Assembly: GCA_947476065.1 (NCBI GenBank)
Contig: CANJPG010000007.1
Location: 1 to 64,000 of the forward strand
Source: Fidelibacterota bacterium
Lineage (GTDB): Bacteria; Pseudomonadota; Alphaproteobacteria; Rhodospirillales; Rhodospirillaceae
DNA: 64,000 nucleotides
Direction of reading: 5' to 3'
The notes under the pieces were generated by a model. That model did no database searches. It had not been told where the DNA came from and saw only the letters and a program-made list of their open reading frames with translations. Of this stretch, positions 1-64,000 are shown piece after piece. Made by a program: the position numbers and the translations under genes. How positions within the stretch are numbered: the stretch's first letter is position 1; every line of letters starts with the position of its first letter.

Positions 1-131
1 GCATTGGCCGCGCGCGGCAATGTCGCGATCAGCGCAGCGCCGGCGGTCATCGCGCCGAAATGGCGGCGGGTCACGCGGCCGGTCTCGCGCAGATGTTCGG
101 TCATGTCATTGAGTGAATGTTCGTCGCACAT
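1..131 (-). CDS. Tat-exported protein, N-terminal fragment
   Basis: Reading leftward from an ATG at 131, 43 codons stay open to the window edge. The N-terminus carries a twin-arginine motif (TRRHFGAM) followed by a small hydrophobic stretch (TAGAALIATLP), which is a Tat signal peptide, so the product should be exported folded. A strong GGAGGGG ribosome binding site lies four bases before the ATG and fixes the start. The mature protein is outside the window. Secreted alpha/beta hydrolases of the dienelactone hydrolase type can begin this way, but too little is visible to assign a function. Confidence 0.7.
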   Translation of the reverse strand, partial: MCDEHSLNDMTEHLRETGRVTRRHFGAMTAGAALIATLPRAAN

Positions 132-297
132 AGTCCCCTCCATGGGCTTGATGATGCGGCCCCCTCTCCGCCGAAAGGGCCGGCCGTTCTGACGCCGTCA
201 AATATTAGCACCGGACGAAACGCCCGGGGCAGAAATCTTCACCGGCTGGCGTTCGCTAAATGCCTATAAACGCTTCAGAAAAAGCGATATGTGACGC

Positions 298-2937
298 TCA
301 GGCGAAGGGGCTTTGCGCGGCTTTGGTGCCGCCGGAAATGGTCGCGGTGACGTCGAGCAGCACCCGTCCCAAGGCCAAACCGCCGGGGCAGGCCAGATAT
401 TTAGGCCGCCATTCGGGTCCGAATTTTTCCTTGTACTTGCGCAAGCCGCGGAAGCTGTAGAACTGGTCGCCGATGCGATACAAGAGGCCGCCCAGCTTGT
501 GCCACAGCGGCCCCAGGTGCCGCCCCTCGAGCCCCGACAAGGGCGCCATCCCGAGGTTGAACCAGACATAGCCCTGGGCCTTGCCCCAGAGCATGATTTC
601 CACCAGCAGGAAATCCATCACGCCGTGAACCGGCGTATCGGTGTGGCGCATCAGATCAACGGAAAGTTCGGCGCGCTGCGCGCTTTGCCAGAGATTGGCA
701 AAAGCGACGATCTCGCCGTTCACCATCACCACGCCGCATGGACTCGCCGCAAGATAACGTTCATCGAAGTAACCGAGAGAGAACCCCTTCTCTTTGCCGG
801 CCTTATGCTTCAGCCATTCACTCGACACCCGCCAGAGGCGCGGCATGGCGGCTACAACTTCTTGCGGCGACAGCATCTTGAACACGGCGCCTTCGCGCAC
901 AGCGCGTTTGTGCGTTTGACGCAAATCTCGGCGCGCCGAGGAGTCCAAGGAGAAGGTCGACAGATCGACCCGCGCTTCATCGCCCAGCTTGTAGAGGGCT
1001 AGGCCCAGATCAGCGTAGGCGCCGAGGTTCTCTGGCTTGACTTGATAGAAGGCGCATTTGCCGCCGAACTGATCGCTGAGCTCACGGAATTTCCACAGGA
1101 GTTCGATTTGCTTGGAATGCGGGGCCACAGGGTCGCCCATGGCGAGCCAGGTGCCGCCGTGGACGCGGTACATGATGAAGCCGTCGCCGCTATCGTTGAA
1201 CAGCACTGCCTTGTCGCCCACCAGGGCGAGATTGGCCGAAGAGTCGAGAGACTTGCCCACCACTTCGGCGATCTTGTCCATCTCCGCGGGTGTCGGCAGC
1301 GCCGGTGCTTCGCTGCGGGAGCGCAGGAGCTGGCGAATGCCTGCCGCCGTGAACAGCAGCGTCACCAAGAGCGACGCGCGCAGGAAGCGCGGTGCGTTGC
1401 CGTTCAGCTCGAACTGCCACCACAACTCGGAATCATATTCCACGTAGCGGTGCGCGAAGAAGCCAATCCACACGCTCCCGGCGATGACCGCCGCAGCCGC
1501 CAACAGCCACTGGCGGGAGAGTTCTAATTGCAGTAACGCGCCGTGGCGATAGAAGGCGCTGCGCGCCGGCCAGAGTGCCAGCCCGATAGCCACGAGGACC
1601 AGCGCCTCCTGGTAATGATTGCCCTTGGCCACGGACGTAACCGCACCGACCACCAGCAGCGCCAAGGTGGCGTAATAAGCCGTATCGACCCGCTGCAAGA
1701 GCGCGCCCGAAAGCAGCAGCAGCCCCACGCCCGCCACCGAGGCTATGAGGTGCGAGCCCTCGATCAATCCGAGGGGCAGCCAGTCGTTGACGGTGCGCAG
1801 CGCTCGCCTACGCTCGGGTGCTGCGCCCGAGATGACGAGAATGGCGCCGGCCAGCAAAACCGCTGCGGCGGAAATGGCCGGCGCGATCAGCGTCCATTGT
1901 TTGCTGGCGATTTGCGCTACCGCCGAGAGGTGACGCCGCCGGGCGGCATACTCGCCAATGCCGAACCAGCCGGTGGCCAGCACCAGAGGCACGATGTAAT
2001 AAATCAAGCGGTAGGCGAGCAGCGCGCCGAGCACTTCGTGGGCCGTCAGCGTCTCGGCCGTGAAGGAAATGATCAGGCCTTCAAACACGCCGAGACCGCC
2101 CGGCACGTGGCTGATCACCGAGACCACCACGGCGGTGACATAGGCGCTGAGGAAAGCCAGGAACGAAAAACCGCTGTCACCCAAGGGCAGCAAAATATAA
2201 AGCGTCGCCGCGGCCAGGACGAGATCGAGGATGCCGATCAGCACCTGCCCCAAGGTGAGTCCCAGCGTCGGCACTTGGATGCGCCAGCGCCCGAGCTTCA
2301 AATGGCGCGCACGGAAGGCACTGAGCGCCAGCAGCGCCGGCACCGGCAAGGCCAGCAGCGCACCGATGAGCCGCACGAGCATTTCGGGGATCGGCACCAG
2401 CGCCATAAGCGACTGGGGTTCCACGAGCAGCGACAGCCCGCCCAAGAAGGATGCGCTCAACGGGAAGGTCAAAGCGTGAAAGGCAATCGCAGTAGTGATC
2501 TGCAGGCCACTAAGCCCGGCGGAAGAATAAAAGCGGTAGCGCACGGAGCCGCCGGTGAGCGTGCCGAAGCCCAAATTGTGGGTCAGCGCACCGGCCATGA
2601 ACGAGGTTTTGACAACCGTCCACGGCGAAACCTGACCGCCAGCATAACGCACCGCCAGAAAGTCGATCGCCACCAAGGCCGCATAGCTCGCGAGGGTGAA
2701 GAGCCCGGCCAGGGCCAGATTCTTCTGCGGCAAACGGTTGAGATAGATCAACGCGTCGGCCAAGTGTTTATCGGCCAGTTCGCGTTCCAAAAGCCAGATG
2801 GCCCCGGCAAAAATCAGTGCCGCGGCGACCGGCAGGAAGCGTCGGATCCGCGGCAGCCAAACGGCCAGGCGAGATGGCATGGGGGCAGCCAACCCGGATG
2901 CCCCTGCATCCAGTGCGTTGTCAACGTCTGCGCTCAT
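298..2937 (-). CDS. mprF: Lysyl-phosphatidylglycerol synthase/flippase MprF (LpiA)
   Basis: This 879-residue membrane protein has the full MprF layout. Residues from about 25 to 530 form many hydrophobic segments (the flippase half). The C-terminal 330 residues are a soluble DUF2156-type aminoacyl-phosphatidylglycerol synthase domain, with recognisable stretches such as GDPVAPHSKQ and FNLGMAPLSG. The family transfers lysine from Lys-tRNA to phosphatidylglycerol and flips the product to the outer leaflet, which lowers the negative surface charge and gives resistance to cationic peptides and acid. The length is normal for the family. The gene is divergent from acvB across 123 bp. In Agrobacterium and Rhizobium tropici the same two genes (lpiA/acvB) form an operon, so the divergent arrangement is unusual but supports both assignments. 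Confidence 0.93.
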   Translation of the reverse strand: MSADVDNALDAGASGLAAPMPSRLAVWLPRIRRFLPVAAALIFAGAIWLLERELADKHLADALIYLNRLPQKNLALAGLFTLASYAALVAIDFLAVRYAGGQVSPWTVVKTSFMAGALTHNLGFGTLTGGSVRYRFYSSAGLSGLQITTAIAFHALTFPLSASFLGGLSLLVEPQSLMALVPIPEMLVRLIGALLALPVPALLALSAFRARHLKLGRWRIQVPTLGLTLGQVLIGILDLVLAAATLYILLPLGDSGFSFLAFLSAYVTAVVVSVISHVPGGLGVFEGLIISFTAETLTAHEVLGALLAYRLIYYIVPLVLATGWFGIGEYAARRRHLSAVAQIASKQWTLIAPAISAAAVLLAGAILVISGAAPERRRALRTVNDWLPLGLIEGSHLIASVAGVGLLLLSGALLQRVDTAYYATLALLVVGAVTSVAKGNHYQEALVLVAIGLALWPARSAFYRHGALLQLELSRQWLLAAAAVIAGSVWIGFFAHRYVEYDSELWWQFELNGNAPRFLRASLLVTLLFTAAGIRQLLRSRSEAPALPTPAEMDKIAEVVGKSLDSSANLALVGDKAVLFNDSGDGFIMYRVHGGTWLAMGDPVAPHSKQIELLWKFRELSDQFGGKCAFYQVKPENLGAYADLGLALYKLGDEARVDLSTFSLDSSARRDLRQTHKRAVREGAVFKMLSPQEVVAAMPRLWRVSSEWLKHKAGKEKGFSLGYFDERYLAASPCGVVMVNGEIVAFANLWQSAQRAELSVDLMRHTDTPVHGVMDFLLVEIMLWGKAQGYVWFNLGMAPLSGLEGRHLGPLWHKLGGLLYRIGDQFYSFRGLRKYKEKFGPEWRPKYLACPGGLALGRVLLDVTATISGGTKAAQSPFA

Positions 2938-3060
2938 GCGACGTCTATTCCCGCCCCATCTTGATCACGATCAGATGATATCTCTTTAACGCGGAAAAGA
3001 CAGTATCGGCGGTCACCCTCAGCTCTGTTACCATTCGCCAAACCGAGGTGACGGTTCGCG

Positions 3061-4398
3061 ATGCATTTTCCCACAATTTCCACGGTCTTTCGCGGCGCAC
3101 TGTGCGGCTTGGCCCTGCTTTTGACGTCTTGTGACAACGACGACGTCCACCGCGCCACCTTAAAGATTTCTGATGAACTCAGCGGGGAGTTGTATTGGTT
3201 CGACCGCAAGGCCAGCGACGTCATCATCTTAATGACCAGTGCCGGGAATGCAGCTGATCTGGATATGGCCAGCGCTCTCGCCTGGCCGGACCGTATGGTG
3301 GCGGTGCTGTCGGAGACCACCCCTGCCGGAAATACGACCGGCTGCCGGGATATGCTGCTGGAGGCGACCAAAGCGCTGGAGGATTTCGCCCACAACCGCG
3401 GATTTCCGGCCCTCAAAAAACCGCTCGTCATCGGACTGGACGGCGCGGGCCGCGCGGCGGCCGGCTTTGCCGACGCAGCGGCAGAGGACGACGCCAAGGC
3501 GGTAATCGCCGGCAGCTATTGCCCCGGAAATGCCACCCAACGCACGCTGTTTTGTGATTCAGGCCGGGATGCAAGTGCGGGCAAAAAGGCGGATTTTCCC
3601 TTCATCGTTATGCCCGATGAGCCGCACTGCACGGTCGCCGATCTCAAGCCGGCATTGGCGCCTTTCGCCGATGCGCGCGCCATTGCGCCAGTCGCCGGGC
3701 AGGATATCGACCTGATGGCCTCCGTCGTCAGCCAGATCCTGCGCACGGTCGAAGATAGCGAAATGCCGAGCAACGACTTGGACCTGCCGCTGATCGAACT
3801 TCCCGTCGCCGGCAAGGACCGGCGTCTGGCTATCATTTATTCGGGGGACGGCGGCTGGACCGACATCGACAAACAGCTGGGCGAAGAACTGTCGGAGCGA
3901 GGAATCGCCGTGGTCGGGCTCGATAGCCTGAAATATTTCTGGCAGCGGGTGGAGCCCGGCGAAGCCGCCGGCGACCTCGCGCGCATCATCGCCCACTACA
4001 AAGAGCAGTGGCACCGGGACCAAATAATGCTGATCGGATATTCTTTCGGCGCCGATGCCTTGCCTATTCTGTGGAAAGACCTGCCGCAAACCACTCGAGA
4101 CTCCGTGTCTCTCATGGCGCTGCTGGGTCTCAGCCGCGATGCGTCCTTCGAGATCACCGTCGCCGGCTGGGTCGGCGTCACGCCGCGCGAAGCGGTACCG
4201 ACGCTTCCCGCCATTCAGGATGTCGCGGGCCCTCGTGTGCTGTGCATCTACGGCACCGAAGATACCGAAGACCCCTGCCCGCACCTGGATTCACCCAATA
4301 TCGAGGCGGTCGGAACACCTGGAGGGCATCACTTCGACGAGAGCTATAAAAAAGTCGCCGATACCATTATCTCGCGCTTCAACGCACTGCAGAAGTGA
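3061..4398 (+). CDS. acvB: AcvB/VirJ-family lipoprotein, probable lysyl-PG hydrolase
   Basis: This 445-residue protein has a signal peptide ending in a lipobox (LTSC, Cys24), so it is probably a lipoprotein. The C-terminal half is the VirJ domain, with SGDGGW near residue 261 and the alpha/beta-hydrolase nucleophile elbow GYSFGAD (Ser near 328). The N-terminal half is a degenerate second VirJ-like domain, giving the two-domain AcvB length. In Agrobacterium, AcvB is a periplasmic enzyme that hydrolyses lysyl-phosphatidylglycerol made by LpiA/MprF. The neighbouring divergent mprF fits that role. The 3' end overlaps the convergent methyltransferase gene by 20 bp. Confidence 0.88.
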   Translation: MHFPTISTVFRGALCGLALLLTSCDNDDVHRATLKISDELSGELYWFDRKASDVIILMTSAGNAADLDMASALAWPDRMVAVLSETTPAGNTTGCRDMLLEATKALEDFAHNRGFPALKKPLVIGLDGAGRAAAGFADAAAEDDAKAVIAGSYCPGNATQRTLFCDSGRDASAGKKADFPFIVMPDEPHCTVADLKPALAPFADARAIAPVAGQDIDLMASVVSQILRTVEDSEMPSNDLDLPLIELPVAGKDRRLAIIYSGDGGWTDIDKQLGEELSERGIAVVGLDSLKYFWQRVEPGEAAGDLARIIAHYKEQWHRDQIMLIGYSFGADALPILWKDLPQTTRDSVSLMALLGLSRDASFEITVAGWVGVTPREAVPTLPAIQDVAGPRVLCIYGTEDTEDPCPHLDSPNIEAVGTPGGHHFDESYKKVADTIISRFNALQK

Positions 4399-5020
4399 GC
4401 GTGAAAAGCTCGTAGCGGTGCGGATGGCGCTGCAGGCGCCCCACTGGCGGGAATTCGGCGCCGGATGGAATATGGGCAAGTGCTGTGGCTTGCACGTGGG
4501 GCTTAATCGCCGCCATCTCCTGGCCGTCGGTCAGACCCGGATTCCAGCCGACGATGAACAAAGCCCCCGGCTCGGCGACCTTGGCGATACTCTCGATGGC
4601 CGCGGACGCATCCTCGGCCGTGTTGACACCGAAGCCGAAGATGCCGTTGAACATTATCACATCGAAACACAGCTCGCCGACCAGCGTATGAACCTGGCGG
4701 ATATCGCCGACGAAGTGGCCCGCGGGCGCGCCGTATTTGGCCGACAGCGGATCGAGATCGATGCTCCAGACGGCGATCTCATGGTCGGCACAGCTCTTGT
4801 AAAACGGCACGTTGTAGGACTGTGCGCCGACGAACAGCATGCGCCTGCGTCCATCCGCGGCGAGCGCCGGCAGCAATTCACGAAGGAGAAACTGCCGCGA
4901 GGGCAAATCCTGAATCAGGCGCCCGGCCATTCGCCGGCGGATCGGCTTGGGAAAGATGAAGCGGATAAACCCGAGGCGGCGAAACAGCCGCGGCAAAACC
5001 TCGCTCATCTCGCCTGTCAT
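4379..5020 (-). CDS. Class I SAM-dependent methyltransferase-like protein
   Basis: The protein has 213 residues. A Rossmann-type motif I appears as RMLFVGAQSYN, followed by an acidic strand end (VWSIDLDPL), an aspartate loop (FVGDIRQVH) and FDVIMFNGIFGFG, the order expected for class I SAM methyltransferases. Motif I has GAQS instead of the usual GxGxG, so the fold is likely but the activity is less certain. No signal peptide is seen, so it is probably cytoplasmic. The substrate cannot be inferred. It is convergent with acvB and overlaps its last 20 bases. Confidence 0.65.
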   Translation of the reverse strand: MTGEMSEVLPRLFRRLGFIRFIFPKPIRRRMAGRLIQDLPSRQFLLRELLPALAADGRRRMLFVGAQSYNVPFYKSCADHEIAVWSIDLDPLSAKYGAPAGHFVGDIRQVHTLVGELCFDVIMFNGIFGFGVNTAEDASAAIESIAKVAEPGALFIVGWNPGLTDGQEMAAIKPHVQATALAHIPSGAEFPPVGRLQRHPHRYELFTLTSAVR

Positions 5021-5194
5021 CCCCTAAAACCATCGGCCCTGGGCAGGATACGCAATACCGGGGCTGGGCGTAACAGAAAGCTGATCTTGCGATACGGCAG
5101 CCTCTGCAACGGTTTAGGGCCGGCGTTTGCCGGCTTGCCCGATGCTGCGAGCTGTTGTCCAATGGCGCACCATACGCAACATAGGGAGACTCAC

Positions 5195-5689
5195 ATGCGC
5201 AAATTGCTTCTGCTAACGGCCGCCATGGCTGCCTTGGCCACATCGGCTATCGCCGCCGATGCCCCGTCGATGAAAACCTTTGGCGCCGCCAGTGAAATTC
5301 CCGGCCTCATTGCCAAGGCCAAGGCCGAGCGCAAGGGCGATCAGCCGCTGGTGATCGAACCGATCCTGTCGCTGGCGCCCTACCACGCCGACCTCGAATA
5401 CCGGCCCGGTACCTCGCCCGCATCGCTCCACGAACAGGACGCCGAGATGATGCTGGTGCTCGAAGGCAGCGGCACGGCGGTCATCGGCGGCAAGCTCGTC
5501 GGCGAAACCCGCACCAACTCCAGCAACCTGCGCGGCACCTCTATCGAAGGCGGCGAGTCCAAGCCGCTTGTCAAAGGCGACGTCCTCATCGTCCCGGAAA
5601 AAACTGCGCACCAGATAATCCCCGGCGGCGGCGCACCCATCGTGCTGATGACCCTGCATGTACCGCGCCCGACGGATTGGCCGAAGTAG
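5195..5689 (+). CDS. Secreted cupin-domain protein
   Basis: The open frame extends far upstream, but the true start is the ATG at 5195: it follows an AGGGAG site and begins a clear signal peptide (MRKLLLLTAAMAALATSAIA). The mature part, about 145 residues, is a single cupin. SLHEQDAEMMLVLEGSG supplies the His and Glu of motif 1, and KGDVLIVPEKTAHQI supplies motif 2 with its His. Cupins of this type bind one metal ion. The substrate is unknown. The protein is periplasmic or secreted, and the gene is not in an obvious operon. Confidence 0.85.
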   Translation: MRKLLLLTAAMAALATSAIAADAPSMKTFGAASEIPGLIAKAKAERKGDQPLVIEPILSLAPYHADLEYRPGTSPASLHEQDAEMMLVLEGSGTAVIGGKLVGETRTNSSNLRGTSIEGGESKPLVKGDVLIVPEKTAHQIIPGGGAPIVLMTLHVPRPTDWPK

Positions 5690-5721
5690 CAAAAAAGAAG
5701 CACGCCGGCCAAGAAATAGCG

Positions 5722-7671
5722 CTAGAACTCGCCCGCGAGTTTAGCGGCGATTTCGTCGATTACTTGGGGCCAGTCGCCGCCCTTCTTCTGGCGGAACAGT
5801 GTGGCCGTTGGATACCAGACGCTGTCGGGACGGTGCAGAAGCCAGCGCCAGTCGGGCTCGACCTTGAGCATGATCCATGTCGGACGCCCCAGCGCCGCCG
5901 ACATATGGGCGACCGCTGTGTCCACCGTGATCACCAGATCGACGCACTGCGCTAAGGCCGCCGTCTCGGCAAAGCTGGTGAGTTCATCACCGAAGAAGCG
6001 GATCTGCGGACGCGCGGCCAGCGCCGCGCGGTCGTGATCGCGGATTTCCTTTTGCAGGCTGATGAATTCAAAGGGCTGCGTCAGCACCTTGTCCATCTCG
6101 GACAGCAGAATTGAGCGATTGTAGTCGTTCACATACTCCCCACTGCCGGACCACACGAGGCCGATGCGCCGTTGTGTCGAAGGACCCAGTTTCGCCTGCC
6201 ATTTTTCAACGAGAGCCGGATCGGCAGACAGATAGGAGATGGGGCGCGGTAACGTCTCTAGCGTCGTCTTGAAGGCCAGCGGCAGACTCATCAGCGGACA
6301 ATGCAGGTCGAAGGGTGGAATCTCGTCGCCGAAGGCGATAACCCTTTCGCAGCGCGTGAACTGACTCATCAGGGCCTTGAGCGGGGGCTGGACCTCCAAG
6401 ATGATTTTCGCGCCCAAATCGGCGACGAGGTTCACGTAGCGTACGATCTGCAGGGTGTCGCCGAAGCCCTGCTCGGCGTGCAGCAGGATGGTTTTACCGG
6501 CGAGCGGCTGGTCGCCGAGCCACAGGGGTTGCGTAAAGTCGCGGCGGCTCGCGCGCCCATGCCAGCGCCACTCATACTGCTGCCAGCCCTTCTCCCATTG
6601 TCCCAGCAGCAAACGCGACAAGCCGGCGCTGAATTGCGCCTCGGCATACGCGGGATTGAGAGCTGTAGCCTTGTCGTAACTGGCCAGCGCCTCTTCATAG
6701 CGGCCCAGGCCCCGAAAGGCGTGGGCGCGGTTGTTGTAGCCTTTCTCGTTGTCGGCCTGCAGGGACAGCATGCGCGTGAAGGCCTCCAGCGCTTCGTCGT
6801 CACGGTGCAGCTCCTGCAGGATGGCACCGCGATTGTTGAGCGCTTCGACATAGTTCGGATCGATGGCTAGGGCGCGGTCGAAGTCGGCCAGGGCATCCTC
6901 GTTGCGGCGCGCGTCGCGCAGCATCAGGCCGCGGTTATTGAGGGCCGCCGGGTAATCGGGCTGATATGCAATGGCGCGCTGATAACTCTCGATGGCTTCG
7001 CCGGGACGCTTGAGGTCCTGCAGCACCAGGCCGCGATTGTAGTGCGCCATGGCGTAATCGGGCTGGAGCGACACGGCCCGGTCGAAACTGGCGAGCGCCT
7101 CGTCCGGACGCATCAGGTTGCGCAAGGCCGTGCCGCGGTTGTTGTAGGTTTCGGCGTTGTTGGGCTCGACCACCAGCGCACGGTCGAAGGCCCCCAGTGC
7201 GTCGTCGTAATGCTTCAACTCCTGCAGCACCAGTCCGCGGTTGACGAGCGCCTTGGCGTTGCGCGGGTCCATGGCCAGCACACGGTCGTAGCCATTGAGC
7301 GCATCCTGGTGGCGCCCGAGGTCCTGCAAGATGAGGGCACGGTTATAGACCGCGGCGGCGTAATCCGGACGCAGGGCCAGCGCACGCTCGCAGCTGGCCA
7401 GGGCCTCGGCATTGCGCTTTAGGGCGCGCAGGGCCAGCCCACGATTGGAATGGAGCACCGGCGAATTGGGGTTGATCCTGAGGGCCTTGGCGAAGTGCTT
7501 TTCGGCGCTGACGGCGCGCCCGCTTTGCAGCTCGATGGCGGCCAGCAGGCCCAGGGCTTCGATGTGCTGCGGCTGTTGGCGCAGGACGTCGAGGTAGCCC
7601 TTCTCCGCTGCGTCTATGCGGCCCTGCTGGTGCGCAGCCCGCGCCTTCGCTAATGTCTCGTCAGCCTTCAT
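5722..7671 (-). CDS. TPR protein with GT9-like glycosyltransferase domain
   Basis: This 649-residue protein starts with about eleven tetratricopeptide repeats of 34 residues (recurring AL..FDRAL and NNRG..L units) up to about residue 370. A linker with GQWEKGWQQYEWRW follows, then a C-terminal glycosyltransferase-like domain with HAEQGFGDTLQIVRY, IGLVWSGSGEY and VDTAVAHMSAALGRP, motifs seen in heptosyltransferase-type (GT9) and TPR-linked O-glycosyltransferases. No signal peptide is visible, so it is likely cytoplasmic. It could glycosylate proteins or a surface polymer, but neither donor nor acceptor is indicated. The exported protein at 7693 lies 21 bp upstream in the same direction. Confidence 0.82.
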   Translation of the reverse strand: MKADETLAKARAAHQQGRIDAAEKGYLDVLRQQPQHIEALGLLAAIELQSGRAVSAEKHFAKALRINPNSPVLHSNRGLALRALKRNAEALASCERALALRPDYAAAVYNRALILQDLGRHQDALNGYDRVLAMDPRNAKALVNRGLVLQELKHYDDALGAFDRALVVEPNNAETYNNRGTALRNLMRPDEALASFDRAVSLQPDYAMAHYNRGLVLQDLKRPGEAIESYQRAIAYQPDYPAALNNRGLMLRDARRNEDALADFDRALAIDPNYVEALNNRGAILQELHRDDEALEAFTRMLSLQADNEKGYNNRAHAFRGLGRYEEALASYDKATALNPAYAEAQFSAGLSRLLLGQWEKGWQQYEWRWHGRASRRDFTQPLWLGDQPLAGKTILLHAEQGFGDTLQIVRYVNLVADLGAKIILEVQPPLKALMSQFTRCERVIAFGDEIPPFDLHCPLMSLPLAFKTTLETLPRPISYLSADPALVEKWQAKLGPSTQRRIGLVWSGSGEYVNDYNRSILLSEMDKVLTQPFEFISLQKEIRDHDRAALAARPQIRFFGDELTSFAETAALAQCVDLVITVDTAVAHMSAALGRPTWIMLKVEPDWRWLLHRPDSVWYPTATLFRQKKGGDWPQVIDEIAAKLAGEF

Positions 7672-7692
7672 AGGTGCAGGCTGCCAGGAGTC

Positions 7693-8166
7693 TCAGGCTT
7701 TTTCGAGAACGAAGTTCACTTCGAAAAGGCCGCGGTTTTGGCTGGTTCTGGAGCGATTCATGCGCCGGGACATGACGTAACCCGGCTTCTTGGCGCTGAT
7801 TTCCACCGACTTGGCGGGCAGGTCCAGGTCGGCGCCGATCATGGAAGACACCACGCTCAGCACGTCCAGAGTGCGGTAGCGCCCGATGACATTGGTATAG
7901 GCGTTGAAGGTTATGGGCTCCAAGCTATAGCCCGGCGGCACATTCACGCTGATATTGATGGAAACGTTGTCGAGATAGTTGCCGGCCGGGTCTTTGGCGG
8001 TGCCGACAAAGACGATCTGCTGATCGAGCGGGATTTTGGCATCGAGCGGGTTGTTAAAAAAGTCGTCGCCGTTGGCACGCACAAGCCGTGGCGCTGCGAG
8101 CACCGCCAGGGCAGCAATTCCAGCCTGCACAAACAACCGTCTTTTCACGAAGCGGACACCGCACAT
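7693..8166 (-). CDS. Small exported protein of unknown function
   Basis: The product has 157 residues. The N-terminus (VKRRLFVQAGIAALAVLAAP) is a Tat-like or Sec signal peptide. The mature part is predicted to be beta-rich, with alternating polar and hydrophobic stretches such as NVSINISVNVPPGYS and KSVEISAKKPGYV, which recall carboxypeptidase-regulatory-like or Ig-like folds. The ATG at 8166 is supported by GAGG five bases upstream. It lies downstream of the cytochrome-propeller gene but is separated from it by a strong hairpin. The function is not recognised. Confidence 0.75.
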   Translation of the reverse strand: MCGVRFVKRRLFVQAGIAALAVLAAPRLVRANGDDFFNNPLDAKIPLDQQIVFVGTAKDPAGNYLDNVSINISVNVPPGYSLEPITFNAYTNVIGRYRTLDVLSVVSSMIGADLDLPAKSVEISAKKPGYVMSRRMNRSRTSQNRGLFEVNFVLEKA

Positions 8167-8172
8167 GTTAGC

Positions 8173-8200
8173 CTCGGGCAGGAGAAGTCCCCTGCCCGAG
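8173..8200 (-). terminator. Hairpin downstream of the cytochrome-propeller gene
   Basis: Positions 8173-8182 (CTCGGGCAGG) pair perfectly with 8191-8200 around an 8-base loop. The hairpin lies 11 bases past the stop of the 8211-10169 gene and just before the next gene. There is no clear T-run, so it may attenuate rather than fully stop transcription, or protect the 3' end of the mRNA. Confidence 0.6.
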
Positions 8201-8210
8201 TTGGTTCATC

Positions 8211-10169
8211 CTACTCCGCAGCGGCGCCGTCCGCACGGGTGCGCGTGACGCCCGCGGCCTGAGGCACCGGCAGGCCCATCATCTCCAGCACTTCCTTGTT
8301 GTACTGGCCGGGGTTCTGCGGCGCGGCAGGCATCAGCTTCACGATGCCTTCCACGGGCTTGTAGGGGCCCTTGTACTTGTACTGCAGGCGGCCGTGGTTG
8401 CTCTTGGGCGAGAACTTGGCTTCCAGCGTCGTGATCTTGTCCTTGTCCGGATAGAGGACGGCGGCCGTGGCGCCGTATCCGCCAGACTGACCGGCATTGC
8501 GCGAGGCGTACCAAACAGCGCCCTGGGCCGTGATGGTCAGACGCGCCAAGTCGGTGCGCACGGTCACCGGATAGTTGGTGAACTTTTCGGTCTTCGGGTC
8601 GAATTTGACGACGTAATTGTCGGTGGAGAGCCAGACGTTGTCTTCGTCATCGGGATCGCTGTCGTAAGGATTGGCATAGGGAATGGTGAGTTTGTATTCC
8701 TTCACCTCACCGGTGGACGGCGTCAGCTTGAACAACCCCGCGCTGTTGTAGCCATAGCTGCCCCACGTCGCCTGCCAAATGTTGTTCTGAGAGTCGGCAC
8801 CCGGGCGGCGCATGTTGGTCGGCGCCTGGGCCGTCAGACGATAGTGGCGGAACTTGTTGATTTTGGGATCAAAGCTGGTGACGCCGCTGTTGTGGTAGTC
8901 GCCGAACCAGATGACGTCGTTGTGGTCGATGGTCACGCCGTATGGGCGGCTGCGATAGACCGGCACATCCCACCAGGTGACCTTATCGGTCTTGCGGTCC
9001 CACTTCGCGAACCCGCCGCTTCCCAGCTGTGTGCCCCACTGGTCGCCATTGGAATCGAAGATCGACGTGGAAATGCCGATGTTCCGGCCCTTGGGGCCAA
9101 CGTCGAGTTTATATTCGTCGACCTTGCCCGTTTTTGGATCGAAATGCTTCCAGCCGCCGTACCAGACGGTGCCGTCGCCGTCAGCGGTGATGGACTCACT
9201 GCCGCCGACGCCTTTGAATTCTTCCCACACACCCGTGGTCGGGTTGATGTGATAGATCGCGCCGCGCGAGCCGCGGTCGGCGGTGAACACCGTGCCATCG
9301 CCGGCGAAGGTGATGGTGTGCGTCGCGCGCTTGGGCATGTCTTCGGTGTTGAGCTTGCGGTACTCGATGTACTGCGCCTTGGCCAGCGCGGCGGTGTCGA
9401 GCGGCGCATCGGTTTCCTGCTGGACAGCGCGCGGCACGGCATCGGGGCCGAAGTTCTTGGCCAGATAGTCGATCAGCACTTCGCGCTCTTTCGGCGGCAG
9501 CAGGTCGGCGTCGAAGTTCGGCGCCTTGCCGGGGGTGTTGAAGCCAGCACCCTTGTGCATGCGGTCGACGGTGATGGCCCAGCCGTCCTTATCCTTCAGC
9601 GTACGGCCGGTGGCGTAGGTGCGGTCGTAGTTGTAGGAGAACAGATGCGGAGTGTGACAGCCCATGCAAATGCGCTCGAGGTTGTCGCGGCCCTGCCCGT
9701 GCGGGAACACGTCGTCGTACTTGGAGACGACGGCGACCGCCGCCGGTTCAGCGTCTTCGCGGTCGGTCCAGCCGTCATAGGGCATGCCGCCGAAGTAGGT
9801 CGGCTTAATGGTGGTGTCCTTGATCGCAACGTCGGCCTTGGCCTGCTTGCCGGTAGCGACATCGACCTGCACGGTGACGGGCGGCAGCGTGTAGTTCATC
9901 TGGCCGGCGGTCCCGCGCACGGTGACTTCGTAGTGGCCGGGGAACATGTTGGTGGCGCGGTACTGACCGTCAACCACGAACACCATGTAGCCGACGCTCT
10001 TTTCTTTGTTCCAGGCATAGACGCTGAGCTGGCCAACGGGCTTGGGCACCGTGACTTTACCGGCGAGACCGCCGAGCCCCGGCAGGTCGGCGGCCTGGGC
10101 TGCGAAGCCGAAGCCACACAGTCCGACGACAATCGCGGCGCTGCTGAGAAGATGTTTGGTGGTGCTCAT
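8211..10169 (-). CDS. Vgb-like beta-propeller protein with haem c motif (copy 1)
   Basis: The start is the ATG at 10169, preceded by GGAGAG and opening a signal peptide that ends in AAQAAD; the longer frame has no site. The 652-residue protein has a carboxypeptidase-regulatory-like segment (residues 35-120, including QYRATNMFPGHYEV), a c-type haem motif CMGCH (Cys168, Cys171, His172), then a C-terminal seven-bladed-type propeller with repeated DG.VW and FDP.T units typical of the streptogramin lyase (Vgb) family. With a haem motif and a signal peptide this is more likely a periplasmic redox or binding protein than an antibiotic lyase. It is paralogous to the genes at 60968 and 63657 but lacks their C-terminal CKDC motif. 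Confidence 0.88.
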   Translation of the reverse strand: MSTTKHLLSSAAIVVGLCGFGFAAQAADLPGLGGLAGKVTVPKPVGQLSVYAWNKEKSVGYMVFVVDGQYRATNMFPGHYEVTVRGTAGQMNYTLPPVTVQVDVATGKQAKADVAIKDTTIKPTYFGGMPYDGWTDREDAEPAAVAVVSKYDDVFPHGQGRDNLERICMGCHTPHLFSYNYDRTYATGRTLKDKDGWAITVDRMHKGAGFNTPGKAPNFDADLLPPKEREVLIDYLAKNFGPDAVPRAVQQETDAPLDTAALAKAQYIEYRKLNTEDMPKRATHTITFAGDGTVFTADRGSRGAIYHINPTTGVWEEFKGVGGSESITADGDGTVWYGGWKHFDPKTGKVDEYKLDVGPKGRNIGISTSIFDSNGDQWGTQLGSGGFAKWDRKTDKVTWWDVPVYRSRPYGVTIDHNDVIWFGDYHNSGVTSFDPKINKFRHYRLTAQAPTNMRRPGADSQNNIWQATWGSYGYNSAGLFKLTPSTGEVKEYKLTIPYANPYDSDPDDEDNVWLSTDNYVVKFDPKTEKFTNYPVTVRTDLARLTITAQGAVWYASRNAGQSGGYGATAAVLYPDKDKITTLEAKFSPKSNHGRLQYKYKGPYKPVEGIVKLMPAAPQNPGQYNKEVLEMMGLPVPQAAGVTRTRADGAAAE

Positions 10170-10338
10170 GACGGCTCTCCATCCCTGGATCGGCCGCGCG
10201 GGGTGCGCGCCCGATGTTGTTGCAGTTGTTATCGTATTTTGACTGAATTCCGATCCCTTGCGTGAAGTGTGCAACGCAGGAGGCGACCTCACTATTTGTT
10301 TTTGTAGCCTTTAGTATGTGTTTTATGCATGTAACGAA

Positions 10339-11613
10339 TTAATACGGGAAAGCCGGGCGCCAGGAGACCGCCACGTCTACCGCCGAACGCACATTGGCGA
10401 TGTTGGTGATCTTCCCGCTCGGGTCGGTTTTGTAATAGCTGTAGATGTATTCGCCCTTCATATCGCCGGGCGCATGATCGAGGCCGTAGAAGAAGAGTCC
10501 CTGCCCGCGATAAGCCCATTGGCGGCTGCCGTCTGGCGCTTTGACCACGGTCCAATAGCCCGAGCCCTGAGCGTCATCGGGGGCTTTAAAGGGATGCCAG
10601 ACCTTCAGGCAGGCGTCATCACAATCGACCACCGGAACAGGCCGCGACGGCCCGCGCCCGCGGGCACCGCGGTTCTGCGCGTACAACGTCATGCCGACAT
10701 CGTCGGTGAAGATGGTGCCAAAACCGGGAGCTACGCCGATCTTGATGCCGGCAGGAGTGAAGTAAGAGGCCAGCAGCACCGGCGCCCAACGCGGATCGGC
10801 GCCTATGCCCTCGGCGTCGCCCGGCGCCAGATCGGCGGTGGAGGTGTAAAGGGCGCGCCCCTTGTAAGCCCACTGCCGCGCGCTATCGGCCCGGTGCAGG
10901 ATGGTGAAATCTCCGACCGGACTGGCGAGCGCCGGCGCCTCGACCGGTTTCCAGCTAACCTTGCAGCCAGCGCCGATACACGACTGACCGTCCTTCAGCA
11001 CGTCGCCGTTGAAGGCATAGAGCGTAAAGCCGTCTGCATCCACCAGCCCCTGGCCGGTGGCATTGGCGATTTCATGGACCGCAAAACCGTCGGGGATTTT
11101 CATCCCGGCGGCGGGTTCAAACAGGGCCACGCACCAGGGCGCCGGAAAGGCCACCGGCGCGCTACCAGGCAAGCGATCAGGCACGGAGCAACGCGCGTAG
11201 GCCGTGCTCTCTTTTTCCTCTTTGGCGAGGTAGAGCGGGCTGCCCTTGAAAGCCAGCTGCCAGACCCCAGGCGCACGTTCAAAGGTCGACCACGTTCCTA
11301 TGTTTTTCAAAGGCTTGGAAGACGTTGCTGGTGTATAGCTTTCAAGACATTCGGCAGCGCACGCCGATGTCCCGGCGGCGGTGTCCTTCTCATATATGTA
11401 GAGCAAGCGACCCGCTTCATTGGTGTAGGCCAAGGGGCCGGGAATGTTATTGCCGGCGGCGTTGCGGGTCCCGCGCGTCAGCTTGATACCTACGCCGGGC
11501 GGGGTCGCTAGGACGGGGCCGCTGGCGGCGGCGGTCTTGGTGGCTTCCATGGTCTGGCAGCCCGCCAAGAGCAGGACCGCGGCAGCCAGAATGGTTGCGT
11601 TGCGCCGGTACAT
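10339..11613 (-). CDS. Lipoprotein with PF03640-type secreted repeats
   Basis: The 424-residue product begins with a lipoprotein signal (LLLAGC, Cys18). Three to four repeats of about 100 residues follow, each with a GR.LY.YE or GFTLYAF strand, paired cysteines (for example SACAAEC), a tryptophan-rich turn and a closing QWAY.G..LY stretch. This is the pattern of the secreted-repeat family PF03640 (COG4315), whose function is unknown. The ATG lies 9 bp after the DUF1552 stop, with an AAGG site between, so it is the last gene of the second module. The position after DUF1552 is kept in all three modules of the window. Confidence 0.85.
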   Translation of the reverse strand: MYRRNATILAAAVLLLAGCQTMEATKTAAASGPVLATPPGVGIKLTRGTRNAAGNNIPGPLAYTNEAGRLLYIYEKDTAAGTSACAAECLESYTPATSSKPLKNIGTWSTFERAPGVWQLAFKGSPLYLAKEEKESTAYARCSVPDRLPGSAPVAFPAPWCVALFEPAAGMKIPDGFAVHEIANATGQGLVDADGFTLYAFNGDVLKDGQSCIGAGCKVSWKPVEAPALASPVGDFTILHRADSARQWAYKGRALYTSTADLAPGDAEGIGADPRWAPVLLASYFTPAGIKIGVAPGFGTIFTDDVGMTLYAQNRGARGRGPSRPVPVVDCDDACLKVWHPFKAPDDAQGSGYWTVVKAPDGSRQWAYRGQGLFFYGLDHAPGDMKGEYIYSYYKTDPSGKITNIANVRSAVDVAVSWRPAFPY

Positions 11614-11622
11614 TGCGGCGCC

Positions 11623-12981
11623 TTAGGCCAGGATTTCGGTGAAAGCGCGGGCGGTCTTGTTGGACTCTGTGCCCCACTCGGCCAGCGGAATCCCCATGGC
11701 CTGCTGGATGGTCAGTCCGACGCGGCTGACGGTCTCGCCGGGTGCCGACAGGTGATAGCCCGTCTTGACCCGCCCGCCTGCCCCGCCGGCGGTCAGCATC
11801 GGCATGTTGGCGACAGTGTGGTTCTTGGCATAGCTGACGTCGGTCATGGCCAGGATCAGCGAGCGGTCGAGCAAGGTCCCTGCCCCTTCCTGGATGCCGG
11901 CCAGGGCTTTGACCATGGTGGCGAAGCCCAGCATGCTTTGTTGATTGAACCAGTAGACATCGGTCTGGAAGCCGATGGCCGGATCGCTGGGCTCCTCGTG
12001 GGTGCGCTGATGGTGGCCTTCGGACACGCCGGGACGGCGCAGCATCGACAGCGACTGGGAGAACACCACGTTGAAGACATTGGTCTGGCCGCAGGCCAGG
12101 GCGTGAGCAAGCAACTGGCCGAACAGCTGCTGCAGCCGGTGCGTCGTGGCAATCTCCACATCGCGGCCGACCTCTTCCGGCTGGCGCGGAGTCTCGCAGG
12201 CTTCCATGGGCTCGGGCTTTTCCAGCTCCAATTCGAGTTTCTGCTCAAGCTGGCGGAGCGAGGTGAAATAGTCTTCGGCCCGGGCGCGGTCGGTGGCCCC
12301 CAGCTGCTTCATCAGCGCCACGCGCTGCTCAGCAACGGCGGAGAGAGCGCTGCGGCGCACGATGGTGCGGGCATCGGGCTTGAAGTCGGCGGCGTTGGGG
12401 TCGATGAACTCCGGCCCGAACAGGCGTGTATAGAGTTCCAGCGGCGAGACCTCGGAGACGTTGGTGGCATTGCCACCGCGGCTCGAATAGGTGTCGCGGG
12501 CTTTCTGGGTGCAGGTGACCTCGATGGAGCGGAAGCGCGTGCGCAGGCCAATCTGGTCGGCGACAACGGAATCCAAGGTCGCCTGGTCGCCGCCCATGAT
12601 GCCGAGGCCGCTGCCGGTGAACGGCGCAGTGCCGGTGGTGATGGCGGCCACGCCGGTCAAATGCGTGATGTTCGGGCGGCCGTCGAGGTGGACGTTCATG
12701 CCGCTGTAGACGTTGAGCTTGTCTTTATAGGCCGCGAGCGGTTCCAAGAGCGGCGGGATGGCGTAACCCTTGCCGACGGTCTTGGGCTCCCAATGGCCGG
12801 GTGTCAGGCCGCAACCCCAGAACCAAGTGCCGAAACATGGGCTGGGCGCTTTGCCGGTTGCGGCGAGCGCTTCGCCGTTGCCGTCGAAGAAGCAATCCAG
12901 CAGCGGCAAGCCGATGGAGAGCGCCGTGCCAGCCATGGTGCCGCGCAGGAAGTTGCGGCGATTAGCCAGGGTGAGTTTCAT
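11623..12981 (-). CDS. Tat-exported DUF1552 protein (module 2)
   Basis: This 452-residue protein begins with a Tat signal (RRNFLRGTMAG, then GTALSIGLPLLDC). The rest matches the DUF1552 family (PF07586): an FGTWFWGCGLTPGHW-type opening, a central DRARAEDYFTSLRQLE helix and a C-terminal block with TDVSYAKNHT and GGRVKTGYH. The family is found next to DUF1592 proteins in many bacteria; its biochemical role is unknown. The ATG overlaps the stop of the DUF1592 gene by four bases (ATGA) and has a strong AAGGAGG site, which indicates coupled translation. It is a paralogue of the proteins at 17553 and 55337. Confidence 0.9.
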   Translation of the reverse strand: MKLTLANRRNFLRGTMAGTALSIGLPLLDCFFDGNGEALAATGKAPSPCFGTWFWGCGLTPGHWEPKTVGKGYAIPPLLEPLAAYKDKLNVYSGMNVHLDGRPNITHLTGVAAITTGTAPFTGSGLGIMGGDQATLDSVVADQIGLRTRFRSIEVTCTQKARDTYSSRGGNATNVSEVSPLELYTRLFGPEFIDPNAADFKPDARTIVRRSALSAVAEQRVALMKQLGATDRARAEDYFTSLRQLEQKLELELEKPEPMEACETPRQPEEVGRDVEIATTHRLQQLFGQLLAHALACGQTNVFNVVFSQSLSMLRRPGVSEGHHQRTHEEPSDPAIGFQTDVYWFNQQSMLGFATMVKALAGIQEGAGTLLDRSLILAMTDVSYAKNHTVANMPMLTAGGAGGRVKTGYHLSAPGETVSRVGLTIQQAMGIPLAEWGTESNKTARAFTEILA

Positions 12982-14702
12982 TGTTGAGCCTCCTTACCAA
13001 AACCAGCCGGAAGCGCGGCGGTAGAGCGATCTAAAAGCTTGGGCGGCGTCGGCACCCGGTACAAGGCATCGCTGAGGGCAATGTGGCGCATGAGCTGAGT
13101 AAATTTGTAGCCGTCCTTGGCGAAGGCGGCCTTCAGCTCATCAACGGCGGGGCCTTCGCTTTTCAGCAGCGGACGGCCGGTGCCGTAGGTGTACAGGCGG
13201 TTGACGACGCAGGTCGGGATATTGGGATTGTCGTGCAGGATGCGCGCGAGCTCGGCAGCATTGGTGAATTTGACGCCGTCGAAGGTGCCGGACGGATCAA
13301 TGGCTTCGCCGTTTTCCGCGCCGCGGAATTCGCCGGCGGAGTCAAAATTCTCGAGAGCCAGGCCCAGCGGATCGGTGATCTTGTGGCAGCCCGCGCACAT
13401 CGGTTCGTTGGCGTGCGCCCCCAGGCGCTTCCGCGCGGTCTTGAAGATTGGATTGCTGGTGTCCTGGACGACCTTGAAGTCCACGTCACCCGGCGGATTG
13501 GGCACTTTCTGGCAAAGTAGAATTTCCCGCAGCGCCTTGCCGCGCACCGTCGGCGAGCTGCGCCCGGGGTGCGAATGCAGGGCAAGGAAGCTAGCCTGCG
13601 ACAGGATGCCGACACGCGGGCTATCGGCGGGGAACTCGTAGGGCTGCCAGGCGTCGTCGGTGGTGTTGGGTGTGACGCGCGGCAGCGGCACGCGGTAGAT
13701 GCTGGCCAGGGTGGTGGTCAGGAAGGTTTTGCGAGTCGTGAACAGATCGCGGTAGTCGCCGCCGTTGGAGACGAGAAGGTCAACGATGGTGCGCAGGGTC
13801 TGCTCTTCGCTCTGGCGCGATACCTTGCCCGAGAACTTGGGATAAATGGCGCGGTCCTTGGCCAGCGAGTCAAAGTCCGAGAAACCCAGCATGTCGGTGA
13901 AGAAGGCGCGCACACCGGCTTCGAGACGCGGCGAAGCCAGCAGCCGGTCTACCTGTTTGGCCATGCCTTTTTGCGTCTCGAGCTCGCCCTTCTCAGCCGC
14001 ACGCAGCAGTTCGTCGTCCGGCGCCGTGTTCCACAGGAAGAAGCTGATCCGCGAAGCCTTGGCATAGTCGGTCATGTGGTAGACGCCGGGATGGGCCGCA
14101 TCGGGTACGGCGATCTCCTGGCGGAACAGAAACGGCATCGACACCATCATGGTCGATAGGCTGGTCGACAAGCCGGCGTAGAAATCCTTCAGCGCCGTGG
14201 CCGATTCATTAGCCACTCCGACCCAGCTGCGGGTCTCGTCGGCGGTCAACGGGCGGCGATACAACAAGCGCCCGGCCCGGGTCAGGAAGGCGGTGGCGCA
14301 GGATTCGTCGGCGGCTTTGGCATTGCCGGGCTTGCAGGGGATCAGCGTATCGCGGCGCTCAGGGCTGACGACCTGGTCGGCGACAACACGGGCCATGCCC
14401 TCGTATTGCTCAATGGCCGTCGGGGTTGCACTCACGACGCCGGTACCGAGGGCCAGCAGGCCATTGTAGCGCTGGTCAGGTTCGAACCTGCCGCCTAGGG
14501 TGATGGTCTTGCCGAAAACGTCGGTGACGATCTGACGGTATTGCTCGGGCGTCAGGCGACGCATCACCAGTTCGCCGTCGGTGTTCGGCGCATCTAGGCT
14601 GGCGACCGCCCATGCCGCGCCCGCCGTCGCCGCCAGCAGCGCCGCCGCCGAGGTCAAAAGCTTTGCGTGCCGGAAGAACTGGCCGATCATCATTGGGACC
14701 AT
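12978..14702 (-). CDS. DUF1587/1592/1588/1585 haem-motif protein (module 2)
   Basis: The 574-residue exported protein carries the usual domain order of this family: DUF1587 near residues 45-60 (RRLTPEQYRQIVTDVFG), DUF1595/1592 in the middle (RPLTADETRSW, MPFLFRQE), DUF1588 with the haem c motif CAGCH near residue 435 followed by DPLGLALENFD, and a C-terminal DUF1585. The single CxxCH predicts one covalent haem. Unlike its two paralogues it has an ordinary signal peptide (ending near AGAAWA) rather than a lipobox. It is translationally coupled to DUF1552. The start could also be one of the ATGs at 14693 or 14690. Confidence 0.9.
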   Translation of the reverse strand: MVPMMIGQFFRHAKLLTSAAALLAATAGAAWAVASLDAPNTDGELVMRRLTPEQYRQIVTDVFGKTITLGGRFEPDQRYNGLLALGTGVVSATPTAIEQYEGMARVVADQVVSPERRDTLIPCKPGNAKAADESCATAFLTRAGRLLYRRPLTADETRSWVGVANESATALKDFYAGLSTSLSTMMVSMPFLFRQEIAVPDAAHPGVYHMTDYAKASRISFFLWNTAPDDELLRAAEKGELETQKGMAKQVDRLLASPRLEAGVRAFFTDMLGFSDFDSLAKDRAIYPKFSGKVSRQSEEQTLRTIVDLLVSNGGDYRDLFTTRKTFLTTTLASIYRVPLPRVTPNTTDDAWQPYEFPADSPRVGILSQASFLALHSHPGRSSPTVRGKALREILLCQKVPNPPGDVDFKVVQDTSNPIFKTARKRLGAHANEPMCAGCHKITDPLGLALENFDSAGEFRGAENGEAIDPSGTFDGVKFTNAAELARILHDNPNIPTCVVNRLYTYGTGRPLLKSEGPAVDELKAAFAKDGYKFTQLMRHIALSDALYRVPTPPKLLDRSTAALPAGFGKEAQQ

Positions 14703-14709
14703 AACTCTC

Positions 14710-15858
14710 TTATTTTTGTGCGCTTGACGTCGACGCTGGGGCCGAAGCCGTGTTCACGTTGCGCGGCGCGGTGAAGGCCGGCAGCAACTCCATGCGGTAG
14801 GTCGCCGAGATGCCGCGGTTCTCGCCCGTGCGCGGATCGGGATCAAAGTCGGACAGCTTGCGCAGCGCGTAGTACATGCCCGGCAGATCAGTGCCGTAGC
14901 TGATCTCGGTGCCCGAAGCCAAGGTGGCGAACTGGGCATAAACCTGAATCCACGGCTGATAGCCGCCGATGTAGCCGGTCAGGGAACGGTCCGAGTTGAA
15001 GGTCATGCGTAATTGAGTCTGATCCATCTTGAAGTCGGCGACGACATTGACGTCTTGTGTCATCTGGAAATGGAAGGGCGACGCCACGCGCAGCACGCCG
15101 CCGGTAATGTTGCCGTGGGCTTCGCTGTGGGCATGGGCATCGGGATCGATGCGGAAGGTGACGTCGGGCATAACCTCGCCGTTGGCGTCCCGCTGCACTG
15201 GCTCGAGCGCCCGGTCGAAGGTGATGGCGACGTCGCCGTCCTTGCTGAGGTCGTCGCCGGTGATCGTCATGAGCCAGGCCGGCACTGTGTCGCGGTTCAG
15301 ATCCCATTCGTTAGAGGGATAGCCCGGTCTGTCCGGCAGCTTGGCATGGAACTGCACGCTGCAGCCCATCACGCGGCGCACTTGGTTATCGATGCCGGTT
15401 TCGCCGGTTTCGGGGTCGACCGAAGACTCAAGCGACTTGGCCGGCTTTCCGTCGAGGTTAAAGCCGTTGGCGAACTTGCCCATGGCCAGTTTGATCTTGG
15501 GATCGGGCACGGAATAGGGATGGGAATAGACGTCGACTTCCTTGCCGTCGATGCGGCCGCGGTAGGTGCCGATCTCGCGGGCCTGGCGGCCGCGGGCGTC
15601 GGTGCCGCCGTCGTCAGGAATCCCGTCGAGGACTTTTTCAATATCGGAGCCGGAATATCCGAGATCATTCAGGATGCGTACATAAAGCGGACGCTGCGCG
15701 AGGTTGAGGCCCGTGGGACAGTCGTCGTCCTGGCGATAGGTGGCGACGTGAAACCAGTTCACCACATAACTGCGGCTTTCGGCGTGCGCCACCTGCGGTA
15801 CGATGAAGGCGCCCGATGTCAGAAGCAGCGATGCGAGAAGTGTGTGACGTGATTTCAT
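14710..15858 (-). CDS. Family X exported protein, unknown function (module 2)
   Basis: The 382-residue protein starts at the ATG at 15858 with a signal peptide (ending QVAHA); the longer frame is a shadow of the upstream gene. I recognise no known domain. It is clearly paralogous to the proteins at 20681 and 58029. They share an N-terminal CP.G.N motif, a FNLDG or MNLDG segment, a GIDN..RRV.GC or GIDN.LYRV.GC motif with an invariant cysteine, a stretch of acidic residues before a beta strand, an IGGY or IAGY segment, and a C-terminal ALRKL-type helix. It is the first gene of its module, just upstream of DUF1592. The family appears to be a constant partner of DUF1592/DUF1552. Confidence 0.8.
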   Translation of the reverse strand: MKSRHTLLASLLLTSGAFIVPQVAHAESRSYVVNWFHVATYRQDDDCPTGLNLAQRPLYVRILNDLGYSGSDIEKVLDGIPDDGGTDARGRQAREIGTYRGRIDGKEVDVYSHPYSVPDPKIKLAMGKFANGFNLDGKPAKSLESSVDPETGETGIDNQVRRVMGCSVQFHAKLPDRPGYPSNEWDLNRDTVPAWLMTITGDDLSKDGDVAITFDRALEPVQRDANGEVMPDVTFRIDPDAHAHSEAHGNITGGVLRVASPFHFQMTQDVNVVADFKMDQTQLRMTFNSDRSLTGYIGGYQPWIQVYAQFATLASGTEISYGTDLPGMYYALRKLSDFDPDPRTGENRGISATYRMELLPAFTAPRNVNTASAPASTSSAQK

Positions 15859-15875
15859 CGCTGACTGCCCTTTAT

Positions 15876-16331
15876 TTACTTTGCGGCAGACTGCGTGCCG
15901 CTTGGTCCGACTGTGACGGCCGTCCATATTTCCAAGACGTTGTGGCCTTTGGCATCGCCTGGCGCCTGGTCCTTGGCGTAGGTGTAAAGCGGCCGGCCTT
16001 TGTAGGCCCACTGCCGCTTGCCGTCGTCGCGGGTAAAAATCGTCCAATCGCCCATCGGCTTGGCGTCCGCCGCCGCTACAAACGGCGGCCAGTTGAATGC
16101 ACAGTCGCCGTTGCAGGCCGACTTGCCGAACTCGACGTCGCTCGCCAGCACATACAGCGTATGGCCGTTGGCATCGGTCAGCACGGTTGCCTCGGTCATC
16201 GTGCTTGGCAGTACGGCGTTCGCCGCAAGTTTTGCGCTTTTGGTTCCGACGCCGGCCGGCACGTCAGCGGCAAAAGCCGCGAACGGCGCAAGCAAGGCGG
16301 CAACAGTCAGTAGACGAGCAAGTTTACGCAT
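15876..16331 (-). CDS. Single-unit PF03640-type secreted-repeat protein
   Basis: This 151-residue protein has a signal peptide ending in AAFAAD and one complete repeat unit: TDANGHTLYVL, a SACNGDC cysteine pair with NWPPF, then ADAKPMGDWTIF and KRQWAYKGRPLYTY. It is the minimal form of the family and shows the unit that is repeated in its neighbours. The ATG at 16331 shares its A with the stop of the upstream repeat gene, so translation is probably coupled; an overlapping GTG at 16334 is the alternative. The function is unknown, with periplasmic location expected. Confidence 0.85.
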   Translation of the reverse strand: MRKLARLLTVAALLAPFAAFAADVPAGVGTKSAKLAANAVLPSTMTEATVLTDANGHTLYVLASDVEFGKSACNGDCAFNWPPFVAAADAKPMGDWTIFTRDDGKRQWAYKGRPLYTYAKDQAPGDAKGHNVLEIWTAVTVGPSGTQSAAK

Positions 16332-17533
16332 CACGATCCGCCGGTCCCCTGCATAGCGCCGCCCATCCGCATCAGCGGAAAGAACACGCGGTAATTTTTG
16401 GTGCCGGTGATCTCGCCGGCACGCGCATCTTTTTTGTAGGTGAACAGCGGCAGCCCCTTATAGGCCCACTGTTTCTGCCCATGGATGTTCGTGATCAGCG
16501 TCCAATCACCGACCGGTTTGGCATCGGCCTTGGCGATCACGGGCACGTAGAAATCGAGGCAATACTGGTTGCAGCCGCGTTCGGAGGCACCGCCAGACGG
16601 CCGGTTCACATTCTGCTCGGCGTCGAACTGATAGAGGGTGCGCCGCTCGGGATCAGCAACAACTTCGCCGCCGTCGGTTGAGGCAAAGGTCACCCAATTC
16701 GGCCACGCCGGCGGCGCTTCGAGAAGGGCCACACTGACCTCGCCGCGGGCAACCGCCAAGCCATCGCCTTCGACGTCGGCGGGCTTGCTGTCACCGGAAT
16801 AGGTGTAAAGCGGCTTGCCTTTGTAAACCCACTGGCGAGTCTTATCGTCGCGCAGAGCAATCGACCAGTCAGGCGCCGTGGATACCGTCATCCACGACGC
16901 TTCCAGCGGGTGCCAATTGACCAGGCACTCGCGTCCGCAGTTGGACTTTATCTCGCCCATCGCCATCGCCGGCATCGCGGCGGCATTGCTGGCGACACGC
17001 ACCGTGCTGCCGACAACCTTGTCGCTGCTCAAGGTATAAAGCGACATACCGTCGAAGTCGGTGAGAATATGGCCGTGGGCGGTCTGCATCACTTTGGCAT
17101 CGGCGGGCGTGGGGATCGCCTCGGCAGCCACATGCCAGAGGTCATTTTCCGGACGCTCGCCGAACTGAGAGCCGGCAAAAGCGTCGCGGACAAAACGGTA
17201 GAGCGGCTTATCCCTGTAGGCCCACTGAAAACCTTCATCGGCGCGTTTGATGACGGTCCACTCACCCATGGGCTTTGCGTCAGCAGGCGCCATGAGCGGC
17301 GGCCACTTCTCGGCGCAGGCTTTGAAGCAGCTGCTGACCCCGGGCGTGACGTCGCGGTCGAAGGTGTAAAGCGTCATGCCCTTCAGATCGGTCAGGATCC
17401 AGCGCGCCGGCGTGGCGTGCAGCTTGACCTCGGCTGGCGCCGCGGGTGTCGGCGGTGCGGCCAAGGCAGCACCCGAGACCAACAGAGCAATCGCGGTCAG
17501 AGTTTGAAGTGTGTGTCCCATCTTTCCGGCCAT
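16331..17533 (-). CDS. Multi-repeat PF03640-type secreted protein (module 1)
   Basis: The 400-residue protein has a signal peptide (ending SGAALAAP) and three PF03640-type units. Each unit has a LYTFDRD or LYQFDAE strand, a paired-cysteine loop (SSCFKAC, SNCGREC, RGCNQYC), an ADAKP.G.WT.I turn and a QWAYR..PLY end. The paired cysteines suggest disulfides or metal binding in the periplasm. The gene follows DUF1552 as in the other modules and overlaps the next repeat gene. An internal ATG at 17521 is an alternative start. Confidence 0.85.
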   Translation of the reverse strand: MAGKMGHTLQTLTAIALLVSGAALAAPPTPAAPAEVKLHATPARWILTDLKGMTLYTFDRDVTPGVSSCFKACAEKWPPLMAPADAKPMGEWTVIKRADEGFQWAYRDKPLYRFVRDAFAGSQFGERPENDLWHVAAEAIPTPADAKVMQTAHGHILTDFDGMSLYTLSSDKVVGSTVRVASNAAAMPAMAMGEIKSNCGRECLVNWHPLEASWMTVSTAPDWSIALRDDKTRQWVYKGKPLYTYSGDSKPADVEGDGLAVARGEVSVALLEAPPAWPNWVTFASTDGGEVVADPERRTLYQFDAEQNVNRPSGGASERGCNQYCLDFYVPVIAKADAKPVGDWTLITNIHGQKQWAYKGLPLFTYKKDARAGEITGTKNYRVFFPLMRMGGAMQGTGGS

Positions 17534-17552
17534 GGCGCGTTTACCAATCCTA

Positions 17553-18932
17553 TTAGGTCATGATCTCAGTAATCGGCTTCGACGTTTCAAGGGATTTTGT
17601 GCCCCAACGGTCGACCGGCAAGCCCATGACGCGCATGGCGGTGAAGCCGACGCGGGTGCACGGATCGCCATTGCCGACGACGTGATAGCCGGTCTTGATG
17701 CGTCCGCCGGCTTTGCCAAACGTGAACATCGGCAGATTGTTGACGCCGTGATAGCGGGCATAGCTGCTTTCGCTGTTGGCGAAGACTAGGCAGTTGTCGA
17801 GCAGCGTGCCGTCGCCTTCCTTGAACTTGGTGAAGGCCTCGAGGAAGGCCGCGGCGCCAAGCATGTTCTGGCAATTGAACCAGAAGGCCATGGGCTGATA
17901 CCCCAACTTGGGATCGGTTTCTTCTTCGTGGGTCAGGGTGTGGTGGTTGTTGGCATCCCCCTTGCGACGCAGGCCTGAGAAAGCGTCGCTGTAGACGACG
18001 TTGAACATGTTGGTCTGGTTGCAGGCCAGCGCCATGGTCAGAATTTGCATCATGACCTTGTGGCTTTCGGCGACGGCCTCGACCTGGGCAAAGCTCTGGC
18101 CGGCCAATTCGTCGTTGCTGCCGGCGATGCCGTCGAAGGTCATCGGTACGCAGGCCTGATTTGGGGCTGGCTTCTGCAGCTGCAGATCCAGCTGACCTTC
18201 GAGCTGGCGGATCGAGGTGAAGTATTCGTCCAGACGCTGTTTATCGGCGGCGCCGACGACGCCCTGGAAGCGCTTACTCTCGTCCAGCACGGCCGACAGC
18301 ACGCTCTTGCGCACCATCAGGGCGGGATCCGGCTTGAAGTCGGCTTTGTTGGGATCGACGAAATCCGGTCCAAAAATGCGGCTGTAGAACGACAAGGGCG
18401 CTGCTTCCGCCGTGGCGCGGGCGTAGGTGCTGCGCGCCGAATAGGTGATGCGCGGGTTGCCCATGCTGTTGATATCGAGCACGCGGAAACGTGTGCCGCT
18501 TCCCTTGGCATCGGCGATCAGAACGTCGAGCGTCGGCGCGGGAACTTCGCCCGTATTAGCCGGCGCGGTGCCTGTGCGCGAGGCCACCCAGCCTGAGTGA
18601 TGGACGTAGTTGGATTTGCCGTCGAGCGGCGTATTGAATCCGCCGAAATAATTGATGTGGCTTTCGTAAGCCTGCAGCGGCGCGCATTCTTCGAGGAATT
18701 TGATTCCCTTGCCCGTGGCGGCTTTGGCGGCGACGTCGTGGCCGGGGGTATGACCGCAGCCCCAGTACCAGGTGCCGAAGCGCACCGGGATGGGCGCGCC
18801 TGAGGCCTGGGCCGTGCCATTCGCGTTTAGGAAGCAATCAAGGAACGGCAGGCCGACGCTGACGGCTGCGCCGCCCAGCATGCCGCGCAACACATCGCGG
18901 CGGGGCGCGGGGCGCTTCAACAAGATGCTCAT
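17553..18932 (-). CDS. Tat-exported DUF1552 protein (module 1)
   Basis: The protein has 459 residues and a Tat signal (PRRDVLRGMLGG followed by AAVSVGLPFLDC). It shares the DUF1552 blocks with its paralogues: FGTWYWGCGHTPGHD, KQRLDEYFTSIRQLEGQ and a C-terminal GGRIKTGYHVVG. AAGGA before the ATG at 18932 supports the start. It lies 24 bp downstream of its DUF1592 partner. Paired DUF1592/DUF1552 proteins are thought to act together outside the cytoplasm, but no reaction is known for the family. Confidence 0.9.
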   Translation of the reverse strand: MSILLKRPAPRRDVLRGMLGGAAVSVGLPFLDCFLNANGTAQASGAPIPVRFGTWYWGCGHTPGHDVAAKAATGKGIKFLEECAPLQAYESHINYFGGFNTPLDGKSNYVHHSGWVASRTGTAPANTGEVPAPTLDVLIADAKGSGTRFRVLDINSMGNPRITYSARSTYARATAEAAPLSFYSRIFGPDFVDPNKADFKPDPALMVRKSVLSAVLDESKRFQGVVGAADKQRLDEYFTSIRQLEGQLDLQLQKPAPNQACVPMTFDGIAGSNDELAGQSFAQVEAVAESHKVMMQILTMALACNQTNMFNVVYSDAFSGLRRKGDANNHHTLTHEEETDPKLGYQPMAFWFNCQNMLGAAAFLEAFTKFKEGDGTLLDNCLVFANSESSYARYHGVNNLPMFTFGKAGGRIKTGYHVVGNGDPCTRVGFTAMRVMGLPVDRWGTKSLETSKPITEIMT

Positions 18933-18956
18933 GATCTATTCCTTCGCAAAAACCAA

Positions 18957-20654
18957 CTATTGGACGTTCTGTGTGACCTGCTGCTCGGCAGGCGGGACGG
19001 CGTAGAAAGCTTTATCGTTGGCAATATCACGCAGCAGCGCCGTCAGGCGGTAGCCGCTGGCGGCGAAGCGTTCGCCCAGCGTGGTCAGCCACGCCTTCTC
19101 GTCCTTGGTCTGGGGGCGGCCCAAAGCGTAGGACGACAGGCGGTTAACCACGCAGCCGGTGATGGCATTGTTGTTGTGCAGGGCGAGCGCCAAACCGGGC
19201 GCGTCTTTGTATTCAATGCCGTCCAATTTCCCACTGGTGTCGAGCGGCGTGCCGTTCTCGGAGGTGCGGTACTGGCCGGCGCCATCGAAGTTCTCGAGCG
19301 CGAGGCCAATGGGATCGACCAATTTATGACAGCCGGAGCATGACGGGCTGGTGCTGTGGGCTTCCAGACGCTGACGGGCGGTTTTGAACTCGCTGTGTTC
19401 GGCGTTGAACTGGGCGAAGTTCACATTGGCCGGCGGATCGGGCACACGTTGGCACAGCAGCAGTTCACGGATGGCCTTGCCGCGGATCGTCGGCGAGCTG
19501 CGGCCGGCATGGGAATGCAAGGCGGTGAAGGCAAAGGTCGACTGGATGCCGGTGTAGGGGCTGTTTTCCGGATAGGTGTACTCGCCCCAGGCGCCGGGCT
19601 TGGGCGCCGCGACGCGGTAAATGCGGGCCAGGGAGTCGCTGATGTAGGTTTTGCGCATGGTGAACAGATCGCGGTAATCGCCGTCGGCGACCACCAGTTG
19701 CTCGACGATCATGCGCAGCAGCTGCTCCTTGGCATCGAGGGAGACGGCCGCGTTATAGACCGGGAACAGCACCGAATCTTTTTCCAGCGTGTCAAATTTA
19801 TCAAAGCCCAGCATGTCGGTGAAGAAGGCGCGCACGCCGCCTTCCAGCTGGCGCGAGGCGATCATGCGGTCGACCTGCTTGGCCAGCCCCTTCTCGCTGT
19901 GCAGCGCGCCGGTAGCAGCGGCCGTAAGCAGCTCGTCGTCGGGCGCTGTGTTCCACAGCAAGAAACTCAAACGGCTGGCTTTGCTGTAGGCGGTCAGTCG
20001 CTTTTGACCTTGTACGGCCGGATCCGGCTCCACCGCTTCGTTGATGAAGAGGAAAGCCGGGGTCATCAAAAGGCTCGAGAGTCCGGATTCGACGCCGGCA
20101 TAGAAATCACCCGCGGCGGCGGTGCCGGCCGCCGCGATATCCATGCGGGTTTTCAATTCTTCGTCGGTCAGCGGACGGCGGAACAGGAAACGCCCGGCTT
20201 GGCTGAAGAAGCGCTGCGCACAGGCTTCATCGAAGGCCTTGGGCGATGCCGGCACGCAGGGCATGGTGAGCGCGCGGTTTTTCGGATCGACCACCTGGGC
20301 GGCGACGGCGCGGGCGGCGATTTCGAATTGCTCGAAGCCCGCCGGGCTCATGTTCACTTTAGCAGCGCCGACGGCGAACAGGCCGTTGATGCGCACCAGC
20401 TGGTCGAACTTGCCGACGATCTTGACGCGCGGGCCGAAGACGTTGGAGATGATGCTTTGGTACTGCTCGCTGGTCAGGCGGCGCATGGCGACAACGTCGC
20501 TCTCAACGGGCGCGGCATAGGCGACAAGGGTCGCGCTGGAGGACGAGGCGACCTTCGCGGGCTTGGCCGGGTTCTGCTCGCTGCAGCCGGCAAGCACCAT
20601 CACAGCAGCAAGGCCCACCATTCCCATCCGGCCTTTGAGCGATGATTTCAGCAT
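18957..20654 (-). CDS. DUF1587/1592/1588/1585 haem-motif lipoprotein (module 1)
   Basis: The 565-residue protein has a lipoprotein signal (VLAGC, Cys23), so it should be membrane-anchored. Domain landmarks are RRLTSEQYQSIISNVFG (DUF1587), RPLTDEELKTR and TPAFLF (DUF1595/1592), CSGCHKLVDPIG with the haem c motif near residue 438 (DUF1588), and VVNRLSSYALGRP (DUF1585). AAGGG before the ATG fixes the start. Gene order X, DUF1592, DUF1552, repeat protein is the same as in module 2, which points to a tandem duplication of the whole unit. Confidence 0.9.
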   Translation of the reverse strand: MLKSSLKGRMGMVGLAAVMVLAGCSEQNPAKPAKVASSSSATLVAYAAPVESDVVAMRRLTSEQYQSIISNVFGPRVKIVGKFDQLVRINGLFAVGAAKVNMSPAGFEQFEIAARAVAAQVVDPKNRALTMPCVPASPKAFDEACAQRFFSQAGRFLFRRPLTDEELKTRMDIAAAGTAAAGDFYAGVESGLSSLLMTPAFLFINEAVEPDPAVQGQKRLTAYSKASRLSFLLWNTAPDDELLTAAATGALHSEKGLAKQVDRMIASRQLEGGVRAFFTDMLGFDKFDTLEKDSVLFPVYNAAVSLDAKEQLLRMIVEQLVVADGDYRDLFTMRKTYISDSLARIYRVAAPKPGAWGEYTYPENSPYTGIQSTFAFTALHSHAGRSSPTIRGKAIRELLLCQRVPDPPANVNFAQFNAEHSEFKTARQRLEAHSTSPSCSGCHKLVDPIGLALENFDGAGQYRTSENGTPLDTSGKLDGIEYKDAPGLALALHNNNAITGCVVNRLSSYALGRPQTKDEKAWLTTLGERFAASGYRLTALLRDIANDKAFYAVPPAEQQVTQNVQ

Positions 20655-20680
20655 GATCTAGCCCTTCTCTTCTTCGCTTG

Positions 20681-21850
20681 TTACTGCGCTTGCGCGATCT
20701 TGTTCGGCTTGTCGCCGCCGTCGCGATGCTTGATGAAGCCGGCAACGGTCTTGATCTTGAAGGCCGAGGAGATCGACGTGCATTCGCCGGTTTTCGGATC
20801 CTTGTGGCCGTCGGCCAGCTTTTGGATCGCGGCGTAGATGCCGGGACACGTGTAAAGTCCCGTGGGCTGCCAGCCCTGCTCGCCGATGTATTCCCAGAGC
20901 TGCTGCGTGCTGTAGTAGCCGCCGATGACTCCGTCGGCCGCCGATCCGTCGGCGTTGATCTTCAGCTCGATCTGCGTGTCCATCAGCTGCATCGTCTGGA
21001 AGGATTGATTGGCGTAGAACGGCAACTTCACATCGCCTGGAACTGTCGTCTTCAGCACACCGTCGACGATCTTGCCCTTGATGCTGTCGCCATAACGGGG
21101 TTTCTCGCCGTCGTAGTCGATGCGATAGGTCGAATAGGGCAAGGGGCTCGCGCTGGCGCCGAAGGTAAACGTATCAACCGAGCGATAGAAACTAATGGTG
21201 ACATCGTCGTCGTTGCGCGCGTCATCAACGCCGCTGACTTCGATAAGGATCATGCCCAGGCCATTCGTCTGGCGGTGGCCGTTGGCCGCCGTCTCGATGT
21301 GGCCGATGCTGCGCCAGCCGTAGACGCAACCCAACACCCGATAGAGCTGGTTGTCGATTGCGGGCGTGCCGTCGACGCCGGTGAATTTTTCATGCTTGCA
21401 GCTTTTCGGCGTGTCCTTGCCGTCGTCGGTGCCGTCGAGCTTCATACCGTAGGCGAGCTTGCCGCGGACGGTGTAGAGCGGCGGATCTTTCACGGCCGTC
21501 GGGACCTGGCAAATGTCTTCCCCGTTGGGGCCGCGGTGATTGGCGATGTGCTGGCGGGCGATCTGAGTCATGTCGCCGTTATTGGTCAGGCGGCCGCGCT
21601 CTTCCTTGGACAGGCCGCGCCACCAGAATTCGTCGTTGGTGGCGTTGATGCCTTGGGGGCATTCATCCATGAAGCGGGATTCGTACATGGCGGTGTTGAA
21701 GGTCGTCACCGCAAAACCCAGGGTCTTGGATGTGGGGTCTCCGGCCTTCGCCGGCGTGAGTGCGGCCAGCACCGCGACAAGGCCCGCACCTGCCGCCGCG
21801 CGCAGCGACGGGCGGAAAATCGACGACGGGATCGGAGACAGAGACACCAT
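20681..21850 (-). CDS. Family X exported protein, unknown function (module 1)
   Basis: This 389-residue protein has an N-terminal hydrophobic signal (LRAAAGAGLVAVLAALTPAKA). It contains the family X landmarks: DECPQGIN, GMKLDGTDDG, AIDNQLYRVLGC, RNDDDVTISFYR, DGVIGGYY and a C-terminal AAIQKLADGHKDPKTGEC. It lacks any haem motif. AAGGGA before the ATG at 21850 supports the start. As the first gene of a long minus-strand run (21850 down to 10339), its promoter region probably controls both modules; that region holds a perfect 17-bp dyad at 22021. Confidence 0.82.
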   Translation of the reverse strand: MVSLSPIPSSIFRPSLRAAAGAGLVAVLAALTPAKAGDPTSKTLGFAVTTFNTAMYESRFMDECPQGINATNDEFWWRGLSKEERGRLTNNGDMTQIARQHIANHRGPNGEDICQVPTAVKDPPLYTVRGKLAYGMKLDGTDDGKDTPKSCKHEKFTGVDGTPAIDNQLYRVLGCVYGWRSIGHIETAANGHRQTNGLGMILIEVSGVDDARNDDDVTISFYRSVDTFTFGASASPLPYSTYRIDYDGEKPRYGDSIKGKIVDGVLKTTVPGDVKLPFYANQSFQTMQLMDTQIELKINADGSAADGVIGGYYSTQQLWEYIGEQGWQPTGLYTCPGIYAAIQKLADGHKDPKTGECTSISSAFKIKTVAGFIKHRDGGDKPNKIAQAQ

Positions 21851-22020
21851 GAAGTTCCCTTTTTGTCTAACGCCAGTTTAGAATCGTTTCAGTCGCGCGT
21901 CGCATGACGCGCCAGACCGCCCCAAAATCATGGGATGGACACCCGTCGCAATTCTGAAACCATTGTGCCGCAAGAGCTTGCCGGTCCGAACACCTCATTG
22001 ACCCATTTGTTAGCGCTAAA

Positions 22021-22037
22021 TATGCGACGGTCGCATA
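22021..22037. promoter_or_regulatory. 17-bp dyad operator, site 1
   Basis: TATGCGACGGTCGCATA is a perfect inverted repeat around one central base and contains the T-N11-A box of LysR-type regulators. It lies 171 bp upstream of the DUF1592 module 1 operon. Confidence 0.7.
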
Positions 22038-22231
22038 GATTAGGCTTTGAAATTACATCACCTTTTTGATCAAATAATGGCAGAAACCCTGTAAAAACAG
22101 TGGGCCCGCTTAATTTCTGGGGTCCTGAGGAAACCGATCCACCCGTATAGGTTGAATCTATATCTAGCAGCATCTATCCCCTAAAATTCCAGCATGAGAG
22201 CCCATTGCCCGGCAAATGCACAGCTGTCAGG

Positions 22232-22248
22232 TATGCAGTGCTCGCATA
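22232..22248. promoter_or_regulatory. 17-bp dyad operator, site 2
   Basis: TATGCAGTGCTCGCATA keeps both TATGC/GCATA arms of site 1. It lies 95 bp upstream of the CHRD gene, a usual distance for a LysR-type activator site. Confidence 0.62.
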
Positions 22249-22342
22249 AGTCGGCGCCCATCTAGGCAAATGCGTACACCATCACCGCAGGTATAAGATA
22301 ATTACGCCTGCCAATTACACCACACGCGACAGGAGATCGTTG

Positions 22343-22855
22343 ATGCGCATCACTTTCGGTTCCCTTTTGGTCCTCGCCGGATGCGCTTTCGCGGGCCCTG
22401 TCTTGGCAGCCGAAGAAGCGGCGCCGGAGACCGGTACGATTTCATTCTGCGCCAACCTGTCCCCCGACGAGGAAAGCGCGCCGACCTATAGCAAGGCCGT
22501 GGGCCGCGTGGACTTCGTCCTGCAGCGCGCGGACCTGAAGTTTTCGTGGAAAGTGACTTATAAGGATTTATCTGGCCCGGCGACGTCGGCCAGCATCTAT
22601 GGCCCGCAACGCCCCGGCTCCAACGCCAGCAAAGTGTTTGATATAGCGCCCGCGACCAAGCTGAAATCGCCGATCGAGGGCTCGATAGTGCTGAATGACG
22701 GCCAGCTCGAATATCTGCTGACCACGCGCATGTACGTCAACATCCTCACGCAGAAGTATCCTGAGGGTGAGTTGCGCGGACAGGTGGTGCGCATTCCGCC
22801 GGGCGAGCAGTGCCCCGCACCTTACCCGCCGGCCAAATCGGATAAAGCGCAGTAA
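22343..22855 (+). CDS. Secreted CHRD-domain protein
   Basis: The 170-residue protein starts at the ATG at 22343 after AGGAGA; an overlapping TTG at 22340 is less likely. A signal peptide (ending GPVLAAEE) is followed by one CHRD (chordin-type) domain. The domain is seen in VDFVLQRADLKFSWKVTY, in ASIYGPQRPGSN and in the family's C-terminal signature YPEGELRGQV. Bacterial CHRD proteins are exported beta-sandwich proteins whose role is mostly unknown. It is divergent from the DUF1592 modules and ends at a shared bidirectional terminator. Confidence 0.85.
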   Translation: MRITFGSLLVLAGCAFAGPVLAAEEAAPETGTISFCANLSPDEESAPTYSKAVGRVDFVLQRADLKFSWKVTYKDLSGPATSASIYGPQRPGSNASKVFDIAPATKLKSPIEGSIVLNDGQLEYLLTTRMYVNILTQKYPEGELRGQVVRIPPGEQCPAPYPPAKSDKAQ

Positions 22856-22858
22856 AAA

Positions 22859-22884
22859 AAGGGCGGGGGTTCATCCCCGCCCTT
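22859..22884. terminator. Bidirectional rho-independent terminator
   Basis: AAGGGCGGGG (22859-22868) pairs perfectly with CCCCGCCCTT (22875-22884) around a 6-base loop. An A-run (22854-22860) and a T-rich end flank it. It lies between two convergent genes and can serve both. Confidence 0.88.
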
Positions 22885-22909
22885 CTTCCAATTCGCTGTC
22901 GTTCCGCCT

Positions 22910-23899
22910 TTACCGATCCTTAGGATCCGGCGATGTCGGTTTGATCGGCGTCGCTGCTTCCAGGTACGTCGCGATGATCTGCGCGAAACGATCGGGAACT
23001 TCGAGCGGCGGATAGTGCCCCACATCGGGCAGCATGATCTTCGAGACTTCGGCGTTCTTCAGATATGCCGCAAGCGCGTCCGCCGAAGGCGGCGTCAACA
23101 GCGGATCGCGCGCGCCCCACACCAGCAGCACGGGAATCTTCACCTTGCTCATCAGATCGACGGCCATCTCGTGGTCGGCGACTTTTGCCGATAAATAAAG
23201 GAGATTCTTATCGGGCGGACGGCGGTTTGTATCGTAGTAGCGCTCGCGGATGGCAGGCGTGATGCGATCAGGCTCGCCCGCGAAGAACGTGAAAAAGTGG
23301 TCCCAATATTCGCGCGATTTGAAGCCCTGGTTGGCGGCTGACTCTATTGCCATTTTTACCATACCCTTGGACTGCACGGGGTGCGCGTTTTCCACGGGAT
23401 CGGATGGGCTGTTCGACACAATCAAGTGATCTACGAGGCCCGGATTCTTCGCCGCGAGATAAATACAGTTGGTGCCGCCGCTGGAGACGCCGACGCAGGC
23501 CGCGATGTTTTTCACGCCCAATTGTTCCAGAAGCGTTTGCGGAATGTCGGTTGGCGTCAGACGCTTCACGTCCTCGTCGGACACCGGACCCGAAAGACCG
23601 AGTGGCGGAATGTCGAAGCGAATGATGCGGTAACGGTCCTTGAGCTTGGCGACGATACCATCATAGGTATGCGTGCTGCTGGACGAGCCGTGGATCATCA
23701 AAAGTACCGGGCCCTTGCCCACGTCTTTGTAATAGACCTCGACGCCCTTGACCTTCGTGATGTGGCCAGTCGGGTCAGCGTATTTCTTGCGCAGTTCCTC
23801 AAGACTTGCGAAGGGCAAATCCGCCGCCTGCGCCGCGCCGGCCGCGGCCAGCAGCGGCAGCATTGCGCAAGCAAAAGCAATTCGTGCAATTTTCAGCAT
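22910..23899 (-). CDS. Exported alpha/beta hydrolase
   Basis: The start is the ATG at 23899, right after a near-perfect AAGGAGG site and opening a signal peptide (ending GAAQAAD). The 329-residue protein has the oxyanion segment MIHGSSSSTHTY, the nucleophile elbow GVSSGG, an acid in the VWGARDPLLTPP loop and a late histidine in LPDVGHYPPLE, the complete alpha/beta-hydrolase order. It looks like an esterase, lipase or C-C hydrolase type; the substrate is unknown. It is followed downstream by the CHRD gene terminator and preceded by another hydrolase 32 bp away, so the two may be co-transcribed with the TonB receptor. Confidence 0.85.
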   Translation of the reverse strand: MLKIARIAFACAMLPLLAAAGAAQAADLPFASLEELRKKYADPTGHITKVKGVEVYYKDVGKGPVLLMIHGSSSSTHTYDGIVAKLKDRYRIIRFDIPPLGLSGPVSDEDVKRLTPTDIPQTLLEQLGVKNIAACVGVSSGGTNCIYLAAKNPGLVDHLIVSNSPSDPVENAHPVQSKGMVKMAIESAANQGFKSREYWDHFFTFFAGEPDRITPAIRERYYDTNRRPPDKNLLYLSAKVADHEMAVDLMSKVKIPVLLVWGARDPLLTPPSADALAAYLKNAEVSKIMLPDVGHYPPLEVPDRFAQIIATYLEAATPIKPTSPDPKDR

Positions 23900-23931
23900 G
23901 TCGCCTCCTTTTGAACTCTGATCGTTGGAAC

Positions 23932-24906
23932 TCATTTGCATTCAGCCTGGCTAAGGGCTTCCGGGTGCCGCCCGGTGTGGGCTACTGAGGCAAAGCCTCC
24001 ATGGCGGCGTCCAAGACTTTCCTCGAAAAACGCCAGGCTCATATCCTCAATCTGTTGAACCACAGCCGGATCCGGGTGGACCTCTTCGGTGCGGTTGGTT
24101 CCCAGAATGCCGCCCAGATAGTGCTTCGCGCCCGCCATGGCCGCCAAACACTTGGGTGCCTTTTCGGTTCCCGCCGGGCTGCGGAAATAGGGGTCAGCGT
24201 GGTATTGCCAGGCGTCGTTGACGCCGGCTGTCAGGTCGTTGTCGCCGGTGATGAGCAGCATCGGGCGATGGATATCGTCCCAGGACATGTTCAGGAAGCC
24301 CTTGCCGAAACCAGGCGGCGACATCATTACGCCGGCCTTGATGCGGCTGTCGGCAAGATTGCTGCTGTCGACACCAGGCTCGACGACCCGAGCCCCGATT
24401 AAGAGCGAAGTGGTCTGGCCGCCGAAGGAATGGCCGGCCGCAAGAATGCTGCCTTTATCGATGCGCCCTTTGAGGGCCGGCACCAGGCGCACAATAGTAT
24501 CGAGAGAGTCGAGGACATAGCGCATGTCTTCGACGCGGGAACGCCACACGTTCTTGAGACGGGGATCATCCTTGGGAATGGCTAAGGACCGCGACTCAAG
24601 ATGCGTCGGTTGAATCACCACGTATCCGTGGGCGGCCCAGAATTCGGCAAGCGGAAGATAGTCGTCCTTTGCGTACTGCGCGCCGTGCGAAAATAGAATG
24701 ATCGGCAGTTTCTTGCCCTCGGCCGGCATCGTAATGCGCAAGGCCAGGGACTTGTCTTGCGCCGGGTAGGCAAGCAGGACGGGATTATAGGTAACAACGG
24801 TGGGAGAACTTTGCGGCGTGTCCGCTGCGGCGAGCGGCGACGATATCAAGGCGGCACAGATGAGTACCGTGCGCAGCCTGGACAGAATACTCGGCGCTGA
24901 CGTCAT
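23932..24906 (-). CDS. Exported alpha/beta hydrolase, PAF-acetylhydrolase/chlorophyllase-like
   Basis: The start is the ATG at 24906, which opens a signal peptide (ending SSPLAAAD); the longer frame runs into the TonB receptor gene. The 324-residue protein has FSHGAQYAKDDY near the oxyanion hole, the elbow AAGHSFGGQT with the nucleophile Ser, an acid region around TGDNDLT and a catalytic-type histidine in GAKHYLGG. This pattern is found in dienelactone hydrolases, PAF acetylhydrolases and chlorophyllase-like esterases. It lies just below a TonB-dependent receptor and may process the imported ligand in the periplasm. Confidence 0.82.
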   Translation of the reverse strand: MTSAPSILSRLRTVLICAALISSPLAAADTPQSSPTVVTYNPVLLAYPAQDKSLALRITMPAEGKKLPIILFSHGAQYAKDDYLPLAEFWAAHGYVVIQPTHLESRSLAIPKDDPRLKNVWRSRVEDMRYVLDSLDTIVRLVPALKGRIDKGSILAAGHSFGGQTTSLLIGARVVEPGVDSSNLADSRIKAGVMMSPPGFGKGFLNMSWDDIHRPMLLITGDNDLTAGVNDAWQYHADPYFRSPAGTEKAPKCLAAMAGAKHYLGGILGTNRTEEVHPDPAVVQQIEDMSLAFFEESLGRRHGGFASVAHTGRHPEALSQAECK

Positions 24907-24924
24907 AGTCTTCACCGCGCTGCT

Positions 24925-24969
24925 ATAAAAAAGGATTCCGGCGTCGCCACGTCGATGTGGCGACACCGG
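24925..24969 (-). terminator. Rho-independent terminator after TonB receptor 1
   Basis: Positions 24938-24950 and 24957-24969 form a 13-bp stem with one mismatch and a 6-base loop. Read on the minus strand a run of T follows (complement of AAAAAA at 24927-24932). It lies 8 bases past the receptor stop. Confidence 0.85.
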
Positions 24970-24976
24970 AGGTATC

Positions 24977-27367
24977 TTAGAACTTAGCCGAGACGCGAAC
25001 GCCGTAGGACGGTCTATCCGGAAGTGAAACAGCGATAGCCGACTGCGTGGCGGTCTGCGTACCGGCGGCATTGTAAACCGCAATGCCGTTACGCGCGATG
25101 CTGGTCGGCGTTCTGTCGTCGGTCAGGTTCTTGCCGTAGAACTCCAGCTTGTAACCATTGCGTTCAACACCGGTGGAAAGGTTGAACTTGTGGCTGACGG
25201 GAGTCCAGGCCAGGTTGGCTTCGGAATCGTACATACGGCCGCGGTAGAAGTAGTCGGCGCGGATGAAGCCAGCGTAGTCGTCGAAGATCGTACGCGCATA
25301 GGTGACGGCGAAGTTGCCGGTCATGCGCGGATAGAACGGCAGGCTCGTGCCCACCGGGCTCGGATTGCCGGTCAGCGTCAGAGCGTCGGCGCTGTAGGTA
25401 CGCTTGATATTGGTATCGGCAATACCGAACGTGCCTTCCATGGTGATTTCGCGGGTGGCCTTGTAGGCGCCCTCGATTTCGATGCCCTGCAGATCGACGA
25501 TACCACCGGCGCTGGTCGTCTGAATGGCGCCCTGAAGACCGTTGGCCTGCGTGTAGGATACGGTCTGCGGGATGTGGCGCGCCGTCCAACGGCCTTTGTA
25601 GATAGCGGCGAGCAAGCGCAGCTTGCCGTCCATGAACAAGCCTTTGCCGCCGATTTCAGCCATGCGGATACGGTCGGCCGGCACCAGGCCGGTGACTTTC
25701 GCCTGCGCGGTGATTTCCGCCTGCTGGGTAGCCGTCAACGAGAAGTAGTTGGTGTTGAATTCGATCGGACGCGTACCTTCGGCGTAGGAGGCATAAATCG
25801 TCATATCGTCGCTGGATTTATACTGAAGGATTACGCGCGGCGTGAAGCTGGTGTCGCTATTCTGGAACTGCGGGTTAACACCAGCCAACGTGGTCTGCCA
25901 GATGTCTTCCCACTGGTGACGCGCTTCACCAATGATCGAAATGCCGTTCCAGATGTCAAAGGTGGCCGAGCCGAAAACGCCGTAGGTGTGGTTGACGAAA
26001 ACCGAACGGGCATTGGCGAGCGCAAAGCCCGTATTGCCGTAGGACAGCGTCTGCGACTGCGAACGGTCGTGGAAGTAGTTGGCACCAACCATGAACTTGA
26101 AGCGGTCGGTTTGCGGCGACGTCAGACGCGCTTCGGTGTTTTCGTCGTTGTCCTGGGCCTGGCCCGAGACCAGACCGTAGTTGTACGGCAGTGTGTTGTT
26201 GGTGGCAGTGTAGGAGGGGTTGGGAATGCCACGCGTGTCGATGAACTGACCCGCCTGCAGGAAGCCCTTTTTATCCAAATCCCAGGCGCCGTTGGCACTG
26301 ATCACGTAACCAGCCGGCAACTCATAGTCGGCCGACATACGGGCATTGAACTGCTTGCGCGTCAGGCCCATGTGATCGGGGAATGCCGGACCGTGATAGG
26401 ACACCGAGTTCGGCACCGTCGGCGAGCCGAGGAAGATGCGGTTATAGGCGTTCGGATCCAGATAGGCATTCCAGAAGCGCGTGCTCGTGGGCACTTTCGG
26501 CAACTCGCCGCAAATGTAGTTGAACGCCGACGTAGGCACCGCGCCGCCATTACAGTTGTAGGCGCTCTGCGTGTATTCGGCGTTGGCCGGCAGACCGTCG
26601 TTGTCGTTGGTGTAGCTGGCAAAGCCGCGCACCGTGAAGGCCTCAGTCGGCTTGGCCAGGAAGCTGCCGGTGGCCGAACGCGTGCCGCGCTGGCCGAGCG
26701 TATAACCGGGGTAGCCGACGTTGGAGTACTGACCCGCGGTGTAATACTTGTAGGCGCCGACGCGGATGGCCAACTTATCTTCGATGACCGGTCCTTCGAC
26801 ACTGGCCGAGATGTTGGTCGTCTTGAAGGACGAGACATCGACGCTAGCCTTGCCGCCCCAATCGGTGAGGCTGGGCGGACGAGTGACGAAGTTGATGGCG
26901 CCCGAGAAGGTGCCGCGGCCGAAGTAGGCGCTTTGCGGACCTTTGACGATTTCCACATGGTCGATATCGGTCAGGTTGTCGATGTTGCCGCCGAAGACCA
27001 GCGAGCCGTCGACGAAGATCGAGGCCGCCTGGCGGGTGGCGAGTGCGTTGCCGGGGATCACGCCACGGATGATGGCCTGACGGTAATAACGGTCGTTACG
27101 CGCCACGGCCTGGTTCTGGTTGGTGTAACCCGGCGTGTAGGTGGCGATGTCATTGATGTCGACGATGTGGCGGTCTTCGAGCTGTTCGGCCGAAATCGCG
27201 GTAACGGCCAGAGGAACCGCAAGAATGGATTCCGTCGTCTTACGCGCGGTAACGGTGACTTCTTCGAGAGCCGCTTCGGCCTGTTGCTGCGATTGAGCGT
27301 GGGCGGCGCCGGCAATCACGCTGCCCGCCAAGGCGGAGCAAATCATAAGTCTTGAGCGATAGGACAT
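24977..27367 (-). CDS. TonB-dependent outer-membrane receptor 1
   Basis: The 796-residue protein has a signal peptide (ending GAAHAQ), a TonB-box-like EEVTVTARK, a plug domain (SAEQLEDRHIVDINDIA, GNALATRQAASIFVDG, VEIVKGPQSAYFGRG) and a long beta-barrel of alternating strands that ends in a terminal Phe (VRVSAKF). It should import a large or scarce ligand with TonB energy. The barrel resembles receptors used for plant-derived or aromatic compounds rather than well-studied siderophore receptors, but the ligand cannot be read from sequence. Neighbours are two exported hydrolases and an NTF2-like protein. AGAGG precedes the ATG. Confidence 0.92.
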   Translation of the reverse strand: MSYRSRLMICSALAGSVIAGAAHAQSQQQAEAALEEVTVTARKTTESILAVPLAVTAISAEQLEDRHIVDINDIATYTPGYTNQNQAVARNDRYYRQAIIRGVIPGNALATRQAASIFVDGSLVFGGNIDNLTDIDHVEIVKGPQSAYFGRGTFSGAINFVTRPPSLTDWGGKASVDVSSFKTTNISASVEGPVIEDKLAIRVGAYKYYTAGQYSNVGYPGYTLGQRGTRSATGSFLAKPTEAFTVRGFASYTNDNDGLPANAEYTQSAYNCNGGAVPTSAFNYICGELPKVPTSTRFWNAYLDPNAYNRIFLGSPTVPNSVSYHGPAFPDHMGLTRKQFNARMSADYELPAGYVISANGAWDLDKKGFLQAGQFIDTRGIPNPSYTATNNTLPYNYGLVSGQAQDNDENTEARLTSPQTDRFKFMVGANYFHDRSQSQTLSYGNTGFALANARSVFVNHTYGVFGSATFDIWNGISIIGEARHQWEDIWQTTLAGVNPQFQNSDTSFTPRVILQYKSSDDMTIYASYAEGTRPIEFNTNYFSLTATQQAEITAQAKVTGLVPADRIRMAEIGGKGLFMDGKLRLLAAIYKGRWTARHIPQTVSYTQANGLQGAIQTTSAGGIVDLQGIEIEGAYKATREITMEGTFGIADTNIKRTYSADALTLTGNPSPVGTSLPFYPRMTGNFAVTYARTIFDDYAGFIRADYFYRGRMYDSEANLAWTPVSHKFNLSTGVERNGYKLEFYGKNLTDDRTPTSIARNGIAVYNAAGTQTATQSAIAVSLPDRPSYGVRVSAKF

Positions 27368-27434
27368 CTTATACCTCTTTGTTGTGTAGATTACGCCTCA
27401 CATCTTTCAGATGGTCGGCGGCATGAGTGAGTGG

Positions 27435-27956
27435 TCATTTGTTGTCTTTAGCTGGTTCGAGGCGCGACATGGAAGCGAGGAGCTTCCAGTCGTTTTCCTC
27501 ACGTATAAATACGTGAATGTTGGCGAAGTATTGATCGACGGGCGTGCCGTCTCTCAACATGGTGCGGTGGTTGGTGTAGTAAAGGATGGCGGTGTTGCCC
27601 TCTAAGCTGAAGTCAGTGAACTCAGGTGTGATGACTTCTTTGGTGGGCGTAGTCAGCGGCGTTGGCGGCGCCTTTGGTTTATGGAAAGGCTTTGGCGTGC
27701 CGTACACCCAGCCGAGATAACCTTCAGCCGATATCTTGTAATAATAATCTCCGCCAAGATTGCGCTGCTCGTACGTGTAGATGGTCTTTTCTTTCGCCCA
27801 GACTTCGTCCCTGGCTTTGGCAATTTCTTCGGCGCTTTGGGCAAAGCTGATGGACGGCAGAGCAACCGCGAAGGCCAGGGCAAAACATGAAAACAAGACC
27901 CGCGGCAAAGCACGGGACGAAATGCATTCAGGCAAACGGGCACGCGCGAGCTTCAT
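27435..27956 (-). CDS. Exported NTF2-like (SnoaL/DUF4440-type) protein
   Basis: The start is the ATG at 27956 preceded by AGGGGG; a 10-codon longer frame exists. The 173-residue product has a signal peptide (ending SISFAQ). The rest fits the NTF2-like fold: an N-terminal helix (AEEIAKARDEVWAKEKTIYTYE), a YLGW segment, then strands with ITPEFTDFSLEGNTAILYYTNH and a C-terminal FIREENDWKLLASM. Such proteins bind small ligands or act as isomerases; no catalytic residues can be named. It lies 67 bp upstream of TonB receptor 1 in the same direction. Confidence 0.75.
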   Translation of the reverse strand: MKLARARLPECISSRALPRVLFSCFALAFAVALPSISFAQSAEEIAKARDEVWAKEKTIYTYEQRNLGGDYYYKISAEGYLGWVYGTPKPFHKPKAPPTPLTTPTKEVITPEFTDFSLEGNTAILYYTNHRTMLRDGTPVDQYFANIHVFIREENDWKLLASMSRLEPAKDNK

Positions 27957-28090
27957 GACAGCCCCCTCTGGTTGTGTGTCAAACACTTGATCGACTGCGG
28001 CCCGGTCGCGGCGATAGGCAACATAGCGACGTGATTTTTCCGGGCTATCGGTCGCACGGCTGTTGTTGCGAACAAAGCTGCCGCTTTAGC

Positions 28091-29002
28091 TCAGCCGGCC
28101 TTTCGCGCTAGAATGTCGCTCTGGCAGGCATCGTAGTAATTTTTGTAATAGTAGTCGGCGATCTCAGCGGCGGTTGCCAACCAGACGCCTTCTTTCTTGG
28201 TAATGTAGTCCAGCGCTTCATCGAAAGCGGCGATACGGTGCGGCTGGCCCACGGCATAGGCATGCAGCGGCAGGCACATGACGGTGCCCGAGTCAGCGCC
28301 TTCGGCATAAAGCTGGTCAAACTGATCTTTGATCATTTGGCCGTATCGGCGCGGCGTCGCCAAGAGGCCGTTGTAGACAATGATGTCGTTGATCTCGAGC
28401 GAGTAAGGCATCGAGATCAGTTTGCCCTTCTTGACCTTGAGCGGCTGGGGCTGATCGTCCTGGAACAGGTCGCAGGTATATTTGAAGCCGTATTCGGCTA
28501 GCAGATCCATCGTGCGTTCGGTGTGGGTCAAGGCCGGCGCCAGATAGCCGACGATGCGCTGGCCGGTGGCCTTCAGCACCGAGTTGATGGAGTCTTCAAT
28601 GATCGCGCGCTCCTGCGCCTCGTCCATCTCGTAACTGTAGCGGGTGTTGTAAATGCCGTGGGAGAAGAACTCCCAATTGCGCGCGACGCACTCCTCGATG
28701 ATTTCCGGGTGATGATCGAGCAACGCCACGCTGAGTGAAATCGAACCGCGCAGCTTGTACCTGTCCATGACCTCCAGCAGGCGCGAGTGACCTGCGCGGT
28801 TGCCGTAGTCGCGGCTGGAATACATCAGGACATCGGGATTGGGCCGGGGCCATGCGGCGCGCAGCGGATTGGCCGGAGGATTGAGTTCGTAGTATTCGAT
28901 ATTAGGGGCCACCCACACGGCGATGCGGGCGCCATTGGGCCACACGATCTTCGGGCGGTTCTCGTAGGGCCAATAGTCGTAGAGGTCGAGATCGCTTTTC
29001 AA
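28091..29002 (-). CDS. PuuE/CE4-type polysaccharide-deacetylase-fold hydrolase 1
   Basis: This 303-residue cytoplasmic protein has the PuuE-like NodB-fold order: ARIAVWVAPNIEYYE, SSRDYGNRAGHSRLLEVMDRY, the motif-2 segment WEFFSHGIYN, a GYLAPALTHTE loop and LPLHAYAVG. This subgroup contains allantoinases and cyclic imide hydrolases that open five-membered N-containing rings, rather than sugar deacetylases. It uses a TTG start: GAGGA lies eight bases upstream and no ATG is near. The gene sits between the two TonB receptors and has two paralogues in the catabolic region (36022 and 46711). Confidence 0.85.
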   Translation of the reverse strand: MKSDLDLYDYWPYENRPKIVWPNGARIAVWVAPNIEYYELNPPANPLRAAWPRPNPDVLMYSSRDYGNRAGHSRLLEVMDRYKLRGSISLSVALLDHHPEIIEECVARNWEFFSHGIYNTRYSYEMDEAQERAIIEDSINSVLKATGQRIVGYLAPALTHTERTMDLLAEYGFKYTCDLFQDDQPQPLKVKKGKLISMPYSLEINDIIVYNGLLATPRRYGQMIKDQFDQLYAEGADSGTVMCLPLHAYAVGQPHRIAAFDEALDYITKKEGVWLATAAEIADYYYKNYYDACQSDILARKAG

Positions 29003-29100
29003 GAATGATGTCCTCAGGCCGTCGGCGTGCGTGCCGGGGCAAGAAATTACCGCCGCTCAATGTAACTTGAACGGCGGCCGGTCGAAGTCGGAGGAAAGAA

Positions 29101-29127
29101 AAGGGTGCGGCATATCACCGCACCCTT
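29101..29127 (-). terminator. Terminator hairpin after TonB receptor 2
   Basis: AAGGGTGCGG (29101-29110) pairs perfectly with CCGCACCCTT (29118-29127) around a 7-base loop, five bases past the receptor stop. Confidence 0.8.
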
Positions 29128-29132
29128 GTCTC

Positions 29133-31634
29133 TTAGAAGTTCATCGAAGCGCGGACGCCGAAGGCCTGCTTGTCGGGCAGTGAGACGGCGATCGAGTTCA
29201 GACCAATCTGTCCCGGGATATTGACGCCAGTCGTCGCGTTCACGTTGGTGTAGGTGCTGCGCGAGATGCTGGTGGCCGTCTTGTTGTCGAAAATGTTCTT
29301 GCCCCAGATGGCAACGCGATAGGTGGAATTTTCGATGCCGAACGAGGCGTTTAACTTATGCGTCGGCGCCGTCCAAGCGTAGTTGCCTTCCGAATCATAG
29401 ATGCGACCGCGGTAGGCGTATTCGACGGTCACAAAACCATCGAAGTTGCTGAAGGCATGACGCTTGTAGGTCGGCGCAAAGGTCGCCGTCCAGCCCGGGT
29501 AGTACGGCAGACGCGTTCCCACAGGGAACTTGTTGCCGGTCACGGCCAAGCAATCGCCGCAGTTGGTAGCGCGGATATCAGTCTCGGCGTAATTCAACGT
29601 GCCGTCGAAGGACAGTTCTTTGGTCGCCTGCCATGTGGCTTCAGCTTCGATGCCGTACAGATCGACGATGCCGCCAGCGGCGGAAACCTGCAGAGAGCCG
29701 GGCTGGCCGTTGGCCAGTGTGTAGGTCAGCGTGTTCGGGATGTGACGACCGGTCCACTGGCCGTAGTAACCGTCAATAAGGATGCGCAGCGTGTTGTCGA
29801 GAACGACGCCCTTCACACCCACTTCGCCCATTTTCACCTTATCCTGCGGCACAACGCCGGCCACCGGAACCTGCGCCGCGATTTGAGCCTGCTGCGCCGC
29901 GGTCAGTGTAAAGTAGTTGGTGTTGAACTCGATGGCGCGCGAGCCGACCGAGTACGACGCGTAGTAGGTCAGATCGACGTTCGGCTTGTACTCGACGATT
30001 ACGCGCGGCGTGAACGACGTGTTGTGGTTGTCGAATACGGGGTACGGCGCGCCGGGCGTGGCGGACGCACGCGTGGTCTGCCAGATTTCTTCCCACTGAT
30101 GACGCGCCTCGCCGGTGATCGACAGACCTTCGATGAAGCCGCCGAGGTCGGCGGTCAGCGCGCCGAACGCACCGTAGGTGTGGTTGACGAAGCTGGAGTG
30201 CGACGTCGCACCCGGGCCATTGTTGCTGTAACCCGGGGTCTGGTTGTCCGAGTAGTTGTGGAAGTAGTTGAAGCCGACGAGGCCCTTGAAGATGCCGTAT
30301 TCAGGCAAGGTCACGCGGAATTCGGCGTTTTCGTCTTTGTCAGCTGCCTGACCGAGGGTCAAGCTGGCGGTGTACGGCAGCATCTTGGCGTAGCCAAGAG
30401 CTTCGTAACCGTTGCCGACGGCCGTGCCGTAGTTCGGGTTCGGATAAACCGGACCGAAGGGGTTGGACGAACCGGCGAGCGTGTAAGCCCAATGGTTGAT
30501 GTCCCATGAACCGTTGGCGGAGAGCACGATACCGTTTTCCAGCTCGTATTCGCCGTTAACATGCGTTTCCGAGCCCGTGCGGCAGAGACCAACGTGGTTA
30601 CAGAAGTTCTCACCGAGGAACGGATACAGATCGGGCAATGTGGGCAGGAAGCCGCGCTGCGCCTGCGCCAGGTAGGTCGGCTCGATGTAGTTGGCTTGGC
30701 TGCGCGTGGTGTAGGGGATCGGGCCCAGCTTGCCGCAGATGTAGTTGTTGCCGGTTCCGCCGTTCAAATTACAGTTATAGCTGTTGCCGGCCTGGATGTT
30801 ATTCGGGCCCTGGTAGGAGCCCGAGGCGTTCGGACCGTCTGAGTCGTGATAGATCGTTGAGAAACCTTTGATCTTAAAAGCGTCGGTGGCGTGGAAGACG
30901 AAGTTGGCCGAGACCGACTTCGTGCTGCGCTGGCCGAGATCGGAGCCCGCGCGGCCCGGGTTCTCGTACTGGCCGCCCTGATAATAGGACGTCGCGGCGA
31001 GACGGATGGCCAGCTTGTCGGCGATGACCGGACCTTCGACGCTGCCGGTGAGATTCTTGAAGTCATGGCTGCCGATGTCGGCGCTGATGCGGCCGCCCCA
31101 CTCCGCCATGCGAGGTTCTTTGGTAACGAAGTTGATGGCGCCGGCAAACGAACCGCGGCCGAAGTAAGCGGCCTGCGGGCCCTTCACGGTTTCAATACGC
31201 TCGACGTCGGCGAGGTTCGACATGTTGCCGCCGAACACCAGCGCGCCGTCCACAAAGGTCGACACAGTGGCGCGAGTGGCCAGGCCGTTGCCCGGGATCA
31301 TGCCGCGGATGATGTAGACGCGGAAGGCGCGGTCGTTGCGGCCGACAGAGAGGTTCTGGACCGTCAGGCCCGGAGTGATGGCGGCGATGTCGTTGAAGTC
31401 GACCATTCCGCGGTCTTCGATCTGGCCGGCGGTGATGGCGGTCAGCGCCAGGGGGACGTCGATGATGCGCTCGTCGGTCTTACGGGCCGAAACGGTGATT
31501 TCTTCGAGGCCGACGGTTGCGGCGGCAGCTTGCGGCGCAGCAGCGGTCTGCTTGTTGGATTGCGCGGCGGCAGTCTGGATGAACGCACATCCCGCAATAG
31601 CGGTGCAGAGCAGCAAATGTGAGCGATATTTCAT
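29133..31634 (-). CDS. TonB-dependent outer-membrane receptor 2
   Basis: The 833-residue protein has a signal peptide (ending IQTAAAQ), a TonB-box-like EEITVSARK, a plug domain (TAGQIEDRGMVDFNDIA, GNGLATRATVSTFVDG, IETVKGPQAAYFGRG) and a barrel ending in VRASMNF. It is a paralogue of receptor 1, with clear plug and barrel similarity but different loop regions, so the two may take related ligands. GAGGGG precedes the ATG. A weak copy of the operator dyad lies 104 bp upstream. Confidence 0.92.
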   Translation of the reverse strand: MKYRSHLLLCTAIAGCAFIQTAAAQSNKQTAAAPQAAAATVGLEEITVSARKTDERIIDVPLALTAITAGQIEDRGMVDFNDIAAITPGLTVQNLSVGRNDRAFRVYIIRGMIPGNGLATRATVSTFVDGALVFGGNMSNLADVERIETVKGPQAAYFGRGSFAGAINFVTKEPRMAEWGGRISADIGSHDFKNLTGSVEGPVIADKLAIRLAATSYYQGGQYENPGRAGSDLGQRSTKSVSANFVFHATDAFKIKGFSTIYHDSDGPNASGSYQGPNNIQAGNSYNCNLNGGTGNNYICGKLGPIPYTTRSQANYIEPTYLAQAQRGFLPTLPDLYPFLGENFCNHVGLCRTGSETHVNGEYELENGIVLSANGSWDINHWAYTLAGSSNPFGPVYPNPNYGTAVGNGYEALGYAKMLPYTASLTLGQAADKDENAEFRVTLPEYGIFKGLVGFNYFHNYSDNQTPGYSNNGPGATSHSSFVNHTYGAFGALTADLGGFIEGLSITGEARHQWEEIWQTTRASATPGAPYPVFDNHNTSFTPRVIVEYKPNVDLTYYASYSVGSRAIEFNTNYFTLTAAQQAQIAAQVPVAGVVPQDKVKMGEVGVKGVVLDNTLRILIDGYYGQWTGRHIPNTLTYTLANGQPGSLQVSAAGGIVDLYGIEAEATWQATKELSFDGTLNYAETDIRATNCGDCLAVTGNKFPVGTRLPYYPGWTATFAPTYKRHAFSNFDGFVTVEYAYRGRIYDSEGNYAWTAPTHKLNASFGIENSTYRVAIWGKNIFDNKTATSISRSTYTNVNATTGVNIPGQIGLNSIAVSLPDKQAFGVRASMNF

Positions 31635-31941
31635 AGGTTTCCCCTCGATGAAAGTTTAGTGACCCCGGGATGAATTCTTTGCGCCGCAACAATCCCAGCG
31701 CTCTGGCATGCACACAAATCCAATTTCTGGCGTTAAGTATGCATAAACCTCATTCCTTCCGCAGTGCGCTATCGCACTGCGTCGCCCCCCCCCCTGCTGG
31801 GGGGATCATTTAGCTAAGGAATTCAAGGAAAAGCGCGCGTTTGGCGGGGGCGTGGTATTCGCGCAACAGCCGCCAAAAATCAGTCATGTGCCGAACATGT
31901 ACGCGGCGCCGTAGGCCATTGGCGGCGCGCGACATCTTCGA
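31635..31941. other. Intergenic region with two hairpins and a C10 run
   Basis: No gene is seen in these 307 bases. A perfect 8-bp stem (GCAGTGCG, 31761-31768, with 31773-31780) is followed by ten C (31785-31794) facing six G (31799-31804), which can form a second hairpin. They probably end transcription from the lyase operon. A half-conserved operator (TATGCATAAACCTCATT, 31738-31754) lies upstream of TonB receptor 2. Confidence 0.55.
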
Positions 31942-32829
31942 TTAACGCGGATTCTCGTCCTGGGCGGCATAACGCTCGCCCTCGGCCAGAATGCTCTCTA
32001 GGCCTAGAAGCGAGTTGAGCTGATCGAAGTTGAACATCTTGTCGGCAAACCGGACCGTCGCGCCGTCGGCCTTCAACACTTTCAGATACTCGATCGCCGC
32101 GAAGCTGACCACCCGCACCATGGCGGCTGGGAAAATCACGATTTTGAAGCCAATGGCCGCGAGTTCGGCGGCGGTCTTGAGCGGCGTTTTACCGCCTTCG
32201 ACCATATTGGCCAGCAGCGGCACCTTGCCGGCGAACGTGGCACCCAGGGTTTTCATCTGCTCGAGGGTCATCGGCGCCTCGACAAACAGCACGTCCGCGC
32301 CGGCCTCAAGCAATGCATGCGCACGATCCATCGCACGGTCGAAGCCTTCGACGGCGATGGCATCTGTGCGCGCGACGATGACGGTTTCGGCGTTTTCGCG
32401 GGCATCTACCGCCGCCTTGATCTTGCCGACCATTTCGCTGCTGGAAATCAGCGTCTTGCCAGTCATGTGGCCGCAGCGCTTCGGCATGGTCTGATCTTCG
32501 ATCTGAATTCCCGCAGCGCCCGCGCGCTCGAACACCTTCACCGTACGCTTGGTGTTGAGCGCGTTGCCGAAGCCTGTGTCGGCATCAACGATAAACGGAA
32601 TATCGATACGCTCGCGGATATGGCCGATGACTTGCGCCACTTCCGACATCGACACCAGGCCGATGTCCGAGCGCCCAAGACGGCTGTAGGAGATGCTGGC
32701 GCCGCTGAGATAGGCGCAATTGAAACCGCCCTGCGCGACCAAATGCGCCGTCAGCGAGTCATACATACCAGGCGCCACGATGACGCCATCGGATTTCAAC
32801 AGTGTACGCAGCGATGCGGGTTTGGTCAT
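31942..32829 (-). CDS. PEP-mutase/isocitrate-lyase-family lyase (dimethylmalate/methylisocitrate lyase-like)
   Basis: The 295-residue protein has the family landmarks VDADTGFGNALN, GIQIEDQ and the catalytic loop PKRCGHM with Cys119, which marks C-C lyases rather than phosphomutases. Related enzymes cleave 2-methylisocitrate or 2,3-dimethylmalate to pyruvate plus succinate or propionate. It follows a LeuD-like and a LeuC-like gene within 9 bp, the same company that 2,3-dimethylmalate lyase keeps in the nicotinate cluster of Eubacterium barkeri. I therefore favour cleavage of an alkyl-malate; oxaloacetate decarboxylase-like activity is the alternative. GGGAG precedes the ATG. Confidence 0.85.
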   Translation of the reverse strand: MTKPASLRTLLKSDGVIVAPGMYDSLTAHLVAQGGFNCAYLSGASISYSRLGRSDIGLVSMSEVAQVIGHIRERIDIPFIVDADTGFGNALNTKRTVKVFERAGAAGIQIEDQTMPKRCGHMTGKTLISSSEMVGKIKAAVDARENAETVIVARTDAIAVEGFDRAMDRAHALLEAGADVLFVEAPMTLEQMKTLGATFAGKVPLLANMVEGGKTPLKTAAELAAIGFKIVIFPAAMVRVVSFAAIEYLKVLKADGATVRFADKMFNFDQLNSLLGLESILAEGERYAAQDENPR

Positions 32830-32838
32830 GGTCGCTCC

Positions 32839-33330
32839 CTATTTCGCCGAGGCGAATCTTTTCTTGAGGTGTGGCATGAGGCCGCCGGCTCTGATCATCT
32901 CCAGGAGATGGGCGGGCAGCGGATCAACGGTGTGCTGTGTGCCCGTCGTGAGATTATCGATGCGGCCGAGCGCGGCGTCTACACGCAGGCGATGTCCGGG
33001 CTTGATGGTGGCGTAGTCAGGAAAAAATAGGCAGGGAATGCCGAAGTTCAGTGCATTTCTGTAAAAGATGCGCGCGAAGGATTCCGCGAGGATCGCGCCC
33101 ACTTTCAGGGTCCCAAAATTCAGCGCCGCCTGCTCGCGGGCCGAGCCGACACCGAAATTGTGGCCCCCGACGACGACATCGCCGGGCGTTACGTTCTTCG
33201 CAAAGTCGGGGTTGACCGACTCAAGGCAATGCTTGGCCATTTCCTCGTTTGAAGACTTCATGTAAAGGCCGGGCGCCATGAGATCAGTGTTGATCTCGTC
33301 GCCGAAGACCCAGGCGTTGCCTTCGCTCAT
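32839..33330 (-). CDS. Aconitase-family hydro-lyase small subunit (LeuD/DmdB-like)
   Basis: The 163-residue protein is the short, archaeal-type LeuD form: GDEINTDLMAPG at the N-terminus, the swivel-domain signature GHNFGVGSAREQA, and FYRNALNFGIPC. It forms the small subunit with the protein at 33327 and closes over the substrate. Its ATG overlaps the large-subunit stop (ATGA), so the two are coupled. The short length and the adjacent lyase resemble dimethylmaleate hydratase (DmdB) more than the leucine-pathway enzyme encoded at 41223. Confidence 0.88.
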   Translation of the reverse strand: MSEGNAWVFGDEINTDLMAPGLYMKSSNEEMAKHCLESVNPDFAKNVTPGDVVVGGHNFGVGSAREQAALNFGTLKVGAILAESFARIFYRNALNFGIPCLFFPDYATIKPGHRLRVDAALGRIDNLTTGTQHTVDPLPAHLLEMIRAGGLMPHLKKRFASAK

Positions 33331-34604
33331 GGCACCGTCTCGCCCAGCATGTCGCGGGGATCACAAATCTTGCCCGCCACGGCCGTTGCCGCAACGGTGT
33401 ACGGCGACCCCAGATACACCGACGCCGTGCTCGCGCCCATGCGGCCCTGGAAGTTGCGGTTGGTTGTGGTGATGCAGACTTCGCCATCGGCAAGGATACC
33501 GGCCCCCATCGCCGCGTAGGCACCGCAGCCCGACGGCAACAGCGTCGCGCCGGCCTCGAGCAAAATGCCGAGAGTGCCGTCTTTTTCCGCATCGCGCGTG
33601 ACCTGTTTGCTGGCAGGCGCCACCAGGAGACGGAGTGTCGAGGCCACCTTGCGGCCCTTCAGCACCTCGGCCGCCATCTGCAGGTCTTTGAGTTTTGCGC
33701 CGACGCAGGCGCCGATGTAGGCCTGATCGACAGCCATGCCGGCGTAATTCCCAACCGGGCCGGAATTGGACGGCGCATGGGGCGCTGCCACCTGCGGCGT
33801 CAATGCACCGGCGTCAAAATCGTGAACCGCGAAATACGCGGCACCTTCGTCGCTACGCCAGGACAGTGCGTCTGCGGCTGGCGTTCTGCCGGCGGCGCGC
33901 ATGGCGTTCAGCGTGACCTCGTCGGGTTCTATCATGCCGGTTTCAGCGCCCAGTTCAGCGGCCATATTGGTGAGCACGCTGCGTTCGGACATCTGCATGG
34001 CGCGCACCGTGTCACCGCCGTATTCGATGGCTTTAAAAGCATTATCCATGCCGAGTTCGCAGCACAGCTTGAGGGCGATGTCCTTCGCCGTAACGCCGCG
34101 ACCGAATTTTCCTCGCCAGTTGACGCGGATGGTCTCGGGCACACGCGTCCAGATTTCGCCGGTCAGCACGACGGCGGTCATCTCGATGCCGCCAAAGCCC
34201 GCCATGTAGCAGCCATAGGCACCGCCCATGGGCGAGTGGGAGTCACCGCCACAGACAAACATGCCGGGGGCGAGATGCCCGTTTTCGGCCAGCACGATGT
34301 GGCCGATGCCTTCCATGTCGTAGAAGTTCTTGATGCCGAATTCGCGCGCGAAGTCGCGGGTCAGCTTGAGGATGCCAGCGCTTTCCGCATCGACCGCAGG
34401 AACGAAGTGATCGCTGGCGAGAAAGATTTTATCGGGATCCCAGACGCCGGCGTTCAGTTCCTTGAGGCGCGGCCAAATGCGCCGCGGTCCGCCGGAATCC
34501 AACAGCATCGCCAGATCGACTTTGCAGGTGACGAGGTCGCCGGGCTTTACGGCCCCCTGCCCGCTCGCGCGGGCGATGATCTTCTCAACCAGCGTTTGCG
34601 GCAT
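33327..34604 (-). CDS. Aconitase-family hydro-lyase large subunit (LeuC/DmdA-like)
   Basis: The start is the ATG at 34604, which overlaps the flavoprotein stop by 20 bases and is preceded by AGGTGG. The 425-residue protein is of the archaeal-type LeuC/HacA/DmdA group: GDSHSPMGGAYGCYMAGFG, YIGACVGAKLKDLQ and TTTNRNFQGRMG are clear. Of the usual three Fe-S ligands, the first Cys (GACVG) and the second (SGCG) are present, but the third, normally CGPC, is CGAY here, so the cysteine is replaced by tyrosine. Family members hydrate citraconate-, dimethylmaleate- or isopropylmaleate-type acids. The missing ligand may alter the cluster or its reactivity. Confidence 0.86.
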   Translation of the reverse strand: MPQTLVEKIIARASGQGAVKPGDLVTCKVDLAMLLDSGGPRRIWPRLKELNAGVWDPDKIFLASDHFVPAVDAESAGILKLTRDFAREFGIKNFYDMEGIGHIVLAENGHLAPGMFVCGGDSHSPMGGAYGCYMAGFGGIEMTAVVLTGEIWTRVPETIRVNWRGKFGRGVTAKDIALKLCCELGMDNAFKAIEYGGDTVRAMQMSERSVLTNMAAELGAETGMIEPDEVTLNAMRAAGRTPAADALSWRSDEGAAYFAVHDFDAGALTPQVAAPHAPSNSGPVGNYAGMAVDQAYIGACVGAKLKDLQMAAEVLKGRKVASTLRLLVAPASKQVTRDAEKDGTLGILLEAGATLLPSGCGAYAAMGAGILADGEVCITTTNRNFQGRMGASTASVYLGSPYTVAATAVAGKICDPRDMLGETVP

Positions 34605-36009
34605 GTGCCACCTGTGCCGCCGCGGCGCGCCCGGCCAGACGGCCAAGGGCGGTGGCCGTCAGTAATCCATTGCCGGCAAGATAGCCCCAGCACGACGGGC
34701 CCGAGATGCCGCGGGCAGCGCCGCCGCCGGCGTACAGATTGGGTAAAGGCGATGCGTCGGCCCGCAAGACACGCGCCGTACGGTCGACAACCAGGCCGCC
34801 TTGGGTATGGAACAAAGCGCCGCTTACTTTGACCGCTTTGTAGGGTCCCTTCAGCACGCCGCCGGTGGTGAAGTTGCGCCCAAGCGGATCGATGCGTTTG
34901 CCTTCGGCCATCTCGGCCACCTCGGCCACCGTCTGTTTCACCTGTTCAGGCAAACCGGTTACGGCACACAATTCGTCCAGCGTATCGGCGCTGCGGATGC
35001 AGCCGGCCTTGATCGCGTCGCTGTAGTCGTCGAACTCTGCCATCAGCGTATGGATGCGTTCGTCGTAGATACTCCAGGCATAGTGTCCGGTCTGCGCAAC
35101 CACTTCGCGCGCATGTTCGGAATATCCCAGCGCTTCGTTAGCAAAGCGCTTACCTTCAGCATTCACCTGGAAGCCGCCATGCACGATATGCGCCCAGAGG
35201 ATCGGCACACCATAACTATAGGCCAGACCGGCGTGACCCTGGTACGCGTGGATGTCCGCAATGCCGGCGCCCAGGGCCCTGCCCCAGCGGATGGCGTCGC
35301 CCTTGTTGCCCGGGTGGCCGAAGAAGGTCGCATCGACGATCTCGGGAATATGCTCGGCCACCAGCTCGTGACTGCCGGCGAATCCGCAGCACGCGAGAAT
35401 CAGTGCATCACAGCCGATGTCTTCGGTAGAACCATCGGGCCGCGTCACGCGCACGCCGTGGACGTGCCCTCGGGCATCGGCAAATACTTCGGTCACCGGC
35501 GCCTGGGTAATGATGTCGATGGACAGCTTTTCCGCTGCGCTATGCAATGCGCCCATCAGCTCGCTGCCAGAGCGGGTCGGCGTGCCGTGCATGCGCATCT
35601 TTGAGTGGCCCGGATACAGAAAGGAATCGATCAGAGTCAGGGGCACTCCATGTTCGTTCGCCAGCCACTCGACCGTCGGCGCGCCTTCGCGGGCCAAGGC
35701 CAGCGCCATGTCCGGATCGGTCTGGCCTTTGGTCTTCTTGAGAATGTCGGCGGCGAAAATCTCCGGCGAGTCTTCGATGCCTTTCGCCTTTTGAAATATG
35801 CTGCCCGGTCCCGGGATCAAGCCGGTCGACATCGCGGTGGTGCCCAAGGCCGAGCTGTCGCGCTCAAGGATCAGGACCTCGGCGCCGTTCTCCTTGGCCG
35901 ACAGGGCCGCCGACAAACCACAGCCGCCGCCGCCGATGATCAATACCGGAATGCTGCCGGAAAAATTAGCCGCATCCGGCGGAAGGATCGGACCGAGGCT
36001 ATTTTGCAC
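34585..36009 (-). CDS. FAD-binding fumarate-reductase-like oxidoreductase
   Basis: The 474-residue protein begins with a dinucleotide fold (VLIIGGGGCGLSAALSA, then an acid in LILERD) and has the FAD_binding_2 layout with a C-terminal FHTQGGLVVD and the ALYAGGG-like NLYAGGGAARG. Relatives are soluble fumarate, urocanate and other enoate reductases or 3-ketosteroid dehydrogenases. No signal peptide is visible. It starts with GTG after GGCGGA, 12 bp past the PuuE-like gene stop, and overlaps the hydratase gene, so it belongs to the same operon. It may reduce or desaturate an unsaturated acid intermediate. Confidence 0.83.
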   Translation of the reverse strand: MQNSLGPILPPDAANFSGSIPVLIIGGGGCGLSAALSAKENGAEVLILERDSSALGTTAMSTGLIPGPGSIFQKAKGIEDSPEIFAADILKKTKGQTDPDMALALAREGAPTVEWLANEHGVPLTLIDSFLYPGHSKMRMHGTPTRSGSELMGALHSAAEKLSIDIITQAPVTEVFADARGHVHGVRVTRPDGSTEDIGCDALILACCGFAGSHELVAEHIPEIVDATFFGHPGNKGDAIRWGRALGAGIADIHAYQGHAGLAYSYGVPILWAHIVHGGFQVNAEGKRFANEALGYSEHAREVVAQTGHYAWSIYDERIHTLMAEFDDYSDAIKAGCIRSADTLDELCAVTGLPEQVKQTVAEVAEMAEGKRIDPLGRNFTTGGVLKGPYKAVKVSGALFHTQGGLVVDRTARVLRADASPLPNLYAGGGAARGISGPSCWGYLAGNGLLTATALGRLAGRAAAAQVAHAANAG

Positions 36010-36021
36010 AGCAGTTTCCGC

Positions 36022-36975
36022 CTATTCGGCGGCTTTGAATGAAACGGTTTCCGCCGCGTTGGCTTTGAAAGCGTCCATGATATCCGCGCCGGTGCCGACC
36101 CAGACATCCTTCTGGCTGGTGAGCCAAGCCAAAGCCTGGTCGAGATACTTGACGCGGTAATGCATGCCCATGACATGGGGCGTTAGCGCGAGGGACACAA
36201 TACGCCCGCCATGCGTGCCGGCCTCGGCATAAAGTGCATTGAACTGGTCTTTCACCTGCTCGATGAACTCGTCCTCGTTATGGTGGTATTCGAGAATGAT
36301 CTTGCGGTCGCTGATCTCGTTGGTATGCGGCATGGCCCAAAGACCGCCCTCGGGCGTGTCGAGCACGTAGGGCATGTCGTCGTTGGCCCAATCGCAGCAG
36401 TATTCAATGCCGGCGCGCTTGATGTGGGTCAGCGTGTCCTTGCTTTCGGACTTTGCCGGCGACATCCAGCCACGCAAGGGCTGGCCGGACATCTTTCGCA
36501 AGGTCTCGACGGATTCCTTGACCAGTGCCGCTTCGACCGCGTCGTCCATGCCGCCGTAGTGCAACTTTCCCATGTCGACGCCGCCTGCGATGATCTCGTC
36601 GCCGCGGGCGACGATTTTCTTCACCAGGTAGGGGTAACGTTCGGCGACCTTGGAGTTCATCACGGCTGACGACTTCAGCTTGTATTTGTCGAGCAGTTTC
36701 CAGATGCGCTGGATGCCGACGCGGTTGCCGTAGTCGCGCGTGGTGTAGTGGCGCAAGTCCGGATACGGCGTGACCATGCCGCCCGGCGCCTTGAAGGGCT
36801 TCGAGGGCTGATCGAGCGGAAAGAACTCGAGATTGGTCGTGATCCACAGCGCGATGCGCGCACCACCCGGCCACGTTACCGGCTTGCGCCTCGCCAACAT
36901 CGACCACGTGTAAATGTCGTGGTCCATGCCGTACCGGCGCATGGGATACTCGAGATGTTCCTTAGGCAGCGTCAT
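36022..36975 (-). CDS. PuuE/CE4-type polysaccharide-deacetylase-fold hydrolase 2
   Basis: The 317-residue protein (ATG at 36975, with GGAGG upstream; a GTG at 36984 is also possible) has the PuuE-like pattern ARIALWITTNLEFF, TTRDYGNRVGIQRIWKLLDKY, GWMSPAKSESKDTLTHIKR and LTPHVMGMHYRV. The motif-2 segment reads EIIAGGVDMG, without the SHG histidine seen in copy 1, so metal binding or mechanism may differ. It heads the operon with the flavoprotein, the hydro-lyase and the lyase. A role in opening a cyclic amide, imide or ureide is inferred from the subgroup and the context. Confidence 0.82.
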   Translation of the reverse strand: MTLPKEHLEYPMRRYGMDHDIYTWSMLARRKPVTWPGGARIALWITTNLEFFPLDQPSKPFKAPGGMVTPYPDLRHYTTRDYGNRVGIQRIWKLLDKYKLKSSAVMNSKVAERYPYLVKKIVARGDEIIAGGVDMGKLHYGGMDDAVEAALVKESVETLRKMSGQPLRGWMSPAKSESKDTLTHIKRAGIEYCCDWANDDMPYVLDTPEGGLWAMPHTNEISDRKIILEYHHNEDEFIEQVKDQFNALYAEAGTHGGRIVSLALTPHVMGMHYRVKYLDQALAWLTSQKDVWVGTGADIMDAFKANAAETVSFKAAE

Positions 36976-37051
36976 TTGCGTCACCCGCCTCCGCGTTACA
37001 AACCATTTATCCGCAGGCGCTGCATGAGCAGACGCCTCATTTCGCGGGCTG

Positions 37052-37723
37052 TCAATTCTTGGCCTGAGATTTTAGCCAGGCCTTCACGGCATCGACCGAT
37101 TCAACATCGGTATACTTCAGCGCCAAGTCCATCAAATTCGCAAAGTGCGGGCTTTCGTGTTTATCGGCAACGCATTCTTCAATGATCGTGGTCCGATAAC
37201 CGTTGGACAGACTATCGATGCCGCAGGCGCGCACACAACCAGACGTCGATCCGCCGGTCACAAGGACCGTGTCGACTTTATGAAAGGTCAGCAGCGCATT
37301 GACGTTGGTGCCGTGGAAAGGGCTCGCCATTTTTTTGTTGAGCACAATGTCTTTGACGTAGTCGACCTCGGCCCGCTCATCGAGCTTCGCGCGGTCGCTG
37401 CCGAATTTGATGTTCTGCAGAGAGTCCGGTGTATTGGTCCGCGTGCCCCAGACGCCGCAGTCCTCGGCGGACTCCATGTAGGCGCAGTAGGTCCAGATCA
37501 CAGGCCAGCCCAACCCGCGCATTAAAGCGCTGACTTGGTTTATGTATTGGATTTGGTTCGGATTGGTTTCGTAAGCCGATCTGTAAAGGTCAGGGCGGGT
37601 GTAGGCTTTCTGCACGTCGATATTGATCAGCGCGGCCTTTTTGCCGAAACCGAATTTGGCGCGTGCCGGATTGGCTTTCACATCTTCATAAAGCTGACGC
37701 GCTGTCTTATCAGAAAGTTCCAT
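37052..37723 (-). CDS. Isochorismatase-fold amidase (N-carbamoylsarcosine/maleamate amidase-like)
   Basis: The 223-residue cysteine hydrolase shows the family triad: Asp36 in INIDVQKAYTRP, a Lys in LNKKMASPF (130/131) and Cys163 in GGSTSGCVRA. The family contains N-carbamoylsarcosine amidase, maleamate amidase and nicotinamidase. In this setting hydrolysis of a maleamate-type half-amide, the product expected from imide opening, is the best guess. The ATG at 37723 is preferred over a TTG at 37741. It lies upstream of and in line with the PuuE-like gene (76 bp gap), and a perfect operator dyad lies about 200 bp before it. Confidence 0.85.
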   Translation of the reverse strand: MELSDKTARQLYEDVKANPARAKFGFGKKAALINIDVQKAYTRPDLYRSAYETNPNQIQYINQVSALMRGLGWPVIWTYCAYMESAEDCGVWGTRTNTPDSLQNIKFGSDRAKLDERAEVDYVKDIVLNKKMASPFHGTNVNALLTFHKVDTVLVTGGSTSGCVRACGIDSLSNGYRTTIIEECVADKHESPHFANLMDLALKYTDVESVDAVKAWLKSQAKN

Positions 37724-37922
37724 CAGTAGTTCCCGTCCCAATTTTTATGTTCTTGGCAAAGCCGGCGGACGGAGCCAGTTCTTGGTCCGACAGGCCGCGC
37801 GCTGCGTCACATATCCCCGGAGGCAACAAACCCCGGGCAAACGCGGACCCGTGGCTCCCCCAATCTGCCGGAATTATTGATTCCGCCTCCCGGACGCCGC
37901 AAACCCTATTTCAACCGAGACA

Positions 37923-37939
37923 TATGCGGTTACCGCATA
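37923..37939. promoter_or_regulatory. 17-bp dyad operator, site 3
   Basis: TATGCGGTTACCGCATA is a perfect inverted repeat around one T (19 bp if the next A/T pair is counted) and contains a T-N11-A box. It lies 199 bp before the amidase gene and 139 bp before the LysR gene. Confidence 0.78.
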
Positions 37940-38044
37940 TAAACTGTTCAAAGCAAGCAGGCTGCGGCAATAATCACGCCCGCGGTGCACTGGGGTAACA
38001 ACGGCGCCGCATTATTTCAAATTCACGGCAGCGGAACGCTGGCT

Positions 38045-38061
38045 AATGCGACGCACGCATA
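38045..38061. promoter_or_regulatory. 17-bp dyad operator, site 4
   Basis: AATGCGACGCACGCATA differs from the consensus only at the first base. It ends 17 bp before the LysR start codon, where binding would repress or autoregulate. Confidence 0.68.
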
Positions 38062-38078
38062 GTTGAGGGGCTATCTCG

Positions 38079-39005
38079 ATGGAAATGCAACAGCTCAAGC
38101 ACTTTCTGATGGTCGCCAAGCACCAGAAGCTTCTGGCGGCCGCGGAAGAGCTGAACATGTCACAGTCGGCTTTGACGCGCAGCATCAAGGCGCTCGAGAA
38201 TTCCGTCGGCGCGCCGCTGTTCGAACGCGAAGCGCGCGGTGTGCGCCTGACGGTGTTCGGCAAGAGCCTGCAGGCCCATGCCCATGTCATTCTCAACGAG
38301 ACCAAAAAAGCCGTCAACGAATTGAGCGCGCTGAAGGGCGGCACCAAGGGCACCATTGTCATCGGTGTCGGGCCCAACTATTCGTCGCACATCCTACCCA
38401 CGGCGATCACCCAGCTGCTCTCGGAACGGCCGAACATCGAAATCATCATCCATGAAGGCAACATGGAAGATTTGCTGCCGCCGCTGCGCATCGGCAATCT
38501 CGACCTCTTATTCCTGATTGTGCCGCATGCCATCGACGATCCCGACCTAAAGTTCGAGCCGCTGATCCAGGAGAAGATGATCGTCGTGGGTCGTGCCGGC
38601 CATCCCCTTGCCCGCCGCCGCAAGGTCACCGCCGAGGACGCCGCCAAGTGCAGCTGGATCATTTCCGACCAGATACTGCTGGCCGATAACATCACCCGCG
38701 AGTTCTTCGTACGCTACGGCATCAGTGTCGAGCGCAATACCGTGGTCAATGCCAAGTCGATCCCGTTCCGCAAGGCGGCTATCCTGGAAAGCGACATGCT
38801 GACGCTGATGCCGGCTCATGTCGTGGCCAATGAGATCCGCGACAAGACCTTGGCGCGCATCAATCTGGAGCGCCTGGAGCACGACTTTCCGGCCGGCATC
38901 ATCTATTCGGTGCGCGGCACACAGCCGGCAGCCCTGGTGGAATTGATCAGAAAAATCCGCGCCACCTGCAAAACGCAGCAGCACACGCTGGCTGATTTAA
39001 AGTAA
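38079..39005 (+). CDS. LysR-family transcriptional regulator
   Basis: The 308-residue protein has the LysR winged helix-turn-helix at residues 1-60 (LKHFLMVAKHQKLLAAAEELNMSQ, ALTRSIKALE, LFEREARGVRLT) and a periplasmic-binding-protein-like effector domain from about residue 92 (GTIVIGVGPNY). GAGGGG precedes the ATG. It is divergent from the amidase/hydratase operon and ends exactly where the convergent HMG-CoA-lyase gene ends, with no gap. Two operator dyads lie in its promoter region, which makes it the leading candidate for the regulator of the dyad-linked genes. The effector is unknown and may be a pathway acid. Confidence 0.92.
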   Translation: MEMQQLKHFLMVAKHQKLLAAAEELNMSQSALTRSIKALENSVGAPLFEREARGVRLTVFGKSLQAHAHVILNETKKAVNELSALKGGTKGTIVIGVGPNYSSHILPTAITQLLSERPNIEIIIHEGNMEDLLPPLRIGNLDLLFLIVPHAIDDPDLKFEPLIQEKMIVVGRAGHPLARRRKVTAEDAAKCSWIISDQILLADNITREFFVRYGISVERNTVVNAKSIPFRKAAILESDMLTLMPAHVVANEIRDKTLARINLERLEHDFPAGIIYSVRGTQPAALVELIRKIRATCKTQQHTLADLK

Positions 39006-39965
39006 TTAGGCGCTTAGGCCCCAGCCGTGGCCGCCCTGCACGTAGTGCAGCGGAACACCCGCATCGGGCGTGAAGCCATACATGGTCTCGGCGGGAATAG
39101 CCGCCTGTACGATCTCGCGCACTTTCAGGAGCTTGGCGATATCGATGCCGGTACGCAGGCCCATGGAATCCAGCATGAACACCAGGTCCTCGGTGACGAT
39201 GTTACCCGAGGCGCCAGGCGCAAAGGGGCAGCCGCCAAGGCCGCCCAATGAACTGTCAAAAGTCGTCAGGCCCGTTTCCAAGGCCGCCAGCACATTGGCC
39301 AGGCCCAGCCCACGCGTATTGTGCAGGTGAATGCCGGTCAGCTTGTCCTTGCCGACGGCGTTCCAGATTTCGGTGATGGTCAGTTTCACCTGGGCGGGGT
39401 TGGCATAGCCCGTCGTATCGGCGAGGCCGACTTCATCGCAGCCAAGTCCGATCAGCGTTTCGGCGACCTTCACCAGCTTAGTGAGGGGCACCTCGCCTTC
39501 CAGCGTGCAGCCAAACGCGGTGGACAAGCTGCCCTCAAACAACGGTCGCTTGTCGGCCGGCAGAGATTTAATCAGCTCGACGATGCCCTTGATCTGAATG
39601 AAAGCCTGCTCGTGAGTCATGCGCAGGTTCTTCTGGCTGTGAGTCTCGCTCACCGACAGCGGAAAGGTAATTTTCTGCGCACCGGCGGCGATGGCGTTTT
39701 CCGCGCCTTTCAGGTTGGGCACGAGGGTCGCCACCTGGATGCCGGGAATGGTGCGTGCAAAGGTGACGATCTCGGCTGTGTCGGCTAGTTGCGGCAAAAC
39801 CTTGGCCGGCACGAAAGAGCCGACTTCGATCTCGCGCAAGCCAGCATCTGCCAGGGCCTTGATCCAGACCTTCTTGGCTTCGGTCGGCATGATGGACGAC
39901 ACGGACTGCAAGCCGTCGCGCGGTCCAACTTCGCTGATCAGGATGTCGATGCCGTCGAGGTGCAT
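39006..39965 (-). CDS. HMG-CoA-lyase-family enzyme
   Basis: The 319-residue protein has the DRE-TIM landmarks SEVGPRDGLQ, HLHNTRGLGLAN and the flexible loop GLGGCPFAPGASGN with the catalytic cysteine of HMG-CoA lyase. The HMG-CoA reaction splits a tertiary 3-hydroxyacyl-CoA into acetyl-CoA and a keto acid. It lies 9 bp downstream of a class III CoA transferase and, through it, of leuD and leuC. The likely substrate is therefore the CoA ester of the acid made by that hydratase, for example a citramalyl-CoA-type compound; true HMG-CoA from leucine breakdown is the alternative. Confidence 0.88.
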   Translation of the reverse strand: MHLDGIDILISEVGPRDGLQSVSSIMPTEAKKVWIKALADAGLREIEVGSFVPAKVLPQLADTAEIVTFARTIPGIQVATLVPNLKGAENAIAAGAQKITFPLSVSETHSQKNLRMTHEQAFIQIKGIVELIKSLPADKRPLFEGSLSTAFGCTLEGEVPLTKLVKVAETLIGLGCDEVGLADTTGYANPAQVKLTITEIWNAVGKDKLTGIHLHNTRGLGLANVLAALETGLTTFDSSLGGLGGCPFAPGASGNIVTEDLVFMLDSMGLRTGIDIAKLLKVREIVQAAIPAETMYGFTPDAGVPLHYVQGGHGWGLSA

Positions 39966-39974
39966 GGTGCTCTC

Positions 39975-41213
39975 TTATGTATGTTCGACCTTGCCGGCCT
40001 TCAAGAGGGCCTTGATCTTCTCGGGCTTATAGCCGAGTTCCTTCAAGACCGCGCGCGTATCCTGGCCCTGGCGCGTCAAGTCGCGGAAGACGCCGAAGCG
40101 CTTGCCGTCCACTTCCAAGGGCAGCGCCGGCAGCTTCACCTTGGCGCCTTTGAACTCACCTTCGGGGATGGTCAGCGACACAAAGCCGCCCGCTGCATTG
40201 AGGTGTGGGTCATCTACCATTTCGTGGGGCTTGGTGATCGGGGCAAAGGGCATGCCGGTGGCTTCTAGTTTGGCCATCAGGTCGGCCTTGGTCAGTTGCT
40301 TGAACAGCGCCTGAATGGCCGGCTTCACACGATCACGCGCGGCCACGCGGCCATTATTGGTGGCCAGGGTCTCGTCGGCGCCGAACTCTTTCAGGCCAAA
40401 AGCGTCGCAGAAGATTTTCCACTGGGTATCGGAGACAACGCCGACGAAAACTTTGTCGTCGTCTTTGGTGTCGAAGACATCATAGACCGCCCAGGCCGAG
40501 ACGCGCGCCGGCATGGGCGCCGCCGGCTTGCCAGTGACGGCATGCTGCGCCATGTGCTGGCCGACGAAGAACGCCGTGGTCTCGTACAGCGACGCCGTGA
40601 CCTGCTGGCCTTTCTTGGTTTTCTTGCGCTGATGCAGCGCGGCCAGGATGCCGATGACGCCGAACATGCCGCCGGTGACGTCAATGACAGATGCCCCTGC
40701 GCGCAAGGGCTGGCCCGGCGGTCCGGTCATATAGGCAAGCCCGCCCATCATCTGGGCCACTTCGTCGAGCGCTGTACGGTGGGAATAGGGTCCGGTGAGG
40801 AAGCCCTTCTCGGAGCAATAGATGATCTTGGGATTGAGCTTCTTCGCCTCTTTGTAGCCGAAGCCCAGCTTATCCATGGCGCCGGGGCGGAAGTTCTCGA
40901 TGAGCACGTCGGCCTTCTTGATCAGCTGCAGGGCGATCTTGCGGCCTTCGTCGGATTTAAGATCGAGCGCTACGCTGCGCTTATTGCGGTTGTACATGGC
41001 GAAGTAGCCGGCGCCGGAGCCCTTCAGCCTGCGGGTATTGTCGCCGCCGATGGGCTCGACCTTGATCACGTCGGCGCCCATGTCGGCGAGGATCACGCCG
41101 GCTGTCGGCCCCATGACCATGTGGGTGAACTCGACCACGCGGATGTCGGCGAGCGGAAGCTTCGTTCGTGATGTGATGGAGGGCTTTTTGGTAGTCGCCT
41201 TCTTGGGGGCCAT
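39975..41213 (-). CDS. Class III (CaiB/BaiF) CoA transferase
   Basis: The 412-residue protein starts with a lysine-rich tail (APKKATTKKP) and then the CaiB core: VVEFTHMVMGPTAGVILADMGADVIKVEP is split by the usual motifs, NRNKRSVALDLK is clear, and the catalytic-type Asp lies in SVIDVTGGMFG. Family members move CoA between carboxylic acids through an enzyme-aspartyl anhydride. Located between leuD and the HMG-CoA-lyase-type gene, it should activate the hydroxy acid for cleavage. Gaps of 9 bp on both sides indicate one operon. Confidence 0.88.
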   Translation of the reverse strand: MAPKKATTKKPSITSRTKLPLADIRVVEFTHMVMGPTAGVILADMGADVIKVEPIGGDNTRRLKGSGAGYFAMYNRNKRSVALDLKSDEGRKIALQLIKKADVLIENFRPGAMDKLGFGYKEAKKLNPKIIYCSEKGFLTGPYSHRTALDEVAQMMGGLAYMTGPPGQPLRAGASVIDVTGGMFGVIGILAALHQRKKTKKGQQVTASLYETTAFFVGQHMAQHAVTGKPAAPMPARVSAWAVYDVFDTKDDDKVFVGVVSDTQWKIFCDAFGLKEFGADETLATNNGRVAARDRVKPAIQALFKQLTKADLMAKLEATGMPFAPITKPHEMVDDPHLNAAGGFVSLTIPEGEFKGAKVKLPALPLEVDGKRFGVFRDLTRQGQDTRAVLKELGYKPEKIKALLKAGKVEHT

Positions 41214-41222
41214 GACGTGCCT

Positions 41223-41867
41223 TTAGTTGCTGGAGGCGGGAGTTGCGTAGGCCCACGGCCTGACGTTGTGGTCGGCGCGTTCAAAGGCTTCGATTTCACC
41301 GCCGCGGCGCAGCGTTAAATCGACGGAATCCAAACCTTCGACGAGCATGTCCTTATCGGCGCGCGGAATGGTGAATACATAGGGCGTGCCGTCGGCGACC
41401 GATACGGTCTGGCGCGGCAGATCGATTTCAATCTGATTCTTGGCCGGATCAGCGGCGGTCTTTTCGGCCAGGGCGGTGATCAGGTCTTCGGACAGGACCA
41501 CTGGCAGGATGCCGTTGCGAACGCAATTGCCGTAAAAAATCGCGCCGAAGCTGGGAGCTAGAACGGCGCGAAAACCATACTCTGACATGGCCCAAACCGC
41601 GTGCTCGCGCGACGAGCCGCAGCCAAAGTTTTTGCCGCCGATGAGGATCTTGGCCGCGCGGTAAGGCGCCTTGTTGAGGATGAAGTCGGGATTTTCCACG
41701 CGCTTGATCGGGTCGCTGTAGCGCCAGTTGGCGAACATGCCGACCGACAGGCCGGTCTTGCCGGTGCCCTTCATCTCGCGGCTGGGGATGATGACGTCGG
41801 TATCGATGTTGGGCAGCGGAAGCGGTGCCGCAACAGACTTGAGCGTGGTGAATTTTTCCATGGCCAT
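41223..41867 (-). CDS. leuD: 3-Isopropylmalate dehydratase-type small subunit
   Basis: The 214-residue protein is of the long bacterial LeuD type: NIDTDVIIPSREMK, GKNFGCGSSREHAVWAM (swivel-domain signature) and FYGNCVRNGILPV. It pairs with the large subunit at 41873, 5 bp away. The leucine pathway is the standard role, but leuA and leuB are absent and the next genes are a CoA transferase and a lyase. A catabolic citraconate- or alkylmaleate-hydratase role is therefore at least as likely. The start is the ATG at 41867 or 41861. Confidence 0.88.
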   Translation of the reverse strand: MAMEKFTTLKSVAAPLPLPNIDTDVIIPSREMKGTGKTGLSVGMFANWRYSDPIKRVENPDFILNKAPYRAAKILIGGKNFGCGSSREHAVWAMSEYGFRAVLAPSFGAIFYGNCVRNGILPVVLSEDLITALAEKTAADPAKNQIEIDLPRQTVSVADGTPYVFTIPRADKDMLVEGLDSVDLTLRRGGEIEAFERADHNVRPWAYATPASSN

Positions 41868-41872
41868 GGTCC

Positions 41873-43279
41873 CTACCCCAGCTTCCGGGCGTCGGCGATG
41901 GCGCCGGCGATGGCCGAGGCCGCGACTGTGGCGGGGCTTGCGAGGTGGGTGCGGGTTTTCGGTCCCTGGCGGTTTTCGAAGTTGCGGTTGGTGGAACTGA
42001 TGACGCGCTCTTTTTCACCGAAGGACTCGCCGCCCGCAAAGAAACACATCGAGCAGCCCGCCTCGCGCCATTCGAAGCCGGCATCGGTGAAGATGCGGTC
42101 GAGGCCCTCGGCTTCTGCATCTCGTTTGACCTTGGTCGAACCCGGCACGACGATGGCGCGCACGCCGGCTTTGACGTGGCGGCCCTTCACGACGGCCGCG
42201 GCCGCCTGGAGGTCGCTGAGGCGCGCATTGGTGCACGAGCCAATAAAGGCTGCGGTGATCGGCAGACCTTCAAGTTTCATGCCCGGTGTCAGGTCCATGT
42301 ACTGCAGCGCCTTCTCGGCGGCCTTGCGGACGGCGTCATCGGCGGTCGCCGCGGGATCGGGCACTTCGCCGGCGATAGGCGACGTCTGGCCGGGGCTTGT
42401 GCCCCAGGTGACGGTGGGCGAAATATCGGCGCAGTCGATCACGATCTCTTGGTCGAATACCGCGTCGGCATCGCTGTTGAGCGTGCGCCAGTGCGCCACG
42501 GCTTGATCCCACAGGGCACCCGCGGGCGCGTAGGGCCGGCCCTCGATCCAGGCGAAGGTGGTTTCATCGGGCGCGATGATGCCGGTGAAGGCGCCGAATT
42601 CCACGGCCATGTTGCAGATGGTGAAACGGTTTTCCTGCGGCAGGCTGGTGATGCCGGGTCCGGCGAACTCGATGGCATAGCCCGATCCGCCCGAGGCCGA
42701 GTATTTGCCGATCAGGTGCAGGATCATGTCTTTCGAGGTCACGCCCGGACCAAGTTTGCCGGTGAAGGTCACGCGCATCATCTTCGGCTTGGCCACTTCC
42801 AGCGTCTTGGTAGCCAGGGCATGTGTGCCCTGGGTCGAGCCGATGCCCCAGGCGAAGGCGCCCAACGCCCCGAGGGTACAGCTGTGGCTATCGGGACAGA
42901 CCTGCGTGAAGCCCGGCAGGGTAATGCCCTGTTCGGCCGAGACCACGTGGACGATGCCCTGGCGGGGGTCCTTGATGTCGAAGAGGTTGACGCCGGCGGC
43001 CAGGGCCGCGGCCCGGGTTGTCAGGATGAAGTCTTTGCCCGAAGGCATCAGGGTGTCGTCCCCGCGACCAGGCAATGTATCGACGATATGATCCATGGTC
43101 ACAAAGACATGCTCTTTGTGGCGCACGGGGATGTTGCGCGCAGCGAGTTCCTTTAAGGAAACCGAGCCGGTGCGCTCGTGCAAAAAGATGCGGTCGATAT
43201 ACAGAAGCGCCGCCCCGCCGCCGAGATCGGCAACGGTATGCAACTTCCACAACTTCTCAATGAGTGTCTGGCCCGTCAT
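41873..43279 (-). CDS. leuC: 3-Isopropylmalate dehydratase-type large subunit
   Basis: The 468-residue protein begins MTGQTLIEKLWKLH, as LeuC proteins do, so the ATG at 43279 is preferred over a TTG at 43288. It keeps VCPDSHSCTLGALGAFAWGIG, AFIGSCTNARLSDLQ and AGCSMCF, that is, all three Fe-S cysteines, in contrast to the second large subunit at 33327. The [4Fe-4S] hydro-lyase should therefore be active. Context points to the hydration of a methylmaleate-type acid as the first step of the operon leuC-leuD-CoA transferase-lyase. An operator dyad lies 88 bp upstream. Confidence 0.9.
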   Translation of the reverse strand: MTGQTLIEKLWKLHTVADLGGGAALLYIDRIFLHERTGSVSLKELAARNIPVRHKEHVFVTMDHIVDTLPGRGDDTLMPSGKDFILTTRAAALAAGVNLFDIKDPRQGIVHVVSAEQGITLPGFTQVCPDSHSCTLGALGAFAWGIGSTQGTHALATKTLEVAKPKMMRVTFTGKLGPGVTSKDMILHLIGKYSASGGSGYAIEFAGPGITSLPQENRFTICNMAVEFGAFTGIIAPDETTFAWIEGRPYAPAGALWDQAVAHWRTLNSDADAVFDQEIVIDCADISPTVTWGTSPGQTSPIAGEVPDPAATADDAVRKAAEKALQYMDLTPGMKLEGLPITAAFIGSCTNARLSDLQAAAAVVKGRHVKAGVRAIVVPGSTKVKRDAEAEGLDRIFTDAGFEWREAGCSMCFFAGGESFGEKERVISSTNRNFENRQGPKTRTHLASPATVAASAIAGAIADARKLG

Positions 43280-43366
43280 GGGTTTCAAATAGCCCCCGCA
43301 CTTGTTACACGCTACCTAAAACCGGCAGCCACTGGCATGCGGACAGTTCTTATTTTTCGGCGTTCC

Positions 43367-43383
43367 TATGCAATAAATGCATG
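43367..43383. promoter_or_regulatory. 17-bp dyad operator, site 5
   Basis: TATGCAATAAATGCATG keeps ATGC-N7-GCAT and differs from the consensus only in the last base. It lies 88 bp upstream of leuC. Confidence 0.62.
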
Positions 43384-43406
43384 AGGCCGCGGGGGGCCAG
43401 AGCTCC

Positions 43407-43769
43407 CTACTTTTTGGCGCCGAGGGCCTTGGCTTCGACGGCGTCGATATCGACGATTTTATCGATGATGCAGGTGCCGCCATTGAGCACATGCAGGGGC
43501 GTCGAGCGGCATAGCTCATAGGTCTGCATACCAAAGGAGAAGGCTTGTTCGGTTGCCAGTCCCAAGCAGCGCTCGACGAGGTCGATGCGTTTGAAGGCCT
43601 TGCGCTTCATGGTGACCAAAATGGTTTGCCCGTCGATGACCGTAGTGTGATCGACCGCACTCATCTCGATGCACTGCTGTGTTTTGACGGCCTCGGCGGC
43701 CCTGGCCGGCAATGCTGCCGCCAAGCCTAAAGCCATGGGTGCGAGGAATAGGAAGGTGCGCAAAGACAT
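43407..43769 (-). CDS. Small exported protein, DUF6491-like
   Basis: The 120-residue product starts at the ATG at 43769 and has a signal peptide (ending ALPARAAE). The mature part has four cysteines (QQCIEM, ERCLGL, ELCRST, GTCIID) and the pattern TVIDGQTILVTMKRKAFKRIDLVERC, which resembles the small exported DUF6491 proteins. The role is unknown. It stands alone between leuC and the MFS gene. Confidence 0.7.
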   Translation of the reverse strand: MSLRTFLFLAPMALGLAAALPARAAEAVKTQQCIEMSAVDHTTVIDGQTILVTMKRKAFKRIDLVERCLGLATEQAFSFGMQTYELCRSTPLHVLNGGTCIIDKIVDIDAVEAKALGAKK

Positions 43770-43982
43770 GACTCTTTCTCCTTCGCCAGCCGATTGCAGA
43801 AAACGCATATAACTACGATCTAATAGCGTGTGCTCAACAAGAAGCCTGTTGCTAGACTTTGCGGGCATTGAGTTCGCGGTCGCTTCTTACGTCCTCCCCG
43901 GGAATTTGAGCGAACAGGCTCGATGCGGGTGCAGCGGCCACCCAGGGGGCTTGCCGTATACTCCTCTGTGATATCTCTCCCC

Positions 43983-44014
43983 ATCACCCCGGTGCACTCC
44001 CGCGCCGGGGTGAT
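43983..44014 (-). terminator. Hairpin downstream of the MFS gene
   Basis: ATCACCCCGG (43983-43992) pairs perfectly with CCGGGGTGAT (44005-44014) around a 12-base loop, 25 bases past the MFS stop. The T-rich side lies on the plus strand (TCTCTTT), so the direction of action is uncertain. Confidence 0.55.
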
Positions 44015-44038
44015 TCTCTTTGGGGATCACCCATCACC

Positions 44039-45370
44039 TCAGGCTGAACGGCGCAGGACGCCCTTCGGCACAAAAACCAGCGTGGTGATGGAGGCCAGCA
44101 CCATCACCGCGAGGATGGGTATAAATGCATACAGGAGCGAGCCGGTGTTGGTCTTGATCGCGCCGACCACATAGGGGCTGACAAAGCCGCCGGTCGCACC
44201 CACAGTGTTGATCAAGGCCACGCCTACGGCGGCTACGGGTGCCGGCAGGTAGGTCGTCGCAATCGCCCAGAAGGTCGGGAACGCGCCCATGACGCCCGCC
44301 AGAGCCAACGACAACGCGAGGATCGAGAACAACAAACTGTCAGGCTGCATGGCCGACAGCGCGAGGCCTAGTGCCGAAAGCGTCAGCGGAATTGCGAAAT
44401 GCCAGCCACGCTCCAAGGTTTTGTCCGAGTGACGCGCGTTCAGCACCATCGCCGCCATGGCGACGACGTTTGGGATTACCGCGTAGAGCCCGACATAGAA
44501 CATGTTGGTAACGCCGGTGGCTTTGATGATGGTCGGCGTCCAGAAGGTCACGGCGTAGTAGCCGCAGAGCACACCGAATATCCCGAAACCCAGAACATAG
44601 ACCAGCGGATCCAGGAAAATGCTTTTGCCTGCCATCGCTGCATTGGCCGCCTTGATGGCTTCGTCGTCAGCTAGCTTCTTGTTCATCGCCTGCTGTTCGG
44701 CCGCCGTAAGCCACTTTGCATCGTTGGGACGGTCGGTCAGCATGAAATAGGTTATGAACGCGAAGGCCACGCTGGGGATGCCTTCGAGGATGAACAGCCA
44801 CTGCCAGTTCGCCAGGCCTTCAACGCCGTCCCAGGATTGCAGGATCCAGCCCGACAACGGCCCGCTGATCATGCTGGCGACGAGGCCCGAGGTCAGCAGG
44901 AGCGCAAGCGTGGCACCCTTGCGGCTGGCGGGAAACCAGTAGCCCAGATACAGCACGATGCCCGGCCATACGCCGGCCTCGAAAATGCCCAGCAGGAAAC
45001 GGATGGCGTAGAACTGCATCGGCGTCGTGATCAGCGCCGTCGCCATCGACGCGAACCCCCAGAGCGCCATGATCCAGGAAATTGTCTTACGTGCGCCGAA
45101 ACGCGCGAGGATGAGGTTGCTTGGGATTTCGAAGATGAAATAGCTGATGAAGAAGATGCCGGCTCCCAGGCCGTAGATGGCATCGCTGAAGCCCAGCTTT
45201 TCTTTCATCGAGAGCTGCGCGAAACTGACGTTGAGGCGGTCGATATAACCGAGGCCGTAGACGATCAGCAGGAGCGGCAGTATGCGCCACACCGCCTTGG
45301 CGTAGGCGCCGGCGAGGACACTCTCATCGGCGGAGCCTGCGGCCACACCCGTCGTGACGTTGCTATCCAT
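44039..45370 (-). CDS. MFS transporter, anion:cation symporter type
   Basis: The 443-residue protein has twelve likely membrane segments and the features of the ACS (phthalate permease) branch: YIDRLNVSFAQLSMK in the first helix region and FEIPSNLILARFGARKTISW, the conserved loop after helix 2. ACS members import organic anions such as phthalate, tartrate, hexuronates and hydroxybenzoates with protons. The context suggests import of an organic acid for the catabolic operons. It lies 40 bp upstream of nothing in the same operon except the cytochrome c gene at 45411, which may be co-transcribed with it. Confidence 0.9.
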   Translation of the reverse strand: MDSNVTTGVAAGSADESVLAGAYAKAVWRILPLLLIVYGLGYIDRLNVSFAQLSMKEKLGFSDAIYGLGAGIFFISYFIFEIPSNLILARFGARKTISWIMALWGFASMATALITTPMQFYAIRFLLGIFEAGVWPGIVLYLGYWFPASRKGATLALLLTSGLVASMISGPLSGWILQSWDGVEGLANWQWLFILEGIPSVAFAFITYFMLTDRPNDAKWLTAAEQQAMNKKLADDEAIKAANAAMAGKSIFLDPLVYVLGFGIFGVLCGYYAVTFWTPTIIKATGVTNMFYVGLYAVIPNVVAMAAMVLNARHSDKTLERGWHFAIPLTLSALGLALSAMQPDSLLFSILALSLALAGVMGAFPTFWAIATTYLPAPVAAVGVALINTVGATGGFVSPYVVGAIKTNTGSLLYAFIPILAVMVLASITTLVFVPKGVLRRSA

Positions 45371-45410
45371 AGTCTTGCCCCCAGGCCCCCGCGCCGTATT
45401 TTAAGCGGCG

Positions 45411-45800
45411 CTATTTTTTTGTTTTCAGAAACGCGATCACCGCCTTGCGGTCTTCTTCTTTCGGCAGGCCGATGAAGGCCATCTTGTTGCCGGACAGGAA
45501 GGCTTTCGGATTGGCCAGCCACTTGTCCAGGTTCTCGTCGGTCCAAACGATACCAGCCTTTTTGACGGCGTCCGAATAGTCGAAATCGTCGCGGTGGGCC
45601 GACTTGGCGCCGATGACAGCCCAAAGATTGGGACCCAGGCCGCTGTCCTGGTCGGCGTCGGCCACGTGGCACGCACGGCAGGCGTTAAAAACGCGCGATC
45701 CGGCTTTCACCAGCGCGGCATCGGCATCATCGGCCAAAACCTGGCCACTGGTGGCAACTACAAAACCGGCCAAAGCCGCAAAAAACGAAACACGCAGCAC
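45411..45800 (-). CDS. Periplasmic class I cytochrome c
   Basis: The 129-residue protein has a signal peptide (ending GQVLAD), a haem c motif CRACH (Cys41, Cys44, His45), GLGPNLWAVIGAKS after it and a probable axial Met in GNKMAFIGL, the standard c550/c2 layout. It uses a GTG start with GGAG six bases upstream. It may carry electrons from a periplasmic or membrane oxidation of the pathway. A perfect-arm operator dyad lies 83 bp upstream, shared with the divergent IclR gene. Confidence 0.9.
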   Translation of the reverse strand: MLRVSFFAALAGFVVATSGQVLADDADAALVKAGSRVFNACRACHVADADQDSGLGPNLWAVIGAKSAHRDDFDYSDAVKKAGIVWTDENLDKWLANPKAFLSGNKMAFIGLPKEEDRKAVIAFLKTKK

Positions 45801-45882
45801 AGAAACTCCAATACTTTTTTATGACACTTCGAAAAGGGTAGCAGCCGCTTGTGCGAAAACTATGGCGATTTACAACGCTACA

Positions 45883-45899
45883 TATGCGCTTTTCGCATA
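45883..45899. promoter_or_regulatory. 17-bp dyad operator, site 6
   Basis: TATGCGCTTTTCGCATA has 6-bp perfect arms and a T-N11-A box. It lies between the divergent cytochrome c (82 bp) and IclR (57 bp) genes. Confidence 0.72.
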
Positions 45900-45956
45900 A
45901 AACTAATACCAAATGTGCATGACTGATCGGTAACGGAAAAGTATCCTTGGCGCTAC

Positions 45957-46718
45957 ATGGCCATTCGTTCCATCAGCCGCGCGCTCGCGATCCTGAAATC
46001 CATCAACCGTCACGGCTCGATGACGTTGACGGAAATCGCCGCCGAAGCGCGCCTGCCCTATCCTACCGTCACGCGCATTGTGCAGACATTGATCGCGGAG
46101 GGTTACGTCGCGCGCGGCGTAGAGCGCAAGCGCTTTCACCCGACCGCCGCCGTGCAGACACTCGCGCTGGGTTTTCAGTCACACGACCGTCTGGCCGTCA
46201 TCTCGCAAAACCACATCGCGGCCTTGACCAAGAAACTGGCCTGGCCGGTGACGGTCGCCACACGCGTCGGCCTCTCGATGATGGTACGTACGTCGACCCA
46301 CGCGCAGACCGCCCTTACCCTCAATATTTACTACCCCGGCTATACCTTGCCCATTCTCGGCTGCGCGTCGGGCAAAGCATATCTAGCGGCCGTCGAGGCT
46401 GACGAACGGCGCAACATTCTTGAGGGAGTCCGGCGTCACGGCGACAGCGAAGAACGCGCGGCGGTCAAACAGTTTGAATCGCCGACTTTCATCCGCCGCC
46501 AGCGCAGCCAAGGCTACGCTACGCAGAAGCACAACGTCCATACCGAGAACCCGGGCAAGACGTCCTCCATTGCCGTACCGCTATTTCAGGGAAATGACGT
46601 TGCCGGCGCGCTCAGCCTGATCTTCTTCGCTTCGGCCATGAAGATGGGCGAAGCGGAGATGCGTTTCGTGCCGGAGCTACAGGCCACCGCCGCCGCGATC
46701 GGCAAAGAGCTTACTTGA
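45957..46718 (+). CDS. IclR-family transcriptional regulator
   Basis: The 253-residue protein has an N-terminal winged helix (RALAILKSINRHGSMTLTEIAAEA, PTVTRIVQTLIAEGYV) and the IclR effector domain with LPILGCASGKAYLAA and a C-terminal SIAVPLF. Members resembling MhpR and PcaR activate aromatic-acid catabolism. It is next to the PuuE-like/isomerase/monooxygenase operon and overlaps the convergent PuuE-like gene by 8 bp. It may control the 49623-49799 divergent promoter, whose dyad has a TTCGC-N3-GCGAA core of the kind bound by IclR proteins. Confidence 0.92.
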   Translation: MAIRSISRALAILKSINRHGSMTLTEIAAEARLPYPTVTRIVQTLIAEGYVARGVERKRFHPTAAVQTLALGFQSHDRLAVISQNHIAALTKKLAWPVTVATRVGLSMMVRTSTHAQTALTLNIYYPGYTLPILGCASGKAYLAAVEADERRNILEGVRRHGDSEERAAVKQFESPTFIRRQRSQGYATQKHNVHTENPGKTSSIAVPLFQGNDVAGALSLIFFASAMKMGEAEMRFVPELQATAAAIGKELT

Positions 46719-47619
46719 TGTGGCCGGCGTGGTTCTCCGCGTACCAGGCTGCGACCTCTTCGCGCTTGGGGAACCACACACCCGGCAGCGTCTTGGCAAA
46801 GGCCAGGAACTCGCGAATGGCCCGCACGCGATAGGCGCGTCCGCTCACGTGCGGATGTAGGCCGACGTTCATCATCCGGCCCGAACCTGAGTCCGTGGCT
46901 TCTCTCAGCAATTCGCTCAATTCTTCCTTGAGGATGTCGCGGAACTCGTCGGTGGTGTGGTTGCGCCGCGTCAGCAGCGTGAAATCGTTGATCTCGTTGG
47001 AATACGGCACCGACACCAAGGGGCCTTTGGGCGTCTCGATCATATACGGTTGATCGTCGTTCATCAGGTCGCAATAGAACAACAAGCCGTGTTCCTTGAG
47101 AATACCCGGCGTATTGGGCGTACCGCGCAGGCTGGAGGACAGCCAGCCCCTGGCGGGCTTGCCGTAGAATTCCTGATAGACCTTCAGCGTGTTCTCGACG
47201 ATCTCGCGCTCTTTGGCCGGGTTGCCGGCGTATTCGGTGAGCAGCTCGCCTTGCTCATAGTTGTGCGCCAGCACTTCCCAGCCGCGCTCGGCGGGCGCAC
47301 GCGCGATTTCCGGAAGCACCAAGGCGGTCTTGGCATTGATGGTGCAGCTGGCAGGCACCTTGGCTTTGTCGAAGGCCTCGAACAGACGCCAGATGCCCAC
47401 GCGCTGGCCGTATTCGCGCCAGGTGAAGTTGGGGAAGTCGGCGACGTTGCCGGGCAGAATGTCGGGCAGGATCGGTGGGCCGCCAGCGTAGTACGGCTTG
47501 GTGGTGTCCTTGACCATGTCCCAGGTTTCGAGATTCAGGGTGAGGATGAGCGCAACCTGCTTGCCCTCGGGCCACTTCAGGGGGCCGCGCTTTGAAATCG
47601 GCGAAAACGGATATTTCAT
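46711..47619 (-). CDS. PuuE/CE4-type polysaccharide-deacetylase-fold hydrolase 3
   Basis: The 302-residue protein shares the PuuE-like order: KQVALILTLNLETWD, TWREYGQRVGIWRLFEAFDK, GWLSSSLRGTPNTPGILKEHG and LHPHVSGRAYRV. Its motif-2 segment is WEVLAHNYEQGE, so the histidine is kept but the following Gly is Asn. It follows the maleate-isomerase-like gene by 2 bp and is the last gene of the operon 49623-46711. As for its paralogues, hydrolysis of a cyclic imide, amide or ureide is inferred; sugar deacetylation is unlikely because there is no signal peptide. Confidence 0.83.
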   Translation of the reverse strand: MKYPFSPISKRGPLKWPEGKQVALILTLNLETWDMVKDTTKPYYAGGPPILPDILPGNVADFPNFTWREYGQRVGIWRLFEAFDKAKVPASCTINAKTALVLPEIARAPAERGWEVLAHNYEQGELLTEYAGNPAKEREIVENTLKVYQEFYGKPARGWLSSSLRGTPNTPGILKEHGLLFYCDLMNDDQPYMIETPKGPLVSVPYSNEINDFTLLTRRNHTTDEFRDILKEELSELLREATDSGSGRMMNVGLHPHVSGRAYRVRAIREFLAFAKTLPGVWFPKREEVAAWYAENHAGHIK

Positions 47620-47621
47620 GA

Positions 47622-48380
47622 CTAATAATCCGACAACAGACGGCCGTGGCCCTGCACTTTATCCATAATTCCGGCATCGCGCAGTGAATACCAGTAGGTG
47701 GCGGAATTGATGGCGATGACCGGCTTTTCCAGCCAGCGTTCGGCCTCGGCGGCGACCGCGACACAGGCCAGGTTGGTGCCGACCTGGATGATCGCGTCGG
47801 GTCCGGTGGCGTTCAACTCGATGATCGCCTTGCGCAGCGTTTCCGGCTGCTCATGGGCGATAAGCATGGGGCTCGCGCACTTCAGGCCGATCAGACCGAC
47901 GACCTCGTAGCCGATGTCGGTGAAGAAGCGGCGCACGTTCTTGTCGCCCACGGGCATATAAGGCGTGAGCACCGCGACTTTCTTGATGGGTTTTTCGCGG
48001 GCATAGGTTTTCAGCGCATCTTCGCAGGCGTGGGAGCCTAGCGAGACGGTGATGCCTTTCGCGCGCTCCTCCATCTTGGCCTTCAGCTTTTCAGCACCGC
48101 CCGCGCCGTCCCAGAAGGTCTCGGCACTCATGCCCATGATGACGTAGCCGGGTGAACACGTCAGCACGCCATCTAGAGCATCGACGGTCGCATTTCGAAT
48201 ATTGTTGAGCATCACTTCGAAATCCGCGTCGGTGGTGACCACCGTGTCCGGAATGATGATGCGGCTGAAATGGTTGGTGACGCCGCGCGGCTGCATGGCC
48301 GCGTATTCAGGCTCGACGCTGGTATTGGTGGACGGCGCAATCACGCCGAACTTCATCCGGTATCCCAAACTGTCGGTCAT
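47622..48380 (-). CDS. Maleate cis-trans isomerase-like protein (Asp/Glu racemase superfamily)
   Basis: The 252-residue protein has both catalytic-type cysteines of the maleate isomerase/arylmalonate decarboxylase group, Cys75 (LTCSPGYV) and Cys206 (GTNLACVAVA), and the N-terminal FGVIAPSTNTSVEPEY and KVAVLTPYMPVGDKNVRRFF. The family isomerises maleate to fumarate through a cysteine adduct; decarboxylases of the same fold usually keep only one of these cysteines. The gene lies between the monooxygenase and a PuuE-like gene, as the isomerase does in nicotinate-type pathways. AGGAG precedes the ATG. Confidence 0.85.
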   Translation of the reverse strand: MTDSLGYRMKFGVIAPSTNTSVEPEYAAMQPRGVTNHFSRIIIPDTVVTTDADFEVMLNNIRNATVDALDGVLTCSPGYVIMGMSAETFWDGAGGAEKLKAKMEERAKGITVSLGSHACEDALKTYAREKPIKKVAVLTPYMPVGDKNVRRFFTDIGYEVVGLIGLKCASPMLIAHEQPETLRKAIIELNATGPDAIIQVGTNLACVAVAAEAERWLEKPVIAINSATYWYSLRDAGIMDKVQGHGRLLSDY

Positions 48381-48408
48381 CGCTCTGCTCCTGCCTACAA
48401 GATGGCGG

Positions 48409-49623
48409 TTACGAGATGGCGTACGAGTCCCGCACGCAGTTGATCATGGCGGCCTTCATCAAGAAATCCTTCGCGAGGGCCGGGTCAGCGGCGGTGCGCA
48501 TGAAATGAGCCTGACGCTTGCGCTGGGCCTCCGGGTCCTTCTCTTCCATCAGCTTTTTATTGTTGATGGTATGTTCCTGCACGAAATTCTGCGCCGTGAT
48601 GCGGCGCTGGCGGTCGTAGACTCCGAGCACGTCTTCATCGGCCTTGCCTTCGTGGATGGCGATGAGCTTCTCGGCCAGATTGACGCCGTCGTGGATGCCG
48701 CCGTTCATGCCCATGCCGCCCAGCGGATTGTTGATGTGGGCAGCGTCGCCTCCCAGCATCACCCGGCCCATGCGGTAGGTCGCCGCGACGCGCTGGTGCA
48801 CGTTATACAGCGTGCGGTGGCCGATGACGTAGTCGCCCTGCTTGGCCGCGAGATGGTGCAGGCGTTCCTGGATGTAGGCGTCCGACAGCAGCATCTCGTC
48901 GGTATCGCCAGGCTTGGTGGGGAACAGGACGCGCCAGAGATCGTTGCAGCGCAGGACCACGCACCATTCCTCGGGGTCGGACACATAATTCACGCCGGCC
49001 AGACGCGGCAGAAACTCTTCCAGCGGATAGGGCGTCGAAGCCACGAGGAATTTTTCAGGATATGTGAAACCCTCATACTCGATGCCGACGGCACGGCGCA
49101 CGGTGCTGGAGGCGCCATCACAGCCGAACATATAGGACCCGCGGATCTTCTCGCGGCCGTTCGGGGTTTCGACTTCGACGTCAACGCCTTCGTCGGTATT
49201 GATGACGCCGGTTACGCAGTGGCTAAAGCGCACCTTGGCGTGGGGCATATCGGCCAGCACTTCGCAGCATTCCTGACTCAGGCGCCACTGTTCACACTGC
49301 ACGCGGTAGGGATGATTGGTCTCGTCCTTCAGCACGCTCAGATCGAACTCGGCGATGTCGTTGGTACGCCTGTCGCGGTACTGGTAGCGCGAGACGATCA
49401 GGCCCATGTCTTTGAGGCGCTGGGTCATGCCGATATTGTCGAGCATATCCAGGGTCGGCGGGTGGAAGGTTGAAGCCCGGAGGTCTACGGTGACGCCGGT
49501 GTTCCGCTCCAACAGGACCACTGGCAGTCCCTTGGCTGCGAGGAACAGGGCGAAGGAGCTGCCGACCGGGCCGGCGCCCGCGACAATCACGGGACGTTCT
49601 GTGGAGATAAGCGACGAGGCCAT
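48409..49623 (-). CDS. FAD-dependent aromatic monooxygenase-like protein
   Basis: The start is the ATG at 49623; a longer frame enters the promoter. The 404-residue protein has the FAD fold VAGAGPVGSSFALFLA, the FGCDGASSTVRRAVG DG-motif, and GDAAHINNPLGGMGMNGG, the GD motif of the FAD_binding_3 hydroxylases (MhpA, PobA and 6-hydroxynicotinate monooxygenase types). It should hydroxylate an aromatic or N-heterocyclic ring with NAD(P)H and O2. It heads the operon with the isomerase and PuuE-like hydrolase 3 and is divergent from an MFS gene, with an operator dyad between them. Confidence 0.88.
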   Translation of the reverse strand: MASSLISTERPVIVAGAGPVGSSFALFLAAKGLPVVLLERNTGVTVDLRASTFHPPTLDMLDNIGMTQRLKDMGLIVSRYQYRDRRTNDIAEFDLSVLKDETNHPYRVQCEQWRLSQECCEVLADMPHAKVRFSHCVTGVINTDEGVDVEVETPNGREKIRGSYMFGCDGASSTVRRAVGIEYEGFTYPEKFLVASTPYPLEEFLPRLAGVNYVSDPEEWCVVLRCNDLWRVLFPTKPGDTDEMLLSDAYIQERLHHLAAKQGDYVIGHRTLYNVHQRVAATYRMGRVMLGGDAAHINNPLGGMGMNGGIHDGVNLAEKLIAIHEGKADEDVLGVYDRQRRITAQNFVQEHTINNKKLMEEKDPEAQRKRQAHFMRTAADPALAKDFLMKAAMINCVRDSYAIS

Positions 49624-49692
49624 GGCACACCCTTTTCTTGATTCACCCTTATCCGCCCGGGCCGTGGCTGGCGGCAATGATGCGTTGCCAAA

Positions 49693-49709
49693 TATTCGCA
49701 CAGCGAATA
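49693..49709. promoter_or_regulatory. 17-bp dyad operator, site 7 (variant)
   Basis: TATTCGCACAGCGAATA is a perfect 7-bp inverted repeat with a 3-base centre. It has the same 17-bp length and T-N11-A spacing as the other sites, but TTCGC/GCGAA arms, which suit an IclR-type protein. It lies 69 bp before the monooxygenase and 89 bp before the MFS gene. Confidence 0.68.
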
Positions 49710-49798
49710 AAACTGCAAACGCCGCGAGACAGGCTCCGCCGCCAATATATAGAGTGGCCGCACAAAATTGATCGCACGGCACGACGGCAGGGGGCGAC

Positions 49799-51010
49799 AT
49801 GGCGGCAGACAGCGAATTCCAGATGGGATGGAAATCCCTACTCGCTGCCTTCGTCGGTGCCGGCTGCGGCATCAATTCGATCCCCTTCTACACACACGGT
49901 GTTTTTGTCGGCGCCATCACCGCCGAATACGGCTGGAGCCGGGGCGCTACCCAGTTCGCCTTCTCCTTTGTCATGATAACGGCACTGATCACTGCGCCCT
50001 TGATCGGCTTTGTCATCGACCGCATCGGCACCCGCGTGGTGGCCTTGGTCTCGCTCGGCGCCTTCGCAGCCATGTTCGCCGCGCTGTCTGTCGCGACCTC
50101 CGACATTTTGACCTACTATGCCCTGTGGTTCGCCATGGCGGTGGTAGCCTCGGGCACCATGCCGATCACCTGGACACGCACGGTCAACGGGTGGTTCGAG
50201 CGCCAGCGCGGCCTTGCGCTCGGGCTGACCCTGGCCAGCACCGGCGTTGTAGCGACCTTCGCGCCATCCATTGCCGCCGGTCTGATCGGCGACGTGGGCT
50301 GGCGAAATGCCTACCGCATTCTGGGACTTGGCATCGCCGTCGTCGGGCTGCCGGTGGTATATTTCCTTTTTCATGACCGCGTGCGCACACCGGCCGAGCA
50401 AAAGACCGAGGTCGCGGGCGCGACGACGCGCGAAGGTGTCGCAAACTATCGCTTCTGGGTGATGGGTATTTCCCTGCTGCTGGTCTGCGGCGGCATCGCC
50501 GGTCTAATCACCAACCTCGTGCCTATGCTCATGGACCAGAAGATCGAGCGCGCCACCGCTGCCTCTTATGCCGGCATCGTCGGCATCAGCGTCATTGTTG
50601 GGCGCATCATCGGCGGCTACCTCATCGACCGTCTCTGGGCCCCGGCCGTCGCGGCGATTTTCTTCGCCGCTCCCGCCATCTCCTGTTACCTGCTGATGAG
50701 CGCCACCTTGAACACCGAACTCATCTGGCTGGCAGCCCTGTTCATTGGCCTGACCGCGGGAGTCGAGGTCGATATCCTGGCTTTCCTGACGGCGCGCTAC
50801 TTCGGCATGCGCAGCTACGGCGCGCTATACGGCGGTCAGTTTGTGTTCTTTGCCCTGGGCTCGGGTTTCGCGCCCGCCCTCTACGGCGCCGCCTTCGACC
50901 GCTTCGGCAACTACCAGCCGGTATTGATCGGCTCGATGATCTTGTTCCTGCTCAGCGCCGGCCTTATCCTGACGCTCGGAAAATACCCCACCTACGAAGC
51001 GAAGACTTAA
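49799..51010 (+). CDS. MFS transporter, monocarboxylate/oxalate-formate type
   Basis: The 403-residue protein has twelve predicted membrane segments, opening with LLAAFVGAGCGINSIPFYTHGVF split by charged residues, GFVIDRIGTRVV after helix 2 and WFERQRGLALGLTLAST, the loop typical of the monocarboxylate porter/OFA branch. It probably imports an organic acid. It is divergent from the monooxygenase operon across the site-7 dyad, so import and first oxidation are likely co-regulated. The FkbM-type gene starts at the next base after its stop. Confidence 0.88.
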   Translation: MAADSEFQMGWKSLLAAFVGAGCGINSIPFYTHGVFVGAITAEYGWSRGATQFAFSFVMITALITAPLIGFVIDRIGTRVVALVSLGAFAAMFAALSVATSDILTYYALWFAMAVVASGTMPITWTRTVNGWFERQRGLALGLTLASTGVVATFAPSIAAGLIGDVGWRNAYRILGLGIAVVGLPVVYFLFHDRVRTPAEQKTEVAGATTREGVANYRFWVMGISLLLVCGGIAGLITNLVPMLMDQKIERATAASYAGIVGISVIVGRIIGGYLIDRLWAPAVAAIFFAAPAISCYLLMSATLNTELIWLAALFIGLTAGVEVDILAFLTARYFGMRSYGALYGGQFVFFALGSGFAPALYGAAFDRFGNYQPVLIGSMILFLLSAGLILTLGKYPTYEAKT

Positions 51011-51838
51011 TTGCCCCAGCGTCACGTTCTCAACAAAGACACTGCCATCATCGAAGGCCGTGATGGTTGGTTCATAGCCAACCGCAACGACCTCTTCATC
51101 GGACGGGCACTCGAGACCTACGGCGAATACGGCGGCATCGAACTGCAGATTCTGCAAATGCTGCTGAGCGAAGGCGACCGCGTCATCGAAGCCGGCGCCA
51201 ACGTCGGCTCGCATACGGTCGGGCTGGCCAAGAAAGTCGGACCCAGCGGCAAGGTCTATGCCTACGAGCCGCAGCGCGCCTGCTACACCATGCTGCAGGG
51301 TCAGATCGCCCTCAACAATCTGTCGCAGGTCGCGGCCTTTAACCTTGGCTGCGGCGCTAAGGAAGAAGTGTTCTGGTACACGCCCCAGAATTTTGCGGCC
51401 CAGGGCAATTTCGGCGGCGTCGCGCTCTCAACCGTGCGCCATGCCGATATGGAACCGGCCCGTGTGATGCGCCTTGATGCATTGCATCCACACGAAGAGC
51501 CCATTCGCCTGATCAAGATCGACGTCGAGGGCATGGAAGCTGATGTCATCGCCGGCGCGCGCACGCTGATCGCCACCCAACGGCCGATCCTGTATGTCGA
51601 GAACGACCGCGCCGAAAAATCCCGCGCGCTGCTCGAACTCATCTTCAGCTTGGGCTACCGCGCCTGGTGGCATACACCGCCCCTGTTCAATCCGCAGAAC
51701 TTCTTCCGCGTCACAAAAAACGACTTCGGCAACGCGTGTTCCATCAACATGCTGTGCATCCACAAAGATGTTTCTTTCACGGGCGGTGATACCCTGCGCG
51801 AAGTTCGTCTCGAAGATCCGCACCCGGCGCAACGCTGA
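51011..51838 (+). CDS. FkbM-family methyltransferase
   Basis: The 275-residue protein has the SAM motif I VIEAGANVGSHTVGLA, motif II VYAYEPQRA and the later IKIDVEGMEADVIAGA, which define the FkbM O-methyltransferase family. It is read from a TTG directly after the MFS stop; the first ATG would lie after conserved sequence, so the TTG is the likely start. Translation is probably coupled to the transporter. The methyl acceptor is unknown; family members modify sugars, lipids or polyketides. Confidence 0.82.
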   Translation: MPQRHVLNKDTAIIEGRDGWFIANRNDLFIGRALETYGEYGGIELQILQMLLSEGDRVIEAGANVGSHTVGLAKKVGPSGKVYAYEPQRACYTMLQGQIALNNLSQVAAFNLGCGAKEEVFWYTPQNFAAQGNFGGVALSTVRHADMEPARVMRLDALHPHEEPIRLIKIDVEGMEADVIAGARTLIATQRPILYVENDRAEKSRALLELIFSLGYRAWWHTPPLFNPQNFFRVTKNDFGNACSINMLCIHKDVSFTGGDTLREVRLEDPHPAQR

Positions 51839-51861
51839 TCATTGCCGTAAGCGCCCATCTC

Positions 51862-51878
51862 TATGCAGACTGCGCATC
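51862..51878. promoter_or_regulatory. 17-bp dyad operator, site 8
   Basis: TATGCAGACTGCGCATC keeps ATGC-N7-GCAT and deviates in the last base. It lies 70 bp upstream of the tannase-family gene. Confidence 0.6.
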
Positions 51879-51948
51879 GCTCAGGTGCAGCCAATGTTGC
51901 CGGGCGGTGTGATACTTGCCAGCGAACACATTTTTGTAGGGGTCGTCT

Positions 51949-53376
51949 ATGCGCGTGCTCATGGGGCTACTTGTCGCAACGCTGGTGACCTTATTCGCCG
52001 GCCAGGCTATGGCCCAGGCCGACGCTCAGGCACAAAAGTGCAGGCAACTGGCCGGCGTCGACTTCGGCGACATTGTTGACGCACCCAGCAGCATCCTGAG
52101 CGCGACCTTCAAAGGCAGTGCCTGCGAGATCGACGGCTATGTGCAGCCCAATGTCGGCTTTGCCCTGCGGCTGCCCGCCGCCTGGAACGGCAAGTTCGGT
52201 GAAGTCGGCTGCGGGGGTTTCTGCGGCGCGGTCCTGCCGCAGCTCTGCGACGACATGCTGGCGCGCGGCTATGCCTGCCTGACCAGCGACCTCGGTCACA
52301 AGTCCACCGGCAACGACGGCAAGTGGGCTTACAATAACCTCCAGGCCGAGATCGACTTCGCCTCCCGCGCGACTCACGTGTTGGCGGTGGCCGGCAAGGC
52401 CATCGCCGAGCACTACTACAGCAAGGCGCCGACGCGGGCTTATTTCCTCGGCTGCTCCACCGGCGGGCGGCAGGGCTTCTTCCAGGCCCAGCATTTCCCG
52501 GATGACTTCGACGGCATCGTCGCCGGCGCGCCGGTCAGCCGCATCACCGGCGTCGGTATGGCCAATACCTGGGCGACCATGGCGATGCTGAAAGACGGCA
52601 AGCCGCTGTTCAAGTTCGACGACATGACCGTTTTGCATGACGCCGTGCTCGCGCGCTGCGACGCCATCGACGGCCACAAGGACGGCGTGATCGACGACCC
52701 GCGCAAGTGCACCTTTGATGCCGGTTCGCTCGGTTGCATGGCCCGCAGCACGGGCGCCTGCTTCAACGCCGACCAGGTCGCGGCCATCCGCAAGATTTAC
52801 GGCGGGCCGGTCAATTCCAAGGGCGAGAAGCTTTTCGCCGGGGGACAGCAGCCGGGCTCGGAGCTCGACTGGCGCGTCTTCATCGCCACCGCTTCCAGCG
52901 CCGCCGGCGTGCATGGCTTCATGCAGGACATGTTCCGCTACATGATGTTCACGCCCGATCCGGGGCCGTTGTGGAGCCTGAAGGACTTCGATTGGGACAA
53001 GGACCCGCCGCGCTTGGCGCTGATGGAATCCCTCTACAACGCCGAGAACCCCGACATGCGCAAGTTCAAGGCGCGCGGCGGCAAGCTGATCGCCTATCAG
53101 GGCTGGTCGGACCCCTTGATCCTTCCCGAGAACGTCATCGACTTCTATGGGCTGACGGAACGCACCATGGGCGGACCGGCGGCGACACGCGACTTCTTCC
53201 GCCTGTTCATGGTCCCCGGTATGGGCCACTGCGGCGGCGGTTCAGGCCCCTTCACGGTCGATTATTTGGCCTATCTGGAGAATTGGGTGGAAAAGGGCGC
53301 AGCACCCGACGCCGTCGTGGCAAAATCGGCAACAGCCGAACGGACGTTGCAGGCCTATCCGCTACCTGCAAAGTAA
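51949..53376 (+). CDS. Secreted tannase/feruloyl-esterase-family hydrolase
   Basis: The 475-residue protein has a signal peptide (ending GQAMAQ) and the tannase family (PF07519) layout: LPAAWNGKFGEVGCGGFCG, the nucleophile motif GCSTGGRQGF, an acid in YQGWSDPLILP and the histidine in GMGHCGGG. Paired cysteines flank the catalytic residues, as in feruloyl esterases. It should hydrolyse esters of phenolic acids or similar compounds in the periplasm or outside the cell. It stands alone, just before DUF1592 module 3, with an operator dyad upstream, which ties it to the catabolic regulon. Confidence 0.9.
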   Translation: MRVLMGLLVATLVTLFAGQAMAQADAQAQKCRQLAGVDFGDIVDAPSSILSATFKGSACEIDGYVQPNVGFALRLPAAWNGKFGEVGCGGFCGAVLPQLCDDMLARGYACLTSDLGHKSTGNDGKWAYNNLQAEIDFASRATHVLAVAGKAIAEHYYSKAPTRAYFLGCSTGGRQGFFQAQHFPDDFDGIVAGAPVSRITGVGMANTWATMAMLKDGKPLFKFDDMTVLHDAVLARCDAIDGHKDGVIDDPRKCTFDAGSLGCMARSTGACFNADQVAAIRKIYGGPVNSKGEKLFAGGQQPGSELDWRVFIATASSAAGVHGFMQDMFRYMMFTPDPGPLWSLKDFDWDKDPPRLALMESLYNAENPDMRKFKARGGKLIAYQGWSDPLILPENVIDFYGLTERTMGGPAATRDFFRLFMVPGMGHCGGGSGPFTVDYLAYLENWVEKGAAPDAVVAKSATAERTLQAYPLPAK

Positions 53377-53381
53377 AAGTC

Positions 53382-53393
53382 TTGATATATCAA
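53382..53393. repeat. 12-bp perfect palindrome in AT-rich promoter region
   Basis: TTGATATATCAA lies 5 bp after the tannase-family stop, inside a 221-bp AT-rich gap (53377-53597) that precedes module 3. No TATGC-N7-GCATA site was found in this gap, so module 3 may be controlled differently from module 1. Confidence 0.4.
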
Positions 53394-53597
53394 ATAGTTA
53401 TAGAAATTCACGGCCGGCGAATGGGCGGCGCGGGTGCTAAGTGCGTCTGGATTTAGTTTTTCTAATGTATATCGCAAGTCGTTTAGTTTGCGTTGCCAGA
53501 TAGGATGTCATTTCATTTGAATGCGTTAGCCTCGCGCTGCACCGCAAAGTCGGGCTAACCGAGTACAATTTATAACTAAAGTGGCTTTGGAAATTTC

Positions 53598-55340
53598 ATG
53601 ATGTTGCCGCGACTCCGTAGCCCCGCTGGAACCGTTCTCGCCCTGATGACCGGCCTGGCTTTAGCCGGCTGCACTGCCTCGGACAGCACCGTCGCCTCCA
53701 AATCCCCCGCCGTGGCCCAGGCCCTTCCCACCGAGCTGCTCACCGCCAGTTCCACACCCCGCCGCCGTCTGATGACCGGCCAGCAGTACCTCAACACCAT
53801 CGCCTATATCTTCGGCAACGACATCGCCGTGATCTCGCCCTTCGCACCGCTCCAGCGCACCGAAGGCCTGCTGGCGCTGGGCGCATTCTCAGCCGGCGTG
53901 CCCTCGGGCGAATTGCAGCAGTTCCAGCGCGCAGCGACCACCGTGGCGTCACAGGTGGTGGACGATGGCAACCTGGAGCTCAGCGTGCCGTCGCATCGGG
54001 ACTCACTGATCCCCTGCAAGCCAGTTGACGCCAAGAAGGCGGATGCGGCCTGTGCCGCCAAGTTCCTGAAGGCCACCGGGCGGCTGCTGTACCGCCACCC
54101 CCTCAGCGAGGCTAAGCTCGCGAGCCTTGTGGATACCGCCGGCAAGGCCGCCGATCAGCTGGGCGATTTCTACGGCGGTCTGTCGAGCGTGCTGGAAGGC
54201 ACGCTCATCAGCCCCGATGTGCTGTTCGTTAACGACCGCAGCGAACCGGACCCCAAGCGTCCGGGCCGTCAGCGCCTTGATGCCTACTCCCTCGCCGCGC
54301 GTCTCAGCTTCTTCCTGTGGAACGCAGCCCCCGACGACAAATTGCTGAAGGCCGCCGAGAGCGGCGAGCTTTACACCGACAAAGGCCGCGCCCGCGTCGT
54401 CGAGATGATGCTGGCGAGCCCACGCCTTGAAGCCGGCGTGCGCGCTTTCTTTGACGACATGCTGGGCTTCGACGCCTTTAACAACCTGGCCAAAGACGCT
54501 GCGGTCTATCCCGCCGAAACCGGTACTACCCTCACCGACGCCCGCGAACAGACCCTGCGCACCATCTACGATCATCTGATCACCAAGAACCGCGACTACC
54601 GCGACCTGTTCACGACGCGCGACACCTTTATGTCGCCGACGCTGGGCGCCATCTATCATGTGCCAACGACGCCGGGCTGGATGCCTTATACCTTTCCCGA
54701 AGGTAGCCCGCGCGTAGGTCTGCTGACACAAGTGAGCTTTCTGGCGGTCCATGCCCATCCCGGCCGTAGTTCGGCCACGCGTCGCGGCAAGGCGCTGCGT
54801 GAACTGTTGCTGTGCCAGCCCGTCCCGCTGCCCCCGCCCAACGTGGACTTCTCGCTCGTGGAAGATGCGAAGGCCGTCTTCAAGACGGCCCGCGAACGCG
54901 TGACCGCGCACCTGCAGAACCCGGTCTGCGCCGGGTGTCACCGCATCACTGATCCCATGGGCTTGGCGCTGGAGAACTTCGACGGCGCCGGCCAGTTCCG
55001 TGCCACCGAGCGCGATACGCCCATCGACGCGACCGGCTCCCTCGACGGTACGGCTTTCAAGGATGTCGTCGGCCTCGCTGAAACCCTGCGCAATCATCCG
55101 GCGCTGACGTCGTGTCTCGCCAAACGCGTTTACAGCTACGGCCTGGGCGGACCGCTTTCGATGGCCGACAAGCCCGAACTCGACTACCTCAACGAACGCT
55201 TTGCCCAACACGGCTACAAGCTGACCGATCTTCTGCGTGCGATCGTGCTCAGCCCGGCCTTTTCAGATGTCACAGTTCCCGAGGCGCCCGCGGTGAAGTC
55301 CGCTGCCGCTTCCACAGCACACGGTACGGAGGTCCAATGA
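53598..55340 (+). CDS. DUF1587/1592/1588/1585 haem-motif lipoprotein (module 3)
   Basis: The 580-residue protein has a lipoprotein signal (LALAGC, Cys25). It keeps RRLMTGQQYLNTIAYIFG (DUF1587), RHPLSEAKLASL and SPDVLFVND (DUF1595/1592), CAGCHRITDPMG with the haem c motif near residue 444 (DUF1588) and LAKRVYSYGLGGP (DUF1585). GGAAA precedes the ATG. Its stop overlaps the DUF1552 start (ATGA). The plus-strand order DUF1592, DUF1552, repeat, X is a circular permutation of modules 1 and 2, where X comes first. Confidence 0.9.
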   Translation: MMLPRLRSPAGTVLALMTGLALAGCTASDSTVASKSPAVAQALPTELLTASSTPRRRLMTGQQYLNTIAYIFGNDIAVISPFAPLQRTEGLLALGAFSAGVPSGELQQFQRAATTVASQVVDDGNLELSVPSHRDSLIPCKPVDAKKADAACAAKFLKATGRLLYRHPLSEAKLASLVDTAGKAADQLGDFYGGLSSVLEGTLISPDVLFVNDRSEPDPKRPGRQRLDAYSLAARLSFFLWNAAPDDKLLKAAESGELYTDKGRARVVEMMLASPRLEAGVRAFFDDMLGFDAFNNLAKDAAVYPAETGTTLTDAREQTLRTIYDHLITKNRDYRDLFTTRDTFMSPTLGAIYHVPTTPGWMPYTFPEGSPRVGLLTQVSFLAVHAHPGRSSATRRGKALRELLLCQPVPLPPPNVDFSLVEDAKAVFKTARERVTAHLQNPVCAGCHRITDPMGLALENFDGAGQFRATERDTPIDATGSLDGTAFKDVVGLAETLRNHPALTSCLAKRVYSYGLGGPLSMADKPELDYLNERFAQHGYKLTDLLRAIVLSPAFSDVTVPEAPAVKSAAASTAHGTEVQ

Positions 55341-56674
55341 AGGATTACACACGCCGGCGCATTCTGCGCGGCATGCTCGGCGGCACGGCGGTCACGGTCG
55401 CACTGCCGATGCTCAACTGTTTCCTCAATAGCAATGGAACGGCTTTGGCGTCGGGCGAAGCTATGCCCGTGCGCTTCGGCACCTGGGGCTGGGGCCTCGG
55501 CATGAATAAATCCATCTTCGTGCCCAAGCAGACCGGCGCCCATTACGAGCTGCCCGAAGAGATCCAGGCGCTGAAGCCGATCCAGCAGCACATTAATCTG
55601 TTCACCAACTTCAACACCTTCAAGGACGGCGCGCCCCTGATGTGTCACCACACCGGCTGGGTGATCCTACGCACCGGCATCGCGCCGACCCAGGCGCAGG
55701 TGCGCCCGGGTGAGACCATCGACGTCACCGTCGCCAAGCGCATCGGCAACACCACGCGCTTTCAGACCTTATCCGCCACGGCCACGGGCGACGTGCGGGA
55801 CAGCTACAGCTACGAGAACGCAAATTCCATCAACGCGCCGGAATTCTCGCCGATCCGCTTCTACCAGCGTCTGTTCGGACCCGATTACCAGGACCCCAAC
55901 GCGCCCGAGTTCAAGCCGAATCCGCGCGCGATGGTGCGCAAGAGCGTGCTGTCAGGCGTGCTGGACGAGACCAAGGAACTGTCGAAGATGGCCGGGGCCG
56001 AAGACAAGGCGCGCCTCGACCAATACTTCACCGGCCTGCGTGATCTGGAAAAACAATTCGATATCCAGCTGACCAAGCCCAAGCCCCTCGCCGCCTGCCA
56101 TGCTGTCAAAGCGCCGAAGGACGAGCCCAAGGCCGGCCTTGACGCGACGCTGGTGGCAGAACGTCATCGCGTCATGACTGATCTCATGGTCATGGCTGTC
56201 GCCTGCGACCAGACGCGCGTGTTCAACATGGCCTATGCCGGCGAGACGGCAGCCACCAGCAAGCCCGGCTACGAGAAGCCCCACCACACCGCCACCCACG
56301 AAGAACCGACGCATCCGGAACTGGGTTACCAGGAGCAGGTGTCCTGGTTCACGCGCCGCGCCATGGAATCATGGGCTTACTATGTGGACGCTCTGTCGAA
56401 GGTGAAGGAAGGCGACGGCACGCTGCTCGACAACTGCCTGGTCTATGCGCTGTCGGACATCTCTTACGCCAAGATCCATTCGCTCGACGGCATCCCGATG
56501 TTCACGGCGGGACGCGCTGGTGGCAAGATCAAGACCGGCCTGCACATCGACGGCAACAATGGTCCAGGCACGCGTCTCGGCTACACCGCCATGAAGCTGA
56601 TGGGTGTGGATGTGCCGTCGTGGGGCAGCCAGAGCAACACGACCTCCAAGGAAATCGGCGAGATTCTCGTATAA
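55337..56674 (+). CDS. Tat-exported DUF1552 protein (module 3)
   Basis: The start is the ATG at 55337, overlapping the DUF1592 stop by four bases and preceded by GGAGG. The 445-residue protein has a Tat signal (TRRRILRGMLGG, then AVTVALPMLNC) and the DUF1552 blocks FGTWGWGLGMNK, KARLDQYFTGLRDLEKQ and GGKIKTGLHIDG. The CGHTPGH segment of its paralogues is changed to LGMNKSI, so any function of those His or Cys residues is not shared by this copy. Confidence 0.9.
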   Translation: MKDYTRRRILRGMLGGTAVTVALPMLNCFLNSNGTALASGEAMPVRFGTWGWGLGMNKSIFVPKQTGAHYELPEEIQALKPIQQHINLFTNFNTFKDGAPLMCHHTGWVILRTGIAPTQAQVRPGETIDVTVAKRIGNTTRFQTLSATATGDVRDSYSYENANSINAPEFSPIRFYQRLFGPDYQDPNAPEFKPNPRAMVRKSVLSGVLDETKELSKMAGAEDKARLDQYFTGLRDLEKQFDIQLTKPKPLAACHAVKAPKDEPKAGLDATLVAERHRVMTDLMVMAVACDQTRVFNMAYAGETAATSKPGYEKPHHTATHEEPTHPELGYQEQVSWFTRRAMESWAYYVDALSKVKEGDGTLLDNCLVYALSDISYAKIHSLDGIPMFTAGRAGGKIKTGLHIDGNNGPGTRLGYTAMKLMGVDVPSWGSQSNTTSKEIGEILV

Positions 56675-56688
56675 CAAGGAAGACGCAG

Positions 56689-58023
56689 ATGCGTTTGCAG
56701 ATCGCCATCCTCTCTCTTGTCGCCTTCGCCGGCGGGGCTTATGCGGCGGCCCCGATGGAAGACTACAAAAAGGTGCCCATGCCGCCGGGCTTCCACGTCG
56801 AAGCGACGGAACTGGACGGGCCGGTCTTCGCCGACGCCAAGGGGCATACGCTCTACCAGTGGCCCTTCAAGGCGCTGCGCAACGGCATCACGGGTGATCC
56901 CAAAGGCAAGTCGCTCTGCGAGGATGTGGTCTCCCAGACCAACGCGGGTTACATGAGCCCCTATCCGGGCGGCTTGATCATTCCCGACGTGGAGACCCGC
57001 CCCAGCTGCACGCAGGCCTGGCCGCCGGTGCTGGCGGCGGCGGACGCCAAGCCCGTCGGCGCGTGGACGATCATCGCGCGCAAGGATGGCACCAAGCAGT
57101 GGGCCTACGACGAACACCCGCTGTACACCTCGCACCTCGACAGCGCCCCCGGCGACGTCATCGGCGCCACGTCGCACTCTGGCCGCGGCGGCGAACATGC
57201 CGCGGTGCGCAAGCCCGTGGGCCCGCCCAATAACCTGCCGCCCGGCTTCGAGGTGGTCTCCAGCAACAACGGCCGGCTGCTGGTGACGGCCCAGGGCAAT
57301 GCGTCGGTCTATGTGTCCGACAAGGACACGGCCACCAAATCCATGTGCGACGTGACCTGCACCATTATCTGGAAGCCGGTGATCGCCCCTGAGTTCGCAC
57401 AGCCGACCGGCGAGTGGACGATCTTGGAGCGCTCGCCCGGCGTAAAACAATGGGCCTTCCGCAAGAAGCCGCTTTACACCAACATCACCGACAACCGTGA
57501 GCAGAGCCTTGAAGGCAGCGACGAGCCGGGTTGGCACAACGTCTTCCTCACCGAGGCCCCACCGCCGCCGAAGGAGTTCACGACCTCCGATACCACGGCG
57601 GGAACGGTTCTGGCCGACAAAAACGGCAAGACGATCTACCTCTATATCTGCGGCGACGACGCCGTCGATCAGCTGGCCTGCGACCACCCGGGCAGTACCC
57701 AGGCGTTCCGTTTCGCCCTCGCCGGCGGCGGCGACCCTGTGCGCGCCAATCAACGCTTCCCCATGGTGCCCGCTCCCAAGGATGCCAAGCCCACCAGCCG
57801 CTCCTGGACACCGATCGATATCGATCCGATGACGGGCAAACGCGGCAAAGCCGGTGACCCCGGCGTGTTGCACGTCTGGGCCTATCGCGACCGCCCCGTC
57901 TACACCTTCGCTAAAGATGAGCCAGGCGACTACGAAGCCGAAGGCCTTGGCGAATTCAAGGGCACACGCCAAGGCTATCGCGCCTTCTGGCTGCGCGACG
58001 ACTTCTATGGCCGCATGAACTAA
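56689..58023 (+). CDS. Multi-repeat PF03640-type secreted protein (module 3)
   Basis: The ATG at 56689 follows AAGGAAG and opens a signal peptide (ending GAYAAAP); the longer frame belongs to the DUF1552 gene. The 444-residue protein has three repeat units: ADAKGHTLYQWPF with a later SCTQAWPPV, then GNASVYVSDKDT with MCDVTCTIIW, then KNGKTIYLYICGD. Each unit closes with an ADAKP.G.WT.I or KQWA stretch. Insertions between the strands make it longer than the module 1 homologue. The position directly after DUF1552 is conserved. Confidence 0.84.
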   Translation: MRLQIAILSLVAFAGGAYAAAPMEDYKKVPMPPGFHVEATELDGPVFADAKGHTLYQWPFKALRNGITGDPKGKSLCEDVVSQTNAGYMSPYPGGLIIPDVETRPSCTQAWPPVLAAADAKPVGAWTIIARKDGTKQWAYDEHPLYTSHLDSAPGDVIGATSHSGRGGEHAAVRKPVGPPNNLPPGFEVVSSNNGRLLVTAQGNASVYVSDKDTATKSMCDVTCTIIWKPVIAPEFAQPTGEWTILERSPGVKQWAFRKKPLYTNITDNREQSLEGSDEPGWHNVFLTEAPPPPKEFTTSDTTAGTVLADKNGKTIYLYICGDDAVDQLACDHPGSTQAFRFALAGGGDPVRANQRFPMVPAPKDAKPTSRSWTPIDIDPMTGKRGKAGDPGVLHVWAYRDRPVYTFAKDEPGDYEAEGLGEFKGTRQGYRAFWLRDDFYGRMN

Positions 58024-58028
58024 GGGCA

Positions 58029-59156
58029 ATGACCATGAAAAAACTCCTGCTGGCGGCCGCTGCATCACTCGCGCTCGGAACAGGCGCCGCCTTCGCCGCC
58101 GACTTCACACCTCCAGGCGGCACCATCGCCTATTTGGTCACCGACTTCTTCTGGACTACCTACGAGAGCCCCGACGGCAAAGAAGAATGCCCGCAGGGCT
58201 TCAACCCCTGGGGCCCGCGCGAGCAATTCAAGGCGCTGTTCCCCGACGACGGCACCAAGCGCACAGAGCTGGAAACCCACCTCGCCCGCGAGATCGCCGG
58301 CTGGTTTCCCGACACCAAACCCGACACCTTCCCGTTCTATGAAGTCGCCGGCACAAAGTCCTACGGCATGAATCTGGACGGCAAGATCGGCCCCAACGAC
58401 TTCACCAGCCCCGACGGCGAAAAGGGCATCGACAACGAGCTCTATCGCGTCATCGGCTGCGTCTTGAATCTGCGTCCGCCGGAAGGCCCCACCGCCTACT
58501 TTGCCAACCGCGCGGTGATGGAAGAGCGCTGGAACCGCGTGATGTTCGAGCTGACCAAGGTCGACAGCTTGACCAACGACGACGACATCGACGTCACCAT
58601 CTACCGCGGCCGCGATCACATCCTGATGGACAACACCGGCAATAATTTTGTACCCGGCGGCTCGCAGCGCCTGGACACCAAGTGGGGCAAGAAGTTCACC
58701 CAGCACATGCACGGCCGCATCATCAACGGAACGCTGATCACTGATCCGATTGCCAAGGCCGTCATCCCCTGGTCGTCGTTTACGCTGCCGACGGTGCAGA
58801 AGTTCAAGGACATGCGCCTGAAGCTGAAACTCGATCCGCAGCGCGCAACGGGCCTGATTGCAGGATATGTGGATGTCGAGAACTGGTACATGCAGACGGT
58901 GAAGTCGGAATCGACCCATCACCAGAGCTACGGCCAGTCGTCGCCGCCCTCGATTTACAAAGTGCTGCGCCGCCGTGCGGATGCGTACCCCGACGAGAAC
59001 GGCGTCAACACGGCGATCTCGGCTGCCCTCGAGACCAAGATGGTGCAGGTCTACATCATCCATGAGCCGGGCGGCCCGGTTGCGGCGTTGTCCGCGCCGA
59101 TGAAGCACGCCGCGGTGACGGACGAAGCCCCAATCACCATCGCCGACGCCAAATAA
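58029..59156 (+). CDS. Family X exported protein, unknown function (module 3)
   Basis: The 375-residue protein has a signal peptide (ending GAAFAAD) and the family X landmarks EECPQGFNPWG, GMNLDGKIG, GIDNELYRVIGC, NDDDIDVTIYRG, GLIAGYVDVE and YKVLRRRADAYPDENG. Either ATG (58029 or 58035) can be the start; AAGGG suits the second better. It is five bases after the repeat gene, so it is co-transcribed. Compared with its paralogues only short blocks are kept, so the family evolves fast apart from the GIDN..RV.GC core. Confidence 0.8.
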   Translation: MTMKKLLLAAAASLALGTGAAFAADFTPPGGTIAYLVTDFFWTTYESPDGKEECPQGFNPWGPREQFKALFPDDGTKRTELETHLAREIAGWFPDTKPDTFPFYEVAGTKSYGMNLDGKIGPNDFTSPDGEKGIDNELYRVIGCVLNLRPPEGPTAYFANRAVMEERWNRVMFELTKVDSLTNDDDIDVTIYRGRDHILMDNTGNNFVPGGSQRLDTKWGKKFTQHMHGRIINGTLITDPIAKAVIPWSSFTLPTVQKFKDMRLKLKLDPQRATGLIAGYVDVENWYMQTVKSESTHHQSYGQSSPPSIYKVLRRRADAYPDENGVNTAISAALETKMVQVYIIHEPGGPVAALSAPMKHAAVTDEAPITIADAK

Positions 59157-59183
59157 TCAGATAGTTTCGCGCAGAGGACTCTC

Positions 59184-60095
59184 ATGAAGCACACATTGCG
59201 TTCGCTCCTGCTGTCGGCGCTTTTCATCGCGGCGGCCCTTCCCGCCGGCGCCGCCCAGCGCGAGCGCGACCCGCGCGATGCCGGCGGCGGCAGCTGCGCC
59301 CGCAGCGCCTATAACTGCATCGACGCGGTCAACCCGCTGCCGCAGCCCGACGAGGTCTGGATTGAGAAGATGACCTGGATGGACGTGCGCGACGCCATGA
59401 AGGCCGGCAAGAAGACCATCATCATCCCCACCGGCGGCATCGAGCCCAACGGCCCCTGGGTGGCCCTGGGCAAGCATAACTACGCGCTGATGACCAACTG
59501 CGATGCCATTGCCCGCAAGCTGGGCGACGCGCTATGCGCGCCCATCGTGCCCTTCGTGCCGGAAGGCGACCTCGAGCCTCCCTCAGGCCACATGGATACG
59601 CCCGGCACCATCACGCTGACCGAGCCCACCTATGAAGCGATGCTCACGGACATCGTCAAAAGCTTCAAAGTCCACGGCTTCACGAAAATCTTCCTGATCG
59701 GGGATAGCGGCGGCAACGCCAAGGGCATGGAAGCGGTCGCGACGACCCTCAATACCGCCTGGAATGCGGCTCCCCTCGTCTCGCACATCCCCGAGTACTA
59801 CGAGTACAACAGCGTCTACGACTTTCTGCGCAAGAAGGGCGTCATGAAGGATGGCGACGTAAAGGACAACGTGCACGACGATCCGGCGGTGGAAATCGAG
59901 GTCATGGGCGCCGATCCCAAGGCCGTGCGCTGGGCCGAACGCGTGAAAGCCGGCAAAGCGACCATCGACGGCGTCTCCATCGCCGACAAGGCCAAGATGG
60001 CTGAGTGGGCCAAGGACGTCGCGGAATTCCGCGCCACGAAAACCATCGCCGCCATGAACAAGGCCATCGCCAACAAAGGCAAGACGACGCCTTAA
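59184..60095 (+). CDS. Secreted creatininase-family protein
   Basis: The 303-residue protein has a signal peptide (ending LPAGAAQ) and the creatininase fold landmarks: IPTGGIEPNGPWVALGKHNY, SGHMDTPGTITL and LIGDSGGNAKGM. In creatininase the first block is E.HGPHLP....D. Here the Glu is kept, the first His is Asn and the Asp position is His, so the metal site is of a variant kind seen in exported members of the family. Family enzymes hydrolyse amide bonds in cyclic or linear compounds. AGAGGA precedes the ATG. It is 27 bp after the family X gene and probably belongs to module 3. Confidence 0.84.
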   Translation: MKHTLRSLLLSALFIAAALPAGAAQRERDPRDAGGGSCARSAYNCIDAVNPLPQPDEVWIEKMTWMDVRDAMKAGKKTIIIPTGGIEPNGPWVALGKHNYALMTNCDAIARKLGDALCAPIVPFVPEGDLEPPSGHMDTPGTITLTEPTYEAMLTDIVKSFKVHGFTKIFLIGDSGGNAKGMEAVATTLNTAWNAAPLVSHIPEYYEYNSVYDFLRKKGVMKDGDVKDNVHDDPAVEIEVMGADPKAVRWAERVKAGKATIDGVSIADKAKMAEWAKDVAEFRATKTIAAMNKAIANKGKTTP

Positions 60096-60097
60096 CT

Positions 60098-60424
60098 CTA
60101 AGGTTTCTTCACGGGCTTAGGCCCCGGCCCATTAATCCACACCGTCGCCGTGCAATTGTATTGCGTGGCCTTGCCGTCCTTGTCGCGGGATTCGATGGTG
60201 CAATCGCAGCTGTGCTCGACGGGGGTCTTGCCGGGCTTGACCGCCCCGGGGCCGTAGCTCATCAGGCTGGTGGCCCGCTTAACGGCCTTGCCGCAGGCCT
60301 CGTCTTTGTTGGCGCCATACATACTCGCCTGCTCCATGTCGGCGGCAAAGGCCGCCAGCGACAAGGTTATCAGCGAGAGGAGTATCCCGGCGCGCAGGGC
60401 ACAGTTCAACATGTGGTCATCCAT
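60098..60424 (-). CDS. Small exported cysteine-containing protein
   Basis: The 108-residue product has a signal peptide (ending LAAFAAD) and four cysteines in the mature part (ACGKAV, HSCDCTIES, YNCTAT), enough for two disulfides. The start is the ATG at 60424 or 60412, with AAGG just upstream. It is convergent with the creatininase-family gene, two bases apart. The function is not recognised. Confidence 0.6.
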   Translation of the reverse strand: MDDHMLNCALRAGILLSLITLSLAAFAADMEQASMYGANKDEACGKAVKRATSLMSYGPGAVKPGKTPVEHSCDCTIESRDKDGKATQYNCTATVWINGPGPKPVKKP

Positions 60425-60482
60425 CACCTTAGGCCGACTCTACCCCGCCTCTGAGGCGGATAATAGAGCCCGGCCCAGGCGG

Positions 60483-60968
60483 CTATCTCACCGGGATCGG
60501 GCCCAGCGGCTTCAGCTGCTCCGCCGTGGCTTTTTTCATTGTCAGGCCCTCTTCGACCAACGTTGGTGCCGGCTTGGCCGCCATGACGGTGACGTACTTG
60601 ATGATGGCCTGGCGGTCCTTGGGGTTGGTCATGCCGTTGTAGGGCATGACATTGTCAGGAATGAAGCCCTTCGGATTGGCGATGTACTTCTCGAGAGTCT
60701 CGGGGTTCCAGACCACGGTCGATTTTTTCATTGCCTCGGAATAATCGGCAAAGCCCGGCGCCGTGCCGGCTTTGCGGCCGACCACGCCCCACAGGCTTGG
60801 ACCGCGCCCTAGCGAACGCGTGCCCGGTACAATGGCATGACAGCTTTTGCAGATGCCGAACTTGGCGCGCCCGGCTTCGAACAGCGGATCATCTTCGTCT
60901 GCAGCCATGACGCCCTGCGCAAACAGCGCCATGGCCGCGGCCAACGCGTATCCCACGAAGGTCTTCAT
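60483..60968 (-). CDS. Periplasmic cytochrome c (tandem copy 1)
   Basis: The 161-residue protein has a signal peptide (ending GVMAAD), a haem c motif CKSCH (Cys40, Cys43, His44), GRGPSLWGVVGRKAG and a probable axial Met in DNVMPYNGM, the class I layout, with a 40-residue C-terminal extension (VEEGLTMKKATAEQLKPLGP). Its ATG shares one base with the stop of the cytochrome-propeller gene, so the two are translationally coupled and probably partners in electron transfer. It is nearly identical to the protein at 63166. Confidence 0.92.
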   Translation of the reverse strand: MKTFVGYALAAAMALFAQGVMAADEDDPLFEAGRAKFGICKSCHAIVPGTRSLGRGPSLWGVVGRKAGTAPGFADYSEAMKKSTVVWNPETLEKYIANPKGFIPDNVMPYNGMTNPKDRQAIIKYVTVMAAKPAPTLVEEGLTMKKATAEQLKPLGPIPVR

Positions 60969-62917
60969 CACTGAATGCCCTCCACGCCGGTTTTCACCCC
61001 GGCCTTTGGATTGGCGCGGGGCGGCAGGCCCATCTGGACCAGAACCTTGTCGTATTCGCCGTAGTTCTTGGGCGTGGATAGGTCGACGTATTTCACTTTG
61101 CCATCGGGAAGCACGGGCTTGCAGTCCTTGCAGTTGAAGTGGCGGCTGAAGGGCCCCTTCGGATCGGCGATGGCTTTCAGGGTCGTGATCTTGTCCTTGT
61201 CCGGATACAGCACGGTCACGGCCGCGCCGTAGCCGCCCGATTGCGCGCCATTGCGGGGTTCAAAGTAGATCGCGCCCTCTTTGTTGATCAGCAGGCGTGG
61301 AATGTCGGTACGCGTCGTGGTCGGATACAGGATGAACTTCTCGGCCTTGGTGTCGAACTTGACGACGTGGTTGTCGGTCGCGATCCAGACGTCGCCGAAG
61401 GGGTCACCCGCGGTGTCATAGGGATTGGTGTACTCAATCGGGATTTTCCATTCGTCGACTTTGTGGGTCTCGGGGTTGGCGCGGAACAGCTTGGAGTTCA
61501 TCATCCCCGTACTGGCCCAGCTTGCCGCCCAGCCGTTGTCCTGGGTATCGACACCGACGCGGCGGATCTGCATGGCCAGTTTTTCATCCTTGATCATCTT
61601 GAAGTGCGTGTACTTTTCGGTGCGCGGATCAAAAACACCCACGCCATCGGTGCCGGCTTCGGCGATCCAGACGCGGTCGGCGCTATCAAGCGAAAGGCCA
61701 TAGGAGCCGGCGCGATATGCCGGGATCTCCCAACGCGTGAAGGTATCGGTGCGGCGGTTCCAACGCGATATGCCGGCGCCCGTCAGCCACATGTCACCGT
61801 GGGTGTCGAAAATACCCGTGGAAACACCGAGGGGAGCGCCGCCGACGGGGCCAGTCTGCTTATAAACATCATACTTTCCGGTCTGCTTGTTGAAATGGCG
61901 CAGGCCCCCGTACCAGACCGAACCGTCAATGTCGGCGGACAGCCATTCGGCAATCACCGGCTCGCCCATGCCGTTGTCGGGATAGAACTCCATTTCGGCG
62001 GTTTCCGGGTTGATCCAGATGAGGCCGCGGCCTGGGCCGTTGGAACCGCGGTCGAGGGTCCACATGGTGCCGTCCGGATTGAACGTCGTGTGGTGCGTCG
62101 AGCGCTTCGAAAACTCCTTCGAGTTTGGCAGGCGGTATTCGATCATCTCGGCCTTGGCCAGCGCGGCGGGGTCGAGGACCGGGTCATGCTCCTGCAGCAC
62201 CGCGCGGGGAACAGCGTCGATGCCGAAGTTGGTATTGAGGTAGTCGATGAGCGCGGCGCGGTCTTCGCGCGACAAGGTCAAGGGCTTGCCGTCCATGTAG
62301 GTCTTGCGGGCGACCATACGGTCGACGGTGATGGCCCAGCCATCCTTGTCGTGAATGGGGCGTCCGTCAGGATGGGTGCGCGGCACGCCGTAAGGCAGGA
62401 ACGACACCGTGTGACAGCCCATGCAGATGCCTTCAATCAGCTCGCGCGGGCGGCCCGGCGGATACAGCTTGTCGTAGGCCACGGGAACGGCAACGGGCTT
62501 ATCTTCGTCGAAGGGAATGTCGGTCCAGCCTTCATATGTCAGGCCACCCGCATAAACGGGCTTTACGTTTGTGTCTTTGAGGACAAGGTCGAGTGTCGCG
62601 GACTTACCGGATTCGACCTTGGTCTTGGTCATCTGGGGAGTCACGCCCCAGCTCTTCTGGCCGACGGCGCCGCGCAGGGTGACTTCGTAGTTGCCGGGAA
62701 ACATGTTGGTGGCGCGGTACGCGCCGTTCACGACATAGACCTGATAGCCGACATTTTTGTCGGTGTTTAGCGCATAGACGGTCAGTTGACCGACGTCCTT
62801 CGCCTGGCTGACTTTGCCCGACAGGTTGCCAAGGCCAGTGAGATCCGCGGCCCATGACGAGGCCGCGACACTCATCAGTCCTATGACACCGATGGCCGCC
62901 AAGAATAGCTTTTTCAT
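60968..62917 (-). CDS. Vgb-like beta-propeller protein with haem c motif (copy 2)
   Basis: The 649-residue exported protein (signal ending SSWAAD) has a carboxypeptidase-regulatory-like segment (residues 30-115, with YRATNMFPGNYEV), a CMGCH haem motif (Cys165, Cys168, His169), then a propeller with repeated DG..W and FD..T units. Near the C-terminus a CKDC motif adds a second cysteine pair not found in copy 1. AAAGGA precedes the ATG. It is coupled to cytochrome c and is the second unit of a tandem repeat whose first unit (63166-64000 and beyond) lies upstream on this strand. A variant operator dyad lies 161 bp upstream. Confidence 0.9.
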   Translation of the reverse strand: MKKLFLAAIGVIGLMSVAASSWAADLTGLGNLSGKVSQAKDVGQLTVYALNTDKNVGYQVYVVNGAYRATNMFPGNYEVTLRGAVGQKSWGVTPQMTKTKVESGKSATLDLVLKDTNVKPVYAGGLTYEGWTDIPFDEDKPVAVPVAYDKLYPPGRPRELIEGICMGCHTVSFLPYGVPRTHPDGRPIHDKDGWAITVDRMVARKTYMDGKPLTLSREDRAALIDYLNTNFGIDAVPRAVLQEHDPVLDPAALAKAEMIEYRLPNSKEFSKRSTHHTTFNPDGTMWTLDRGSNGPGRGLIWINPETAEMEFYPDNGMGEPVIAEWLSADIDGSVWYGGLRHFNKQTGKYDVYKQTGPVGGAPLGVSTGIFDTHGDMWLTGAGISRWNRRTDTFTRWEIPAYRAGSYGLSLDSADRVWIAEAGTDGVGVFDPRTEKYTHFKMIKDEKLAMQIRRVGVDTQDNGWAASWASTGMMNSKLFRANPETHKVDEWKIPIEYTNPYDTAGDPFGDVWIATDNHVVKFDTKAEKFILYPTTTRTDIPRLLINKEGAIYFEPRNGAQSGGYGAAVTVLYPDKDKITTLKAIADPKGPFSRHFNCKDCKPVLPDGKVKYVDLSTPKNYGEYDKVLVQMGLPPRANPKAGVKTGVEGIQ

Positions 62918-63078
62918 GCTGGAGTTCCTTTGACAGTCGAGAAAGGAACCAGCGCCCCCGCCGTGTTCCAGACGTCCCTTTACTGGAGTTCCGTGCGCCG
63001 CAGCATTCGACTCAACTCACGCGCTATAACAGTAGATTTGGAAGGGTCCGGCACGCTATTCCAATTCTTAAGCCGATA

Positions 63079-63095
63079 TATGAGACTTCCGCATA
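63079..63095. promoter_or_regulatory. 17-bp dyad operator, site 9 (variant)
   Basis: TATGAGACTTCCGCATA keeps the right arm CGCATA and the left TATG with the T-N11-A spacing. It lies 161 bp before propeller copy 2 in the gap 62918-63165, which otherwise holds no gene. Confidence 0.5.
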
Positions 63096-63165
63096 GTCGC
63101 CATAAGCGAACGGCGCCGAAGGGGTTGCCCTTCAGCGCCGTGTATCTCGACTCAATTGCCTGGTG

Positions 63166-63657
63166 TTATTTCACCGGGATCGGGCCCAGCGGCTTCAGCT
63201 GCTCAGGCGTTGCCTTCTTCATCGTCAAGCCTTCTTCCACCAAGGACGGCGCCGGCTTGGCCGCCATGACGGCAATGTACTTGACGATAGCCTGTCGATC
63301 CTTGGGGTTCGCCAGGCCGTTGTAGGGCATGGCGTTATCGGGAATAAAGCCCTTCGGATTGGCGATGTACTTTTCGATGGTCTCCGGCGACCAGACGACG
63401 GTCGACTTCTTCATCGCTTCCGAATAATCCGCAAAGCCCGGAGCCGTGCCGGCCTTACGGCCGACGACGCCCCAGAGGCTGGGACCCCGCCCCAGCGAAC
63501 GCGTGCCGGGCACGATGGCATGGCAGCTTTTGCAGATGCCGAACTTGGCGCGGCCGGCCTCGAACAGCGGATCATCTTCGTCCGCAGCCATGGCACCCTG
63601 CGCGAACAGGGCGAGAGCACCAGCCATCGCAAAACCGGCGAACGTGAGGGTTTTCAT
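63166..63657 (-). CDS. Periplasmic cytochrome c (tandem copy 2)
   Basis: The 163-residue protein has a signal peptide (ending GAMAAD), a CKSCH haem motif (Cys42, Cys45, His46) and a probable axial Met in DNAMPYNGL. The mature part is almost the same as that of the protein at 60483; the signal peptides differ more. Its ATG shares a base with the stop (TAATG) of the propeller gene cut by the window edge, the same coupling as in copy 1. Confidence 0.92.
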   Translation of the reverse strand: MKTLTFAGFAMAGALALFAQGAMAADEDDPLFEAGRAKFGICKSCHAIVPGTRSLGRGPSLWGVVGRKAGTAPGFADYSEAMKKSTVVWSPETIEKYIANPKGFIPDNAMPYNGLANPKDRQAIVKYIAVMAAKPAPSLVEEGLTMKKATPEQLKPLGPIPVK

Positions 63658-64000
63658 TATTGAATTCCTTCCACACCGGTCTTCACGCCGGCCTTAGGAT
63701 TGGCGCGGGCTTTCAGGCCCATTTCAACCAGCACCTTGTCGTAGGCGCCGGCGTTCTTGGGCGTCGACAGATCGACGTACTTCACTTTGCCTTCCGGCAG
63801 AACCGGTTTGCAGTCTTTGCAGGCGAAGTGGCGGCTGAAGGCGCTCTTCGGGTCGGCGACGGCTTTCAGGGTCGTGATCTTGTCCTTGTCCGTATAGAGC
63901 ACGGTCACGGCGGCGCCGTAGCCGCCGGACTGTCCACCGTTGCGAGGCTCGAAGTAGACCGCACCTTCTTTGTTGATCAACAGACGCGGAATGTCGGTAC
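63657..64000 (-). CDS. Vgb-like propeller protein, C-terminal fragment (copy 3)
   Basis: Only the last 114 codons are inside the window; the frame is open at the right edge, so the gene is partial here rather than broken. The visible part matches the C-terminus of copy 2 at most positions, including EPRNGGQSGGYGAAVTVLY and the CKDC cysteine pair, and both end in VKTGVEGIQ. The rest should carry the propeller, a CMGCH motif and a signal peptide if the copy is complete. Confidence 0.88.
   Translation of the reverse strand, partial: TDIPRLLINKEGAVYFEPRNGGQSGGYGAAVTVLYTDKDKITTLKAVADPKSAFSRHFACKDCKPVLPEGKVKYVDLSTPKNAGAYDKVLVEMGLKARANPKAGVKTGVEGIQ

Follow-up and report, generated by a model that had tools for sequence, protein, structure and literature searches.

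Four-gene modules encoding DUF1592-type haem proteins, DUF1552 proteins, family X and PF03640 repeat proteins: many diverged copies in an alphaproteobacterial genome and a possible exported redox role

We analysed a stretch of DNA of 64 kb, hereafter the window, in which two blocks of genes in the order X, DUF1592, DUF1552 and PF03640 lie adjacent on the minus strand (module 1, 21850–15876; module 2, 15858–10339; Table 1). Analysis of open reading frames and Pfam matches recovered all eight genes listed in the first-pass annotation, in the order and families given there, and the close coupling noted for them was confirmed: the gaps between successive genes measure 26, 24 and 19 bp (module 1) or 7, −4 and 9 bp (module 2). 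An additional gene for a small PF03640 protein stops 17 bp before X2 and overlaps module 1 by 4 bp; since it bridges the two modules in this way, the nine genes may form one transcription unit. A third module, overlooked in that annotation, was detected on the plus strand (53598–59156) in the order DUF1592, DUF1552, PF03640 and X. The products also show N-termini that resemble the Sec, lipoprotein or Tat signals assigned to them, when judged by eye and with simple patterns rather than with a signal predictor.

Table 1. Genes of the three modules and neighbouring features in the window
Feature	Position	Strand	Remarks
X1, family X, 389 aa, module 1	20681..21850	−	Sec-like signal
DUF1592-type, 565 aa, module 1	18957..20654	−	PSD3-PSD5-PSD4-PSCyt3-PSD2; lipobox LAGC; CSGCH at 19326–19340
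DUF1552 (PF07586), 459 aa, module 1	17553..18932	−	RR motif, Tat-type signal
R1, PF03640 repeat protein, 400 aa, module 1	16331..17533	−	5 repeat matches
Small PF03640 protein, 152 aa	15876..16334	−	2 repeat matches; overlap is with R1
X2, family X, 382 aa, module 2	14710..15858	−	AlphaFold model, mean pLDDT 90
DUF1592-type, 574 aa, module 2	12978..14702	−	One CxxCH: CAGCH at 13383–13397
DUF1552, 452 aa, module 2	11623..12981	−	Alkaline-phosphatase-superfamily fold predicted
R2, PF03640 repeat protein, 424 aa, module 2	10339..11613	−	Lipobox LAGC; 5 repeat matches
DUF1592-type, 580 aa, module 3	53598..55340	+	Lipobox; CAGCH at 54927–54941
DUF1552, module 3	55337..56674	+	ATG overlaps 3′ end of preceding gene by 4 bp
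PF03640 repeat protein, module 3	56689..58023	+	
X3, module 3	58029..59156	+	Last in order
TonB-dependent receptor	24977..27367	−	3.1 kb upstream of module 1
Two alpha/beta hydrolases	25083–23932, 23941–22910		After TonB receptor
CHRD-domain gene	22340–22855	+	Between module 1 and hydrolases
Possible accessory, CMGCH haem motif	8211..10169	−	Weak, below-cut-off matches to Vgb/SGL-type propellers

The 3.26-Mb genome carries 17 DUF1552 genes, 15 full DUF1592 genes (PSD4) and approximately 20 X genes. X and DUF1552 each occurred in 25 of the 61 related genomes, and these were the same ones for both; copies per genome among relatives ranged from 3 to 29, and the copy numbers of the two families were correlated across the 25 genomes with both (rho 0.87), with at most 32 X candidates scored per genome and the absences and copy numbers of X less certain. 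All four genes were found in 59 of 78 loci, nearly always in the order X–DUF1592–DUF1552–PF03640 and tightly spaced. These loci were retrieved by X similarity (best 80 of 140 confirmed matches), X thus being present by construction, and they come from a limited number of MAGs, with related MAGs pooled; the G675 and G748 loci are not independent of this set. The exact order was observed in 63 of 114 same-strand runs in the loci examined, a frequency above chance, many of the others being broken at contig ends. Among gene pairs −700 to 500 bp apart, taken as longest open reading frames, gaps of 60 bp or less separated X from DUF1592 in 77/78 cases, DUF1592 from DUF1552 in 78/79 and DUF1552 from PF03640 in 72/79.

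The constant partnership of the four families claimed in the first-pass annotation is supported by these loci, but partly refuted by the neighbourhood criterion proposed there. In a phylum sample, X was detected in 2 of 8 DUF1552-positive genomes (4–5 candidates scored per genome, so that absences are less certain), and all five inspected other-class loci without X also lacked PF03640. The DUF1552 match of genome G437 was weak. The other-class pairs L116–L120 share the DUF1592–DUF1552 adjacency and retain H324 and H328 in DUF1552, whereas their DUF1592 proteins are 1590–2369 aa long in four of the five cases (853 aa in L116), with neither X nor PF03640 in the surrounding sequence that was read. 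Domain scans of four of them (all but L119) gave CBM26, GSDH (PQQ-dehydrogenase-type) and cytochrome c in L117, PKD and a cellulose-binding-protein domain in L120, Ig-like domains in L118 and none in L116; convincing GSDH/cytochrome fusions were absent from three of the four. X–PF03640 pairs without DUF1592 and DUF1552 exist, as do DUF1592–DUF1552 pairs without X and PF03640, and the four families are therefore not obligatory for one another. We regard DUF1592–DUF1552 as the wider core, and X with PF03640 as a second, separable pair.

The four families diverged together, with Mantel r of 0.78–0.89 across 14 of the 17 modules and 0.50–0.72 once the divergent clade was removed. This set represents 14 of 17 DUF1552 loci, those dropped being C91 (DUF1592 not found) and C123 and C135 (contig ends), while C119 was retained despite its truncated X. 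The four genes form a cassette inherited as a unit. Mean identities among modules were 0.51 for DUF1592, 0.48 for DUF1552, 0.33 for X and 0.35 for PF03640, and on these sequence comparisons X and PF03640 are best read as the variable parts of the module. Modules 1 and 2 had been interpreted as a tandem duplication. Their identities (X 0.26, DUF1592 0.48, DUF1552 0.45, PF03640 0.30) fall short of the average over all module pairs, and the resemblance between them is no greater than that of any two modules in the genome; a recent tandem duplicate was rejected on this ground, and in a quick tree the two modules also fell on different sides of a starred split. What is seen is an adjacency of old modules. 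An ancient tandem origin is possible, because the AU test did not reject modules 1 and 2 as sisters (p 0.42).

The DUF1592-type proteins of modules 1, 2 and 3 show the domain order PF07626, PF07637, PF07631, PF07627 and PF07624, the PF07626 match of module 3 being below the cut-off (20.4 bits against 23). The single CxxCH motif reported for those of modules 1 and 2 was confirmed, and exactly one was present in each of 79/79 complete DUF1592 proteins. No PDB sequence relatives of the DUF1592 profile were found. In G135, one of two outlier genomes, a cytochrome c′ gene directly follows DUF1552, about where PF03640 would sit, and in G579, the other, a plastocyanin/azurin-type (cupredoxin) gene between DUF1552 and X takes about the same place. 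CxxCH motifs occurred in 9 of 119 neighbours near modules against 1 of 166 far from them, with 1-kb and 3-kb limits picked after viewing the loci. Together with the haem motif itself and the L117 fusion, these neighbours provide several lines of evidence for the redox role suggested earlier, although the DUF1592 haem may instead have a structural or sensing role.

PF07586 was matched above the cut-off by 17/17 DUF1552 copies of the genome and by 65/65 aligned sequences. A Tat-type RR motif was present in every complete DUF1552, and no PDB sequence relatives were found. The AlphaFold model (pLDDT 88.8) gave 12 Foldseek hits at E≤0.001 (sulfatases, E 9e-6) and aligned with PafA/ENPP at Z 16.9 over 275 residues (rmsd 4.0); the fold is predicted to be that of the alkaline phosphatase superfamily. 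The usual nucleophile and first Asp of these enzymes have apparently been lost: an invariant H107 (65/65) appears to occupy the nucleophile position, the first strand is not followed by a conserved Asp, and HxxxH replaces DxxxH, the usual pattern in the superfamily, as mapped by sequence order and secondary structure rather than by coordinate superposition. The HxxxH residues H324 and H328 of the HXXSHH motif were conserved in all 65 sequences and in all 7 further rows; position 327 was Thr in 59 sequences and Ser in 6, and the final His of HxxSHH was E (64) or D (1) here and H in 1/7 further rows. Position 381 was D (57) or E (8) and was followed by His382 in 31/65, in part resembling the SDHG motif, a pattern of the superfamily, while H410 was mostly conserved and lost in 4/7 further rows. 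Comparison of DUF1552 with DUF1501 and phosphodiesterases by hhalign gave only two matches, one within the signal peptide and one of 16 columns, with 4 of 24 phosphodiesterase loci usable.

For X, only weak, scattered Pfam hits were obtained, none above the cut-off (X1, X2; 80 members), and neither an NCBIfam match (X1, X2) nor a PDB sequence relative was found. RuvA_C (best E 0.0019; 3/80 members) was dismissed as weak, as was DUF6603 (E 0.0045; 1/80 members, below cut-off). The predicted structure of X2 is a beta-barrel; its best structural match has Z 7.1 and spans 101 of the 382 residues, and there was no Foldseek hit at E≤0.001. Foldseek and VIA-align pointed to a designed barrel, avidins, TbpB/LbpB/NHBA barrels and phenolic acid decarboxylases; as scattered small-barrel matches (Z≤7.1), these were read as a common arrangement, and X is modelled as a beta-barrel without a clear relative. 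The PF03640 proteins of modules 1, 2 and 3 showed repeated matches above the cut-off, and their PDB search returned a single hit of no significance (E 0.2).

TonB receptors occur upstream of the modules more often than expected. A codirectional receptor was present within a 5-kb window, set after viewing the loci, in 6 of 14 testable modules of the genome (expected 2.2% each) and absent from it in 8; C123, C135 and C119 were left out, C79 and C59 were retained despite short upstream sequence, and a truncated receptor upstream of C91 was not counted. Across loci, at least 27 of 98 contained a receptor and 71 showed none, the profile missing some. ECF sigma factors and FecR occur at some loci, and hydrolases are encoded close to modules 1 and 3. 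The annotated recurrent neighbours are TonB receptors, ECF sigma factors, FecR, propellers and a metallo-beta-lactamase-type protein, most neighbour clusters being unannotated. Known TonB-receptor uptake loci with ECF sigma/FecR combine a receptor, regulators and exported proteins in many paralogous loci; the modules may share this overall makeup, with haem and alkaline-phosphatase-fold proteins in place of the usual partners.

We found the four-gene cassette described nowhere in the open-licence literature searched, most subscription papers and preprints lying outside the search, and the literature found gave no reaction for the DUF1592/DUF1552 pair. In freshwater Verrucomicrobia, PSCyt3 genes usually adjoin a family of unknown genes, with large numbers in some MAGs, according to the available part of PMC5615132. 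The domain families of these ‘planctomycete-specific’ PSCyt3/PSD cytochromes are common to both, but the DUF1592 proteins here are short, at about 560 aa, and gave no match to a carbohydrate-binding domain, and they belong to a cassette with X and PF03640, neither mentioned in that part of PMC5615132. Cbp2D of Cellvibrio, described in the accessible text of PMC8981238, has c-type cytochrome domains and an annotated DUF1587, and passes electrons to LPMOs through its CjX183 domain. The resemblance lies in a DUF1587 domain within a secreted haem protein, linked in Cbp2D to the oxidative breakdown of polymers. Since no PDB sequence resembled the DUF1592 profile, that profile did not pick up the solved X183 domain.

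Our preferred, still tentative, reading is that the modules are exported redox units in TonB-linked handling of outside substances, with approximately 17 versions for different substances. The DUF1592 cytochrome would pass electrons to or from DUF1552, a putative metalloprotein loaded before Tat export, in which a remodelled histidine-rich site (H107, H324, H328, H388, mostly H410, and D/E381) would replace ordinary ester hydrolysis. The PF03640 protein, or the cytochrome c′ or cupredoxin about in its place, could act as electron relay or in substrate binding; the X barrel, the most variable member, might confer specificity, and the TonB receptor might import the product or sense the substrate. 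A bolder version, which we consider unlikely, holds that DUF1552 is an alkaline-phosphatase scaffold turned into a histidine-liganded, cytochrome-served redox metalloenzyme, in an alphaproteobacterial lineage (probably known in part from lakes and bogs) whose genomes each carry ~3–29 oxidative uptake loci working in parallel and often linked to TonB, X and PF03640 setting specificity. If true, these loci would do for dissolved organic matter, by redox chemistry, what polysaccharide utilization loci do for polysaccharides. If the redox reading is correct, these bacteria have a large, hitherto unrecognized oxidative entry to external organic matter, and redox chemistry has taken over a hydrolase fold. 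In this lineage the four-gene unit is compact, has a single haem and is present in many diverged copies. X–PF03640 alone, DUF1592–DUF1552 alone, and cytochrome c′ or cupredoxin near DUF1552 without PF03640 are natural experiments that make the question testable.

Unlikely, though with a real chance of being right, is hydrolytic uptake, in which DUF1552 is a hydrolase of the superfamily acting on a sulfate, phosphate or other ester and feeding the TonB receptor, with a secondary haem protein. The sulfatase and PafA/ENPP matches, the D/E381–His382 pair and the nearby hydrolases agree with it, but the His apparently at the nucleophile place and the lack of a conserved Asp after the first strand do not, and the universal haem motif, cytochrome c′ and cupredoxin are left unexplained. 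Improbable too is mere co-regulation of four exported proteins acting separately in one pathway: the separated pairs and the varying position of X, both XABR and ABRX orders being found (A, DUF1592; B, DUF1552; R, PF03640), would suit it, against which stand the tight spacing and the co-divergence across families. We give rather little weight to an envelope or extracellular-polymer assembly machine outside catabolism, comparable with the DUF1501/DUF1800 genes found in operons with bacterial chitin synthases (PMC5122149, available part). There, too, an uncharacterized exported protein (DUF1501, with a Tat motif) is paired with a second uncharacterized one in conserved operons, but the families differ and hhalign gives no DUF1552–DUF1501 link. 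X and PF03640 are, by signals and prediction, secreted beta-rich or repeat proteins, and a TPR protein (5722–7671) that matches glycosyltransferase-9 over a short stretch recurs in three loci; the annotated neighbours listed above, however, are of another kind (most clusters being unannotated), and 3 to 29 copies per genome fit substrate diversity better. Selfish amplification of a mobile cassette without function for the cell would account for the high copy number but is hardly credible, given deeply diverged copies, no internal stop in any of the 17 DUF1552 genes, near counterparts of several copies in other MAGs and no mobile-element gene among the annotated recurrent neighbours (most clusters unannotated).

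One further haem-motif gene adjoins module 2, the possible accessory of Table 1; its open reading frame extends to 10292, 47 bp from R2, with the likely ATG at 10169.

In the window, two adjacent blocks read in the order X (family X), A (DUF1592-type protein), B (DUF1552) and R (PF03640 repeat protein), and consecutive genes were spaced by -4 to 26 bp (see table). The first-pass annotation had described these blocks as a tandem duplication of a four-gene secreted module; both blocks were recovered, but a third module had been overlooked. Downstream of R2, the product of the haem-motif gene gave only weak propeller matches, below the cut-off.

Features of the window and of two outlier genomes
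Feature	Position	Strand	Length	Remarks
Module 1	21850-15876	minus
X1		minus	389 aa	module 1; first gene going from 21850 to 10339
A, DUF1592-type		minus	565 aa	module 1
B, DUF1552		minus	459 aa	module 1
R, PF03640 repeat protein		minus	400 aa	module 1
Small PF03640 protein		minus	152 aa	between R of module 1 and X2
Module 2	15858-10339	minus
X2	ATG 15858	minus	382 aa	module 2
A, DUF1592-type		minus	574 aa	module 2
B, DUF1552		minus	452 aa	module 2
R2, PF03640	ends 10339	minus	424 aa	module 2
Haem-motif protein	ORF 8211-10292			probable start 10169; 47 bp after R2
TPR protein	5722-7671			short glycosyltransferase-9 match; its cluster recurs in 3 loci
Catabolic cluster	31942-43288	mostly minus
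Module 3	53598-59156	plus		order A-B-R-X
Creatininase-family gene	59184-60095			after module 3 (X last)
Second haem-motif protein	60968-62917	opposite to module 3		weak Vgb-type match
Genes for cytochrome c' and a cupredoxin close to DUF1552	L115:7296-7868 and L180:10933-11367			two outlier genomes

The genome carrying the window (3.26 Mb, 158 contigs, 99.8% complete) contained 17 DUF1552 genes, 15 full PSD4 matches plus one fragment, and 81 PF03640 repeat matches. X was matched 20 times by single-sequence search, including one weak match and one truncated at a contig end, and 22 times by profile; modules 1 and 2 therefore belong, as two members, to a genome-wide set. Five DUF1501 matches were also present, and on one contig (C91) X and DUF1552 occurred without a recognised DUF1592, with an alcohol-dehydrogenase-type gene in between. 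Across 19 genomes of the genus, this one included, DUF1552 copies ranged from 3 to 29. X and DUF1552 occurred in the identical 25 of 61 related genomes, and their copy numbers were correlated over the 25 genomes holding both (Spearman 0.87).

An X-based scan (best 80 of 140 confirmed X matches; X is there by construction) yielded 78 loci in MAGs labelled Rhodospirillaceae, Rhodospirillales, Alphaproteobacteria and other names, whose stated sources include Lake Erken, Baikal and bogs. All four families were detected in 59 of the 78 loci, the remainder holding X alone (7), X and R (6), X and A (4), X, B and R (1) or no recognised X (1). When our own loci and the window were added, 63 of 114 same-strand runs were exactly X-A-B-R and three were A-B-R-X, many runs being broken by contig ends. 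Among pairs lying -700 to 500 bp apart (longest ORF), gaps of 60 bp or less were found for X-A (77/78), A-B (78/79) and B-R (72/79). Paralogous modules co-diverged (14 of 17 modules; Mantel r between 0.78 and 0.89, with p 0.0001 in every case), values that are partly high because of a deep split between module groups; within the larger group of 10 modules, r was 0.50 to 0.72 (p 0.0001 to 0.003). Mean identity was 0.51 for A and 0.48 for B, the conserved members, and 0.33 for X and 0.35 for R, the variable ones. The four genes almost certainly constitute a cassette as one unit, and its products are very probably exported; the chances that the four proteins form a physical complex are about even.

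A recent duplication of modules 1 and 2 was considered and rejected. The two modules are adjacent, and the AU test did not reject their sister relation (p 0.42), but their likeness was below the average of module pairs, and in a quick tree built jointly from A and B, module 1 clustered with module 3, C33b and C32 (modules of the same genome) and two MAG rows (99*), with module 2 placed apart. Modules 1 and 2 are therefore old neighbours; of the proposed tandem duplication, adjacency and a possible sisterhood survive. In the same tree several own modules had close counterparts in other MAGs (e.g. C61, 81% identity), as expected if every module has its own task.

Scoring 4-5 candidates per genome, we detected X in 2 of 398 genomes of an even phylum sample (our own and G135) and in 6 of 385 of a class sample; DUF1552 was found in 8 of the 398. 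The supposed constancy of the X and R partners held in all six class-sample loci read, from G542, G675 and G748 (the latter two also belonging to the scanned MAGs), each being X-A-B-R, but failed in five inspected X-less DUF1552 loci of other classes (L116-L120), where A adjoined B and R was missing as well. Conversely, X-R pairs without A-B in the stretches examined occurred at L036, L037, L056, L059 and L078. The cassette is therefore composed of two separable pairs, united in this lineage. Among the four DUF1592 proteins subjected to a domain scan, that of L117 was fused to CBM26, a glucose/sorbosone dehydrogenase (GSDH) domain and cytochrome c, that of L118 to Ig-like domains (with GSDH and cytochrome matches below the cut-off), and that of L120 to PKD and a cellulose-binding-protein C-terminal domain; that of L116 showed none of these fusions. 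Under our proposal, A-B would be the reaction core and X-R the variable part. The X-A-B-R cassette was not found described in the open-licence literature, most subscription papers and preprints lying outside the search scope.

Exactly one CxxCH motif was present in each of 79 complete DUF1592 proteins. The two outlier genomes, G135 and G579, are nearly complete, and scoring their candidates gave a single X match in each. In both, a small electron carrier stood at about the usual place of R, which was missing from the inspected stretches: in G135, X-A-B was directly followed by a gene for cytochrome c' (PF01322, E 1.8e-24) and then by genes for a glyoxalase-like protein and a TonB receptor, and in G579, A-B was separated from X by an ORF of 205 aa and, after it, a gene for a plastocyanin/azurin-family protein (PF00127, E 2.8e-17). 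Co-directional neighbours contained CxxCH in 9 of 119 cases within 1 kb of modules versus 1 of 166 at more than 3 kb (p 0.002 by Fisher's test, with limits picked after the loci were seen). Several of these fell into a single cluster, represented at 7 loci, of large haem-motif proteins whose N-terminus is carboxypeptidase-regulatory-like; the protein following R2 belongs to another cluster of similar size. Taken together, the haem probably serves electron transfer. PMC8981238 reports that a cytochrome domain of Cbp2D, a protein also annotated with DUF1587, donates electrons to LPMOs, and PMC5615132 describes freshwater Verrucomicrobia with many PSCyt genes, mostly adjoining unknown genes, whose functions it gives as unknown.

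The genome contained 29 Plug matches, and a co-directional one lay within 5 kb upstream of 6 of 14 testable modules (expected 2.2% per module, p 3e-7). By profile search, at least 27 of 98 loci had a TonB receptor; ECF sigma and FecR genes were neighbours of some of them. Module 1 lies 3.1 kb downstream of a receptor that is followed by two alpha/beta hydrolases, and a tannase/feruloyl-esterase-family gene precedes module 3. We tentatively associate the modules with TonB-linked oxidative substrate use: they may be exported four-part redox units linked to TonB uptake, every version suited to another substance.

The X2 model (mean pLDDT 90, pTM 0.86) showed, by secondary structure and structural matches, a barrel from strands of both ends with a helical insertion; Foldseek gave no match at E ≤0.001, and the best VIA-align Z was 7.1 over 101 residues. 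C47 and C166 were conserved in 80/80 X sequences. The module 2 DUF1552 model (mean pLDDT 88.8) matched sulfatases in Foldseek (best E 9e-6) and PafA (5tj3) in VIA-align (Z 16.9, rmsd 4.0, 275 aligned). H107, H324, H328 and H388 were present in 65/65 sequences and H410 in 64/65; position 381 was D in 57 and E in 8, and position 382 was H in 31. Among seven additional rows, namely G135, G020 and five distant ones, H324 and H328 were kept in 7/7, H107 and H388 in 6/7 and H410 in 3/7. H107 lies just ahead of helix 109-116 and ten residues before G117; by sequence order it presumably occupies the expected place of the nucleophile of the alkaline phosphatase superfamily. From sequence and model, we infer, as the least secure step, that the metal site may have changed and the hydrolytic nucleophile been lost; a histidine-rich redox metal in DUF1552 is conceivable but rather doubtful.

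The catabolic cluster of the window encodes a PEP-mutase/isocitrate-lyase-like enzyme, both the small and the large aconitase-type subunit, an FAD-binding protein, isochorismatase, HMG-lyase-like and CoA-transferase III proteins and a second aconitase, a set that looks similar to part of a nicotinate/dimethylmalate-type route. Within the Tat-type signal region of DUF1552 (11623-12981 numbering), C30 was kept in 54 of 65 sequences, in an LLDC context unlike a normal lipobox.
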